DNA of 40,138 bases, taken from a virus. Positions 1 through 40,138 of this stretch are shown piece by piece (the first letter of the stretch is position 1; each line of letters opens with the position of its first letter). The stretch is taken from positions 1 through 40,138 of the IMG/VR virus record IMGVR_UViG_3300042323_000856. The stretch is one strand, 5' to 3'. The position numbers and the translations under genes were made by a program. Below the pieces are notes generated by a model. It saw only the letters and a list, made by a program, of their open reading frames with translations, made no database searches and was not told the origin of the DNA.

Positions 1-10
1 GCTTTCGACC

Positions 11-38
11 TTGACAAGTTTTAGTCTTTTGCTAAAGT
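11..38 (+). promoter_or_regulatory. sigma70-like promoter, extended -10, for the polymerase operon
   Basis: The -35 is TTGACA (11-16), the spacer is 16 nt and ends in TGC, and the -10 is TAAAGT (33-38). The same TTGACA...TGCTAAAGT arrangement recurs at 21176 and 39778. The first start codon of the operon (48) lies 9 nt after the -10, so the mRNA should be leaderless or nearly so. Confidence 0.75.
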
Positions 39-47
39 GTATGCAGC

Positions 48-806
48 ATGCTGCCATTGTTTAAATCACACTTTAGTATAGGAAAATCTATACTAACTTT
101 AGATGATCCAAAAAAAGTAACTGAAGGTGGATCAGATAGCGTTTTTAAGATCGCAAAAGATAACGATCTTAAACAAGTCATTTTAGTCGAAGATACTTTA
201 ATTGGTTTCTTTGAGGCGTACAAGCGCAGCAAAGAGATGGGCATTCAATTAATATTTGGTCTTAGATTATCAATGAGAAATTCGTCTTTGCCAGAAGACG
301 AAGGAAGTCAACATAAGATAATCATCTTTGCAAAAGATGATCTCGGATGCAAGCTGCTTAATAAAATATATTCTAAAGCATTTTGCACTAATACTGGATT
401 CTTAGATTATAATGATCTTAAAGACTTATGGAGCGAAGATTCTCTCAAGCTCGCTATTCCATTTTACGATTCGTTTATTTATATAAATAACCTATCTTTC
501 GGAAACGCCGTGCCTGATATTTCTTTTACAAAACCAACCTTATTCTTCGAAGAGAATGATTTGGCGTTAGATTTTATTTTAAAAGAGAAGGTAAAAGAAT
601 TTTCTATTAACAATGATATCCCAATGACTAAAGTTCGTAGCATTTATTACAACAAAAAGTCAGACGTTAAAGCGTTTATGGCTTATAAGATAATTTGTAA
701 TAGAACTTTTGGTCGAGATAGATCTTTAGATAAACCAGAACTGCCGCATTTTTGCAGCGATAAATTTAGCTTCGAAGCTTGGAAGGAAGAGAATGTTACG
801 ATTTAA
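48..806 (+). CDS. dnaE (N-terminal part): PHP-domain part of DNA polymerase III alpha (split DnaE)
   Basis: This 252-residue protein corresponds to the N-terminal PHP domain of bacterial replicative polymerase DnaE. Residues 9-75 follow the DnaE start: a short strand with SHFSIG, then a helix and a V-E-D-T strand, then GIQLIFGLRL, which matches the GIKPIVGADF-type strand of DnaE. The paired histidines that bind metal at the start of active PHP domains are mostly missing (one His remains), so phosphoesterase activity is doubtful and a structural role is more likely. It ends before the polymerase palm, which is encoded 0.6 kb downstream. The next gene overlaps it by 14 nt, suggesting translational coupling. 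The start at 48 fits the promoter at 11-38. An upstream ATG at 41 gives only a 7-codon frame. Confidence 0.75.
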   Translation: MLPLFKSHFSIGKSILTLDDPKKVTEGGSDSVFKIAKDNDLKQVILVEDTLIGFFEAYKRSKEMGIQLIFGLRLSMRNSSLPEDEGSQHKIIIFAKDDLGCKLLNKIYSKAFCTNTGFLDYNDLKDLWSEDSLKLAIPFYDSFIYINNLSFGNAVPDISFTKPTLFFEENDLALDFILKEKVKEFSINNDIPMTKVRSIYYNKKSDVKAFMAYKIICNRTFGRDRSLDKPELPHFCSDKFSFEAWKEENVTI

Positions 807-1422
807 TAAAGAACAAAAATACATTTGCTTTGATTTTGAGACCTGCCATCTCAATCTTTTAGACAACAGCAATAAACCTTGGCAACTAAGCTATTTAATA
901 GCTAAAGGTAGCAACATAATTAAAGAAGTAGATAATCATATCTATTGGCCTGATTTAAAGCTTTCTGAAGGAGCCAAACTCGTCACTCATTTTGATGAGC
1001 GCAAATATCGTTCACTAGCAGTTGATCCAAAAGAAGTGTTGGCTGCGTTTGAGGAGATCATTTATGATGATCAATACTTAATTATAGGACAAAACCTTCT
1101 TGGTTTTGACGTTTATATCCACAACACATACAGAAGACTTCTCGGTTATAAAAGCGACTTCTCTTACGTTAAGAGGATTATTGATACCAACTGTATCGCC
1201 AAAGCAATTAAAAAGAATCTAAAACCCCAAAGAGATTCTGATTTTACTTTCTGGCAGTATAGATTAAATGATTTTCGAGAAAAAGGCTTGAAGACCAGTA
1301 TTAAAACTCAATTGAAAGAATATAAGATTGACTTTGACGAGAACATGCTACATAATTCTATGTACGACGTTCAGATGAATTTTAAGATTTTTCAGAAGCA
1401 GCTTTGGCAAATTGAAATATGA
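793..1422 (+). CDS. DnaQ-like 3'-5' proofreading exonuclease (DEDDh)
   Basis: This 209-residue protein has the DEDD exonuclease signature: motif I FDFETC near residue 14, motif II in GQNLLGFDVY, and motif III HNSMYD near residue 187, where the His five residues before the Asp marks the DEDDh (DnaQ/epsilon) subtype. It would remove mispaired 3' ends made by the polymerase encoded next. It lies exactly between the PHP gene and the polymerase gene, overlapping the first by 14 nt and the second by 4 nt (ATGA). In PolC enzymes the exonuclease is inserted in the PHP domain, so this order resembles a PolC-like layout broken into three proteins. Family assignment is firm; partnership with the polymerase is inferred from position. 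Confidence 0.85.
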   Translation: MLRFNKEQKYICFDFETCHLNLLDNSNKPWQLSYLIAKGSNIIKEVDNHIYWPDLKLSEGAKLVTHFDERKYRSLAVDPKEVLAAFEEIIYDDQYLIIGQNLLGFDVYIHNTYRRLLGYKSDFSYVKRIIDTNCIAKAIKKNLKPQRDSDFTFWQYRLNDFREKGLKTSIKTQLKEYKIDFDENMLHNSMYDVQMNFKIFQKQLWQIEI

Positions 1423-3971
1423 ATTTTTTACAAGACATAAAGCCTTATGATAACGCCATGCTTCCCGGCGTTCGATTGCCACAGATCTCTATCGAAAGTA
1501 AATATTACGACTTGTTGAGCATACCCACTTCTTCAGATAATTTTACATTTCTGAAGACTTTGTGTTACAAGAGTTTAAATAACTTAGGATTAAATAATAA
1601 TCAATATGTTGAGCGAATGGAGATGGAGTTAGAAATCTTCAAAGAGCTTGACTTCGTTGACTATGTACTTCTCAACTGGGATATTCTTAATTTCTGCCAT
1701 GAAAATAATATTCCAACTGGTGCTGGCCGTGGTAGTGCTGCGGGTTCTTTGGTTTTGTTTATCGTGGGTGTTACGAAAGTCGATCCAATAAGATACGAGT
1801 TGTTCTTTGAGCGTTTCGTTAGTCGCTCTCGCGCAAAGAAGATTATTAAAGATGACATAACTTATCTTGACGGTTCTTTGCTTCCTGATGTTGATAATGA
1901 CATTAGCTATGATCGACGCATTGAAGTAATTAAATATATTGAGCAAAAGCATTTAGGTAAAACATCAAAGATATTAACTCTTAATACTTTATCTAGTAAA
2001 CTTTGCATCAAAGAATGTGGAAAAATTGTCGGCGGTCTTTCCGAGACAGAGGTAAACGAAGTCAGCGATAATATTCCAAAACTATTTGGTCGAGTTTTTG
2101 AATTAGAAGAGGCTTATAAAGCTAACGATAAATTCAAAGCTTGGGTGGATCAGAATAAATTCGTTTTCGAAATAGGAAAGAAGATTGAAGGCTTGAACAA
2201 GAATACTGGCGTTCATCCTTCCGGTATCGCTATTTCTTATTACAAGATTGAAGAAGTCTGCCCAGTACAAAAGACTTCGGATGGCGATTTAGTTAGCGGC
2301 TACGATATGAATTATGTAGCTGAGTTGATGGTGAAGTTTGACGTTCTTGGGTTGAGGACTTTAACTGTGGTTAGTGAGGTTTGCAAGAGGTTAAATATAC
2401 AAATGGCTTCTATTGATCCAGAAGATCCTTTTATTTATGAAAACTTGCAGGGTCTTAGAACTCCACAAGGATTATTTCAAATTGAAGCTGAAACTAATTT
2501 TAAAGTATGTCGTAAAGTTCAACCCAAGTCGCTAGAACAACTTAGTGCAGTGGTGGCTATTGCTCGCCCCGGTGCTTTGGACTTCGCTGATCAGTACGCT
2601 ACATATTCTGCATCAGGAGTATTCCAATTAGTGCATGACTTCTTTAAAGATGAGCTTTCATACACTGGAGGTATTCCTCTCTATCAGGAGCAATTAATGA
2701 AGATGGCCGTGCGTCTTGGATTTACTCTTGATGAGTCTGAACAGTTGCGTCGAATTGTCGGTAAAAAGAAAGTGGATCAAATGCCAGCTTGGCAAGGCAA
2801 GATCCGTCAAAAAGTTACAGAGCAGAATTTAGACCCAGCAATTGGAGATGTGTTATGGAAGGTGGCTGAAGACTCAGCAAATTATTCGTTTAATAAATCG
2901 CACTCGATTTCATACGCTATTTTAGCTGCATGGACGATTTATCTTAAATTCAAATATCCACATGAATTTTTCTTAGCTCTTCTTCGATTGTCTAAATTTG
3001 AACCTGATTCACATCAAGAAATTAACAAAATATCTAAAGAGTTAGTATTCTTTGACATTAAGCTTTTGCCTCCTGATCTAGCCAAGTCATCTCTTGATTT
3101 CAAGATTGAAGATGGAAATATTAGATTTGGTTTGAATTCTATCAAAGGCGTTTCAGAAAAGACTCTTCAATCTCTTCAGAATTTTCGCGAAACAACTACT
3201 CCCACAAAATTCGATATCTTTATTTCTGCAAAACAAGCAGGAATTAATATAGGCGTGCTTTCATCTTTGATTCAAGCAGGAACTCTTGGCTCATACACTC
3301 ATCGACGATCACGCTTGGTCCTTGAAGCTCAAGCTTTTAATGTCTTAACAGACAAAGAAAAGAAGTTCGCTTGTAGTGTCGGCCCAAAATACGATTATGA
3401 TATCTTAAATATTATTAGTGAATGCGCGTTCAAAGCTCAATCTCTTAATGAAAGCGGAAAACCATTCATGAATGAAAAGCGTAAGGTCACATTCAAGAAA
3501 AAGTATGATGAGTATAAGAAAATCTACGAGCAAAACAAGAATTATGAAAAATTTGCAAACTGGGTCTTTGAAAACAGGTTGTTAGGATACACTCCAACAA
3601 TTAGACTAAAGACAATTTTCCAACAATCTGAATGCACTTTCACAGATACGTTAGAGTTTCATTCTGCTTTTAAAGAAGACAGAATTAAAATGATTGGTGT
3701 AATAGATGACGTATATAAAGGAAAGACTAAAAAATCTAACTCTACGTTTTATCGTTTTCAATTAAAAGATGAAGTGGGCAGCATAAGTGCTATGTTTTTA
3801 GATGGTGGAAAACATCAGAGATTAACAGAATATCTTGAAGACGGTCTAAAGATACCAGAGAAAGAAAGTATTGTAGTTTTCACTGGCAGAAAAGGAGATG
3901 ATGTGTTATGGATAGAGAACATAGGAATCTTAGACGAAAAGATCTACATGAAATTATCTGATATAGAATGA
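1419..3971 (+). CDS. dnaE (core): DNA polymerase III alpha subunit, polymerase core without PHP domain
   Basis: This is a C-family replicative polymerase of 850 residues. The nucleotide-binding motif GAGRGSAAGS is at 101-110. The catalytic aspartates are D157 and D159 in PDVDND and D308 in VKFDVLGLRTLT, matching D401, D403 and D555 of E. coli DnaE. Further DnaE blocks are GVHPSGIAIS, RPGALDFAD, LYQEQLMKMA, LRRIVGKKK and YSFNKSHSISYA. The C-terminus (about 755-840) looks like the OB-fold of DnaE. Relative to E. coli there is an insertion of about 15 residues just before the first catalytic Asp. It lacks the PHP domain, which is encoded separately at 48-806. It starts by ATGA overlap with the exonuclease gene and ends by ATGA overlap with the Clp gene, so the four genes form one operon. 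Confidence 0.92.
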   Translation: MNFLQDIKPYDNAMLPGVRLPQISIESKYYDLLSIPTSSDNFTFLKTLCYKSLNNLGLNNNQYVERMEMELEIFKELDFVDYVLLNWDILNFCHENNIPTGAGRGSAAGSLVLFIVGVTKVDPIRYELFFERFVSRSRAKKIIKDDITYLDGSLLPDVDNDISYDRRIEVIKYIEQKHLGKTSKILTLNTLSSKLCIKECGKIVGGLSETEVNEVSDNIPKLFGRVFELEEAYKANDKFKAWVDQNKFVFEIGKKIEGLNKNTGVHPSGIAISYYKIEEVCPVQKTSDGDLVSGYDMNYVAELMVKFDVLGLRTLTVVSEVCKRLNIQMASIDPEDPFIYENLQGLRTPQGLFQIEAETNFKVCRKVQPKSLEQLSAVVAIARPGALDFADQYATYSASGVFQLVHDFFKDELSYTGGIPLYQEQLMKMAVRLGFTLDESEQLRRIVGKKKVDQMPAWQGKIRQKVTEQNLDPAIGDVLWKVAEDSANYSFNKSHSISYAILAAWTIYLKFKYPHEFFLALLRLSKFEPDSHQEINKISKELVFFDIKLLPPDLAKSSLDFKIEDGNIRFGLNSIKGVSEKTLQSLQNFRETTTPTKFDIFISAKQAGINIGVLSSLIQAGTLGSYTHRRSRLVLEAQAFNVLTDKEKKFACSVGPKYDYDILNIISECAFKAQSLNESGKPFMNEKRKVTFKKKYDEYKKIYEQNKNYEKFANWVFENRLLGYTPTIRLKTIFQQSECTFTDTLEFHSAFKEDRIKMIGVIDDVYKGKTKKSNSTFYRFQLKDEVGSISAMFLDGGKHQRLTEYLEDGLKIPEKESIVVFTGRKGDDVLWIENIGILDEKIYMKLSDIE

Positions 3972-6376
3972 AAAATTTAAATCTTACTCCTAGAGCGCAA
4001 AAACTAATCAAAGAAGCTTATAAAATAGCTGTAGATTTCAAACACACAGAGATCACGCATCTTCATTTGTTTATAAGTTTTCTTAATCTTAGTCAAAGCC
4101 AAATAGAAGAAGCGTTTGGTAATTTTGGAATAGATTCTTTAAAAATAAAAAACAGTGCTATAAAATTTTTAAAAATCAACACTACAGCGCAAAAGAAAGC
4201 AGTAACTAGACCTTTATTATCTGAAGGCATAAAGACCATTTTTAAATGCGCCAAGAGTATATCTTCTAAATTTGATCATAAGTATATTGGTTTAGAACAT
4301 GTATTTATAAGTTTATTTGAAGTGCCTGATCAAAAGTTTGAACTATACTTAATAGATTATAATTATGACTTTGTTAAAATAGTAGATTACGTTGAACAAA
4401 AGCTAGAAAACGACGACATGCTTCCAAGTGTTGAAGAAGAAGAAATAAATGTTCCTAATAAAGCGAAGCAAACCTTTGATATTAAGAAGTATAAAATCTT
4501 AAACACTTATGCTAACAATTTAAATACACAAGTAGTTAATGGAAAAATTAATAACTTACATTTAAATAAAGAACTAATACAAAAAATTTCAGAAGTCCTT
4601 TGCCGCAAAAATAAGAACAATCCTTTAATTGTTGGCGAAGCCGGTGTGGGTAAAACCGCACTTGTTGAATCTTTGGCTCAAGCAATAGTAAAAGGAGAAG
4701 CTTCGGATTTGCTTAGTCTTAAACAAATTTATAGCCTAGACATACCCATGATGATTGCTGGTTGTAAATTTCGCGGCGAATTTGAAGAAAAGATCAAGAA
4801 CCTATTAAAAGAAATAACTGATGATCCATACATTATTCTTTTTATAGATGAAATTCATACTATTATTGGTGCTGGTAATCCAGAGAATGGAAACGACATG
4901 GCTAATATTTTAAAACCATATTTAGCTAGAGGAGAGATTAGCTGTATTGGAGCAACAACATTCGATGAATACAAGAAAACTATTTCAGACGATCCGGCAT
5001 TATCTAGGCGTTTTCAAATTATCAAAATTGAAGAGCCGACAAAAGAACAAACTTTTAATTTAATTAAAAATATTAAAGGCGGATACGAGAGTTTTCATAT
5101 TATTGATTTTACTGACGAAGTTTTACGCTTTACTATTAACAGTGCTGAGAAATATATTGAAGGAAGATTCCCTGATAAAGCTTTAGATATTATTGATCAA
5201 GTTGGAGCGAAAGTTAAATTGAAAAATTTTGTAAAATCCGCCGAGATGATCAAGATAGAAAAAAAACTCAGCAAATTTGTCGGCTCAAACGAACGAGTTA
5301 GCGAAAACAAAAAAATAGCTTCTTTAGAAACTCTTTTAGTTGAATATGAAGAATCAACAAAAAAGATGATAAACAATTGGCGAAATAATAAATATCAAAT
5401 AACAAACTCTGATATTTTAGAAGTTATATCTGATAAAACAAATATTCCAATTGATGATTTAAAATTACAAGACTTTGAAAAAGTTAAATCTCTCAAGATT
5501 AAACTAAAAGAACAAGTCTTCGGTCAAGAATCTCAAATAGAACATATTTATAAATCTTTAATTAGGGTCAAGGCTGGCTTTCGCAACCCTAGCAAACCGA
5601 TATGTTCTATGCTTTATGCAGGTCCAACAGGTGTTGGAAAAACCATGACTGCAAAAATTATAGCTGAATCTTTATTCATTAATAAAAATAATTTTATAAC
5701 AATCGATATGTCTGAATATACAGACAAAGCGGCTGTAAATAAATTAGTTGGTTCTAGCCCCGGTTATATTGGATTTGATAAAGGAGGAGTTCTAACAGAA
5801 AAAGTTAGAAAGAATCCATATTCTTTGATTCTTTTCGATGAAATACAAAAAGCAGATGAAGATGTTTTGTATTGTTTGTTACAAATTTTAGAAGAAGGCA
5901 AGATAACAGACTCTTCAGGAAAAACTGTTGATTTTTCTAATTCCATGATTGTGATGACTACAAATATTGGTGCCGAAAGCATTAATCATTCTGCTATTGG
6001 ATTTGGTAAACAAAAATCCAGTAAATCAGACGTATTATCATCAATTAAGAAACATTTTCCCGCTGATCTACTTAATCGAATCGATGAAATTGTTATTTTT
6101 GACGCTCTTGGTGAAGAAAACATCAAATCAATCATAGAAAAAGAACTTCAACTATTTAAAAACGATCTATCTAATAGAGACGTAACCATTAAATATTCTT
6201 CAGAAGTTACAAACCACATCTTTAGTAAGATTCAATTTAATAATTTTGGCGCAAGACAAGTTATCAAAACCATTCAACGTGAATTGCAAACTCAAGTTGC
6301 AGAAAAAATGCTAGATGCGGACAAGAAATTGAATTTAGAAATTTCTATCAAAGATGGTAATATTTGTGTAATTTAA
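3968..6376 (+). CDS. ClpA/ClpC-type AAA+ unfoldase with ClpP-docking loop
   Basis: This is a two-ring-domain Hsp100 ATPase of 802 residues. It has a Clp N domain (about 1-145), AAA-1 with Walker A GEAGVGKTA (223-231), Walker B ILFIDE (290-295) and arginine finger at R347/R348, a short middle region, and AAA-2 with Walker A GPTGVGKTM (552-560), Walker B LILFDE (620-625), R704 in LLNRID and sensor-2 GAR at 761-763. The tripeptide IGF at 677-679 sits where ClpA and ClpC carry the loop that docks on ClpP, so this enzyme probably feeds proteins to a protease rather than acting only as a ClpB-type disaggregase. No ClpP gene is in the window, so host ClpP or another phage protein would be the partner. 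It is translationally coupled to the polymerase gene. Confidence 0.88.
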   Translation: MKNLNLTPRAQKLIKEAYKIAVDFKHTEITHLHLFISFLNLSQSQIEEAFGNFGIDSLKIKNSAIKFLKINTTAQKKAVTRPLLSEGIKTIFKCAKSISSKFDHKYIGLEHVFISLFEVPDQKFELYLIDYNYDFVKIVDYVEQKLENDDMLPSVEEEEINVPNKAKQTFDIKKYKILNTYANNLNTQVVNGKINNLHLNKELIQKISEVLCRKNKNNPLIVGEAGVGKTALVESLAQAIVKGEASDLLSLKQIYSLDIPMMIAGCKFRGEFEEKIKNLLKEITDDPYIILFIDEIHTIIGAGNPENGNDMANILKPYLARGEISCIGATTFDEYKKTISDDPALSRRFQIIKIEEPTKEQTFNLIKNIKGGYESFHIIDFTDEVLRFTINSAEKYIEGRFPDKALDIIDQVGAKVKLKNFVKSAEMIKIEKKLSKFVGSNERVSENKKIASLETLLVEYEESTKKMINNWRNNKYQITNSDILEVISDKTNIPIDDLKLQDFEKVKSLKIKLKEQVFGQESQIEHIYKSLIRVKAGFRNPSKPICSMLYAGPTGVGKTMTAKIIAESLFINKNNFITIDMSEYTDKAAVNKLVGSSPGYIGFDKGGVLTEKVRKNPYSLILFDEIQKADEDVLYCLLQILEEGKITDSSGKTVDFSNSMIVMTTNIGAESINHSAIGFGKQKSSKSDVLSSIKKHFPADLLNRIDEIVIFDALGEENIKSIIEKELQLFKNDLSNRDVTIKYSSEVTNHIFSKIQFNNFGARQVIKTIQRELQTQVAEKMLDADKKLNLEISIKDGNICVI

Positions 6377-6409
6377 TTAGAATAAAACATTTTAATATTT
6401 CTACAGTAT

Positions 6410-7558
6410 ATGAATGAACATAACCCTATTTATGGTATAAATCCAAATCCGCCATCATCTAATGACACATTTGATTTTGTGATGCCAGACATTCCTGAAC
6501 CACCGCAAAATGAAAAGCCAGAGCCTAAAGATAGAGATTCTGTAGGTTTTAAATTTGGCTTTATTGGTGCTGGTCAAGGTGGCGGAAAATTGGCTGAAAC
6601 ATTTTCTCAAATTGGTTATGCTCGCGTTGGTGTTATTAATACTGCCGATCAAGATCTTGCCACCATCAACGTGCCAAATAAAATGAAATTTGGTGAACAG
6701 CAAGGAGCAGGAAAAAACAGAGAATTCGCTAAACAGGCTTTTTTGAATAGTAAAGAAGATGTCGTTGATTTTATTAAGTCTTCTATCGGTACTGATATAG
6801 ATCGTATCTTTGTAACAGTTGGTGCTGGCGGTGGAACTGGTGCTGGTGTTTGTTCTGAGCTTGTTAAAACGGTTAAAGAATATCAGAATACAATTAAAGC
6901 TGGTTCTCCTTATGTTGGTTTGATTCTAGCTCTGCCAAAGCTTTCTGAAGGTAAAAAGGTAAGCCAAAACGCTTATGAAACATTAAAAGAAGCTTGTGAA
7001 CTAGTAGAACAAAAGATTGTTTCTCCTCTTATCATTCTTGATAACGAAAGAATCAATTCTCTTTATCCAAAATTATCTGTAAATAAATTCTGGCAAGTAG
7101 CAAATGCAAATATTTGTTCTTTGTTCCATTTGTTTAACAACATAATTACTAAAAATAGTCAGTATAGCACATTTGACACAAATGATTTCAGAACTGTTCT
7201 CGATTCTGGTATTATGGTTTTTGGTGCAGCTAACATTACTAATGTTAGTAGTGAATCCGAGATCAGCAAAGCAGTACGCGAAAATCTTAAGAGAAATGTT
7301 CTTTGCGGCGAGCTTGATCTTTCTACTGGTAGCACCGCTGCTGCTGTGGCTATTTGCGATGAAAAGACATTAGATAGTATTCCTCAAGAATACTTAGACA
7401 ACGCTTTCAATCAATTGAATAGAACTCTTAAAACCAACAGTACAGTTCATCAAGGCGTTTATAAAGGAGTTAAAGAAGGTCTTTCTATATTTACCGCTAT
7501 CGGAGGCATTGCAACTCCTGTTGATAAACTAGACGCTCTTCTAAAAGCTAGTCAATAA
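6410..7558 (+). CDS. Tubulin/FtsZ-family GTPase
   Basis: This 382-residue protein has the FtsZ/tubulin core. The first glycine-rich loop is FGFIGAGQGGGK near 49-60, the signature GAGGGTGAG is at 138-146, and a T7-loop equivalent runs through D256 and D259 (FDTNDFRTVL), matching the catalytic aspartates of FtsZ NVDFADVRTVM. Polymerisation-coupled GTP hydrolysis is therefore likely. The first 45 residues are proline-rich and disordered-looking, an unusual tail for this family. Large phages use tubulin-like filaments to position replication compartments or virions; that role is inferred here and not shown. The start has no Shine-Dalgarno sequence. A GTGTAA motif lies at 6366-6371 at the end of the Clp gene, 38 nt upstream. 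Confidence 0.85.
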   Translation: MNEHNPIYGINPNPPSSNDTFDFVMPDIPEPPQNEKPEPKDRDSVGFKFGFIGAGQGGGKLAETFSQIGYARVGVINTADQDLATINVPNKMKFGEQQGAGKNREFAKQAFLNSKEDVVDFIKSSIGTDIDRIFVTVGAGGGTGAGVCSELVKTVKEYQNTIKAGSPYVGLILALPKLSEGKKVSQNAYETLKEACELVEQKIVSPLIILDNERINSLYPKLSVNKFWQVANANICSLFHLFNNIITKNSQYSTFDTNDFRTVLDSGIMVFGAANITNVSSESEISKAVRENLKRNVLCGELDLSTGSTAAAVAICDEKTLDSIPQEYLDNAFNQLNRTLKTNSTVHQGVYKGVKEGLSIFTAIGGIATPVDKLDALLKASQ

Positions 7559-7564
7559 GTGTAA
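7559..7564 (+). promoter_or_regulatory. GTGTAA start-proximal motif (8 nt before ATG)
   Basis: GTGTAA ends exactly 8 nt before the ATG at 7573. The same motif and spacing recur at 14506, 17989, 26979 and 33584. It occupies the place of the -10 element seen in the stronger promoters of this genome. No good -35 is visible here. Confidence 0.5.
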
Positions 7565-7572
7565 TAAATTAT

Positions 7573-7800
7573 ATGTCTTATAATCAAGATCTACAATTTT
7601 GTTATTTCAATACTGGAACAACTATCACTCCAACAAGCGATAAAGATGTCTATATTGTTTCTGCATTAGCTTCGTTTAGCGGAGATTTTGGCACTGTAAC
7701 TTTAGGCGCAAATCAATCTTTAAACCCCACTGTTCCAATTAAAATTTCTAGTCCAGTTGTTAGCGGAACGGCTAGAAGTTTGTTCTATTATTTCGAATAA
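7573..7800 (+). CDS. Small hypothetical protein
   Basis: This 75-residue protein has no recognised domain. It is rich in Ser, Thr, Val and Gly with alternating hydrophobic residues, consistent with a small all-beta fold, and it ends in aromatic residues (LFYYFE). It has no signal peptide or membrane segment. It stands alone, with a GTGTAA-N8-ATG start signal and a strong inverted repeat behind it. A small structural or virion protein is possible but unsupported. Confidence 0.6.
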   Translation: MSYNQDLQFCYFNTGTTITPTSDKDVYIVSALASFSGDFGTVTLGANQSLNPTVPIKISSPVVSGTARSLFYYFE

Positions 7801-7811
7801 TTTGATTAGAA

Positions 7812-7844
7812 ATATCGCAGGATACTAATAATATCCTGCGATAT
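7812..7844 (+). promoter_or_regulatory. Perfect 13-bp inverted repeat ending at the base before ATG
   Basis: The left arm is at 7812-7824 and the right arm at 7832-7844, 13 perfectly paired bases around a 7-nt loop. The right arm ends at the base before the ATG of 7845. There is no T-tract, so it is not a normal terminator. It could control translation of the putative ssDNA-binding protein or be a dimer-binding operator. Confidence 0.7.
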
Positions 7845-8444
7845 ATGAATCTTCAGATTTACAAGCCCAACCCAAAGAATCAAGGTTGTGCAATTAGTTT
7901 TCAAATCTCACAAAAGCCAAACAATGAGCCTCAGTTTTATGTAAACTGTATCGCTCAACATTCTTGGAATGATCAGACCAAGACTGCATCATTCGCAGAA
8001 AGCAGAAATAATCCTTCAAAGACTATTGCTGTTAAGTTCAACGAATTTGAGCTTGGAGAAATGATCAACGCATTTCAACAAAAGACTTCTTATTCCGCAT
8101 TCCATTCAAGCGAATCAAATAAGACACAAATTAAACTAGCTCCTTATGAAAAGACTAAGGGTACTGGCGATTACGCTGTAAAGTATACTGCATTCGGTAT
8201 TTCTTTTATTAGAAACGGTGCTGACACTTTCAAGGTTCCACTAGAACCGGGAGAAGCTGTTAGGTTAATCGCTTTTATTAATAAGTTTTATTCTGTTCTG
8301 GACGATTCTCGGAAGATGATTCCAAAGACAGATCAAGCTCCAGCGCAAACGCCAGTACAAAAACGCGAACCAGTTCAAGAATCCGCTCCAAAGACTAAGA
8401 AGGTAGAGCCAGTTGTTGCTGATTCAGAAGAAATGGATTTCTAA
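7845..8444 (+). CDS. Putative ssDNA-binding protein with acidic C-terminal tip
   Basis: This 199-residue protein has an N-terminal globular part (about 1-150) with alternating beta strands and basic and aromatic residues. A proline-rich linker follows (about 158-188), and the tail ends in DSEEMDF. The order of compact domain, disordered linker and acidic tip closed by Phe is that of bacterial SSB and of phage ssDNA-binding proteins, where the tip recruits replication partners. I do not recognise an OB-fold by sequence, so the assignment rests on architecture and location in the replication region. A PC4/whirly-like fold is another possibility. It is preceded by the perfect hairpin at 7812-7844, so expression may be autoregulated. 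Its stop codon overlaps the next start by one base. Confidence 0.5.
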   Translation: MNLQIYKPNPKNQGCAISFQISQKPNNEPQFYVNCIAQHSWNDQTKTASFAESRNNPSKTIAVKFNEFELGEMINAFQQKTSYSAFHSSESNKTQIKLAPYEKTKGTGDYAVKYTAFGISFIRNGADTFKVPLEPGEAVRLIAFINKFYSVLDDSRKMIPKTDQAPAQTPVQKREPVQESAPKTKKVEPVVADSEEMDF

Positions 8445-10339
8445 TGCGTAAAAAACGGGTTTTAATTCATAGCAACTTTTGTAAAATGTTTACCGGCTTT
8501 GGTAAGCATAAAAAGAATCTATTATCATATCTATATAATACCGGCAAATACGATATAATAGAATTAAGTAATGGATATACTTGGGAATCTGAACAATTAA
8601 AATTTGTTCCTTGGGAATCTTACGGTACGTTACCTAGCGATCCAGAGATTCATAAAGAAATAGCTATTGATGAAAGACGTAAAAATGCTGCTGGCTATGG
8701 AGCCGAAATGATTGATCATGCAGTAAAAGAATTAAAACCCGATATTTATTTAGGAATCGAAGACGTTTGGGCGTTCAATGGCTTTATAGAAAAAGAATGG
8801 TGGAATAAAATTCATTGCATCGTTCATACGACATTAGACAGTCTTCCAATACTTCCTGATGCGGTTAACGCCGCAGACAAGATAAAGAATTATTTTGTTT
8901 GGGCATCGTTCGCTGAAAAAGCGATGCATAAACTTGGTCACACTCATGTAAAAACCGTACATGGAACATTAGACGCTTCTTCTTTTTATCGTCTTACTGA
9001 TGAAAATAGATTAAAATTAAGAAATAGATTTAAGCTATCAGATGAATACATTATTGGTTTCGTTTTTAGAAACCAATTGCGTAAATCAGTTCCAAATTTA
9101 CTCGATGGTTTCAAACTATTTCAAGAAAATAATAAACAATCCAAAGTAAAACTTCTTTTACATACCTCTTGGAACGAAGGTTGGGATATATTAAAGCTTT
9201 TAAAAGAAAAAGAAATTGATACAAAAAACATATTAACTACTTATATATGTAAAAATTGCAACGCTTATAATGTAAAATCATTTTCGTCTCATGTTGTAAA
9301 TTGTGATTTTTGTCGCACACAAAATAGCTGCGAAACCACCAATGTTAAAACAGGAGTAAATGAACAACAATTGAATGAGATATATAATCTTATGGATGTA
9401 TATTGTCATCCATTCACTTCTGGCGGACAAGAAATCCCAATTCAAGAAGCAAAACTGACTGAATTAATAACTCTCGTCACTAATTATAGTTGTGGCGAAG
9501 ATTGTTCCACAGAAGCTAGTGGAGGCTTTCCTCTTGAATGGGCTGAATACAGAGAGCCTGGAACTCAATTCATTAAAGCTTCTACATTGCCAACTAGCAT
9601 TTTTTCTCAATTACAGCATGTATATAATTTACCATTAGAAACCAAGAAACTATTGGGTAAATCAGCAAGACAATTTGTAATAGATAATTATAGCATAGAA
9701 GTCGTTGGTAAGTTTTTTGAAAATTTATTCGATAGTTTTCCGCATGTAGATTATGTTTTTGAAAATAAAAAATTAAAATGCGATGCATTTTACGATCCAG
9801 ATCCCAATTTACAAGATAAAGAATGGGTAGAATCTTTATATGACAACATCTTAACGAAACAAGATCCAGCAGGTGTCGTTCATTGGATGCAAAGATTAAA
9901 AGCTGATCTTAAAAGATCTGATGTATTAAATTATTTCAGAAAAGTAGCTTTGTCAGAAAATCAAAATTCGTTTTTAGATGAAATGCTTTCTTCTCTCAAA
10001 GAAAATAAAGATTCAAAAAAAATAGCATTTATTCAACCCAATGGAGTTGAAGAAATTATTATTGCCACATCTTTAGTAACTTCTATTAAGAAGACCTATC
10101 CTGATTATGATATTTATTTCTTCACAAGAAACGAGTATTTTGATTTAATAAATTCGCATCCTGATGTTAAAAAAGTCTTAAACTATTTTAATAAAATGGA
10201 TGATCCGTTATTTTTCGAAGGCAAAGGAGCTAATAATAAATATTTTGATATAGTGTTTGCGCCATATCTATCTATTAATAATAATTACTTCAGAAACGCA
10301 GAAGATATTATTCAATATAACATATATGAATCTAACTGA
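8444..10339 (+). CDS. GT4 glycosyltransferase - DUF4214 - GT9 N-terminal half fusion
   Basis: This 631-residue protein has three parts. Residues 1-430 look like a GT-B fold family-4 glycosyltransferase, with a sugar-nucleotide binding region around FTSGGQEIPIQEAKLTE (325-340). A zinc-ribbon-like insertion has C269, C272, C287 and C290. Residues about 460-505 resemble DUF4214 (WVESLYDNIL ... DPAGVVHW). From about 525 the sequence follows the N-terminal half of ADP-heptosyltransferases of family GT9 (KKIAFIQPNGVEEI, ATSLVTSIKKTYPDYDIYFF, SHPDVKKVLNY). The frame ends where the GT9 C-terminal half begins in the next gene. It may glycosylate phage or host surface molecules; donor and acceptor cannot be told from sequence. 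Confidence 0.7.
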   Translation: MRKKRVLIHSNFCKMFTGFGKHKKNLLSYLYNTGKYDIIELSNGYTWESEQLKFVPWESYGTLPSDPEIHKEIAIDERRKNAAGYGAEMIDHAVKELKPDIYLGIEDVWAFNGFIEKEWWNKIHCIVHTTLDSLPILPDAVNAADKIKNYFVWASFAEKAMHKLGHTHVKTVHGTLDASSFYRLTDENRLKLRNRFKLSDEYIIGFVFRNQLRKSVPNLLDGFKLFQENNKQSKVKLLLHTSWNEGWDILKLLKEKEIDTKNILTTYICKNCNAYNVKSFSSHVVNCDFCRTQNSCETTNVKTGVNEQQLNEIYNLMDVYCHPFTSGGQEIPIQEAKLTELITLVTNYSCGEDCSTEASGGFPLEWAEYREPGTQFIKASTLPTSIFSQLQHVYNLPLETKKLLGKSARQFVIDNYSIEVVGKFFENLFDSFPHVDYVFENKKLKCDAFYDPDPNLQDKEWVESLYDNILTKQDPAGVVHWMQRLKADLKRSDVLNYFRKVALSENQNSFLDEMLSSLKENKDSKKIAFIQPNGVEEIIIATSLVTSIKKTYPDYDIYFFTRNEYFDLINSHPDVKKVLNYFNKMDDPLFFEGKGANNKYFDIVFAPYLSINNNYFRNAEDIIQYNIYESN

Positions 10340-11519
10340 AAAAATGGCTTTAGATTGCGGAGTTAAAATCTCCAAACCTTATCTTGATAAATATTTTCTG
10401 CCAATCAAAAATGATAATTATATAATTATCGACACAAGAAGCAAAAACGATACTGGTGAATATGATTATTTTAATGATGTCCTTGATCTTATTAAAGATT
10501 ACTTAAAAGAAGCTAATATAGATGTTTTTCAACTAGCAACCGAGAAAAATAATAAACTTGCTTGCAGTAAATGCTACATAACGATAAACAAAAAACAAGA
10601 AAACTATTTGATATCGAAAGCTAAACTGTTAATTTCTAATGAAAATTATAGTTTATACATCGCTTCTGTTTTTAATGTAAAATCTATTGGTTTGTATTCT
10701 ATATTTAATCCAAAAAACACACAACCAGTTTGGAATCAAAATTCTCAAATAATTTTAGAATCTGACAGAGACGGTAACTTACCTTCATACGGAAGCTTAA
10801 AAGAAACTCCAAAAACAATTAATTTAATCAGCCCTTATGTAATCGCTAAAAACATATTAGATAATTTAAATATTAAAAATGATCTTCATAGATTTGAATT
10901 GGTCAGTCTTGGTAATAGTTTTAATCAAAAAATCGTAGAGATTGTTCCAGATTTTATATCTGGAGAAGATTTCATGAAAGGGCGATCAATAAATTTACGA
11001 CTAGATTACATAAAAAATTTAAATGTTTCTGTGTTTAATTATTGGATGGCTAATAGAAAAGTAAATATTATCACAGACAAAGATATAAACATAAATCTTA
11101 TAGCTCCTCATAGAAGCAATATCATTCTTATGACTATAATGATGTCAGAAAACATATCTGAAAAATTCTTAAAACACTGCAAAACGATAGGTCTTAAATT
11201 AAAAATATTTTGCGACGACAAAGAAAAGCTAAATGAATATAAATTTAAATTTTTAGATTGGGACATAAATAAAGATTTTGAAAACGACTCGGCTTTGGAA
11301 AAGCTGCCAACAATTTCAGAGAAGTCTAAATTCATTAGCTCTAAGATTTTAATATCCAAAGGGAAACAATTTTCCTGCAAGGCCAATCATACCTTGAACA
11401 AACACCTTGACAATTCAGACGAATGTGTTATTCTCTCAAGAGAGTTCGAAAAAGAAATCGAATTCTTTAAAATCTACAATGAGCGAGAAGAACCCACATC
11501 TAACACCCCAATCGCGTAA
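10326..11519 (+). CDS. GT9-like glycosyltransferase C-terminal half (split from upstream gene)
   Basis: This 397-residue protein starts with MNLTEKMALDCGVK, which reads like the middle of a heptosyltransferase. Residues about 110-160 (ISKAKLLISNENYSLYIASV ... SIGLYSIFNP) match the second Rossmann domain of GT9 enzymes, where the nucleotide-sugar binds. The remaining 200 residues are unrecognised and may be an added domain. It overlaps the upstream gene by 14 nt in the +1 frame, so it may arise from translational coupling, programmed +1 frameshifting or a real mutation. The ATG at 10326 is preferred to an earlier ATG at 10257, because the earlier one lies deep inside the upstream coding region. 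A promoter sits inside its 3' end at 11407. Confidence 0.6.
   Translation: MNLTEKMALDCGVKISKPYLDKYFLPIKNDNYIIIDTRSKNDTGEYDYFNDVLDLIKDYLKEANIDVFQLATEKNNKLACSKCYITINKKQENYLISKAKLLISNENYSLYIASVFNVKSIGLYSIFNPKNTQPVWNQNSQIILESDRDGNLPSYGSLKETPKTINLISPYVIAKNILDNLNIKNDLHRFELVSLGNSFNQKIVEIVPDFISGEDFMKGRSINLRLDYIKNLNVSVFNYWMANRKVNIITDKDININLIAPHRSNIILMTIMMSENISEKFLKHCKTIGLKLKIFCDDKEKLNEYKFKFLDWDINKDFENDSALEKLPTISEKSKFISSKILISKGKQFSCKANHTLNKHLDNSDECVILSREFEKEIEFFKIYNEREEPTSNTPIA
11407..11434 (+). promoter_or_regulatory. Internal promoter for the 11479 gene
   Basis: TTGACA (11407-11412), a 16-nt spacer ending in TGT, and TATTCT (11429-11434) form an extended -10 promoter inside the end of the GT9 gene. 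Transcription would start near 11441, leaving a leader of about 38 nt before the ATG at 11479. Confidence 0.6.
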
Positions 11520-12228
11520 TGCATGGGGTCTAATTCAAGGAATAGATTACAAGACAAATGAAGACGGCTCAATCAACTGGCGAGCAATGGTTAAACCAGA
11601 GCATCTATTTCCTAATAGAGGCTGGTTTGAATCGCGCAAACAGCAGATGCCAACTTCGATTGAAGGTCTTGCTGACAATCAACTTCTTATCAAGCTGTCT
11701 GGTATTAAAGAACTTGCAAAACTACGAGGTTATACAAGCGTAAAATACGATGTTGTTAAATGTGAAGCGTCTTATGTCGCCATTAAATGCGGTATAACAT
11801 GGATTTCAAATTATGAATCAGAACATGAAAGCTACTACGAAGATATCGCAAACGCTACAGTCAATAACACTTCAGATTTTGCTGTCAAATTTTTGGAGAC
11901 GATTGCAGCTAATCGTGCATTCGTTAGGTCTGTAAGAAACTTTCTAGGCGTACATATCGTAGGTAGCGATGAAATCGATGCTTCTAAGAAGGGAACCCCT
12001 TCAGTATTTGAAGATGATAATGAAGTCGCTCTTCCTTCTTCTCAAGGCATGTTAGAAAAGACTGCCAAGAATTCTGGACTCAGTAATTTTGAAGAGTTTC
12101 AAGATTACCTTCGAAACGCTTGGAAGCTTGGCGTTTATAAGAATGCCGAAGCTAAAGTTTGGACTTGTTACAATGATATTCCCGCAAAAGAAGCTAGAAT
12201 TTTAATGTCAATGTTAAAAGATAAGTAA
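11479..12228 (+). CDS. Conserved phage protein, possible ssDNA-annealing protein
   Basis: This 249-residue protein overlaps the previous gene by 41 nt. The start at 11479 is chosen because it gives MSEKNPHLTPQSRNAW and leaves room for the promoter at 11407. The middle part (KLSGIKELAKLRGYTSVKYD, then IANATVNN and ETIAANRAFVRSVRNFLGV) has the alternation of strands and a basic helix reminiscent of Rad52/Sak-type single-strand annealing proteins, but no diagnostic motif is certain. The C-terminal 60 residues look like a separate helical domain. Its neighbours (dUTPase, ssDNA-binding protein, polymerase) agree with a recombination or replication role. Treat the function as tentative; the coding call is firm. 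Confidence 0.6.
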   Translation: MSEKNPHLTPQSRNAWGLIQGIDYKTNEDGSINWRAMVKPEHLFPNRGWFESRKQQMPTSIEGLADNQLLIKLSGIKELAKLRGYTSVKYDVVKCEASYVAIKCGITWISNYESEHESYYEDIANATVNNTSDFAVKFLETIAANRAFVRSVRNFLGVHIVGSDEIDASKKGTPSVFEDDNEVALPSSQGMLEKTAKNSGLSNFEEFQDYLRNAWKLGVYKNAEAKVWTCYNDIPAKEARILMSMLKDK

Positions 12229-12229
12229 T

Positions 12230-12670
12230 ATGTATAAAGAAGTTCTACAAATAAACATTAAGAAACTTTCTGATAATGCAATAATCCCTACTCAAGGGAC
12301 GAGATTTGCTGCTGGATATGATTTGTATGCAGCAGAAGACGCTTTAGTTAATAAAGGCTGTAGAAAGCTAATCAAGACCAATATCTCAATGGAGATCTTT
12401 CCCGGTTATTATGGACGCATTGCTCCTCGATCTGGTTTGGCTTATAAAAATGGCATTGATATTTTAGCTGGCGTTATTGATTGCGATTATCGTGGAGATA
12501 TTGGGGTTATTCTTTATAATACAGATGATAGTGTTGATTTCTTAGTAAAAAAAGGAGATAGAATAGCCCAAATAATTTTTGAATCTTGTTATACAGTTAA
12601 TTTTAATGAGAGAAAAGATTTATGTAACACATCGAGAGAGAACAGTGGTTTTGGATCTACAGGCGTATGA
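12230..12670 (+). CDS. dut: Deoxyuridine triphosphatase (trimeric dUTPase)
   Basis: The 146-residue enzyme hydrolyses dUTP to dUMP and pyrophosphate, keeping uracil out of DNA and supplying dUMP for thymidylate synthesis. All five dUTPase motifs are visible: AAGYDLYA, APRSGLAYKNG, GVIDCDYRGDIGVILYN, GDRIAQIIF, and the C-terminal P-loop-like arm RENSGFGSTG. The length is normal for the homotrimeric family. It works with the dCMP deaminase at 20473 and ThyX at 32866. It starts 1 nt after the preceding stop and ends with an ATGA overlap with the next gene. Confidence 0.95.
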   Translation: MYKEVLQINIKKLSDNAIIPTQGTRFAAGYDLYAAEDALVNKGCRKLIKTNISMEIFPGYYGRIAPRSGLAYKNGIDILAGVIDCDYRGDIGVILYNTDDSVDFLVKKGDRIAQIIFESCYTVNFNERKDLCNTSRENSGFGSTGV

Positions 12671-12948
12671 ACGATAAACATATTAAAAAGATAATAGATA
12701 AACAATTTAAAATTGCTAATTTAGATATAAAATACGAAGATATTTGCAATAATCAAGTACCAAATTGGTATCAGAAGTATACATATTCCCCAGAAGAGAA
12801 TGAGAAGTGGAAGAACTGGACGATGAAGTATATGCGCGAAAAGATGAAGCTTACCAAAGATAAAGCATTGATAGAGACGGCTTGGATTGATTTGAATTTT
12901 GGACTTAAAACTTCAACTCGTTCTATAAAAAACAACAAGAAGAAGTGA
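12667..12948 (+). CDS. Conserved phage hypothetical protein
   Basis: This 93-residue, highly charged, mostly helical protein has a Trp/Tyr-rich centre (PNWYQKYTYSPEENEKWKNW). Such small proteins recur in phage genomes without a known function. It is translationally coupled to dut (ATGA) and to the next gene by 4 nt, so it belongs to the same transcript. There is no membrane segment, and the Lys-rich C-terminus may bind nucleic acid. Confidence 0.7.
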   Translation: MNDKHIKKIIDKQFKIANLDIKYEDICNNQVPNWYQKYTYSPEENEKWKNWTMKYMREKMKLTKDKALIETAWIDLNFGLKTSTRSIKNNKKK

Positions 12949-13226
12949 AAAAAAACAAAGATTTAGGTCTATTGGATCTTTGTAAAGTTCTTGATACTGA
13001 TTATATAGATTATGGAGGAAAAATATCTCGCTGGGCTGATCCTGATGCTGAGTACAATGATTGTAGCGGCGGGTGTAAGCATTTTATTCCTTTATACAAT
13101 CAGAAATATAGAGATGCAGACTTTGATTACGGAGTCTGTGCAAATAAAAAAAGTAAAAGATGTGGACTACTAACTTTCGAACATCAAGCTGGTTTTGGAT
13201 GTTTTGAAGTAGAAAAGCTTAGGTGA
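12945..13226 (+). CDS. Cysteine-rich phage hypothetical protein, GTG start
   Basis: This 93-residue protein begins with GTG, set by the 4-nt overlap with the previous gene. Residues 44-86 hold DCSGGCKHF, YGVCANKKSKRCG and FGCFE, a pattern of paired cysteines that suggests a small metal-binding or disulfide-free zinc fold. Its last 5 nt (13222-13226) overlap the 5' end of tRNA-Ser, an unusually tight packing. Function is unknown. Confidence 0.7.
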   Translation: MKKNKDLGLLDLCKVLDTDYIDYGGKISRWADPDAEYNDCSGGCKHFIPLYNQKYRDADFDYGVCANKKSKRCGLLTFEHQAGFGCFEVEKLR

Positions 13227-13314
13227 GGTGGCCGAGTCTGGTTTATGGCAGAATTCTACTAAAATTCCGTACTCCAAAAGAGTACCGAAGGTTCAAATCC
13301 TTCTCTCACCGCCA
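13222..13314 (+). tRNA. tRNA-Ser, anticodon ACT
   Basis: This is a 93-nt type II tRNA. The acceptor GGTGAGG pairs with TCTCACC (one G-U pair). The anticodon stem GAATT/AATTC encloses the loop CTACTAA, giving anticodon ACT at 13258-13260. A long variable arm is built on GTACTC/GAGTAC, and the T-arm is GAAGG/CCTTC. Discriminator G and an encoded CCA follow. The long variable arm and G73 fit serine. ACT reads AGT codons and is rare in bacteria, where GCT is the rule. The 5' end overlaps the previous CDS. Confidence 0.85.
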
Positions 13315-13322
13315 ATTTAAAT

Positions 13323-13396
13323 TGTCCGATGGTGTAACGGTAGCACAAAAGACTTTGACTCTTTTTGTATAGGTTCAAATCCTGTTCGGACAACCA
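13323..13396 (+). tRNA. tRNA-Gln, anticodon TTG
   Basis: This is a 74-nt tRNA with acceptor TGTCCGA/TCGGACA, D stem GTGT/GCAC, anticodon stem AAAGA/TCTTT and loop CTTTGAC giving TTG (CAA codons). The T-arm is ATAGG/CCTGT, followed by discriminator A and an encoded CCA. It lies 8 nt after tRNA-Ser. It suits an AT-rich genome in which CAA is the common Gln codon. Confidence 0.92.
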
Positions 13397-13470
13397 TTTT
13401 ATAACGCAAGAAGTAGATACCATATTAAACAAATTAATTTAATCAATCAAAACTATAGAAAAAAACATAT

Positions 13471-14085
13471 ATGTCTTACTCACAATTAGGTCAAGATTTA
13501 GAAGTTATTAAAACATATAATAACAAAGAAAATGGATTTTTTATTGAAATCGGCGCAAGCGATGGAATATATTTTTCAAATACATATTTACTTGAAACAA
13601 AATATAAATGGCGCGGAATTTGTTGTGAACCTATTCCTCACAATTTTAAAAAATTAGTTGAAAATAGACCAAACTCTATATGTTACGATAAAGCAGTATA
13701 TAATAAGAGCGGGCTAACACTTAATTTTGATATAATAAATTATTGGGATGTATTGTCTGGTATATCTGATCACATCGATCCTGCTAAATCTTATACAGAT
13801 AACGATAAAAATACTATTCAAGTTCAAACAATTTCTTTGTTAGATGTGTTAAATAACGCGAACGCTCCATCATTTATTGAATATATGTCATTAGATACAG
13901 AAGGGTCTGAATTTGAAATCCTTAAAAATTTTGATTTTGAAAAATATACCTTTGGATTAATCGATGTAGAACATAATCACATTGAATCGAGAAGGACTGA
14001 AATTAAAAATTTATTATTATTAAAAGGATATATCTATAAGGGTGAAAATCAATGGGATGATATGTATAAGCATAATTCTATTTGA
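13471..14085 (+). CDS. FkbM-family SAM-dependent methyltransferase
   Basis: This 204-residue protein matches the FkbM methyltransferase family. The N-terminus SYSQLGQDLEVI leads to the SAM-binding strand-loop FFIEIGASDG (about 23-32), then CCEPIPHNF, and the later YMSLDTEGSEFEIL (about 136-149), which is diagnostic. FkbM enzymes usually methylate hydroxyls of sugars or natural products. Together with the glycosyltransferases at 8.4-11.5 kb it may decorate a glycan. It stands alone after the tRNAs; the upstream 74 nt are AT-rich with no obvious promoter. Confidence 0.85.
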   Translation: MSYSQLGQDLEVIKTYNNKENGFFIEIGASDGIYFSNTYLLETKYKWRGICCEPIPHNFKKLVENRPNSICYDKAVYNKSGLTLNFDIINYWDVLSGISDHIDPAKSYTDNDKNTIQVQTISLLDVLNNANAPSFIEYMSLDTEGSEFEILKNFDFEKYTFGLIDVEHNHIESRRTEIKNLLLLKGYIYKGENQWDDMYKHNSI

Positions 14086-14133
14086 ATTTACATTTTAAAT
14101 CTATAAAGATATATAAAAAATTAAAACAACAAT

Positions 14134-14262
14134 ATGAGTGCTGGTAAAGGCGATAAACCAAGGAATTGTTTTAGCAAACAATATAAAGAAAATCACGATT
14201 CAATCAATTGGGGACGCAAGAATACAAAAAAAATTAAAAAAGGCTCCAATAGTGAACGATAA
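14134..14262 (+). CDS. Small phage protein of the SGKGDKPR type
   Basis: This 42-residue protein begins MSAGKGDKPRNCFSKQY, a basic N-terminal motif (SGKGDKPRP-like) shared by many small phage proteins of unknown function. The rest is basic and short (NWGRKNTKKIKKGS). The recognisable motif in this frame, rather than the overlapping one, supports the ATG at 14134. It may bind nucleic acid. Confidence 0.65.
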   Translation: MSAGKGDKPRNCFSKQYKENHDSINWGRKNTKKIKKGSNSER

Positions 14263-14467
14263 TGTTTCAAATATACATAGAGCGGTGAACGTCTTTACCT
14301 TATCTGATAAAGATATTAAAAAATACAACCTAGTTAAAATAGGCGAGTTGTTTAAAAAAGATGATTATCTATTACTGTACGACGATCAATACGTTAAAAT
14401 TAGTGACGGTAATCTTCTTTTAAAATTTAAAATAACAAAAGAAAACTCCGTGTATAGAAAAAAGTAA
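14252..14467 (+). CDS. Small hypothetical protein, GTG start
   Basis: This frame is 71 residues long from the GTG at 14252. That start overlaps the end of the previous small gene by 11 nt and avoids the out-of-frame reading of its first 110 nt. It contains DDYLLLYDDQYVKI and GNLLLKFKI, a probable small beta domain. No family is recognised. The exact start is uncertain. Confidence 0.5.
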   Translation: MNDNVSNIHRAVNVFTLSDKDIKKYNLVKIGELFKKDDYLLLYDDQYVKISDGNLLLKFKITKENSVYRKK

Positions 14468-14500
14468 TAGCGGATAATTTTTATATTTTCTTTTTATCAT

Positions 14501-14520
14501 TATCTGTGTAACAACAGATA
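14501..14520 (+). promoter_or_regulatory. Start-abutting hairpin with GTGTAA-N8-ATG
   Basis: TATCTGT (14501-14507) pairs with ACAGATA (14514-14520), so the hairpin includes the A of the ATG at 14520. GTGTAA (14506-14511) runs into its loop and ends exactly 8 nt before the ATG. This would allow control by either strand opening (promoter) or start-codon hiding (RNA). Confidence 0.55.
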
Positions 14521-15479
14521 TGACTTTCAAGCTACCAATATTTATTATATTGGTTTTTTTATTTACTGGATGTTTTTCTACAATCAAGCCTTCTAAACAA
14601 ATCGATGACAATCAAAAGATTATCGCGAAAGAAGAAAAAAAAGTAGATAACACTTTAGTAGAAATCGAAAAGAACGACAAAGGTAAGAAAATACAAACCT
14701 CTGGGCTTTCAATCGGCATTCAACATTCTTTAAATCAAGTTACTAATGCTCCTGTGCAAGTAGACACGGCATTAAAATTGAACGAAAGAGTTATTTCCAT
14801 TGTCGGTTCGCCTCACATAGACGAAACAAAAAGAATTAAAGCTACAGTAGATCTTTTAAACTCCGCTTTAGTTGAAGAACGTAAAAAAGGCGAAGAGTTA
14901 TTAACTCAAAGAGACGAACTAATAAATAAACTTCAAAAAGAAAAATCAGAATTAAATCAAAAATACGACGATCAACTCTGGCAACTAACCGATAAAGCTA
15001 AAGAAGTAGCCAAAGAAGCTGATCAAAATAAAGCTGTATTAGATTCAATGAGCGGAATGTTTGGTCTTAATGCAGTATTTTGGGGATTAAAGAAATTTAT
15101 TGTTAGCGCGTTAACTGCGATATTAGTATTTGTTGTAGTATTCGTTCTTCTTCGTTTATTGGCTACGGTTCATCCTGCTGCCGCCGCTGCATTCTCAATA
15201 TTTAATATGTTGGGATCTGCAATCATATCTATTCTTAAAGCTCTTACTCCCAAAGCTTTTGAAATGTGTGATTTCGCAACAAAAGATAAGGTTGATGAAT
15301 TTAAATCTCCTCTTGTTAAAATTGTAGATGTTATTCAAGAATTGAAAGTAAAACAGAAAGAATCTCCTGATAGAGTATATCCATTAAATGAATTACTAAA
15401 ACGTTTCGAGAAAGAAATGGATAGCGATGAAAAAGATTTAATAGATAATATATTAAGAGAACAAAAGTGGATCAAATAA
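14520..15479 (+). CDS. Lipoprotein-like membrane protein with coiled coil
   Basis: This 319-residue protein starts with a signal sequence ending in a lipobox-like LFTGC (Cys18; Phe at -3 is not ideal). A charged region follows, then a long coiled coil at about 102-172, hydrophobic helices at about 192-214 and 218-241 separated by an alanine-rich stretch (HPAAAAAFS), and a charged C-terminus. It is probably exported and anchored in the envelope. No family is recognised; spanin, holin-associated or channel-accessory roles are all possible. Its neighbours downstream are the MscS-like protein and the ankyrin-cyclase, with which it may form a membrane signalling unit. The start is marked by the GTGTAA-N8 signal and a hairpin. 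Confidence 0.7.
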   Translation: MTFKLPIFIILVFLFTGCFSTIKPSKQIDDNQKIIAKEEKKVDNTLVEIEKNDKGKKIQTSGLSIGIQHSLNQVTNAPVQVDTALKLNERVISIVGSPHIDETKRIKATVDLLNSALVEERKKGEELLTQRDELINKLQKEKSELNQKYDDQLWQLTDKAKEVAKEADQNKAVLDSMSGMFGLNAVFWGLKKFIVSALTAILVFVVVFVLLRLLATVHPAAAAAFSIFNMLGSAIISILKALTPKAFEMCDFATKDKVDEFKSPLVKIVDVIQELKVKQKESPDRVYPLNELLKRFEKEMDSDEKDLIDNILREQKWIK

Positions 15480-15536
15480 CCGGCAATATACTAAAAAATA
15501 CCGGAGAACTTTAAAAAATCTATTTTATTTATTTTA

Positions 15537-15569
15537 GTGTAATCAGTTATGACACAACTGATTATATGA
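15537..15569 (+). promoter_or_regulatory. GTGTAA motif, 11-bp hairpin and 6-codon leader frame before the MscS-like gene
   Basis: GTGTAA (15537-15542) is followed after 6 nt by ATG at 15549, which opens a 6-codon frame (M-T-Q-L-I-I) whose TGA at 15567 overlaps the ATG of the MscS-like gene at 15566. The same bases form an inverted repeat, 15538-15548 with 15556-15566 (11 pairs, one G-T) around a 7-nt loop. This looks like a leader-peptide or hairpin control of the next gene. Confidence 0.5.
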
Positions 15570-15946
15570 ATACAAACGACGTACACGTTATATCACAACA
15601 AGTATTAGAATCAACTGGTCAAGATTTGACCGGCAAATATGTTTGGTTATTTATTATTGGACTTGTAGCATTAATGTTTAAGTCTAGTATCGAAAAACTT
15701 GCCGCAGCTTTATTCATGTTTGTTGGAAATGATTATAAAGAAGATGATGTCGTTTATGTAGATGGTAAACCTGGAAGAATAGTTAGAGTGGGTTTAACAA
15801 AGACCGTATTCTTCATATACGATGTTGTTGACGGAAAGGTTTTGGGCGGCAGCAAACTAGTCGTCCAAAACGAAAGACTAGCATCATTAAATATTGAAAA
15901 GCCTCTTGCTAACTTAGATCTAAGTAGATTTAAAAAACAAGACTAA
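15566..15946 (+). CDS. Minimal MscS-like protein (one membrane helix plus beta domain)
   Basis: This 126-residue protein resembles the pore helix and beta domain of small-conductance mechanosensitive channels. A hydrophobic helix lies at about 25-38, then an Ala-rich segment (IEKLAAALFMFVGND). The MscS beta-domain pattern follows: DYKEDDVVYVDGKPGRIVRV, then LTKTVFFIYD and a NERL turn at 102-105 in place of the PNG motif. The large TM1-TM2 and C-terminal cage of full MscS proteins (about 280 residues) are absent. It may form a small oligomeric pore or sensor. It sits 1 nt before the nucleotide-cyclase gene and is almost certainly co-transcribed, so ligand or signal coupling is plausible but unproven. 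Confidence 0.7.
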   Translation: MNTNDVHVISQQVLESTGQDLTGKYVWLFIIGLVALMFKSSIEKLAAALFMFVGNDYKEDDVVYVDGKPGRIVRVGLTKTVFFIYDVVDGKVLGGSKLVVQNERLASLNIEKPLANLDLSRFKKQD

Positions 15947-15947
15947 A

Positions 15948-17720
15948 ATGGCAATTAATATTTTCACTCATATCCGCCGCAATTTATATGATAATGTCTA
16001 CAATTGCATAGTTAAAGATAAAGTTAATATAAACGAAAGAGATGAGGATACCGGCAACCCTCCTCTTATCGTAGCCGTGTCAGAAAACAATAAAGAAATT
16101 GTTGAATTATTATTGAATCATGGTGCTGATGTTAATTGTAAAGACTGGACAAGTAAAAATACAGCACTTGATATTGCAGAACAAAAAGGGTTTTTATCAA
16201 TTGTTGATACTCTTCAAAAACGTGGCGCAAAATACGGCAGTGGTAGCAGTTTTCATTTAGCCGCTAAAAATGGAGATATAGTCTCTATCGAAGAGATGTT
16301 GAACAAAGGACATACTTTAAATGAAGTTGATGCCGCAAAAGGCTGGACCGCTCTGCATTACGCGGCTCACTACGGACAAAAACATCTTGTAGAATATTTA
16401 TTAATCAAAGGTGCAGATGTTAACGCTAAAGACTTCTTAGGAAAGAATAATCCAATAGACGTATTAGCTTTAGGTAATAGAGGCGAAATAGTAAGAATAT
16501 TAACTAAAGCTGGCGCAAAATCTTCTGGCGGTTCAAGCCTTCATTTTTGTGCTGAAACAGGAGATTTTGAAGGTGTTCAAAAGTATTTTGATGTTGATGG
16601 TCGCATAAACGGTAGGGATGAAAAAAATGGATGGATGCCTATTCATTATGCCGTTAACGCTAACGATATAGAAATGGTCGAGTTTTTGATATGTTTAGGA
16701 GCTAATGTTAATGGAGCGGATTTTAAAGGCGAAATAGCTCCATTAGATTTGGCTTTTAAAACCGGCAATATTAAAATGCAAACACTGCTTCAATTAAAAG
16801 GAGCAGCAAGAAAGAAAAAAATCGACAATGGAGGCAACGGTAAAGACGTTACAATTCACATCAGCGAAGAATTTAAAAAACAAATGCAAGCTTATATTGA
16901 TAAAAGAAATGAAGAAGAAGATAAATTAAAAAAAATACACGAAGAAGAAGTCGCAAAAGATCCAAAGAAAAAAGATAAAAAAACAATCAACTGGAAAGAA
17001 TTTTTAAAAAGCAAAAACAAAGTCGTCGAAGAAAAGAAAATCGAAGAAGTTAAAAAAGTCGAAGCTCCGAAACCACTTAAAAAAATAATAAATCAAGTAG
17101 CAGCTATTGATGCTGAAGTTAAATCTAGTCGTCTTGAATTGGACAAAATACAAGATGGCTATATTTTTTTCATGGACATAGTTGGATATAGTAAAAAAAC
17201 CACTGATGAGCAGAGAAAATGCTTTAAAGATTTGGGCGAAATAGTTAAATCAACTATACAGTTTAAAACCGCAAACGCACTTGAAAAATTAATCGTTCTA
17301 CCGACAGGAGATGGAATGATTCTCGGATTTTTTACTTATCTTGAAGACGCTATCAATTGTGGCATTACCGTAGCAAAAGCTGTAAAAAATAGACCAGATT
17401 TAGAAATGAGAATGGGTATTCATTGTGGCGATGTTTGCCCGCTTGAAGATATCAATGGCAATTTAAACATTAGTGGCGATGGAATTAATTATGCACAAAG
17501 AGTAATGGATTCAGGAGAAACTAATCATTTATTAGTTAGTTCTGATGTTGTAGCTAAATACGATAGGCCAAATTATGTATTAGTCGAAGATCTTGGCGAC
17601 GTTACTGTTAAACATGGAGTTATTATGAGATTATATAGCTTATACGCATCTGACTTTGGAAACAAAGCGTTTCCAACTTCTAGGGTTAAAAAAACAGAAT
17701 CAACACCTAAAACAATATGA
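15948..17720 (+). CDS. Ankyrin-repeat class III nucleotide cyclase
   Basis: This 590-residue protein has ankyrin repeats over about 35-290 (for example GNPPLIVAVSENNKEIVELL, GWTALHYAAHYGQKHLVEYL, GWMPIHYAVNANDIEMVEFL). A Lys/Glu-rich linker follows (about 300-395), and a class III cyclase domain covers about 400-568. The metal-binding aspartates are D410 (FFMDIVGYS) and D455 (LPTGDGMILGF), and the transition-state pair is N514 and R518 (GDGINYAQRVM). The two base-selecting positions, Lys and Asp in adenylate cyclases, are Leu451 and Asn507 here, so the product is not predictable and need not be cAMP. Ankyrin repeats probably bind a protein partner that controls activity. It follows the MscS-like gene by 1 nt and overlaps the next gene by 4 nt. 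Confidence 0.88.
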   Translation: MAINIFTHIRRNLYDNVYNCIVKDKVNINERDEDTGNPPLIVAVSENNKEIVELLLNHGADVNCKDWTSKNTALDIAEQKGFLSIVDTLQKRGAKYGSGSSFHLAAKNGDIVSIEEMLNKGHTLNEVDAAKGWTALHYAAHYGQKHLVEYLLIKGADVNAKDFLGKNNPIDVLALGNRGEIVRILTKAGAKSSGGSSLHFCAETGDFEGVQKYFDVDGRINGRDEKNGWMPIHYAVNANDIEMVEFLICLGANVNGADFKGEIAPLDLAFKTGNIKMQTLLQLKGAARKKKIDNGGNGKDVTIHISEEFKKQMQAYIDKRNEEEDKLKKIHEEEVAKDPKKKDKKTINWKEFLKSKNKVVEEKKIEEVKKVEAPKPLKKIINQVAAIDAEVKSSRLELDKIQDGYIFFMDIVGYSKKTTDEQRKCFKDLGEIVKSTIQFKTANALEKLIVLPTGDGMILGFFTYLEDAINCGITVAKAVKNRPDLEMRMGIHCGDVCPLEDINGNLNISGDGINYAQRVMDSGETNHLLVSSDVVAKYDRPNYVLVEDLGDVTVKHGVIMRLYSLYASDFGNKAFPTSRVKKTESTPKTI

Positions 17721-17929
17721 AAATGGCACCTTTAACAAGACAATACCATCCAAGTATTGTTGATACTAATTTAGATATATATAAAGTAAAAGATAGAGTT
17801 ATGGCCGCTCCAATAAGCCCCACTCCAGACCCTTTTCAAGTGACTGACATACTTGGCTCAAACAGGATCAATGAAACTAAAATTAAAATAGTAGTTTATA
17901 ACTCTAAAGGTCTTTTTTATTTTATATAG
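17717..17929 (+). CDS. Small hypothetical protein after the cyclase
   Basis: This 70-residue protein is coupled to the cyclase by an ATGA overlap. The N-terminal half is proline-rich and extended (APISPTPDPFQVTD); the C-terminus is basic and then hydrophobic (VVYNSKGLFYFI). No domain is recognised. Its position makes it a candidate partner of the cyclase operon. It ends in TAG. Confidence 0.55.
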   Translation: MKMAPLTRQYHPSIVDTNLDIYKVKDRVMAAPISPTPDPFQVTDILGSNRINETKIKIVVYNSKGLFYFI

Positions 17930-17988
17930 ACTTAAAAAATACTAAAATTTAACATTAAAAAAACAACGCTCCCAAAGCTCTGTTTCTA

Positions 17989-17994
17989 GTGTAA
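17989..17994 (+). promoter_or_regulatory. GTGTAA start-proximal motif (8 nt before ATG)
   Basis: GTGTAA ends exactly 8 nt before the ATG at 18003. No -35 box is visible at 16-18 nt upstream. The upstream 60 nt are AT-rich and hold no gene. Confidence 0.5.
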
Positions 17995-18002
17995 AAAACT
18001 AC

Positions 18003-18224
18003 ATGTCAGACAAGTACGAAAATAATAGTTACGATGCTGTTCTCTCAAGAATGGAACAAAAATTAGATACTATCTCTGACAATATAGACGATATTAAAAA
18101 AAGCCACAAAGACTTAGAAACGCGAGTCGCTGGCCTTGAGTATTTTAAATATTATTTAGCAGGAATAGTTGCGGCGGTTTCAGTTGGGGCTAATTATTTA
18201 ATGAACAAAATAAAAGGCGTTTGA
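18003..18224 (+). CDS. XhlA-like coiled-coil membrane protein
   Basis: The 73-residue protein has a coiled coil (about 12-48: LSRMEQKLDTISDNIDDIKK and on to LETRVAGLE) followed by one C-terminal membrane helix (about 50-66, YLAGIVAAVSVGANYLM) and a basic end. This is the layout of XhlA/hemolysin-type phage proteins that act with holins in lysis. The likeness is one of architecture, not strong sequence identity. No endolysin is seen in this window, so a different membrane role is also possible. Confidence 0.6.
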   Translation: MSDKYENNSYDAVLSRMEQKLDTISDNIDDIKKSHKDLETRVAGLEYFKYYLAGIVAAVSVGANYLMNKIKGV

Positions 18225-18237
18225 CGAAAAAAACTTG

Positions 18238-18273
18238 TTGACTTCTCGCTAAAATGGTGTAAAATCATACACC
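18238..18273 (+). promoter_or_regulatory. Promoter plus start-abutting hairpin of the outer-membrane protein gene
   Basis: TTGACT (18238-18243), a 16-nt spacer and TAAAAT (18260-18265) precede the ATG at 18275 by 9 nt. The hairpin GGTGTA (18256-18261) with TACACC (18268-18273) overlaps the -10 and ends 1 nt before the ATG. An operator palindrome or leaderless start control is likely. Confidence 0.65.
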
Positions 18274-18274
18274 T

Positions 18275-18982
18275 ATGATTAAGTCATTTAAGTTATTCAT
18301 CGTATCGGTTCTAGCCTCAGTCGCAGTTTTTGCTGCGGATGCCGAGGAATCAACAATCAACGCCAGTATTAACGCTGGTTACAACAACCACTACATCGTC
18401 AATGGTCTAGCAAAGACTGGCGGATCAGCATTTGCTGGTTTCGATATTGGAAAGACCTATTTTGGTGTAGATGCTTACGTCGGTGGTGTCGTTCTTCCTA
18501 ATTCTAATAACATCGACGAATCTCATTGGAAGGTGGGTGTTGGCAAGGCTCTAAAGATTACCGAAAAGTTCTCCCTTCGCGGTGATTTGCAAGTTCTTCG
18601 CCATCAAAGCTCAATTCTTGGAGGTCGTAATTCCACTGAAATCGCTCCAAAGATTGCCTTGGTAAATCCATATCTAACTCCTTATATCCGTGGTTCACAT
18701 GACTTTAACCTTGGTCAATCAGGTTATATCGTTGGTGTTGAACGCCCAACCGATGTGTTCGGCTGGTTCACTGTTACTCCTGCTGTCGAGTATGGTAAGT
18801 TTACTGATTATGATGTCGTAGCAGCCAAGATTGGTGTTTCTCGCACTTTCTTTAATCACCTTCAACCTTATGCTGAAGTTGGATATTATGACAATAATTT
18901 TCAGTCTTCCAAGTATAACTTCGCACGCCAAGAGTTCAGCGGTGATGTAGTTGCTATTGCGGGAGTTCGCTGGAACTTCTAA
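18275..18982 (+). CDS. Outer-membrane beta-barrel (porin-like) protein
   Basis: This 235-residue protein has a classical signal peptide (about 1-21, LFIVSVLASVAVFAAD). A run of amphipathic strands typical of a small outer-membrane barrel follows (NAGYNNHYIVNGLAKTGGSA, FAGFDIGKTYFGVDAYVGGV and so on), and the protein ends in VRWNF, whose terminal Phe is the BAM-complex recognition signal. It is a self-contained unit with its own promoter and terminator. Lys is written almost only as AAG, unlike the AAA-rich neighbours, so it is probably strongly expressed or came from elsewhere. Phage-coded barrels can change the host surface, for example to block superinfection; that role is inferred. Confidence 0.75.
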   Translation: MIKSFKLFIVSVLASVAVFAADAEESTINASINAGYNNHYIVNGLAKTGGSAFAGFDIGKTYFGVDAYVGGVVLPNSNNIDESHWKVGVGKALKITEKFSLRGDLQVLRHQSSILGGRNSTEIAPKIALVNPYLTPYIRGSHDFNLGQSGYIVGVERPTDVFGWFTVTPAVEYGKFTDYDVVAAKIGVSRTFFNHLQPYAEVGYYDNNFQSSKYNFARQEFSGDVVAIAGVRWNF

Positions 18983-19008
18983 TAGTGAACGATATTTAGT
19001 CAAATATA

Positions 19009-19035
19009 CCGTTAACGAAAGTTAGCGGTTTTTTT
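19009..19035 (+). terminator. Intrinsic terminator after the outer-membrane protein gene
   Basis: CCGTTAAC (19009-19016) pairs with GTTAGCGG (19021-19028, one G-T pair) around a GAAA tetraloop, followed by seven T (19029-19035). The next promoter begins 3 nt later. Confidence 0.9.
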
Positions 19036-19038
19036 GTG

Positions 19039-19066
19039 TTGACAATTTTGATTTTTCTGCTATTTT
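19039..19066 (+). promoter_or_regulatory. Promoter of the 19073 HNH gene
   Basis: TTGACA (19039-19044), a 16-nt spacer ending in TGC, and TATTTT (19061-19066). The ATG at 19073 is 6 nt after the -10, so the mRNA should start at or within the start codon region. Confidence 0.75.
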
Positions 19067-19072
19067 CATAGT

Positions 19073-19666
19073 ATGTCAAGTTATTCTAATCAAATAACCA
19101 CTTTACTTTTAGATTCTTCGTTTATGCCTTACACCTTTTTAACGGGTAGGGCTACATTCTTGCATTTAATAAAAAATAATATCAAATGCTTTGATGCGAG
19201 CGAAAATCTAATAGATAACAATCTGCAATGGATTTCTAATCAGGGAATTGATTTTCACGAAGATCAACCTTTTTTAACTTCTAAAGATAGAATTTGGTTT
19301 TTACCCACTACCGCTGTTATCAAAGCTTCTTTTTATTCAAAAAGAAAAAAAATGCCTCGCACATTGAGTCTTCAAAAATTATGCATTATTTTTGATTATA
19401 CTTGTCAAATTTGTTACGATCAATTTGATAAAAAAGATATGACTGTGGAACATATCTTTCCACGCTCCAAAGGTGGAACTAAAGAAATAGAAAACATCAC
19501 GCTTACCTGTGCGCGGTGTAATCAAATAAAGAAAGACTTATATCCATTTTTAGACAATAAGAATCGCGATATAAAATCTGTTCCAATGCCTATTCCCGTA
19601 CTCCCTAACAAGCCAGTAAAAAATAGAGAAGAATGGCAAAAGTATTTTATTTATAAAAAAATATGA
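19073..19666 (+). CDS. HNH endonuclease
   Basis: This 197-residue protein has a C-terminal HNH nuclease domain (about 108-165). It has the zinc-binding CQICYDQF, the catalytic strand TVEHIFPRSKGGTKEIEN, and the second Cys pair in CARCNQIKKD. The form is the McrA/restriction-type HNH rather than the intron type. The N-terminal 100 residues are unrecognised and may choose the DNA target. It is the first gene of a leaderless-looking transcript that continues through 21166. It may be a homing enzyme or a packaging or host-DNA nuclease. Confidence 0.85.
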   Translation: MSSYSNQITTLLLDSSFMPYTFLTGRATFLHLIKNNIKCFDASENLIDNNLQWISNQGIDFHEDQPFLTSKDRIWFLPTTAVIKASFYSKRKKMPRTLSLQKLCIIFDYTCQICYDQFDKKDMTVEHIFPRSKGGTKEIENITLTCARCNQIKKDLYPFLDNKNRDIKSVPMPIPVLPNKPVKNREEWQKYFIYKKI

Positions 19667-19848
19667 ACGTATCTGAATTCGAAAGAAATAAACCAGTTAA
19701 TACTTTTAGAAAAATAAAAGAACTCGAAAAACTAATTAAAGAAGAACAGATAAAAACCGAAAATCTTTACGCCAATCGTATCGCCACTCTTGACACGATG
19801 CTAAAATCCGTGCATGATCTCATGGAGTCGTTTAAAAAAGGCGAATAA
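19663..19848 (+). CDS. Small coiled-coil hypothetical protein
   Basis: The 61-residue, almost fully helical protein has heptad-like spacing (FRKIKELEKLIKEEQIKTEN). It overlaps the HNH gene by 4 nt (ATGA) and the next start by 1 nt. Function is unknown; it probably dimerises. Confidence 0.65.
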   Translation: MNVSEFERNKPVNTFRKIKELEKLIKEEQIKTENLYANRIATLDTMLKSVHDLMESFKKGE

Positions 19849-20492
19849 TGAGCTATCTATCGACAAATATACCAACTCAGTTAGGATACTTAGATACTTC
19901 TTTTCTTACTGACAGTGCGCCAAGAACAACAGGAAAATTTATTCCTGTAGAAATATTTTCTATAGTATCTATACCTCGACGATGTTTGATGTTTAATGTC
20001 ATGAGTGAATACGGCGCACAATTTGCCAGAGTGCCTATTCATTATCTTTTCAATAGTGAACAACCTATCACCAAATATGAGTTAGACTGGTTGCAACTAT
20101 GGGATACTTATAGTTATTATTTTACAATTCAAAGATTTGAATATTTAAAAAATAGCAGCGCATATATTTATCTTAAAGATAAGAGAATGCATGTTGCAAA
20201 ATATCTATTCACAATTGATTGGTGCAATGGTGAAGATTATAATTTAGGCTATTCTGAAATATCTGCTGGACATAAATGCGCTCATATTTTTTGGGGCGAA
20301 GGCGGACAAATGTTCGCTCAACCAAACAATAGAATAATTTTTAGAGATGGTGGAGCATGGATATCTAGCAAACTTCCTGTAGAAGCGAAAACGTGGAAAC
20401 CGTTTTCTAAAGAATTTTCCTGTGAAGGTCTCGCTCACAAGTGGACCGCAGGGGACGCTGAATTAATGTATTATGAGTTTCAATCCGAATAA
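19848..20492 (+). CDS. Conserved phage hypothetical protein
   Basis: This 214-residue protein is rich in Trp, Tyr and Phe, with a mixed alpha/beta look and no signal peptide. Features include FGxxP-free segments such as SIPRRCLMFNVMSEYG, an ELDWLQLW helix, and a C-terminal WKPFSKEFSCEGLAHKW. It overlaps the deaminase gene by 20 nt. I do not recognise a named domain; the placement suggests nucleotide metabolism or structural assembly but does not decide it. Confidence 0.65.
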   Translation: MSYLSTNIPTQLGYLDTSFLTDSAPRTTGKFIPVEIFSIVSIPRRCLMFNVMSEYGAQFARVPIHYLFNSEQPITKYELDWLQLWDTYSYYFTIQRFEYLKNSSAYIYLKDKRMHVAKYLFTIDWCNGEDYNLGYSEISAGHKCAHIFWGEGGQMFAQPNNRIIFRDGGAWISSKLPVEAKTWKPFSKEFSCEGLAHKWTAGDAELMYYEFQSE

Positions 20493-20991
20493 CCCAAGAT
20501 TAAGTAAACCAGAATATGGATGTTATATCGCTCTTTCCGCAAGATCGCGATCTGAAGATCCTCACACACAAGTAGGCGTTGCGCTATTCGACCAAGAATG
20601 GCGAACAGTGTCTACTGGCTTTAATGGATTCGGTCCCGGTTTTTTACCAAAAGAAGATGTTTTTAAAGATCGCGAAACTAAATCTTGTTTAATTAATCAT
20701 GCCGAAATCAATGCTATTTTATATGCATCTCGTCAACCGCACTACGCTTGTATGGTTTACAGCCCGTGTGTTCATTGCGCCAAAACCATTGCGGCTTCAA
20801 AAATAAAAAATGTTTATTTCATTCAACAATATATAAAAGGCTCGGTTCAAGAACCTGATTTAAAGTACCAAGAAATATTTAAATTTTATGGAATAAACAA
20901 CATCCAATTGAATAATAAGAGTATCGAAAAAATCTTGCATTGGGTCAAAAAAGACCAAGATTTTTTACAAGCTCTATATGTCAAACCATAA
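20473..20991 (+). CDS. Deoxycytidylate (dCMP) deaminase family protein
   Basis: This 172-residue zinc deaminase has HAE at 76-78 (zinc ligand and catalytic Glu) and the PCVHC motif at 98-102 (SPCVHCAKTIAASKI). KNVYFIQQY follows, as in dCMP deaminases, and an N-terminal SARSRSEDPHTQVG matches the start of that family. It converts dCMP to dUMP, the substrate of thymidylate synthase (ThyX at 32866). It starts 20 nt inside the previous gene and overlaps the next by 14 nt. Confidence 0.88.
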   Translation: MSFNPNNPRLSKPEYGCYIALSARSRSEDPHTQVGVALFDQEWRTVSTGFNGFGPGFLPKEDVFKDRETKSCLINHAEINAILYASRQPHYACMVYSPCVHCAKTIAASKIKNVYFIQQYIKGSVQEPDLKYQEIFKFYGINNIQLNNKSIEKILHWVKKDQDFLQALYVKP

Positions 20992-21166
20992 AAAAATAGT
21001 TGAAGATTCCGCTGCATTTTTTAATAAAGAGGTTGACAAGGTTATTTTAAAAACAACGAGAGCAAAAACAGAAAAAAGCAGATTAAAATATTTGAAACAA
21101 TTGATAGCGTTAAAAAACAGAATAACTTTAGAAGTGAAAATGTTGGGAGATCTCGATAATTTTTGA
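20978..21166 (+). CDS. Small basic helical hypothetical protein
   Basis: This 62-residue Lys-rich helical protein (RAKTEKSRLKYLKQLIALKN) may bind nucleic acid or form a coiled coil. It overlaps the deaminase gene by 14 nt and ends the transcript 9 nt before the promoter at 21176. Confidence 0.6.
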   Translation: MSNHKKIVEDSAAFFNKEVDKVILKTTRAKTEKSRLKYLKQLIALKNRITLEVKMLGDLDNF

Positions 21167-21175
21167 AATCACCCC

Positions 21176-21203
21176 TTGACAGCCTCAAAAAATCTGCTAA
21201 AGT
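21176..21203 (+). promoter_or_regulatory. Strong promoter for the DUF736-like gene
   Basis: TTGACA (21176-21181), a 16-nt spacer ending in TGC, and TAAAGT (21198-21203). It is nearly identical to the promoters at 11 and 39778, including C-rich then A-rich spacer halves. Unlike those, the main gene starts 101 nt downstream, leaving a leader of about 95 nt. Confidence 0.75.
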
Positions 21204-21227
21204 GAGTTCGCGTAAATAATTGCTAAC

Positions 21228-21299
21228 ATGAAGATAAAAATTAGTGCTACTATTAATAATAATATTCACTTCGTTAGTTTTAGTTATACATCACAATAA
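21228..21299 (+). CDS. Possible 23-codon leader peptide
   Basis: An ATG at 21228 opens a 23-residue frame (MKIKISATINNNIHFVSFSY...) that ends 5 nt before the ATG of the next gene. It fills the otherwise empty leader between the promoter and the DUF736-like gene. No homology or ribosome site supports it, so it may simply be untranslated leader. Confidence 0.25.
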   Translation: MKIKISATINNNIHFVSFSYTSQ

Positions 21300-21304
21300 A
21301 AAAT

Positions 21305-21628
21305 ATGAGTAATACCACAGATAAGCAATCAGATTGGAAGAATCGTGAAGTTGGTGCACTTTGGAAGAAAGCAGCCGCTAATGGAAAGAGTTCGTTTTGT
21401 ACTGGCTATATCATTTCTGATGAGCTAGGAAACAAAGTGAAGCAACGAGTAATCATGTTCAGTAATAAGACGAAGAGTAATGAGAAGTCGCCAGACTTTA
21501 TTATTTATTTGTCTAACGAGCAAGAGAACGGCGAAGCTACTACAGCACCAGCGAAGGCAAAGACTGCACCACCTAAGCGAGTACCGCAACCAGCGTCTGT
21601 TGAAGATGATGATGGTATTCCAATGTGA
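21305..21628 (+). CDS. DUF736-like protein with SSB-type acidic tail
   Basis: This 107-residue protein has a compact domain (about 10-77) with the pattern GALWKKAAANGKSSFCTGYI ... RVIMFSNKTKSNEKSPDF. That pattern of small phage proteins resembles DUF736 and probably folds as a small OB-like barrel. An Ala/Pro/Lys linker follows, and the tail ends VEDDDGIPM, very like the DDDIPF tip of SSB that recruits DNA-repair partners. A ssDNA- or SSB-related role is likely but inferred. The gene is its own unit: strong promoter at 21176, terminator at 21636, and AAG-rich codon use, all pointing to high expression. Confidence 0.65.
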   Translation: MSNTTDKQSDWKNREVGALWKKAAANGKSSFCTGYIISDELGNKVKQRVIMFSNKTKSNEKSPDFIIYLSNEQENGEATTAPAKAKTAPPKRVPQPASVEDDDGIPM

Positions 21629-21635
21629 ATGAGCG

Positions 21636-21661
21636 AAGCCCCCAGAAATGGGGGCTTTTTT
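21636..21661 (+). terminator. Strong intrinsic terminator
   Basis: AAGCCCCCA (21636-21644) pairs perfectly with TGGGGGCTT (21649-21657) around GAAA, followed by a T-tract (21656-21661). The next start codon (21662) touches the T-tract. Confidence 0.93.
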
Positions 21662-22153
21662 ATGATAACTTTAGAAACGTATCAACCATTCAACAACTCT
21701 AAAGACTTCGAAAGAATCTATTTTCAATCGGAATCTTCTTTGTTTTTGTATTATAAAGATCTTAATTTTTTTAAAAATTCAATACTTAAATGCGCCATAT
21801 CCAATAAAACGATAGAATTATTCTATAGAGAAAATAAGCTTATAGGATATTTTATTTATGAGATAAATAAACAAACTATCCATATTCATTTTTATTACAT
21901 CTGCCCTAAAAATAGAAACAGGAAATATGGCAGACAGTTTAGAAATCTTTTGTACAATAAATTACAAGATAAATTTCAAAATTTAAGGTTTTCTATAAAT
22001 AAAAAAAATCACGCTTCTATAAATGCGGCAAAAAAAACTTGTTTAAATTTGAATTTAAAAATAAATTATTTGAATGATTTATGTTTGCATTCAAGACAAT
22101 TTCACTTTTTCGCAGAAAAGTCTTTGACATCTTCCGAAAAGCTGATATCGTGA
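21662..22153 (+). CDS. GNAT-like acetyltransferase
   Basis: This 163-residue protein looks like a GNAT fold: strand NKLIGYFIYEI, then IHIHFYYICP and the acetyl-CoA loop-helix region CPKNRNRKYGRQFRNLLY (a variant of the R/Q-x-x-G-x-G/A motif), then a later NHASINAAKKT. Its substrate is unknown. The ATG at 21662 directly follows a terminator, so transcription must come from read-through or an unseen promoter. The upstream in-frame start would place 11 codons inside the terminator and is rejected. Its last 30 nt hold the UvdE promoter. Confidence 0.6.
   Translation: MITLETYQPFNNSKDFERIYFQSESSLFLYYKDLNFFKNSILKCAISNKTIELFYRENKLIGYFIYEINKQTIHIHFYYICPKNRNRKYGRQFRNLLYNKLQDKFQNLRFSINKKNHASINAAKKTCLNLNLKINYLNDLCLHSRQFHFFAEKSLTSSEKLIS
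22124..22151 (+). promoter_or_regulatory. UvdE promoter inside the GNAT gene end
   Basis: TTGACA (22124-22129), a 16-nt spacer ending in TGA, and TATCGT (22146-22151). The ATG at 22159 is 7 nt downstream, which decides the UvdE start. Confidence 0.65.
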
Positions 22154-22158
22154 TCAAG

Positions 22159-23103
22159 ATGAAATATGGACTCGTTTGCATTTCTGAACTTTTGCGGGAT
22201 AAAAATCCCGAATTAGCGTTCAAAACCATGACTCGTACTCAGTTCCTTAAAAAGGATCGTGACGAATCTATCGCTGAACTTTCTCGCCGCATCTCTCATA
22301 ACCTTACGGTTACGATTGAAACACTGAAGCATTGTAAAGAAGTAGGTATCAAACATTATCGCTTGTCTTGCAAACTGTTTCCTTTGGTTACTGATCCTAC
22401 TCTTAAGATTCAAGTTGAATTGCTTCCTTACTGGAGTATTCTTGAGCAAAAGTTGATGGAGATTGGCCGTGTATCTCGCGAACTAAATATTACGATGTCA
22501 ATTCATCCTGATCAGTTCGTGGTTCTTGGATCTAATTCTGATGATATCTGCACTAAATCCATAGCGGAACTTAATTTTCATGCTTGGGTTTTAGATCAAA
22601 TGAAGATGCCGCAAACTCATCAATGTCCTATTAATATTCATCCTAGTTTATCTAATTTTGAATCTGCTGAGAAGTTTGTTGACAAGTTTATTCTTAATTT
22701 TTTCCGTTGCGATATGGGAGTTCGCAATCGCTTAGTCTTGGAAAACGAAGATAAAGGCTTCTGGACTTGCAGTAATCTTTATGATTATTTTCATAACTAT
22801 ATGAAACAAACTTATAGTTTTTACTTTCCTTTGACTTATGATAACTTGCACGATACTGCCAACCCAAGCATCTTGCCTGATGGTTCTGTCGTATCTTTTA
22901 AAAATAATTTCATGCGATTTTTTCAGACTTGGGATTTTCCCCCGGTATTTCATTGGTCTGAAGCTGAAGTTGGTACAAAAAGGAATCACGCCAAGAACCT
23001 AACTACCGCTCCTCCTGATATGGGTCTTGATGTTACTTGGGAGATCGAAGTGAAAGGCAAAGACAAAGCTTTCATTCATCTAATCAAGCGTCTTCATAAT
23101 TGA
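22159..23103 (+). CDS. uvsE: UV damage endonuclease (UvdE/UvsE)
   Basis: This 314-residue TIM-barrel enzyme nicks DNA 5' of pyrimidine dimers and other lesions, starting an alternative excision repair. Family blocks are YGLVCISELL at the start, NLTVTIETLKHCKEVGIKHY, YRLSCKLFPLVTD, SIHPDQFVVLGS with metal-binding His and Asp, NIHPS, RLVLENEDKGFW, PLTYDNLHDTAN and PPVFHWSEAE. Start 22159 (MKYGLVCIS) is chosen over an in-frame ATG 26 codons earlier because it follows the promoter by 7 nt and matches the usual family start. It is probably transcribed alone as a leaderless mRNA. Confidence 0.92.
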   Translation: MKYGLVCISELLRDKNPELAFKTMTRTQFLKKDRDESIAELSRRISHNLTVTIETLKHCKEVGIKHYRLSCKLFPLVTDPTLKIQVELLPYWSILEQKLMEIGRVSRELNITMSIHPDQFVVLGSNSDDICTKSIAELNFHAWVLDQMKMPQTHQCPINIHPSLSNFESAEKFVDKFILNFFRCDMGVRNRLVLENEDKGFWTCSNLYDYFHNYMKQTYSFYFPLTYDNLHDTANPSILPDGSVVSFKNNFMRFFQTWDFPPVFHWSEAEVGTKRNHAKNLTTAPPDMGLDVTWEIEVKGKDKAFIHLIKRLHN

Positions 23104-23128
23104 AAAATACGCTATTCATATATATTAT
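23100..23128 (+). promoter_or_regulatory. Promoter of the 23135 small gene
   Basis: TTGAAA (23100-23105), a 17-nt spacer and TATTAT (23123-23128), with ATG at 23135 6 nt after the -10. It repeats the leaderless spacing seen elsewhere. Confidence 0.55.
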
Positions 23129-23134
23129 TAATAC

Positions 23135-23305
23135 ATGAAAAATGTAACAATTAAGATTGGAGATAATGATCTTGAAGTATTGAAGGACATCTTTAAAAGC
23201 GAAGCTGATTTCAAGCCTCAAGCTCAACAAGACTTGCTTATTATTGAAATCCTTAAGCAAGTTCTTAATAATCCTAAGAACGAAATTATAGATATCGAAG
23301 CATGA
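23135..23305 (+). CDS. Small hypothetical protein (56 residues)
   Basis: The protein begins MKNVTIKIGDNDLEVLKDIF and is acidic and helical (QQDLLIIEILKQVLNNPKNE). It is coding by its promoter spacing and by the ATGA overlap with the next gene. No family is recognised. Confidence 0.65.
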   Translation: MKNVTIKIGDNDLEVLKDIFKSEADFKPQAQQDLLIIEILKQVLNNPKNEIIDIEA

Positions 23306-23601
23306 AGTTTATTCTCAACATAGACGGCAGCAATGCTGGTGGTAAATTCTTGGAAAACTATGTTGGGCAAGAAGTAAATATTGATTCTTTGTATAAGGAT
23401 ATTGATATTAATTCGCCGCCGCTTGCTATTCTTAAGACTGAAGACGGCAAACAACATAGTGTACAATTAATAGACGTAAGGTTTATTAATGAATTTGTTT
23501 TTATACAATGTTTTGCTATTCAACATGACGATAAACAAGGCGGCAAAGCTTTACTAAGGCTAAAGCCAGTTTGTGGGTTAGAAAAAGTAATAAATCCGTA
23601 A
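23302..23601 (+). CDS. Hypothetical protein
   Basis: This 99-residue protein has a probable small beta-rich fold (FILNIDGSNAGGKFLENYVG, LIDVRFINEFVFIQCFAI). There is no signal peptide. It is coupled to the preceding gene and ends 7 nt before tRNA-Gly. Function is unknown. Confidence 0.65.
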   Translation: MKFILNIDGSNAGGKFLENYVGQEVNIDSLYKDIDINSPPLAILKTEDGKQHSVQLIDVRFINEFVFIQCFAIQHDDKQGGKALLRLKPVCGLEKVINP

Positions 23602-23608
23602 TTTTAAA

Positions 23609-23682
23609 GCGAGTATAGCTTAGTGGCAAAGTTCCAGTTTTCCAAACTGGCAAGGGGGGTTCGATTCCCCCTACTCGCTCCA
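23609..23682 (+). tRNA. tRNA-Gly, anticodon TCC
   Basis: This is a 74-nt tRNA with acceptor GCGAGTA/TACTCGC, anticodon stem CCAGT/ACTGG and loop TTTCCAA giving TCC (GGA codons). The T-arm is GGGGG/CCCCC around TTCGATT; discriminator T and an encoded CCA follow. It sits between two small protein genes with 7 and 4 nt of spacing. Confidence 0.93.
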
Positions 23683-23686
23683 CTTT

Positions 23687-23971
23687 ATGACTCATAAATT
23701 TGCAGTAATTGTAGATAAAAAATTCTACAATCAGATACAAAACAATTCTGATTTCTATTTGCGCGTTTTAGTATTAGACGTTATACGAGCGTTAGTACCC
23801 AATGAAGAAAGCGTAGATAAATATAGCAGTGATATATTTTATAAATGCGCCAAAAGTATTTCCAATGAAGTAAGAATGTTTGAAGATGAAAAATCAGTTA
23901 TTTTTTATCTTGAATTAAGTAGTGCATACCTTGATGATTTTTTTGAAAAACCCCTTGACGATTTCGAATAA
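23687..23971 (+). CDS. Hypothetical protein
   Basis: This acidic, helical 94-residue protein (FYLRVLVLDVIRALVPNEES, CAKSISNEVRMFEDEKSVIF) has no recognised domain. It begins 4 nt after tRNA-Gly, so it is probably made from the same primary transcript after tRNA processing. Confidence 0.6.
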   Translation: MTHKFAVIVDKKFYNQIQNNSDFYLRVLVLDVIRALVPNEESVDKYSSDIFYKCAKSISNEVRMFEDEKSVIFYLELSSAYLDDFFEKPLDDFE

Positions 23972-23982
23972 ATCAATAAATA
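23955..23982 (+). promoter_or_regulatory. Possible promoter of the structured RNA and HNH gene
   Basis: TTGACG (23955-23960), a 16-nt spacer and TAAATA (23977-23982). The -10 is weaker than in the other promoters, and an alternative TATTAT-like element lies at 23986-23991. Transcription would start just before the structured RNA at 24003. Confidence 0.4.
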
Positions 23983-24002
23983 GTGTATTATATAGTATAT
24001 CC

Positions 24003-24112
24003 TACACTACCCGAGTAATCGGAGGATGAAAAATCGATTTTTAGCGGCAATCGCTAAATAGGTGCGTTTACGCATCGTCCCTTTTTCGAGTAGTGTCGGA
24101 AAGGGGATTTTT
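24003..24112 (+). ncRNA. Structured 5' RNA (riboswitch-like) before an HNH gene
   Basis: Many helices can be drawn by eye. ACACTAC (24004-24010) pairs with GTAGTGT (24090-24096). CCGA-GTAA-TCGG is a hairpin at 24011-24022. GGATG (24024-24028) pairs with CGTCC (24076-24080) and encloses hairpins at 24029-24042, 24042-24056 (TAGCG/CGCTA) and 24061-24076 (GGTGCG/CGCATC). A 10-bp hairpin (24079-24088 with 24097-24106) holds GGGG, the likely ribosome site 6 nt before the ATG at 24113. Its loop carries the 3' strand of the first helix, and it competes with the GGATG helix for CC at 24079-24080, so two states seem possible. No known class was recognised. Confidence 0.6.
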
Positions 24113-24751
24113 ATGAAAATATGTAAAATATGTAACACTACAGAAGATTTAATAGGATTTAGAAAAGACAGAAAAATCTGCAATGATTGTTTAAAGAAAC
24201 AAAAAATACAATTTTATCTTTCAAATCACAAAGAAAGCAGAGAAAAACAAAAAGAATATAGAGAATTAAACAGAGATAAGATCAATGCTCAAAAGAGAGA
24301 GCATTATCAATTAAATAAAGAGCGATTAATAAAAAATTCTTCTGATTATAAAAAGAATAATAGAAAGAGATATAACGACTTAAAGATCAATAGAAAAAAG
24401 AATGATCCATTGTATAAATTAAGAATTACTGTTAGTGAAAGAATAAGACAAGCTTTAAAATATCATCTAGCAGGTATATACAAAAAGAAAGATTCTACTA
24501 TAGAATTATTAGGTTGTAGTATTGATGAATTAAAAAATCATTTACAAAATCAATTCAAAGAAGGCATGACTTGGCAAAATCACGGTGAATGGCATATTGA
24601 TCATATAATTCCATGCGCGGCTTTTGACCTATCAAATAAAGAAGACTGTTTAAAATGTTTTAATTATAAAAATTTACAACCACTTTGGGCGCATGAAAAT
24701 CTTTCGAAATCCGACAAAATACCCATTGACAGGCTTCAAGAAATCGCCTAA
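24113..24751 (+). CDS. HNH homing-type endonuclease
   Basis: This 212-residue protein has an N-terminal zinc-finger-like pair (CKICNTTEDL with C4 and C7, then ICNDC), a long basic helical region (about 30-110), and a C-terminal HNH domain with WHIDHIIPCAAFDL and FNYKNLQPLWAHENLSKSDK. That last block is typical of free-standing phage HNH endonucleases. Start 24113 is preferred to an earlier in-frame GTG inside the RNA, because GGGG lies 6 nt upstream and CKICN begins the domain. It is probably mobile and selfish. Its expression is likely controlled by the structured RNA. The rIIA promoter lies in its last codons. Confidence 0.85.
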   Translation: MKICKICNTTEDLIGFRKDRKICNDCLKKQKIQFYLSNHKESREKQKEYRELNRDKINAQKREHYQLNKERLIKNSSDYKKNNRKRYNDLKINRKKNDPLYKLRITVSERIRQALKYHLAGIYKKKDSTIELLGCSIDELKNHLQNQFKEGMTWQNHGEWHIDHIIPCAAFDLSNKEDCLKCFNYKNLQPLWAHENLSKSDKIPIDRLQEIA

Positions 24752-24754
24752 AGT
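24726..24754 (+). promoter_or_regulatory. rIIA promoter
   Basis: TTGACA (24726-24731), a 17-nt spacer and TAAAGT (24749-24754), with ATG at 24763 8 nt downstream. It overlaps the end of the HNH gene and predicts a leaderless rIIA mRNA. Confidence 0.75.
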
Positions 24755-24762
24755 CTTCGCGT

Positions 24763-26955
24763 ATGAAACTGAATATTGCTGACAGGATCGTTGCGACTTC
24801 GCACGATTTCCCCACCGTAAACTGTACGATTGATCCAGAAGATATGAGGTACATTTCCTCTCTTCTGCGAAACAATTATTCGAATACAATTTTAGCTACC
24901 ATTCGTGAGCCTTATGCGAATGCAGTTGATGCTAATAAAGAAAATGGATTATCGCCAGAACTTATTGAAGTCAAATCCCCAACCTCTCTTGATCAGACTT
25001 TTTCTGTTCGTGATTTTGGTCCCGGTTTGAGTCGCGATCAAATTTTTAATCTGTATAGTAAGTTTGGTAAGTCTACAAAGCGCGATTCTAATACAAACAT
25101 TGGAGGATTTGGAGTCGGACGCTTCGCGCCTCTTTCTTACAAAGATAGTTTTACTGTTACTTCTTATTATAATGGTATTCAATCTATCTATAGCCTTTAT
25201 ATTTCTGAAGAGAATGACACTAAGATTGATGAAGTATTCTTTGGGCATACTACTGAATGTAATGGTATTTGTATTTCTGTCGGAGTCGCGAATGCTGATA
25301 TAAATAAATTCAACGAAGAGATCGCTTCATTCTTTAGTAATTTTGAGGTTCTTCCTACGTTCCTCAATATTCAAAATCACATTGTCAAGCCTGAGATTGT
25401 CGCTTCTGGTACTGATTGGCAGATTCGTAAATCTGATAACAGTCATAATTATTATTCAGTTGGCGAGCAGGGTGTTGTAATGGGCGGCATTTATTATCCT
25501 ATCAATCCTGAACTGGTTGATTTTAAGAGTGACGATGGTTATGCATGGACTAAGTATCTTAATAAGCTTGTTTTTGTTGCTGATATTGGATCTGTTTCGC
25601 TGCATCACTCACGCGAAACACTTGAGTATAATAAGACTACCAAGACTTATTTGAAGTCTCGTTATCAAGCTTTCTGTAAAGAGTTTACGGATTCGATTAA
25701 GAATAAGATCGCGCAATTTGATTGTTTGCGTGATGCTATGAGTTGTTATTTTGATATTAAACATACTTTTCCTCGAAACGTTTTTGACCAACTTCAAGAT
25801 CAAGATGTTTTTGTATTTAAAGGGTATAAAATTGATACTTATACTTTTAATCGTGGCAGTTACGAAGAAAACGGTAGGGCTACTAGAATTCCTGTTTATA
25901 CTAAAACTTATACTCTATCTGGTGATCGCGTAATTATTAGTAAATGCTATACTGTTCCTAATGATAAAAATTATTATATTGTATTTAATGATTTACCAAA
26001 TAATACTAAAGTTGTTCCTCGCCTTTATGAATTAGCTAAAAAATATAAAACCATAATCGTTATCGCTCACGATGAATCAATCGTTAGTTCCGCTACTATT
26101 AATGGCGTTGATAAGTTCAAAGAAGTTAATCGATTTGATCTTGTTAAGTCTGGTTATTGTAATCTAAGTGAATTGACTGCTGTTAAGCTTCCTTCTAATA
26201 AGAAAGCTTCTACCATTCCATATACGCCTAGTTATTTTTACAAGGTTGATGGCCGCATTCTTCATTCTTCAAATTCTTATTCTCAAGAGATAAACGATAT
26301 CTCTATTGTTAAACTTTATTTTCCTATTTCTAATGGTAAACCTATCAATCAGTATTCGCATTTTTATTATGAAAAGAATAAACTCAATACTCATTTTTTA
26401 AACGATATAACCAAATTGTTTAAGATCAGTGTTTATGGAGTATCAAATAATATAGTCATAACTAGTAAATTTAAAAGCCGCACTGACTTCATTGACTTTA
26501 ATAAGTATATCCAAGATAAATGGGACAATTGTTCTTATGAAGTTAAATCGTTGATTCTTGAATATCTTTCTTGCAAGACTGATGACGCTTATAATATTAT
26601 GACTTTCGTGTCTATGGTTGGAGACGTTGTTACTTATCAGAAATACGATTACAAGGTAAAATTTTGTTCAGAACTTCTTAAGAAAGCGGACGCGCTTATA
26701 TTTGCCGAATTTATTAAAACTTGGCGGCATCCGTTGGAAGCTCTTAAAATTAATATGTCCCACGACAACGAAACTCCAGTTTCTATTTGTGGAAAATATT
26801 TAAAAGAAGCTGCCGAAGAAATTTATAAAAATTATCCAATGCTTAAAATTCATTCCGATCTTTACCATACTGATCGCAATAAAAATGAAGCTGAATTTAA
26901 GGCATACATTTCCTTCATCAACCAGCAGAATTCGGTTGACTTTTCGAAAATTTGA
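24763..26955 (+). CDS. rIIA: RIIA-like GHKL ATPase domain protein
   Basis: This 730-residue protein matches phage T4 RIIA. It has the GHKL N-box ATIREPYANAVDAN (45-58), the G1 box VRDFGPGLS (82-90), then FGKSTKR and the G2 box IGGFGVGRFAPLSYKDSFTV (113-132). VVMGGIYYPI and SLHHSRETLEYN follow, which align with the T4 blocks AIYGGIVYPI and DIAPSREALSL. RII proteins work at the inner membrane and protect infection against exclusion systems such as RexAB in T4; the biochemical role remains open. The rIIB partner follows at once, as in T4. The gene has a strong leaderless promoter. Confidence 0.88.
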   Translation: MKLNIADRIVATSHDFPTVNCTIDPEDMRYISSLLRNNYSNTILATIREPYANAVDANKENGLSPELIEVKSPTSLDQTFSVRDFGPGLSRDQIFNLYSKFGKSTKRDSNTNIGGFGVGRFAPLSYKDSFTVTSYYNGIQSIYSLYISEENDTKIDEVFFGHTTECNGICISVGVANADINKFNEEIASFFSNFEVLPTFLNIQNHIVKPEIVASGTDWQIRKSDNSHNYYSVGEQGVVMGGIYYPINPELVDFKSDDGYAWTKYLNKLVFVADIGSVSLHHSRETLEYNKTTKTYLKSRYQAFCKEFTDSIKNKIAQFDCLRDAMSCYFDIKHTFPRNVFDQLQDQDVFVFKGYKIDTYTFNRGSYEENGRATRIPVYTKTYTLSGDRVIISKCYTVPNDKNYYIVFNDLPNNTKVVPRLYELAKKYKTIIVIAHDESIVSSATINGVDKFKEVNRFDLVKSGYCNLSELTAVKLPSNKKASTIPYTPSYFYKVDGRILHSSNSYSQEINDISIVKLYFPISNGKPINQYSHFYYEKNKLNTHFLNDITKLFKISVYGVSNNIVITSKFKSRTDFIDFNKYIQDKWDNCSYEVKSLILEYLSCKTDDAYNIMTFVSMVGDVVTYQKYDYKVKFCSELLKKADALIFAEFIKTWRHPLEALKINMSHDNETPVSICGKYLKEAAEEIYKNYPMLKIHSDLYHTDRNKNEAEFKAYISFINQQNSVDFSKI

Positions 26956-26984
26956 GTTAGCATAGTTGAACAGTTAAGGTGTAA
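26936..26984 (+). promoter_or_regulatory. rIIB control region: sigma70-like promoter plus GTGTAA
   Basis: TTGACT (26936-26941) with a 16-nt spacer and TAGCAT (26958-26963) overlaps the rIIA end. A second signal, GTGTAA (26979-26984), is exactly 8 nt before the ATG at 26993. Two start points for rIIB, one with a short leader and one leaderless, are possible. Confidence 0.55.
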
Positions 26985-26992
26985 AAAATATT

Positions 26993-28093
26993 ATGAACAA
27001 GCCAGCATACATTGTCACCAGCAACGCAATCACGGTAATTTGGGAAGGTCGCCCGTACATGGTGAATACGGATAATCCCAATTATACTGGATTGAAGAAC
27101 GCTCTGCTTAATGCAGAATACGACAGTATTGGTCGATTTCTTGATATCAAGAAGCAGATCGAAGACTTCTCGCATAACAGCATTAAGATTGTTTCTGAGA
27201 AGGTTTATTACGGCAATTACGAACTGAAGGGTTTTGTAATTGATAAGTTGCTTGAGTTTTTGCGCTCAGGAGCTAAGGACGCTCAACCTATTCTCAATTT
27301 TATTGAGAAGCTTATGTTCAATCCTAGCAAGAACAGTGTCGATCAGTTGTATACTTTTCTTTCTTATAAGACTTTGCCATTGACTGAGACTGGCAATGTT
27401 ATTGGATATAAAGGCGTTGATGCTGATTATTATTCAAAGCATGGTAATACTAATACCATTGTTATCACTGGTACTGTAAATAAGAATGGTTGTATTCTTA
27501 ATAAGGTGGGCGAAACTATTGAAGTCGCTCGCAACAGCGTTGACGACAATAAGGACAATCACTGTTCTCATGGTCTACACGTTGGTAGCTATGATTATGC
27601 AAAGGGTTGGGCTGGTAACGACGGCCATCTAATGATGGTTGAATTTAATCCTTGTGATGCAGTTAGTGTGCCTACTGATTGCAATTTCCAGAAGCTTCGC
27701 GTTTCTAAGTACAAGGTCATTGGTGAAGTTCCTTTCGAGCGTGTTAAGGAAACTGAAGCTCCGCTCAATGAGCCTTATTACAACACTGAAGAAGAAATCA
27801 GCGTTGATGATGACAATAATGATTGCGACGACAATTGTGGTTGTAATATCAGTGAAGGCCACAACTATAGCGATTCTACTTATCTCGCTATCAAGAATTA
27901 CGTTGAGGGTCGTATTGAGGCTGGATTGCCTCCTACTCTCAAATCCATTCAATCCCGTCTAAAGGGTATTTTTATCACTTGTCAAGAAATCAAGGATATT
28001 TGTTTGGACCTAGAATTTACGGTTCAGGAAGATAATCTGACTGCTTTGTCGAACAGTGTTGTAACTATCGGTTCAGAGTCTGATGATCGGTAA
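26993..28093 (+). CDS. rIIB: RIIB-like protein with C-terminal extension
   Basis: The 366-residue protein matches T4 RIIB over about 90-245: LYTFLSYKTLPLTETGNVIG (T4 LFDFLVANDIEITEDGYFYA), then VARNSVDDNKDNHCSHGLHV (T4 MPRTRVNDDDTQTCSRGLHV), and DAVSVPTDCNFQKLRVSKY. Unlike T4, the N-terminus has no clear helix-turn-helix. The protein instead carries an acidic Cys cluster (C278, C282, C284) followed by a helical C-terminal domain (about 295-350) that could be a relocated DNA- or RNA-binding element. It follows rIIA by 37 nt. Out-of-frame readings across its middle are shadows. Confidence 0.85.
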   Translation: MNKPAYIVTSNAITVIWEGRPYMVNTDNPNYTGLKNALLNAEYDSIGRFLDIKKQIEDFSHNSIKIVSEKVYYGNYELKGFVIDKLLEFLRSGAKDAQPILNFIEKLMFNPSKNSVDQLYTFLSYKTLPLTETGNVIGYKGVDADYYSKHGNTNTIVITGTVNKNGCILNKVGETIEVARNSVDDNKDNHCSHGLHVGSYDYAKGWAGNDGHLMMVEFNPCDAVSVPTDCNFQKLRVSKYKVIGEVPFERVKETEAPLNEPYYNTEEEISVDDDNNDCDDNCGCNISEGHNYSDSTYLAIKNYVEGRIEAGLPPTLKSIQSRLKGIFITCQEIKDICLDLEFTVQEDNLTALSNSVVTIGSESDDR

Positions 28094-28103
28094 TATAAAA
28101 TAT

Positions 28104-28367
28104 ATGAGTGAAAAGACTGATGTTATTACACAACCAGTTGCCTTGACTAATGCAATTACTAAGGCGACCCCAGAACAAGTTGACACATTGTGGTCAATTC
28201 TAAAGTACAAGGAGATTGGCATCTACCGAAAGATTAAGTGCATGAGTTCTGTGCTTGGACTTAATTTTGATAAGGTAGTTACAGATCTCCCGAAGGACGA
28301 GACTGGTCGAATTCTTGACCATAAGACTCGTCATCTAATTCACGACATTCTAATTCAAAACTCTTAA
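28104..28367 (+). CDS. Small conserved hypothetical protein
   Basis: The 87-residue helical protein (TPEQVDTLWSILKYKEIGIY) starts at the ATG at 28104 in the TATATG context common here. An earlier ATG at 28083 inside rIIB is less likely. AAG-rich codon use resembles rIIA/rIIB, so it probably belongs to the same highly expressed transcript. Function is unknown. Confidence 0.65.
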   Translation: MSEKTDVITQPVALTNAITKATPEQVDTLWSILKYKEIGIYRKIKCMSSVLGLNFDKVVTDLPKDETGRILDHKTRHLIHDILIQNS

Positions 28368-28368
28368 T

Positions 28369-28563
28369 ATGAACAAGCGTTATATTGTCAGAGACCGAGA
28401 TGGTGCGTATCAGTCAGCCTATAATCTTGCGCTAGGAAAGAAGCAAGCGTATGATTGGGCTATGCAGTGCGCTAAATCTGTAAACGGCGTAATTTATTAT
28501 GTCGAAGGCGACATGAGTAAAGAGCAAGAAGTGTTTCGCGCTCCTGAGCCTCGCAGGTTTTAA
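28369..28563 (+). CDS. Small hypothetical protein
   Basis: This 64-residue protein starts 1 nt after the previous stop. It begins MNKRYIVRDRDGAYQSAYNL and has one helix (KKQAYDWAMQCAKSV) between short strands. It has no recognised family. The hairpin at 28575 follows. Confidence 0.6.
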   Translation: MNKRYIVRDRDGAYQSAYNLALGKKQAYDWAMQCAKSVNGVIYYVEGDMSKEQEVFRAPEPRRF

Positions 28564-28574
28564 TTAAAAAGGTT

Positions 28575-28606
28575 TGCGGTTATCCTTGAAACCGCATATT
28601 ATTTTT
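28575..28606 (+). terminator. Weak terminator-like hairpin at the end of the rII transcript
   Basis: TGCGGTT (28575-28581) pairs with AACCGCA (28590-28596) around an 8-nt loop, followed by TATTATTTTTAT. It probably ends the rII transcript in part. Confidence 0.5.
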
Positions 28607-28608
28607 AT

Positions 28609-28827
28609 ATGGCTCACTTTGTAAAATTAAACGTATTAGATCCCGGTCATGACGACTTGGTAAATAAAACTAATAGACAATACAATCCTCAACTCATTAA
28701 TTTAGATATGGTTGTTAATGTAGAACAGTCTCATATTCATAGTCTGATTTTTACTAAAAATAGTACCATGCATCCAATTAGAGTAAAAGAGAGCTTAGAC
28801 GAAATTCTTAAATTATCCGCTCTATAA
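28609..28827 (+). CDS. Small hypothetical protein, FlbD-like pattern
   Basis: This 72-residue protein shows the strand pattern FVKLNVL ... LINLDMVVNVEQ ... IRVKESLDEILK, which resembles the short FlbD/Sm-like fold family, but the match is by eye and weak. Its stop overlaps the next start by 1 nt. Confidence 0.55.
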   Translation: MAHFVKLNVLDPGHDDLVNKTNRQYNPQLINLDMVVNVEQSHIHSLIFTKNSTMHPIRVKESLDEILKLSAL

Positions 28828-28970
28828 TGAACTGCGATTACTGCGGCAAAAAAACCGCATTTTTAGAAGATTTAAATTATTGTTCTGTTTGCATAGACTG
28901 TCTTGGAGAAATCGAAGAACAAGACGAAAACCCTTTTGATTTAAACAAAAAAGATAAATACAATGACTAA
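28827..28970 (+). CDS. Zinc-ribbon mini-protein (47 residues)
   Basis: The protein begins MNCDYCGKKTAFLEDLNYC and has C3, C6, C19, C22 and C25, a two-knuckle zinc site, then an acidic tail. It overlaps the previous stop by 1 nt (TAATG) and the next gene by 8 nt, which supports it as real. Such mini zinc proteins often bind nucleic acid or RNA polymerase. Confidence 0.7.
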   Translation: MNCDYCGKKTAFLEDLNYCSVCIDCLGEIEEQDENPFDLNKKDKYND

Positions 28971-29334
28971 CAAGAATAGCGATAAACTAATTAATAGATT
29001 TCCTGACATCTTTAAGGAGAATTTTTATTTTGAATGTGATGATGGATGGTTTGATATTATCTTTGATCTTTGCAAAGACATGCAACATGAAATTAATAAC
29101 TCTGGTTGCGAACAAGTTGTCGCGGCTCAAGTCAAGGAGAAATTTGCAGGACTTCGGTTTTATGCGAGCGGCGGAAATGAAGTGACCTCTGCTATGATTG
29201 ACAAGTATGCGAAACTTTCATCTAAAACTTGTGAAGTGACTGGCGGCAAAGGACATCTTTGCGAAAAACATGGATGGTACAAAACACTATCTACACAATC
29301 GGCAATACTGCTGGGTTTTAAAAAGTGTGAATAA
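28963..29334 (+). CDS. Conserved phage hypothetical protein
   Basis: The 123-residue protein belongs to a recurrent phage family recognised by CDDGWFDIIFDL, then QVKEKFAGLRFYASG (the KEKFGGLRFY core), and a C-terminal Cys/His region (SKTCEVTGGKGHLCEKHGW) likely to bind zinc. Function is not known. It ends just before the bidirectional terminator. Confidence 0.75.
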   Translation: MTNKNSDKLINRFPDIFKENFYFECDDGWFDIIFDLCKDMQHEINNSGCEQVVAAQVKEKFAGLRFYASGGNEVTSAMIDKYAKLSSKTCEVTGGKGHLCEKHGWYKTLSTQSAILLGFKKCE

Positions 29335-29340
29335 AAAACA

Positions 29341-29366
29341 AACCCTCCATTACTGGAGGGTTTTTT
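29341..29366. terminator. Bidirectional terminator between convergent genes
   Basis: AACCCTCCA (29341-29349) pairs perfectly with TGGAGGGTT (29354-29362) around TTAC, with six T after it (29361-29366) and an A-rich run before it (29332-29340) that acts as a T-tract for the minus strand. Confidence 0.9.
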
Positions 29367-29367
29367 A

Positions 29368-29634
29368 TTAGCCTTTCTTTGAAGGAGGTGGACCTTTTGA
29401 TCCTCTGCGAGGTGGACCCACCTTTTTACGATCTTCAGAGGAAATTTTAGATCTTTCTTCTCTATCTAGCTTTCCATCTTTATTTGTATCGTATTTTTTT
29501 AGCATCTCTTCTCGAAATTCTTTCGAAATTTCAGGAGGTTTGCGACGATTTTCCCCTTGACCGGGAGGATGATCTGGTATACCTTGGGCGTTAAGTGAGA
29601 GGGTCAACGCGATAATTGATAGTAGATATTTCAT
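29368..29634 (-). CDS. Secreted EF-hand-like protein, the only minus-strand gene
   Basis: The 88-residue protein has a signal peptide (MKYLLSIIALTLSLNAQG), a Pro/Gly-rich region and one calcium-binding loop DTNKDGKLDREE that fits the EF-hand D-x-N-x-D-G-x-L-x-x-x-E. A basic Gly/Pro-rich tail follows. The start at 29634 puts the signal peptide at the N-terminus; an upstream in-frame start at 29661 adds 9 residues. It is convergent with the previous gene and shares its terminator. Small exported EF-hand proteins are common in some environmental bacteria, so this is probably a cargo gene picked up from a host. Confidence 0.7.
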   Translation of the reverse strand: MKYLLSIIALTLSLNAQGIPDHPPGQGENRRKPPEISKEFREEMLKKYDTNKDGKLDREERSKISSEDRKKVGPPRRGSKGPPPSKKG

Positions 29635-29699
29635 ATCTACAATAATTGACACATTAAACAATCAAAAAGATACAATTTTTACATTTCCTTTACAAATTT

Positions 29700-30389
29700 A
29701 TGAAATTACTTGATTTATTTTGTTGCGCTGGTGGAGCAAGCATGGGTTATAGCCAAGCAGGATTCGAAGTGACCGGAGTTGATATTAAAGATCAGCCTAG
29801 TTATCCTTTTAAATTCATTAAAGGAGATGTAATGGAAATCCTCAAGGATAAACAGTTTCTTGGCTCATTTGACGTTATTCACGCATCACCTCCTTGTCAG
29901 GGATATAGTAACGCTACAAAGCCTGATTCAGTCTACGTTCATTATTCTCAAGGCAAAGACACGCCAAAACTAATTGAGCCAGTTCGTAATGCGTTAATTA
30001 ATACTGGTAAATATTATATTATTGAAAACGTTGCTGGCGCAAAAGAATATCTTATAGAACCATTTAAGTTAACTGGCTATATGTTTAATATGCCAATCGA
30101 AAGAACGCGATATTTTGAATGTAATTTTCCAGTTGCAGAATTAAAAAGCATTACTAAACGTGGATATTCTAAAAAATACGCCGAAGATAATGGCATCGAT
30201 TATCGCGATATGAGCGTTACCGGCAAGAGTCGTCGCAAAGGCTCAATCGATGTTTGGCGCAAGGTAATGGATATGCCTTGGGCAGGTCGTGGTTGGGAAT
30301 TAACTGAAGCCATTCCTCCTGCGTATACTAAATATATCGGTGAACAAATTTTAAAATATGAAAGCAATCTTAGAATTCAATCTTCCTGA
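29700..30389 (+). CDS. C5-cytosine DNA methyltransferase
   Basis: This 229-residue enzyme has the SAM-binding motif LLDLFCCAGGASMGY (3-17), the catalytic loop ASPPCQGYS with nucleophile C66, and the IENV motif near residue 110. A shortened target-recognition region and a C-terminal segment (PPAYTKYIGEQI) follow. Its size is at the low end for active enzymes, as is usual in phages. It probably protects phage DNA from host restriction. No cognate endonuclease lies beside it. The next gene starts 32 nt before its end. Confidence 0.9.
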   Translation: MKLLDLFCCAGGASMGYSQAGFEVTGVDIKDQPSYPFKFIKGDVMEILKDKQFLGSFDVIHASPPCQGYSNATKPDSVYVHYSQGKDTPKLIEPVRNALINTGKYYIIENVAGAKEYLIEPFKLTGYMFNMPIERTRYFECNFPVAELKSITKRGYSKKYAEDNGIDYRDMSVTGKSRRKGSIDVWRKVMDMPWAGRGWELTEAIPPAYTKYIGEQILKYESNLRIQSS

Positions 30390-30579
30390 AGATCAAAAGC
30401 AATTTGAAATAGCAAACCAATCTGCTGATATGTATGCAGTGATTTGTCATCTTGCTGAAAGATTAAGAAGCTACCGCAAGCACGGTAACGATTTCGAAAA
30501 TGTGAGTGAAGCTCTTGACACCATTCATACAATTTTGTATGATGAACTTAACGCTCGACACATAGATATTCATGACTGA
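30358..30579 (+). CDS. Conserved phage hypothetical protein (MKAILEFNLPED type)
   Basis: This 73-residue protein of a widespread small phage family starts MKAILEFNLPEDQKQFEIA and has a following helix (ICHLAERLRSYRKHG). It overlaps the methyltransferase by 32 nt and the next gene by 8 nt. Function is unknown. Confidence 0.75.
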   Translation: MKAILEFNLPEDQKQFEIANQSADMYAVICHLAERLRSYRKHGNDFENVSEALDTIHTILYDELNARHIDIHD

Positions 30580-30856
30580 CATACAAAAAGATATAGTAAA
30601 GCTATCTGAAGAATGGCACGATCTTATCAGCGGCGATCACCATAAAGATAAAGACTGTCATTGGTATATAGAAACGCGCTGGTCTTATGGCGAGCAGCCA
30701 AAATATAGAGTGTTACATCATGGATATGTCACCGATAATATAGAAATAACTTGTGTTTCTTACGAGACGGCACTAATGGAGTTAAAAACCATTTTAAAAC
30801 GAGCCATTGAAAGACAAAAAGAGTTAGAAAAACTACCAAAATATAATGACTGGTAA
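30572..30856 (+). CDS. Small hypothetical protein
   Basis: The 94-residue protein is His/Trp-rich near the start (EEWHDLISGDHHKDKDCHW) with a helical C-terminus (METALK-like ALMELKTILKRAIERQKE). It is coupled by overlaps of 8 and 11 nt. No family is recognised. Confidence 0.65.
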   Translation: MTDIQKDIVKLSEEWHDLISGDHHKDKDCHWYIETRWSYGEQPKYRVLHHGYVTDNIEITCVSYETALMELKTILKRAIERQKELEKLPKYNDW

Positions 30857-31262
30857 ATCTAAAGGGTTTACTCTCATAGAAATAGTATTGGCGACTACGA
30901 TTTTATTATCAATAATTGCCGCGATTGTTATTAATTTTGATTCTTTTAATGGAAACAGGTATCAAGAAGCGCGAGAGAATTTAAAAACATTTCTAATAAA
31001 CAAACGTCATCAAGCGGCATACCATCAAAAAGATATTGAATTATCTTTCGATGAAGAATACACTATAAACTCTCTTGAGAATCCAGATGAACTTGCCGCA
31101 ATAACTAACGATTTAAAAATAATAGAATCATCTGCAACAAAAATTGTTTTTTTTCTTGACGGTACGATTGAAGAGAGCTACATTATAACCAGTTCTAATG
31201 ATGGAAAAGTAACTAATACTTTTCGCATAAACGTCATTGGAAAAATAGACTATGACAAATAA
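30846..31262 (+). CDS. Type II/IV pseudopilin-like protein
   Basis: The 138-residue protein has a prepilin leader, cut expected at KSKG/FTLIEIV, with the conserved Glu5 and a hydrophobic helix (IVLATTILLSIIAAIVINF). A GspH/I-like globular region of about 100 residues follows, with several strands. Pseudopilins build the piston of type II secretion systems in bacteria. One in a phage is unusual. It overlaps the upstream gene by 11 nt and so belongs to the phage operon. It may jam or hijack the host machinery or may be captured cargo. Confidence 0.75.
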   Translation: MTGKSKGFTLIEIVLATTILLSIIAAIVINFDSFNGNRYQEARENLKTFLINKRHQAAYHQKDIELSFDEEYTINSLENPDELAAITNDLKIIESSATKIVFFLDGTIEESYIITSSNDGKVTNTFRINVIGKIDYDK

Positions 31263-31273
31263 AGTTATAATAT

Positions 31274-31648
31274 ATGAGTATGAAATTCACTCGTAAGGGA
31301 TTCTTTAAATCTATATTCGGCGGTTTTGTAGCGGCAGCAGCGACTCCATCTCTAGTCAAAGCGGAAGAGAATATTCAACCGTCAAAAGATTTTTCACTTA
31401 ATAATGGCAATCTTGGTATTGGAGGATTAGATAACGTTGGATTAGGAACTAGTATGCCCATTACTAAGCTCCATGTCCACGGTATTATTTTTCATGTTAA
31501 TGATCGAACGCTAGAAATGAGTGGAAATGAAAATGGCGACTTTGAAGTCAAATGGTTAGACGTTAAAGAAAACGAAACTAATACAAGAATCATGATCAGC
31601 AAACCAACGATTCCTTTTAAAACACAATTTAGAAATGACATTCGATAG
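31274..31648 (+). CDS. Exported protein with tail-fibre-like segment
   Basis: The 124-residue protein has an N-terminal signal (FTRKGFFKSIFGGFVAAAAT), Tat-like but with RK in place of RR, with likely cutting near VKA/EE. The middle holds GIGGLDNVGLGTSMPITKLH, the GIGTxxPxxKLHV repeat style found in phage tail fibres and bacterial surface adhesins, then a beta-rich end. It might be a surface-exposed decoy or adhesin fragment. It follows the pseudopilin gene and is overlapped 14 nt by the next gene. Confidence 0.55.
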   Translation: MSMKFTRKGFFKSIFGGFVAAAATPSLVKAEENIQPSKDFSLNNGNLGIGGLDNVGLGTSMPITKLHVHGIIFHVNDRTLEMSGNENGDFEVKWLDVKENETNTRIMISKPTIPFKTQFRNDIR

Positions 31649-32405
31649 TCACAATAAGAAAATAGTATTACTTTCTGATCTTCACAATAATATTGAGAAG
31701 TTCAATAAGATTATTCAGCACGAATCGGCAGACATAAATATTTGTCTTGGCGATTGGTTTGATAGTTTTAATTTGGATGATTCCGATGATTATAAAAAGA
31801 CTGCTGATTATTTGATGCGATATCTATCTGCGCCGAATAATTATACTCTTTTTGGTAATCATGATTTGCATTATTTATTCAATAATCATTATACTATATG
31901 TAGTGGATATGAAGATAGAAAGTATTTTGCTATCGATGAAATACTAGGATCTGAGCGTCAAAATATTACCAATAAATTCAAATGGCGTTTTTGGATTGAT
32001 GACTATCTTTGTACTCATGCTGGACTGTTTTCTGATTACATAGATCCATCTGTTAAAAACAATGATGACTTGAATCTATTTTTTGTGAAAGAAATAGAAC
32101 GCGCAAATATTGCTTTACGGACAGATCAAAATCATTGGTTTTATTATGCTGGCCGAAGTCGAGGTGGTCCTAAGAAAGGTGGAGGAATTGTTTGGCTAGA
32201 TTTTAAACAAGAGTTTCAACCTATTGAAGGATTAAAACAAATCGTTGGACATACTTATCATAAAAATGGTAGAGTTAATCCTCACCATTTGGATGGCAAC
32301 GTGAATCCAGCAGATTGCGACAATCTTTGCATTGACAACGGACTAAATGAGTATATAGTGTTCAGCAACGGTAAGTTAGAAATTAAAAAATTTTCAGATA
32401 TATAA
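31635..32405 (+). CDS. Calcineurin-like metallophosphoesterase
   Basis: The 256-residue protein has the metallophosphatase blocks in order: LLSDLHNN (about 12-19), LGDWFDS, GNHD, then CTHAG and VGHTYH. It binds two metals and cuts phosphoesters; likely substrates are a nucleotide, nucleic acid or phosphoprotein. It overlaps the previous gene by 14 nt. In this phage it is near other nucleotide-processing enzymes. Confidence 0.88.
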   Translation: MTFDSHNKKIVLLSDLHNNIEKFNKIIQHESADINICLGDWFDSFNLDDSDDYKKTADYLMRYLSAPNNYTLFGNHDLHYLFNNHYTICSGYEDRKYFAIDEILGSERQNITNKFKWRFWIDDYLCTHAGLFSDYIDPSVKNNDDLNLFFVKEIERANIALRTDQNHWFYYAGRSRGGPKKGGGIVWLDFKQEFQPIEGLKQIVGHTYHKNGRVNPHHLDGNVNPADCDNLCIDNGLNEYIVFSNGKLEIKKFSDI

Positions 32406-32408
32406 TTT

Positions 32409-32864
32409 ATGCCTTTCGAATATCACGCAAAAGTAAATAAAGTAATAGACGGCGACACTATCAATGTTGATCTTGATCTAGGATTTAATGTAGTATTGTC
32501 CAATCAAAGTGTACGTCTTCTTGGAATCGACACTCCTGAAAGCCGAACATCTGATAAGGCAGAAAAAGTTTTCGGGACTCTCAGTAAAAATAAAGTCAAA
32601 GAATTCATTGACAAATGCGAAGGTCAAATTATCCTACAGACTGTACTAAGTGACAGCGAAGAAAAGTTTGGACGTTTGCTTGGTAAAATTATTAATCCAA
32701 AAGATAATACCGTTCTTAATGATTGGTTGATTATTAGTCATTATGCAGTAGCTTACAATGGAGAAAACAAAGATAAAGTCGCGCAAGCTCATTTATCTAA
32801 TCGTAAATTTTTGATTGACAATAAAGAAGTGTCTATGACTTACACCGAAGCAGGGATAAAGTAA
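32409..32864 (+). CDS. Staphylococcal nuclease (SNase)-like nuclease
   Basis: The 151-residue protein has the thermonuclease fold with VIDGDTINVDLDLG, RLLGIDTPE (R36, E44) and FGRLLGKI (R89), equal to the catalytic Arg35, Glu43 and Arg87 of the staphylococcal enzyme. It cleaves DNA and RNA with calcium. With no signal peptide it acts inside the cell, perhaps to degrade host DNA or RNA. It starts 3 nt after the phosphoesterase stop. Confidence 0.9.
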   Translation: MPFEYHAKVNKVIDGDTINVDLDLGFNVVLSNQSVRLLGIDTPESRTSDKAEKVFGTLSKNKVKEFIDKCEGQIILQTVLSDSEEKFGRLLGKIINPKDNTVLNDWLIISHYAVAYNGENKDKVAQAHLSNRKFLIDNKEVSMTYTEAGIK

Positions 32865-32865
32865 A

Positions 32866-33540
32866 ATGATTAACGATAAAAATGACAATAAAGTTCAGTT
32901 GCTAGGCTTCTATGGCGATGACAAAGTTCATGCTTGTTCAGCTTGGACTTCTACGAGTAGAGATTTAAATGAAGACAAGATTAATAGAATTCCTAAACTC
33001 CTTAAGATGCTCGCTGATGCGGGGCATCATACTCCTTTTGAAAAGTCTACCATTCACTTCTTAGTCGATACTGATATTGCTAGTCACATTCATCTTCTTA
33101 AGCATCGAGTCGGCGTATCTATTAATGGAGAGTCTGCGAGGTACAAGGAAATAAAAGAAGATAAGTATTTGATTCCTAGTGATTGGGGAGATATTGAATC
33201 TACCTTTGATAAAGAAGGAGTACAAAATAGTAAATGGACTACAATACTTGAAGATTATACTCACCTTGGCAATACTCTTTATCATCAATGCGTTAAAGAT
33301 CTTGAACCAACTTTAGGTCGCAAGCGAGCTAAGGAATCTGCTCGATTCTTTAAGGCTTATAATTCTCAAATTCAAGCTGATGTTATGTTTAATTGGCGCA
33401 GTTTTTATCACTTCCTTGAGCTTCGCAACAAGCCTGATGCTCAGAAAGAAATCCGAGAGATTGCTGCTGAGATGTTAAATCTAGTAAAGAATATAGAAGG
33501 CAACCCCTTCCAACATACAATCGCCGCATTTGAATTATGA
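32866..33540 (+). CDS. thyX: FAD-dependent thymidylate synthase
   Basis: The 224-residue ThyX makes dTMP from dUMP using FAD and methylene-tetrahydrofolate. The signature RHRxxSxNxxSxRY appears as KHRVGVSINGESARY (79-93), with Lys for the first Arg. Other ThyX blocks are TPFEKSTIHFLV, SARFFKAYNSQIQADVMFN and NPFQHTIAAFEL. It completes a dCMP to dUMP to dTMP route with the deaminase at 20473 and the dUTPase at 12230. It follows the SNase gene by 1 nt. Confidence 0.93.
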   Translation: MINDKNDNKVQLLGFYGDDKVHACSAWTSTSRDLNEDKINRIPKLLKMLADAGHHTPFEKSTIHFLVDTDIASHIHLLKHRVGVSINGESARYKEIKEDKYLIPSDWGDIESTFDKEGVQNSKWTTILEDYTHLGNTLYHQCVKDLEPTLGRKRAKESARFFKAYNSQIQADVMFNWRSFYHFLELRNKPDAQKEIREIAAEMLNLVKNIEGNPFQHTIAAFEL

Positions 33541-33561
33541 TAACTAAATATAATATTTTTC

Positions 33562-33589
33562 TTGATGATAATTTCGTTTTTGAGTGTAA
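33562..33589 (+). promoter_or_regulatory. TTGATG -35 with GTGTAA -10-like element, 8 nt before GTG start
   Basis: TTGATG (33562-33567), a 16-nt spacer and GTGTAA (33584-33589), then exactly 8 nt to the GTG at 33598. This case links the GTGTAA motif to a -35 box and supports reading it as a -10 element. Confidence 0.6.
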
Positions 33590-33597
33590 CATAGTTA

Positions 33598-34356
33598 GTG
33601 AACATAAAGAGTCCATTAAATCAAAGCGGAATTTATAAAATAACTAACAAAATAACTCAAAAAATTTATATTGGTAGTTCTAAAAATATTAGAAAAAGAT
33701 GGAAAGCGCATAGAACTCTTTTGAATAGAGAAAAACATTATAATGAACATTTGCTTGCTGCGTATAAAAAATACGGAAAAGAAAATTTTAGTTGGGAAGT
33801 TGTAGAATTTATTGACGTTAATAATCTTCAAGAAAGAGAACAATATTGGATTGATTTTTTTGGAAGTTCTGACAGAAAAAAAGGATATAATTTATGCCCA
33901 GCAGCTTATTCGAATTTAGGACTAAAGCATACAGACGAAAGTCGCCGAAATATGAGTCTAGCTCATTTAGGTCATAAACATACTTCAGAAAGCAAAAAGA
34001 AAATATCAGAATCTCAATATAAAACTGTTTATCAATTTGATTTAAAAGGTAATTTTATAAAAAAATACGATTCTTTATTAGATGCTGAAAATAAAACTGG
34101 AATTCAACACCAAGCTATATCTGGATGCTGTAGAAAAATAACTAAAAGCGCAAAAGGATATTTTTGGTCTTTTGAAAATTTATTTATTGAATACAAAAAG
34201 AATCATTTTACTGAAGCTCCTTGGAGATGGAGGAGCATCAAATGCCCCAAAACCTTAAAGATATGGAAATCAATAAAAGAAGCAGCAAACGAATTAAACT
34301 TGACTATTCATCAAGTTCACTTTAAAATAAAAAAGGGATTATTTAATTATGTATAA
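33598..34356 (+). CDS. GIY-YIG homing endonuclease with NUMOD motifs
   Basis: The 252-residue protein has the GIY-YIG nuclease domain (GIYKITNKITQKIYIGSS, about 11-28, with the catalytic Arg in NIRKRWKAH). NUMOD3 repeats follow (GLKHTDESRRNMS, GHKHTSESKKKIS), and then a NUMOD1/IENR1-like unit (VYQFDLKGNFIKKYDSLLDA) and a helix-turn-helix-like end (IKEAANELNLTIHQV) for DNA binding. It uses a GTG start, supported by the GTGTAA-N8 spacing. It is a free-standing mobile gene inserted between thyX and the next operon. Confidence 0.88.
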   Translation: MNIKSPLNQSGIYKITNKITQKIYIGSSKNIRKRWKAHRTLLNREKHYNEHLLAAYKKYGKENFSWEVVEFIDVNNLQEREQYWIDFFGSSDRKKGYNLCPAAYSNLGLKHTDESRRNMSLAHLGHKHTSESKKKISESQYKTVYQFDLKGNFIKKYDSLLDAENKTGIQHQAISGCCRKITKSAKGYFWSFENLFIEYKKNHFTEAPWRWRSIKCPKTLKIWKSIKEAANELNLTIHQVHFKIKKGLFNYV

Positions 34357-34723
34357 TTTATGGCTTGATGATATTCGCGTCCCAACCGATGTCACTTGGG
34401 TTAACATACCAGTTGATCAACATTATTCTGTTGTACGAAGCTACAAGGAATTTGTAGATTTAATCACGTTGAGAAGAGAAGTTCCAAAGTATGTTTGTTA
34501 CGATCACGATCTAGCAGATATTCATTACGGCCACGGTTTAAATAACGATGATATTCCTTATGATTCTTATAAGGAAAAGACAGGATATGACGCAGCTAAA
34601 TGGTTAGTAAATTACTGTATGGAGCGTGGAATTAAACATCCACCGTATGTTGTGCATAGCATGAATCCTATTGGTAAAAAGAATATTGAATCTTACATAG
34701 AATCCTATAATAAAACACTATGA
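34349..34723 (+). CDS. cREC-like (cyclic-phosphate processing receiver) protein
   Basis: The 124-residue protein has the pattern YNLWLDDIRVPTDV at the start, VRSYKEFVDLI, VCYDHDLAD and a C-terminal VVHSMNPIGKKNIES. It is a receiver-like domain found in phages and bacteria and proposed to handle cyclic-phosphate RNA ends. A role in RNA repair is inferred from the family; no RNA ligase is visible nearby. It overlaps the upstream and downstream genes by 8 and 4 nt. Confidence 0.7.
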   Translation: MYNLWLDDIRVPTDVTWVNIPVDQHYSVVRSYKEFVDLITLRREVPKYVCYDHDLADIHYGHGLNNDDIPYDSYKEKTGYDAAKWLVNYCMERGIKHPPYVVHSMNPIGKKNIESYIESYNKTL

Positions 34724-35076
34724 ATAATAAATTACATATCGTCCCTAAAGGTTGGGGATTTGAAAAGTGGATTGTAAATAATGACAAATATTGCGGCAAA
34801 CTTCTTTATATTATTAAAGATCGCAAATGCAGTTGGCATTATCATAAAATTAAAGATGAAACTTTTTACGTTCAAAGTGGAAAGATAATTCTTTATTTTA
34901 GTGATATTCCTAAAGATCCAGAAAAAGCTAATAAGATTATTCTTGGACCGGGAGATCATTATCACATTCCAGTGGGATTGATTCATCAGATGTATGCGTT
35001 GGAAGATACCGAACTGTTTGAGTTTAGTACGCAACATTTTGATGAAGATAGTATTAGATTACAAAAAGGAGATTAA
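34720..35076 (+). CDS. Cupin-domain protein
   Basis: The 118-residue single cupin has the metal-binding motif CSWHYHKIKDETFYVQSGKI and second motif PGDHYHIPVGLIHQMYA, similar to mannose-6-phosphate isomerase-type sugar cupins. It may act on a sugar nucleotide and so relate to the glycosyltransferase and FkbM genes. It is coupled to the cREC gene by ATGA. It is followed by a real Shine-Dalgarno for the next gene. Confidence 0.8.
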   Translation: MNNKLHIVPKGWGFEKWIVNNDKYCGKLLYIIKDRKCSWHYHKIKDETFYVQSGKIILYFSDIPKDPEKANKIILGPGDHYHIPVGLIHQMYALEDTELFEFSTQHFDEDSIRLQKGD

Positions 35077-35078
35077 TT

Positions 35079-35747
35079 ATGTCATATCAATTAGAATTTA
35101 ATTTCGAAACGCTAGAACAAAAAGAAAAACGTCTTAAAGACTGGCATGATCAACAAGTAAAGCTAAACAAGATGTTTGAAGGAAAAGCTAATGATTATTA
35201 TATATATAATAAATATGTAGATCAGTTTATTGATTTTCTTCCTTATCGACTTGGATGGGGACTCAGAGGAAATTATAATGAATTGCGTTGGTGGATCAAA
35301 TGCCAATACCAGAAATTCCGTTATGGAGTTTCCGATGATGAAGTTTACTCTTTAGAAACTAATATTGCTAAATATATGGTTCCTCGTTTGCAATATTTTA
35401 AGAAGAAAGGCAAAATGGGTATTCCAATGAAATTTTTGCCTAGTAATTATGACAATCTACAAGATGAAGATAGAGAAAAAGCAGAAAAGATCGGTGAAAA
35501 AGAAATTAATCGCATCTTGGATGAAATGATTTTTGCTTTTGATTATATTATCGATCCTGATAAGTATGTAACTTTTCCTAAATCGTGTAGTTGGGACATT
35601 AAAGATAAAAATTATTTCAATAGAGAAAAAAGTCTTGAAGCGAAACAATGTTGGGATGAATATACAAAAACATGCGAGCAACTCGAAACTCGTAAAAAAC
35701 AAGGTTTACAATTATTCGTAGACCACATGGATATGCTGTGGATATAA
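35079..35747 (+). CDS. Conserved phage hypothetical protein
   Basis: The 222-residue protein belongs to a family common in large phages: RYGVSDDEVYSLETNIAKYM, VPRLQYFKKKGKMGIP, then ILDEMIFAFDYI and a C-terminal GLQLFVDHMDMLW. Function is unknown. It has one of the few clear ribosome sites in the window (AAGGAG at 35066-35071, 7 nt before ATG). Confidence 0.75.
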   Translation: MSYQLEFNFETLEQKEKRLKDWHDQQVKLNKMFEGKANDYYIYNKYVDQFIDFLPYRLGWGLRGNYNELRWWIKCQYQKFRYGVSDDEVYSLETNIAKYMVPRLQYFKKKGKMGIPMKFLPSNYDNLQDEDREKAEKIGEKEINRILDEMIFAFDYIIDPDKYVTFPKSCSWDIKDKNYFNREKSLEAKQCWDEYTKTCEQLETRKKQGLQLFVDHMDMLWI

Positions 35748-36086
35748 ATGAAACTCTTATTAGCAATATTATTACTTAGCTTAGTTTATGTAATTGGATG
35801 GTATCAAATTCACGGGCAATTCTTATCTGAATGGTTTAAGAAATATGAATACTATTTAATATGGATAAGCGTACCATCAACTTTAATATCTATTCGCGCA
35901 ATCAAACTAATCAATGAACACTTCAACGGATTAATTTGGCCGAATAGAATACTTACATTCAGTATTGGCATAGTATTATTTACAGTTTTAACTTCTTATC
36001 ATTTTGGTGAAAAAATAAACTTAAAGACGTTGACATTGTTATTTTTTTGCGCTAGTATAGTCGCGCTTCAAATATTTTGGAAATGA
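35748..36086 (+). CDS. Small multi-pass membrane protein
   Basis: The 112-residue protein has about four hydrophobic helices (LLLAILLLSLVYVIGW, YYLIWISVPSTLISI, ILTFSIGIVLFTVL, TLTLLFFCASIVAL). Its place in the lytic region makes a holin or membrane-remodelling role possible. It starts with no gap after the previous stop and overlaps the next gene by 4 nt. Confidence 0.7.
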   Translation: MKLLLAILLLSLVYVIGWYQIHGQFLSEWFKKYEYYLIWISVPSTLISIRAIKLINEHFNGLIWPNRILTFSIGIVLFTVLTSYHFGEKINLKTLTLLFFCASIVALQIFWK

Positions 36087-36277
36087 AATTTACACCCCAA
36101 CAATACGAACTGATTTGCAAAACCCGTGATGAAATCAGAGATATGAATGCCAAACAGCACGCATTATACGACAATCTAACAAAAGAATTAAATATAACTA
36201 TTTACGCCGAAGATTGGCTGTTTGATTATATTTATAATGAGTATGGTTCGATAGACGATATAGAAGCGAGGATGTAA
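36083..36277 (+). CDS. Small hypothetical protein
   Basis: This 64-residue protein starts at the ATG at 36083 by ATGA overlap; an in-frame TTG 6 nt earlier is rejected. It is acidic and helical (MKFTPQQYELICKTRDEIRD, AEDWLFDYIYNEYGSIDDI). No family is recognised. It shares one base with the next start. Confidence 0.65.
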   Translation: MKFTPQQYELICKTRDEIRDMNAKQHALYDNLTKELNITIYAEDWLFDYIYNEYGSIDDIEARM

Positions 36278-36636
36278 TGGACTTAACTTCAGCAATCATA
36301 GGACATTTAGTAGCAGATTATCTGCTGCAATTTGATTTTATCGCTGAAAACAAGAAAAAAGATAATTACATTTGTGCGCTTCACTGTTTAATTTGGGCGA
36401 GTTGCGTATGTTTAATGGGTTCTATATGGAACCCTACAGCATTTATCGTTTTATTTATAACACATTACATACAAGATAGATGGCAATTAATACCTTGGTA
36501 CATGAGAACTATAGGGCAAAAGAATTTCACAAAACCACCTCTTGCACCGTGGTCATTAATCGTTGTTGATAACGTGTGGCACATTTTTACTATCTGGATA
36601 ATATTCAAGCTATATTTAAACCAAATTTTTATTTAA
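36277..36636 (+). CDS. DUF3307-like membrane protein
   Basis: The 119-residue protein has the DUF3307 pattern: GHLVADYLLQFDFIAENKKK, then LHCLIWAS and THYIQDRW with the conserved His residues, and hydrophobic segments. Function is unknown; it is integral in the membrane. It overlaps the previous stop by one base. Confidence 0.75.
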   Translation: MDLTSAIIGHLVADYLLQFDFIAENKKKDNYICALHCLIWASCVCLMGSIWNPTAFIVLFITHYIQDRWQLIPWYMRTIGQKNFTKPPLAPWSLIVVDNVWHIFTIWIIFKLYLNQIFI

Positions 36637-36639
36637 CTC

Positions 36640-36810
36640 ATGATTGAAAAATCTATAGAACGTCTTCGCGCATACAATAAATGGCGTACCGGAGAAGATG
36701 ACCGCACGATGGATGAAGTCGGAATCCAACCTAGCCAATTAACCGCAGATATTAAAACCGTCTGTGACGAACTCGAAAAACTAATTTCAATATATGCAAG
36801 TCGTAATTAA
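36640..36810 (+). CDS. Small phage protein of the RLRAYNKWR type
   Basis: The 56-residue protein has RLRAYNKWRTGEDDRTMD, a small family seen in many coliphages and others, then a helix (TADIKTVCDELEKLISIY). Function is unknown. Its end overlaps the next gene by 17 nt. Confidence 0.75.
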   Translation: MIEKSIERLRAYNKWRTGEDDRTMDEVGIQPSQLTADIKTVCDELEKLISIYASRN

Positions 36811-37087
36811 TACTTCTTATAGTAATTTTGCTATAAGTCCTGATGCTATATCACTTATTCAAAAAAAGATAAAAAATCCAAAAGCCAAGTCGCAAATAAA
36901 TGCTTATGCTTTTGATAATGATAGAAGCCATCCTTTACTTGTAGAAGCTGTGCAAAAACTTGGTGCTAAAGCTAACGGTTTGTATACTACATTAAAGATT
37001 GTGGAAATACCAGATGATGTTGAATGGCGGGTCGATGCAATAAATGGAAAAGAAGTTATCCGTGAAAAACATCGGATCTGGTCGTAA
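36794..37087 (+). CDS. Conserved phage hypothetical protein
   Basis: The 97-residue protein has the recurrent phage motif RSHPLLVEAVQKLGAKANGL, then LKIVEIPDDVEWRVD and a closing EVIREKHRIW. It overlaps the previous small gene by 17 nt and meets the next gene without gap. Function is unknown. Confidence 0.75.
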   Translation: MQVVINTSYSNFAISPDAISLIQKKIKNPKAKSQINAYAFDNDRSHPLLVEAVQKLGAKANGLYTTLKIVEIPDDVEWRVDAINGKEVIREKHRIWS

Positions 37088-37480
37088 ATGAAGTTGCGAA
37101 TATTGAAACGAGCGGTTGAAACCGCGCACGCTTTATGCCCCACCAATTGGAAGAACGTAAACAATTCTCATATAGCTTTTCTTATCAAGAAAAATAAGAT
37201 AGTTAAAATTGGTTGGAATAGAAAAAGAACTCACCCCAAAATCGCGAAACATCCGTATCACGATGGATACGTTGGTACTCATGCGGAGTTAGATGTCATT
37301 CTCAAATCAGGGCTTGACAATCTCGACGATCACTCTATGATCGTTCTTAGAGTTGACAGGAAAGGCCGTTTAGCTAACAGTAAACCGTGTCCCGGCTGTT
37401 TGAGTTTAATTAAGTCATATAACGTCAATGAGGTTTTTTATTCAGACACTGAAGGTAATATTGAAAAATTATCAAATTAA
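37088..37480 (+). CDS. Zinc deaminase-fold protein
   Basis: The 130-residue protein has the cytidine/deoxycytidylate-deaminase zinc site HAE at 65-67 (GTHAELDVI) and PCPGC at 100-104, followed by LSLIKSYNVNEVFYSD. It is shorter than typical dCMP deaminases and lacks their N-terminal region, so its substrate may be a nucleoside, nucleotide or even nucleic acid base. It is separate from the deaminase at 20473. Confidence 0.75.
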   Translation: MKLRILKRAVETAHALCPTNWKNVNNSHIAFLIKKNKIVKIGWNRKRTHPKIAKHPYHDGYVGTHAELDVILKSGLDNLDDHSMIVLRVDRKGRLANSKPCPGCLSLIKSYNVNEVFYSDTEGNIEKLSN

Positions 37481-37482
37481 CC

Positions 37483-37510
37483 TTGACTATGTCTAAGCAT
37501 AGATTATTAT
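37483..37510 (+). promoter_or_regulatory. Promoter of the 37518 gene
   Basis: TTGACT (37483-37488), a 16-nt spacer and TATTAT (37505-37510), with the ATG at 37518 7 nt downstream, again a leaderless arrangement. Confidence 0.6.
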
Positions 37511-37517
37511 AAACGAA

Positions 37518-37760
37518 ATGATTAAAGATTTATATATGAAGAATATTAATGACAAGATACTTGTTCAAAGTGACGATCTAAAGTTTGATGGAAAGAATAT
37601 TATTATTCCATCTTATTATGCAAGTATCGTTTATGATTACCTTGATAACGTAAACATAAAAGACATGAATCTTAATGATGCAGATATGCATGATTATTTA
37701 GCATTTTGTAGTTTCTTTGAAGCTGTAATAGATCACAAAGCTGATAAAGGAGGAAATTAA
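37518..37760 (+). CDS. Hypothetical protein
   Basis: This 80-residue acidic protein begins MIKDLYMKNINDKILVQSDD and contains VYDYLDNVNIKDMNLNDADM. There is no recognised domain. Start 37518 follows from the promoter spacing; a second ATG at 37536 is possible. It ends 1 nt before the next start, and its last codons carry the Shine-Dalgarno of that gene. Confidence 0.6.
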   Translation: MIKDLYMKNINDKILVQSDDLKFDGKNIIIPSYYASIVYDYLDNVNIKDMNLNDADMHDYLAFCSFFEAVIDHKADKGGN

Positions 37761-37761
37761 T

Positions 37762-38349
37762 ATGGGTATGTATAATAGTGTAGATTGTCATTGTCCATTG
37801 CCAATGCCAGAAGACCCAAAAGGTTATACTGGTTCGCATGGCTTTCAAACTAAAGATTTTGAATGTGCTTTAGATGTTTATATTATTGACAAAGATGGTC
37901 AATTGCTTATTGAACGTCGAGATACAGAATGGATAGAAGGAGATCCAAATGGCGAAGGCTTCCTAAGTAAAATAGGTCATTTAAAAACCATAAAGACTTG
38001 GCTTGAACCTTTGACCAATACTTGTACAATACAATTTTATGATTTTATTGATTCTAATAAGACTGATTATGATTACTTCATAACTTACGAAGCTGTATTT
38101 ATTAACGGCAAAATGTCTTCAGTAAAGATTATTAATTTCGAAGCGAATGAAAACGCCAAAAGAAAGATCCGAGATGCCGAGTTTGCCAAGAAAAATAAAG
38201 AAAACTATCAATTTAGACAGACTTGGAAATACAAGTATTTTGTAAAGCCGTATAATCGCAGCGTTAGTTTTATATTCTTTAAAACCATTAAAGTTTTATC
38301 TTTCTTATCTACTACGCTTTATAAGATAGAAAGAAATATCAGAATATGA
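37762..38349 (+). CDS. Conserved phage hypothetical protein
   Basis: The 195-residue protein has a recurrent phage N-terminus (MGMYNSVDCHCPLPMPED, then GFQTKDFECALDVYIIDKDG), followed by a beta-rich domain and a basic C-terminal helix (KVLSFLSTTLYKIERNIRI). Cys and His at the start may bind metal. A strong ribosome site AAGGAGG (37747-37753) precedes it by 8 nt. It overlaps the next gene by 4 nt. Confidence 0.75.
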   Translation: MGMYNSVDCHCPLPMPEDPKGYTGSHGFQTKDFECALDVYIIDKDGQLLIERRDTEWIEGDPNGEGFLSKIGHLKTIKTWLEPLTNTCTIQFYDFIDSNKTDYDYFITYEAVFINGKMSSVKIINFEANENAKRKIRDAEFAKKNKENYQFRQTWKYKYFVKPYNRSVSFIFFKTIKVLSFLSTTLYKIERNIRI

Positions 38350-38600
38350 AAGAAGAAAAAGATTCGGCATTTCTTATTTGCGATTGTTTTAGTCATGGAC
38401 TTCTTGTCGAGAAGTTCGAAGGCGAAGAAGAAGTGTGTTTGAGTCTATTTGAAAGAGGAATGGATGGCAGAATCTTAAGATGGTCAGAAAGATTAAGATG
38501 GTGTTGGCAAATTCTTAGATACGGAAAGCCTTGGTCTGATTTTATAATATTAAATACAGAGAACCAAAAAAGATTAAAAGAGTTCTTAGAAAATAAATGA
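38346..38600 (+). CDS. Conserved small phage protein
   Basis: The 84-residue protein has FLICDCFSHGLLVEKFEGEE and RLRWCWQILRYGKPWSDFII, a pattern of small phage proteins of unknown role, with Cys/His near the N-terminus. It is coupled on both sides by 4-nt overlaps. Confidence 0.75.
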   Translation: MKEEKDSAFLICDCFSHGLLVEKFEGEEEVCLSLFERGMDGRILRWSERLRWCWQILRYGKPWSDFIILNTENQKRLKEFLENK

Positions 38601-39127
38601 AAACAGTAACAATTACAAAAAAAGAAATAAATTACATATTAGCTTTGGCTAAAAAAAGGCACGACGCTAAATCAGATAATATAAAAAATACTGGAATATT
38701 AATGGATAGAGATCTTAATAATCCAGTCGAGAACTATTTGCCTCATTTTATAGGTATAGTTGGCGAATATGCGTGGGCCAAGCACACAAATAGATCTGTT
38801 GATGAAAATATATATGAAGTACGAGACTCTGAAGATTTTGATGGTGAGGAAATTAAAACAATAACTTATTATGGTCATGGCGAACCAGAGTTAAAAATAA
38901 AAGTTACAGAGTTTGACTCTAAAAAGCCAAAAAAATATATTTTAGCGAGAACAAATAAAGAAAAAATCTTAAAAGCGTTAACAGTAAATGCAGAAAATGC
39001 AATTGATATCGAACTACTAGGTGTTATCTCAAGAAACGATTTCGATACAAATAAAACAATAAAGCGTTACGGAGCTAAAAATCCATTGAATTATATCGTT
39101 GGTCTATCTAAAATGAACGAAGTATGA
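38597..39127 (+). CDS. Putative PD-(D/E)xK-like or conserved phage protein
   Basis: The 176-residue protein has GIVGEYAWAKHTNRSVDENI, then DSEDFDGEEIKTITYYGHG, in which Glu-x-Lys follows a GExA-like helix, as in small restriction-endonuclease folds. KKYILART follows. Catalysis is not assured and the family is not recognised with certainty. It is linked to the neighbouring genes by 4-nt overlaps. Confidence 0.6.
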   Translation: MKTVTITKKEINYILALAKKRHDAKSDNIKNTGILMDRDLNNPVENYLPHFIGIVGEYAWAKHTNRSVDENIYEVRDSEDFDGEEIKTITYYGHGEPELKIKVTEFDSKKPKKYILARTNKEKILKALTVNAENAIDIELLGVISRNDFDTNKTIKRYGAKNPLNYIVGLSKMNEV

Positions 39128-39399
39128 AATTCAAGAATTTCGAGGGTGTAGAATATACAGTTAATTATAATAAACCATTAGGGCGACAAAACGCTTCTGG
39201 TTTGTGCGATTCTCCAGAAATAGAAAGCCCTCAAATTCATGTTGATCCTAGGCTATTAACTCGCCGCCAATTAAACGTATTGATTGAAGAAGTATTTCAT
39301 GCTCATCTATTTGATTTACCAGAAAGAAAAGCTAGAAAGTTCGCCGCCAATCTAGGTAAACTTGTATATAATAAGTTTATCGCAAAAAGTAAAGAATAA
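39124..39399 (+). CDS. Small protein with degenerate metalloprotease-like helix
   Basis: The 91-residue protein has LIEEVFHAHLFDLPERKARK, shaped like the HExxH helix of small phage metalloprotease-like proteins but with Glu in place of the first His (EExxH). Metal binding is therefore doubtful. The rest is a short beta region. It is coupled to the previous gene (ATGA). Confidence 0.65.
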   Translation: MKFKNFEGVEYTVNYNKPLGRQNASGLCDSPEIESPQIHVDPRLLTRRQLNVLIEEVFHAHLFDLPERKARKFAANLGKLVYNKFIAKSKE

Positions 39400-39451
39400 T
39401 GTTTTATTTTTTCCCATTTACTTGTATGATATGTACAAATAGAATATAAGT

Positions 39452-39622
39452 ATGAAAAAATGTTTATACTGCAATGAATTTATCGACACTGACAACGACG
39501 ACTATCAAAAAGTCGGTAAAAAGATAGTTTGCATATTTTGCTACGAAGATTATGCAGATGAAATAGACAACAATCTTACAGATGATGATGAAGAAGAAGA
39601 TAATTGTCGCGAAGAAGAATAA
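39452..39622 (+). CDS. Zinc-ribbon mini-protein with acidic tail (56 residues)
   Basis: The protein starts MKKCLYCNEFIDTDNDDYQK, with C4 and C7 and then C28 and C31 (IVCIFCYED), a rubredoxin-like two-knuckle zinc site. The C-terminus is very acidic. It is similar in kind to the mini-protein at 28827. Phage proteins like this often bind host polymerase or nuclease; no target is known here. Confidence 0.7.
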   Translation: MKKCLYCNEFIDTDNDDYQKVGKKIVCIFCYEDYADEIDNNLTDDDEEEDNCREEE

Positions 39623-39625
39623 ATA

Positions 39626-39734
39626 GTGTAATATATATTAGCGCAATATAAACTGTTCAAACTTTAATCTTTTGATTAAAAAACAGCAAGACCCGAAGCG
39701 CATCAAACTTGTGTTTTGACATCGGGTCTTTTTT
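39626..39734 (+). ncRNA. Candidate small RNA with own GTGTAA signal and terminator
   Basis: GTGTAA (39626-39631) is followed after 8 nt by position 39640, where no start codon exists. Two hairpins follow: CTGTT/AACAG (39653-39657, 39682-39686) around TTTAATC/GATTAAA (39663-39669, 39674-39680), then a terminator AAGACCCGA (39688-39696) with TCGGGTCTT (39722-39730) and a T-tract to 39734. A transcript of about 95 nt would result. It could instead be only the terminator of the upstream gene. Confidence 0.45.
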
Positions 39735-39777
39735 CGTCCCTACTCCTCACTTTTTTCAAAAAATCTTGCATAAGCCG

Positions 39778-39805
39778 TTGACAACCTCTAAAAACCTGCT
39801 AAAGT
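39778..39805 (+). promoter_or_regulatory. Strong promoter of the AT-hook-like gene
   Basis: TTGACA (39778-39783), a 16-nt spacer ending in TGC, and TAAAGT (39800-39805). ATG at 39814 lies 8 nt after the -10. It is almost identical to the promoters at 11 and 21176. Confidence 0.8.
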
Positions 39806-39813
39806 CATCTCGT

Positions 39814-40065
39814 ATGGAAAACCCATCAGCTAAAAAAGGTCGTGGTCGCCCCATTGGTGCAACCTCCACTATTGAAATCACGTTGGCCGAGCTTCTTGCG
39901 AAGCTTAACAACGATGTGAATGCCACTGTTACTGTTGGCCGTGTTTGGTATGGCAAGTACAGCAACGTTCCTACAGCGTCGGTTCAGGACGGTGATTCGA
40001 TTCCTCAAGACATTCTGAATCAGCTTGACGAAGAGCCTGTTGCAGAGTTTACTATCTCTCAGTAA
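39814..40065 (+). CDS. Small AT-hook-like protein
   Basis: The 83-residue protein has an N-terminal KKGRGRPIGATS, whose GRP core is the minor-groove AT-hook motif, then a helical part (EITLAELLAKLNND) and an acidic C-terminus. It probably binds AT-rich DNA, of which this genome is full. The start at 39814 is fixed by the leaderless promoter; an earlier in-frame start at 39709 is inside a terminator and is rejected. Its stop overlaps the next gene by one base. GC-richer codon use than most neighbours suggests strong expression. Confidence 0.7.
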   Translation: MENPSAKKGRGRPIGATSTIEITLAELLAKLNNDVNATVTVGRVWYGKYSNVPTASVQDGDSIPQDILNQLDEEPVAEFTISQ

Positions 40066-40138
40066 TGAATCACTTCGCTGAACTTGTTGGACAAGAAGAA
40101 GTTAAACGCAAGCTTTCCTTTTATTTGGAAGCTCACGC
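40065..40138 (+). CDS. RuvB-like AAA+ ATPase, 3' end outside window (partial)
   Basis: Only 24 complete codons are visible. They read FAELVGQEEVKRKLSFYLEA, which is the start of RuvB-type or clamp-loader AAA+ ATPases (FIGQExVKxxLxxFIEAA in RuvB). The first start codon overlaps the previous stop by one base. RuvB would fit Holliday-junction branch migration and a clamp loader would fit the polymerase III system; the partial sequence cannot decide. Confidence 0.6.
   Translation, partial: MNHFAELVGQEEVKRKLSFYLEAH

Follow-up and report, generated by a model that had tools for sequence, protein, structure and literature searches.

A phage ankyrin-repeat protein carries a class III nucleotidyl cyclase domain related to a bacterial subfamily lacking the Lys/Asp base-selecting pair

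Introduction

In phage biology, most known nucleotide signals are alarms raised by the host. Adenylate cyclases encoded by phages themselves have been reported in the curli (T8SS) modules of pelagiphages, where they adjoin CsgG, CsgF and FecR and are proposed to steer the infected cell, so that a phage cyclase is already known as an idea (PMC9599517). Among cellular class III cyclases, two mycobacterial enzymes are instructive for unusual active sites. In Rv1900c (LipJ), His replaces the transition-state Asn, and both adenylate and guanylate cyclase activity have been described (PMC4886424). In Ma1120, replacement of the base-selecting Lys and Asp lowers activity without abolishing it and loosens the choice between ATP and GTP, and the mutants still make cAMP and cGMP (PMC4215837). 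For the PycC cyclases of the Pycsar system, base specificity has been assigned to F100/R142/Q144 in EaPycC, Y50/D94/R97 in BcPycC and F60/K104/F109 in AnPycC (PMC11224242).

Here, we analyse a protein that joins ankyrin repeats to a class III cyclase domain and is encoded in a 40-kb stretch of DNA from a single IMG/VR virus record (IMGVR_UViG_3300042323_000856, 40,138 nucleotides; hereafter, the window). A second record, IMGVR_UViG_3300044911_002373, carries a stretch identical to it. The protein resembles the pelagiphage cyclases in being encoded by a phage, whereas CsgG was found in none of 14 of the contigs analysed here, and we therefore rejected an origin in a curli module. Our preferred reading, to which we assign a probability of about 0.55 as a whole, is that of an active, ankyrin-regulated class III cyclase of bacterial origin that probably makes a purine cyclic mononucleotide (cNMP) during infection. 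In the literature searched, mostly open-access papers, we found neither a phage ankyrin-cyclase nor a phage MscS, and no account of the ankyrin fusion, of this cyclase subfamily, of an activity for any of its members or of the mini-MscS cassette described below.

Results and Discussion

Architecture and fold of the ankyrin-cyclase

The protein consists of an ankyrin array, a charged linker and a cyclase domain (Table 1). The repeats are recognised by Pfam with an E value of 2.9e-36, and the PADLOC and NCBIfam ankyrin matches are generic repeat matches. The Guanylate_cyc profile (PF00211) scores the cyclase domain at 22.6 bits, just above its curated cut-off of 21.9. The AF2 model of this domain has a pLDDT of 93.5 and a pTM of 0.89, and Foldseek matches it to class III cyclases (best E 1.1e-11), so that profile, model and structure comparison all give a class III catalytic fold. 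The nearest solved folds are Rv1900c (TM 0.76), other bacterial and eukaryotic cyclases, and Ma1120 (TM about 0.75). The best solved matches are all adenylate or guanylate cyclases, that is, purine cyclases.

Table 1. Coordinates of the ankyrin-cyclase, its domains and residues, and the other cassette genes in the window.
Feature	Position	Strand	Details
Putative lipoprotein, 319 aa, lipobox-like ...LFTGC, coiled coil, hydrophobic hairpin	14520..15479	+	sequence
Mini-MscS-like protein, 126 aa, one long predicted TM helix and MscS beta-domain	15566..15946	+	
Ankyrin-repeat / class III nucleotidyl cyclase protein	15948..17720	+	590-aa ORF from ATG
Ankyrin-repeat array, residues ~10-290, about 8 repeats	15975..16817	+	Pfam Ank, Ank_2, Ank_3, Ank_4
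Charged, helical-looking linker, residues 291-385, faster evolving	16818..17102	+	composition; dN/dS 0.04-0.31
Class III cyclase domain, residues ~395-572	17130..17663	+	PF00211, conservation, AF2, Foldseek
Metal Asp D410	17175-17177	+	cyclase domain
Non-canonical base position L451	17298-17300	+	cyclase domain
Metal Asp D455	17310-17312	+	cyclase domain
Non-canonical base position N507	17466-17468	+	cyclase domain
Transition-state N514	17487-17489	+	cyclase domain
Transition-state R518	17499-17501	+	cyclase domain
K555 in VKHG motif	17610-17612	+	cyclase domain
70-aa ORF, conserved cassette member	17717..17929	+	overlaps cyclase stop codon (ATGA)

Six active-site residues (D410, L451, D455, N507, N514 and R518) lie exactly where the original prediction had placed them, and K555 is probably the equivalent of the triphosphate-binding Lys of class III cyclases. 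The two base positions hold neither the Lys and Asp (or Thr/Ser) of canonical adenylate cyclases nor the Glu and Cys/Ser/Gly-type residues of guanylate cyclases. Rv1900c likewise lacks the canonical Lys, having Asn there in the HMMER alignment, although both mycobacterial enzymes share only 20-24% identity with the phage domain and carry other accessory domains.

Conservation and selection in two phage groups

Relatives of the protein are encoded on at least 105 IMG/VR stretches, from which we conclude that the gene is real; successive searches of viral contigs had returned 24 loci in a first scan, 64 by alignment and at least 105 relatives in the broadest search, the best 80 of these being retained. 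Two groups can be distinguished, both with the order of ankyrin array, linker and cyclase. Group 1, to which the window belongs, comprises 63 contigs with a readable cyclase ORF, up to 174 kb in length, and their full-length proteins comprise 25 distinct sequences, which group into 8 clusters at 95% identity; many of the contigs are near-copies and many come from the same lakes, so contig counts do not represent independent events. Across the whole protein, group 2 (loci L225-L242 and L113) shares only about 33% identity with that of the window. In eight large group 1 contigs, a T4-type gp23 capsid gene lies within a few kb of the cassette. A search of 50,697 named phage records found no homologue of the cyclase domain, returning ankyrin-repeat matches only. 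The ankyrin-cyclase has become fixed in a lineage of large, uncultivated phages found in lakes and seas.

Conservation of the catalytic residues goes far beyond chance. The six positions read D, L, D, N, N, R in 63 of 63 readable group 1 contigs, and the metal Asp pair, the transition-state Asn and Arg, and K555 are invariant in the phage groups. When bacterial domains are included, D410 and D455 are kept in 112 of 112 non-identical domains, K555 is invariant in the same set, and N514 and R518 are kept in 111. Pairwise dN/dS in the cyclase domain is 0.015-0.04, calculated only where dS is unsaturated. The ankyrin array gives about 0.02-0.06 where measurable, indicating selection about as strong as on the cyclase, while values for the linker (Table 1) and the tail are higher than for either domain. 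The proposal that the repeats mediate control by a protein partner is therefore plausible, as the array is present in both groups and selected much like the cyclase.

One group 2 gene (L236:5060-6606) is split over two frames, probably through a sequencing error or a frameshift. The phage ankyrin-cyclase gene also occurs in public bacterial MAGs assigned to Verrucomicrobiales, Bacteroidetes and Flavobacteriales (L089, L090 and L113). The first two are short MAG contigs whose genes are 74-80% identical, and the third is a 77-kb contig in a Flavobacteriales MAG; all three are probably misbinned phage.

A bacterial subfamily with the same base positions

Leu451 and Asn507 had been regarded as unusual. 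They are not a phage peculiarity; rather, they define a large bacterial subfamily. A single scan of bacterial genome contigs with the patterns DGM..FF and IN.AQRVM, both of which exclude the two base positions, returned at least 295 bacterial relatives. A set of 77 non-identical bacterial domains has L, I or V at the Lys position in 76 cases and N at the Asp position likewise in 76. Two bacterial-like sequences that served only to steer the search patterns were excluded from counts, tree and fold. The subfamily carries the motifs LPTGDGM ... NxAGxGINxAQRVMD and has members in Acidobacteria and Verrucomicrobia. The phage cyclase shows all of its marks: a hydrophobic residue at the Lys position, Asn at the Asp position, LPTGDGM, GxGINxAQRVMD and VKH. 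At about 38-46% identity, phage and bacterial domains share the catalytic residues, the L/I/V and N pair, and a C-terminal VKHG ... GN. They differ in that the bacterial cyclases are preceded by a Ser/Thr kinase or followed by TPR, and no ankyrin repeats were found in the members examined.

Maximum-likelihood analysis unites the two phage groups in one clade (support 100/99) within the bacterial subfamily, and a long branch divides the subfamily from canonical cyclases; the tree is rooted only at the midpoint. A single phage clade at this position indicates that the cyclase was probably acquired once from bacteria, before the two phage groups diverged. Three plasmid matches that we examined proved to be canonical Lys/Asp cyclases of rhizobial type with about 30% identity, and were used as an outgroup only. 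Seven bacterial genomes with relatives each contain 4-16 matches to cNMP-binding domains, as expected for cNMP signalling, although such domains are common in general. As the active site is the same in at least 295 bacterial relatives, and the seven genomes are also rich in cNMP-binding domains, the substrate of one enzyme would speak for a whole branch of class III cyclases.

These data bear on whether the cyclase domain could be dead, or serve only to sense nucleotides or to dimerise, leaving the ankyrin array as the functional part. Such a role would agree with the missing base-selecting Lys and Asp and with a PF00211 score so close to the cut-off. However, the linker drifts, whereas the metal and transition-state residues and Lys555 never vary, and the bacterial relatives keep the same active site next to a kinase or TPR, a pattern expected if catalysis is the conserved property. 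We consider a dead domain unlikely.

Activity and probable product

In agreement with the original prediction of a probably active enzyme, the catalytic residues are invariant, purifying selection is strong and the fold model is confident. In our judgement, these features make it likely that the domain, presumably as a dimer, is catalytically active. The behaviour of Rv1900c and Ma1120 indicates that loss of Lys and Asp implies neither inactivity nor a pyrimidine product. A purine product seems to us rather probable and a pyrimidine one improbable, again as a matter of judgement. The original prediction fairly refrained from naming a product; the nucleotide and target named here are guesses.

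A link to Pycsar had also been suggested, with the phage protein as a related pyrimidine cyclase serving as decoy or countermeasure. The class III fold is common to both, the base pocket is non-canonical in the phage domain, and a phage encodes it, all of which would suit this idea. Profile, specificity residues and neighbours nevertheless all speak against it. The PADLOC PycC model scores the phage domain at 12.6 bits over 21 residues (E 0.013), whereas a rhizobial cyclase of the ordinary type reaches 23.6 bits. When the residues are positioned by their spacing from the metal Asps, with the metal positions of the two PycCs taken from PMC11224242, the EaPycC specificity set corresponds to F408/L451/T453 and that of AnPycC to F408/T453/I458; the comparison with BcPycC was made by inference. 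F408 is common to all these cyclases, while the informative specificity positions of the solved PycCs differ in the phage domain. PycC was absent from the sequence matches and from the 50 structure matches listed, and PADLOC identified no Pyc effector (PycTIR or PycTM) among six cassette-region proteins. In addition, an alarm molecule made by a phage would be expected to trigger Pycsar rather than block it, unless modified. Accordingly, we rejected membership of Pycsar on the profile scores, the unshared residues and the missing effector neighbour, and regard a Pycsar-related decoy or countermeasure as very improbable.

Another possibility is that the gene is an auxiliary one that makes cAMP and rewires host transcription or surface through CRP-type receptors, independently of its neighbours. 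The nearest structures are purine cyclases, and the pelagiphage curli-module adenylate cyclases have been proposed to act in this way (PMC9599517). In 17 phage contigs, a well-controlled search for the cNMP-binding domain PF00027 revealed none and hence no dedicated phage cNMP receptor, in which case the receptor would be the host's. On the other hand, the lack of CsgG separates these contigs from the curli modules, and the group 1 gene sits in a fixed cassette of membrane proteins. We hold a cassette-independent cAMP gene to be possible but rather doubtful.

A four-gene cassette with a mini-MscS protein

The cassette and its mini-MscS gene, which did not figure in the original prediction, are reported here for the first time. 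Group 1 contigs share the gene order lipoprotein, mini-MscS, ankyrin-cyclase and small ORF. In the window, the 126-aa gene stops one base before the cyclase ATG and, given the ATGA overlap at the other end of the cyclase gene, the mini-MscS, cyclase and 70-aa genes are probably translated together. The mini-MscS gene is present in all 59 group 1 contigs (of 63) with at least 600 bases upstream, directly upstream in 57, while the lipoprotein-like gene occurs in 57 and the 70-aa gene in 53. The cassette genes remain close to one another where flanking genes differ, for example in L028, although the 126-aa gene and the cyclase are 933 bases apart there. The lipoprotein gene was detected in 11 of 17 large contigs and in none of the five from group 2, making it a cassette member in group 1 only. 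In group 2, a mini-MscS relative lies on the same contig as the cyclase in 15 of 19 records, as little as 9 bases (L231) or as much as about 9 kb away, and often on the opposite strand beside a PhoH-like gene.

By profile comparison, the 126-aa family is MscS-like, with the window member alone being a weak match. With the MscS profile PF00924, 13 of the 15 members give matches at E<=1, the best at 6.4e-7, and 3 of 17 contigs exceed its curated cut-off of 20.2 bits; the window member scores 14.6 bits (E 0.036), below the cut-off. A PDB profile search with the family gave MscS 4hw9 as top match (E 0.0076). The AF2 model is of low confidence (pLDDT 63), and its Foldseek matches are weak and include MSL10 and MscS but also ribosomal proteins. 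The protein corresponds roughly to the superfamily core, pore helix and beta-domain, but lacks TM1/TM2 and the C-terminal vestibule domain. The bCNG channels, cited in PMC4560390 as cyclic-nucleotide-gated members of the MscS superfamily, have a C-terminal cNMP-binding domain that the 126-aa protein lacks, and no recognisable ligand-binding domain was found in it.

Mini-MscS relatives number at least 281 in uncultivated marine and freshwater phages (L255-L334 among them), without a match among named phage records, and a PhoH-like gene often adjoins them. The cyclase nearly always occurs with mini-MscS, whereas the converse is false: a reverse scan found the cyclase near only 17 of the best 80 mini-MscS loci, which led us to reject an obligatory pairing. 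It was also absent from 14 further mini-MscS contigs of up to 144 kb, most of which are fragments and for which there was no positive control. Since most mini-MscS loci lack the cyclase, the link may reflect shared genome context, and a functional connection between cyclase and channel-like protein is suggestive only. L232, L234 and L235 each carry two divergent mini-MscS copies on opposite strands.

Proposed role during infection

Preservation of the cyclase over deep divergence, its regulatory domain and its place in a membrane-protein cassette suggest that the phage makes a signal of its own. In the reading that we prefer, the catalytic domain would have been gained once from the bacterial subfamily without the Lys/Asp pair, and the ankyrin domain would sense a protein partner, from host or phage, and set cyclase activity. 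During infection, the enzyme would then increase the amount of a cyclic mononucleotide in the cell, most likely one of the purine kind (cAMP, perhaps with less strict specificity). In phages of the window's lineage, this signal would most likely act on envelope or lysis physiology with the cassette proteins, or on host cNMP receptors. The architecture, the conservation, the selection, the tie to the bacterial subfamily and the cassette are computed results, and we infer catalysis, dimerisation and ankyrin control.

A bolder version is a self-contained phage circuit, in which the ankyrin-cyclase senses an infection event and makes a cNMP selected by its Leu/Asn pocket, without plain cAMP or cGMP selectivity, and this gates mini-MscS to time lysis or exclude superinfection. 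If true, the same signal would also be in use across a large bacterial subfamily that is as yet uncharacterised; we think a circuit of this kind unlikely.

Other genes in the window

The cyclase is surrounded by a cluster of envelope-related genes. Positions 18003-18982 encode an XhlA/hemolysin-like 73-aa protein with a C-terminal TM segment and then a 235-aa signal-peptide protein that resembles an outer-membrane protein. A T4-like lysis-inhibition pair, made up of an rIIA-like (HATPase) gene and rIIB (24763-28093; PHROG lysis inhibitor), lies downstream of the cassette at a distance of about 7 kb. A calcineurin-like phosphoesterase (31635-32405; PF00149) outside the cassette could hydrolyse cyclic nucleotides.

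At one end of the window (48-6376), a PHP-domain protein, a DnaQ-like exonuclease, an 850-aa DNA polymerase III alpha and a ClpA/B-type AAA+ ATPase are encoded one after another: a bacterial-type polymerase distributed among several genes. They are followed at 6410-7558 by a Tubulin/FtsZ-family GTPase (PF00091, E 4.7e-12) with a TubZ-like C-terminal domain; some phages position their DNA by means of a phage tubulin. Finally, the product of 19848-20492 matches PHROG phrog_3704, annotated as ferredoxin (E 2.3e-42), but has no evident ferredoxin features, so the label is probably wrong; in L242, a distant homologue of this protein is encoded directly upstream of the cyclase.

Follow-up and report, generated by a model that had tools for sequence, protein, structure and literature searches.

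A structured 5' leader predicted to hide the ribosome site of a phage HNH endonuclease gene, and a covarying leader family at related genes

The window, by which we mean the whole stretch of 40,138 bases analyzed here, is an IMG/VR phage record. An open reading frame encoding a 94-aa protein (23687..23971; + strand, as for all features of the window given below) is followed by a promoter-like box, AATAAATAGTGTATTATATAGTA (23975..23997), a structured leader RNA of 114 nt (23999..24112) and a gene for a 212-aa HNH endonuclease (24113..24751). Downstream lies a homologue of rIIA (24763..26955), identified, like the HNH gene, from its open reading frame and PHROG match. A scan also found a promoter-like sequence of rIIA, TTGACA-17-TAAAGT (24726..24754), which overlaps the end of the HNH gene. 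The window carries further nuclease genes at 19073-19666 and 33598-34356, an HNH and a GIY-YIG homing endonuclease, and a hairpin with a U run is found upstream of this further HNH gene. The protein encoded at 6410-7558 contains a GGGTGAG motif, which we take to recall FtsZ/tubulin.

The best PHROG match of the 212-aa protein is endonuclease VII (1.7e-12). Pfam returned a sub-threshold DUF4428 match only; there was no credible NCBIfam match, and profile searching against PDB sequences found no match. The initial annotation of this DNA had read the protein as HNH only, without RuvC and hence not IscB, and its length and the failure to find RuvC support that reading. F-CphI of cyanophage S-PM2, a free-standing homing endonuclease, carries an Endo VII motif (PMC6083498); the window protein, a phage nuclease with endonuclease VII as best PHROG, is likened to it by label. 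The words "hairpin" and "secondary structure" are absent from that paper (PMC6083498).

In three related records (L017, L018 and L020; 70% identity in rIIA), both the RNA and the HNH gene are absent and rIIA starts approximately 30 nt after the 94-aa gene, the end of which matches the empty site in L017. As the three are alike, they probably represent one lineage. Three more (L016, L019 and L021), in which the sequence ends short of the insertion place, were left out of this comparison. The empty-site sequence CCCCTTGACA corresponds to the sequence flanking the insertion on both sides, including the rIIA promoter-like element. In this comparison, the leader RNA and the HNH gene form a joint insertion before rIIA, present in some phages and absent from others. 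The HNH gene is probably mobile and probably encodes a homing endonuclease.

The box AATAAATAGTGTATTATATAGTA, a putative promoter, ends directly 5' of the leader RNA. The position of its −10-like TATTAT (23986-23991) would place the transcription start near 23999, at the base of helix P0. The only other copy of AATAAATAGTGTATTATATAGTA in the window, at 39618, precedes a second conserved RNA (39641-39734) composed of two hairpins and a terminator. This RNA is found in five related records, its stems are changed on both sides in G003, and it has no Rfam match. Within the leader (24000-24112), a sigma-70-type scan found no site on the + strand, phage late promoters being checked by eye only; nor was a promoter seen within the hairpin like that of T4, whose transcripts would leave the ribosome site free.

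The region 23985-24130 folds with −44.2 kcal/mol (z −4.33; 1/200 shuffles equally good) and 24002-24100 with z −3.44 (0/200), bearing out the earlier description of a structured RNA. Starting from 23999, the minimum fold (−40.8 kcal/mol) consists of P0, P2, P3, P4 and P5, with pair probabilities mostly between 0.84 and 1.0. P0 (AUCCU/AGGAU; 23999..24027, arms 23999-24003/24023-24027) contains a bulge of 7 nt, ACACUAC (24004-24010), and the hairpin P2 (CCGA-GUAA-UCGG, 24011-24022), which had rightly been called GNRA-type: the loop is GUAA here and GAAA in the related locus L003. Hairpins P3 (24040..24058) and P4 (24061..24076) lie next to each other, both at high probability, and the second helix that was thought to enclose three hairpins is absent from the minimum fold. 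P5 (24077..24108, arms 24077-24089/24096-24108) alone reaches −17.7 kcal/mol, with pair probabilities of 0.85-0.99. The GGGG Shine-Dalgarno site (24103-24106) is buried in its stem, as proposed, the hairpin being 13 bp long with G-U pairs instead of the 10 bp given before. P5 is followed by a U run of only 5 U and is listed as terminator-like by a simple scan. The structure of the leader RNA is real, and the fold of P5 supports the proposal that the leader hides the ribosome site of the HNH gene.

Rfam, searched at gathering and relaxed thresholds, gave nothing credible for the window RNA, the RNA at 39641 or the related leaders described below, in agreement with the earlier failure to match a known riboswitch, group I intron or HEARO/omega-RNA class. 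Several candidates were rejected on these grounds. An IscB/HEARO omega-RNA system does not fit a 212-aa HNH protein lacking RuvC and an RNA without Rfam match; for a group I intron there is likewise no Rfam match, and the empty site is intergenic with no interrupted gene; and no Rfam model of a known riboswitch or ribozyme matches. A small open reading frame in the leader (24026-24061, MKNRFLAAIAK), in frame with the HNH gene via one TAG, was considered as a readthrough fusion and rejected because an extra T in L003 breaks the frame and the GGAGG-ATG gap is zero.

Stable hairpins pairing Shine-Dalgarno sites are described for I-TevI, I-TevII, I-TevIII, segB and mobE in the available part of PMC2988022, where transcripts that start at a late promoter do not contain the full hairpin. 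The window leader resembles them: P5 is stable, and the Shine-Dalgarno site covered by its pairing belongs to a phage endonuclease gene too. Unlike the I-TevI, segB and mobE leaders as far as presented there, it has its sole promoter-like box upstream of the whole structure, and it goes beyond them in having extra hairpins and a predicted loop-to-5' pairing.

This pairing involves the P0 bulge, ACACUAC, which is complementary to GUAGUGU (24090-24096), that is, the P5 loop GUAGUG (24090-24095) plus one base. The initial annotation had noted that the loop of the last hairpin carries this strand, which proved correct, and had assigned it to a 7-bp closing helix, which did not hold: forced as a nested helix, the pairing costs approximately 4.2 kcal/mol (−36.6 versus −40.8), and its ensemble probability in transcripts from 24000 is 0.004-0.03. 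The bulge can instead kiss the P5 loop with P5 staying closed. As to the switch or pseudoknot that had been suggested, the loop-to-5' pairing is plausible and loop-loop covariation is found in related HNH leaders; evidence of switching or of a ligand was not found, and a ligand-driven switch is not supported. We consider it rather unlikely that P5 does no more than hide the RBS, as the usual hairpins of phage homing endonuclease genes do, with a chance loop-bulge match and an incidental P0-P4. Such hairpins are known (available part of PMC2988022), a 6-nt complement to the P5 loop is expected by chance in the window leader with a frequency of 0.077 and a 7-nt loop match in a shuffled leader with one of approximately 1%, and ACACUAC/GUAGUGU shows no covariation in the two versions of the sequence, window and L003. 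On the other hand, P0-P4 fold well too, the leader as a whole hardly differs in L003, and a covarying loop lock exists at related HNH genes.

Close copies of the leader are few. In L002, both the leader and the HNH protein are the same as in the window. In L003 the HNH protein is 76% identical and the near-identical leader differs by two substitutions and one insertion, one of the substitutions (GUAA to GAAA) keeping the GNRA loop. The phage of L003 is 98.7% identical to the window over 23979-24128, versus 82.8% over the aligned genome. Two coding stretches shared by both phages are slightly more alike than the leader (99.3%), and the conserved leader block could therefore be a recombination tract. 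Exact-pattern scans for the window RNA retrieved only L023 (the contig of L002) and L024 (that of L003), four other matches to the first pattern lying in unrelated sequence. With blastn, phages yielded short chance matches only and plasmids none, and a covariance model (R1) of the window and L003 sequences had no match over 85 HNH loci. These searches gave one other sequence version of the exact window RNA, that of L003.

Relatives of the HNH gene were collected by protein search from viral contigs (12 loci, then the best 80 of 573), from genomes (the best 80 of 87) and from 115 phage records, 16 of which were opened. From the resulting 171 loci, 163 leaders (162 loci and the window) were folded, with start codons assigned by a simple rule. 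A z-score below −2 was obtained for 22 of the 163, and in several of the best-folding leaders one hairpin loop is complementary to that of a hairpin further upstream. A loose scan for kissing loops gave 135 matches in 643 kb, mostly chance. When both hairpins had to have loops of 7 nt that are complementary throughout, 1.87 Mb (both strands) yielded 10 matches versus 0 in shuffled sequence. Five of them are HNH leaders, one lies on the opposite strand of L041, and four are elsewhere (L112, L180 on both strands, and L035). The window, in which a 6-nt loop plus one base pairs with a 7-nt bulge, was not found by this strict scan. Loop-to-upstream pairing of at least 7 nt occurs in 11/155 HNH leaders, 13/660 leaders of other genes and 2/465 shuffles. 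Without L003 and the A/B family described below, the comparison is 6/150 HNH leaders versus 13/660 (p 0.14, not significant), so this enrichment leans on the A/B family.

Individual leaders in this set have features of their own. By eye only, the loop-lock design is recognized in Flavobacterium phage elemoA_10-9C (L228; CCGCCAAG/CUUGGCGG). An HNH leader in L144 (1370-1501, +) has a promoter-like TTGACA/TATACT, and the inner part of one of its hairpins is complementary over 12 nt to an upstream hairpin. In Klebsiella phage KpV52 (L241, 450-540, +), a terminator is annotated just 5' of the HNH gene, and its loop can, by eye, pair with sequence beside the ribosome site.

The A/B leaders consist of two hairpins, a 5' one and a terminator-like one, each with a 7-nt loop, and leave the Shine-Dalgarno site free. 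Patterns that specified the outer stems only and left the loops free gave 16 and 14 matches in viral_contigs. Six matches without the layout (L202, L203, L210, L212, L216 and L225) were left out beforehand; the remaining 24 (19 distinct) all have an upstream GGTGTA box and perfect complementarity of the 7-nt loops. Judged by open reading frames, an open HNH gene of the window kind lies 3' of 22 of these 24 leaders, the gene being broken in L199 and reduced to an N-terminal remnant in L220. Among the 11 sequences of type A, 99.3% of the cells are paired and 7 pairs are changed on both sides; for the 8 of type B, the values are 93.5% and 8 pairs. The covariation score was matched in 0/500 shuffles for either type, structures being derived from the same sequences and the shuffles ignoring relatedness. 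A model built from type B without loop pairs recovered 12/12 A-type leaders with E 0.018 or better, and A and B are therefore one family.

Among 77 further loci the same model found only L095, and in 24 whole records it gave 17 matches, 16 of which are followed by an HNH gene (read from the sequence itself after the L259 leader, by coordinates for the others); the remaining one is the remnant site of L220. Across 23 aligned matches, which represent 22 places since L253 and one L199 match coincide, loop complementarity is perfect in 23/23 and involves eight different 7-mers, with 5/7 positions changing on both sides. Perfect cross-pairing between 7-mer types occurs in 0/56 combinations by Watson-Crick pairs and in 2/56 with G-U. 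No Rfam match was obtained for L041, L051, L057 and L106, nor, at a relaxed threshold, for L041 and L095, and a literature search by titles and the beginnings of abstracts found no description of these leaders. Based on these comparisons, A/B is a separate, well-supported RNA family, and it is in these relatives only that selection on the loop lock is shown.

We regard as very improbable a DNA-level element, such as a binding or homing-site feature whose inverted repeats mimic RNA structure. Complementary 7-mers are inverted repeats in DNA as well, and a binding site or coconversion could also account for the conservation, but the A/B stems contain G-U intermediates and the 7-mers lie exactly in hairpin loops.

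The box TGGTGTATWWW also precedes a few other genes and is therefore probably a promoter. In alignments A5 and A6, the linker between the two hairpins has ACAATATAATAATCAG or ACAATnnATTATACCAG as a conserved element, possibly another −10 box or a site for a protein. The L214 row of A6 is offset by one in the loop, and the L030 row of alignment A9, a wrong stretch, was left out. Two leader copies each are carried by four phage records (L199, L209/L220, L198/L254 and L213/L259; G010, G011, G019 and G021), and in all four the loop 7-mers differ between both copies. At L220, which is the same site as L250, the leader is intact and only the N-terminal remnant of the HNH gene is left.

This persistence would suit a small RNA that acts in trans, is terminated at P5 and perhaps binds to HNH as an RNA-guided or RNA-assisted nuclease, with the HNH gene expressed by readthrough. 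The terminator-like P5 and the sharing of the promoter-like box with the second, terminator-bearing RNA fit this as well. We nevertheless judge it improbable: most HNH copies in the same records lack such a leader (approximately 45 HNH matches versus 17 leader matches), a RuvC or guide-binding domain is absent, and the U run comprises only 5 U.

The window leader and the A/B leaders (L197-L226, L253, L254 and L259) share the same kind of HNH gene downstream, a GTGTAT-type or GTGTATTAT box upstream, and a 5' segment whose sequence complements the loop of a long U-run hairpin near the start codon. They differ in that the window RNA has the extra hairpins P2-P4, a 6-nt loop and the ribosome site inside the stem, whereas the A/B leaders have two simple hairpins and a free Shine-Dalgarno site. 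A sequence relation was undetectable with R2, the covariance model of the A/B family, which at E up to 1 found neither the window nor L029. We propose the same design for both and do not claim common descent. According to the available part of PMC2988022, seg43(25) of Aeromonas phage 25 has a stable hairpin beside a ribosome site that is left exposed, and it is thereby closer to the A/B leaders than to the window; loop pairing is not described for it there.

Taken together, the window RNA probably acts in cis as the 5' leader of a free-standing HNH gene, itself probably a homing endonuclease gene, and was inserted jointly with it before rIIA. Transcription would start at the base of P0 from a dedicated promoter, and the RNA would fold at once, with P5 burying the Shine-Dalgarno site; P5 and the U run may also serve as a weak terminator, so that little nuclease would be made. 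Kissing of the P0 bulge with the P5 loop may stabilize the closed state. Release of the block might come from leaky translation, processing of the transcript, a factor acting in trans or an unmapped promoter. On this analysis, the leader most likely limits HNH expression by masking the ribosome site, and some termination may contribute. In favor of this explanation are the fold (z −4.33), the P5 pair probabilities (0.85-0.99), the insertion, the leader identity (98.7% versus 82.8%), the shared box, the complementarity (approximately 1% by chance), the A/B covariation and the precedent. It is weakened by the two sequence versions without covariation, the recombination option, the miss by R2, the comparison of 6/150 with 13/660 and the lack of an inner promoter.

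The window leader is best read as a variant of the RBS-hiding hairpins known for phage homing endonucleases, and the covarying A/B family is the stronger discovery. More tentatively, both might belong to a new leader class in which kissing loops lock the terminator or ribosome-site hairpin of phage HNH genes. The 7-nt pair would then act as an address against cross-pairing of copies, and the window RNA, with its extra hairpins, would be a member that has diverged or has evolved independently. Leader hairpins that quiet phage homing endonucleases are known from a few T4-type genes. The A/B family, with a predicted loop-loop lock before HNH genes of many phages and absent from Rfam, would generalize this in a testable way, as it provides ready-made loop pairs for mutational swaps and a concrete model for the window RNA.
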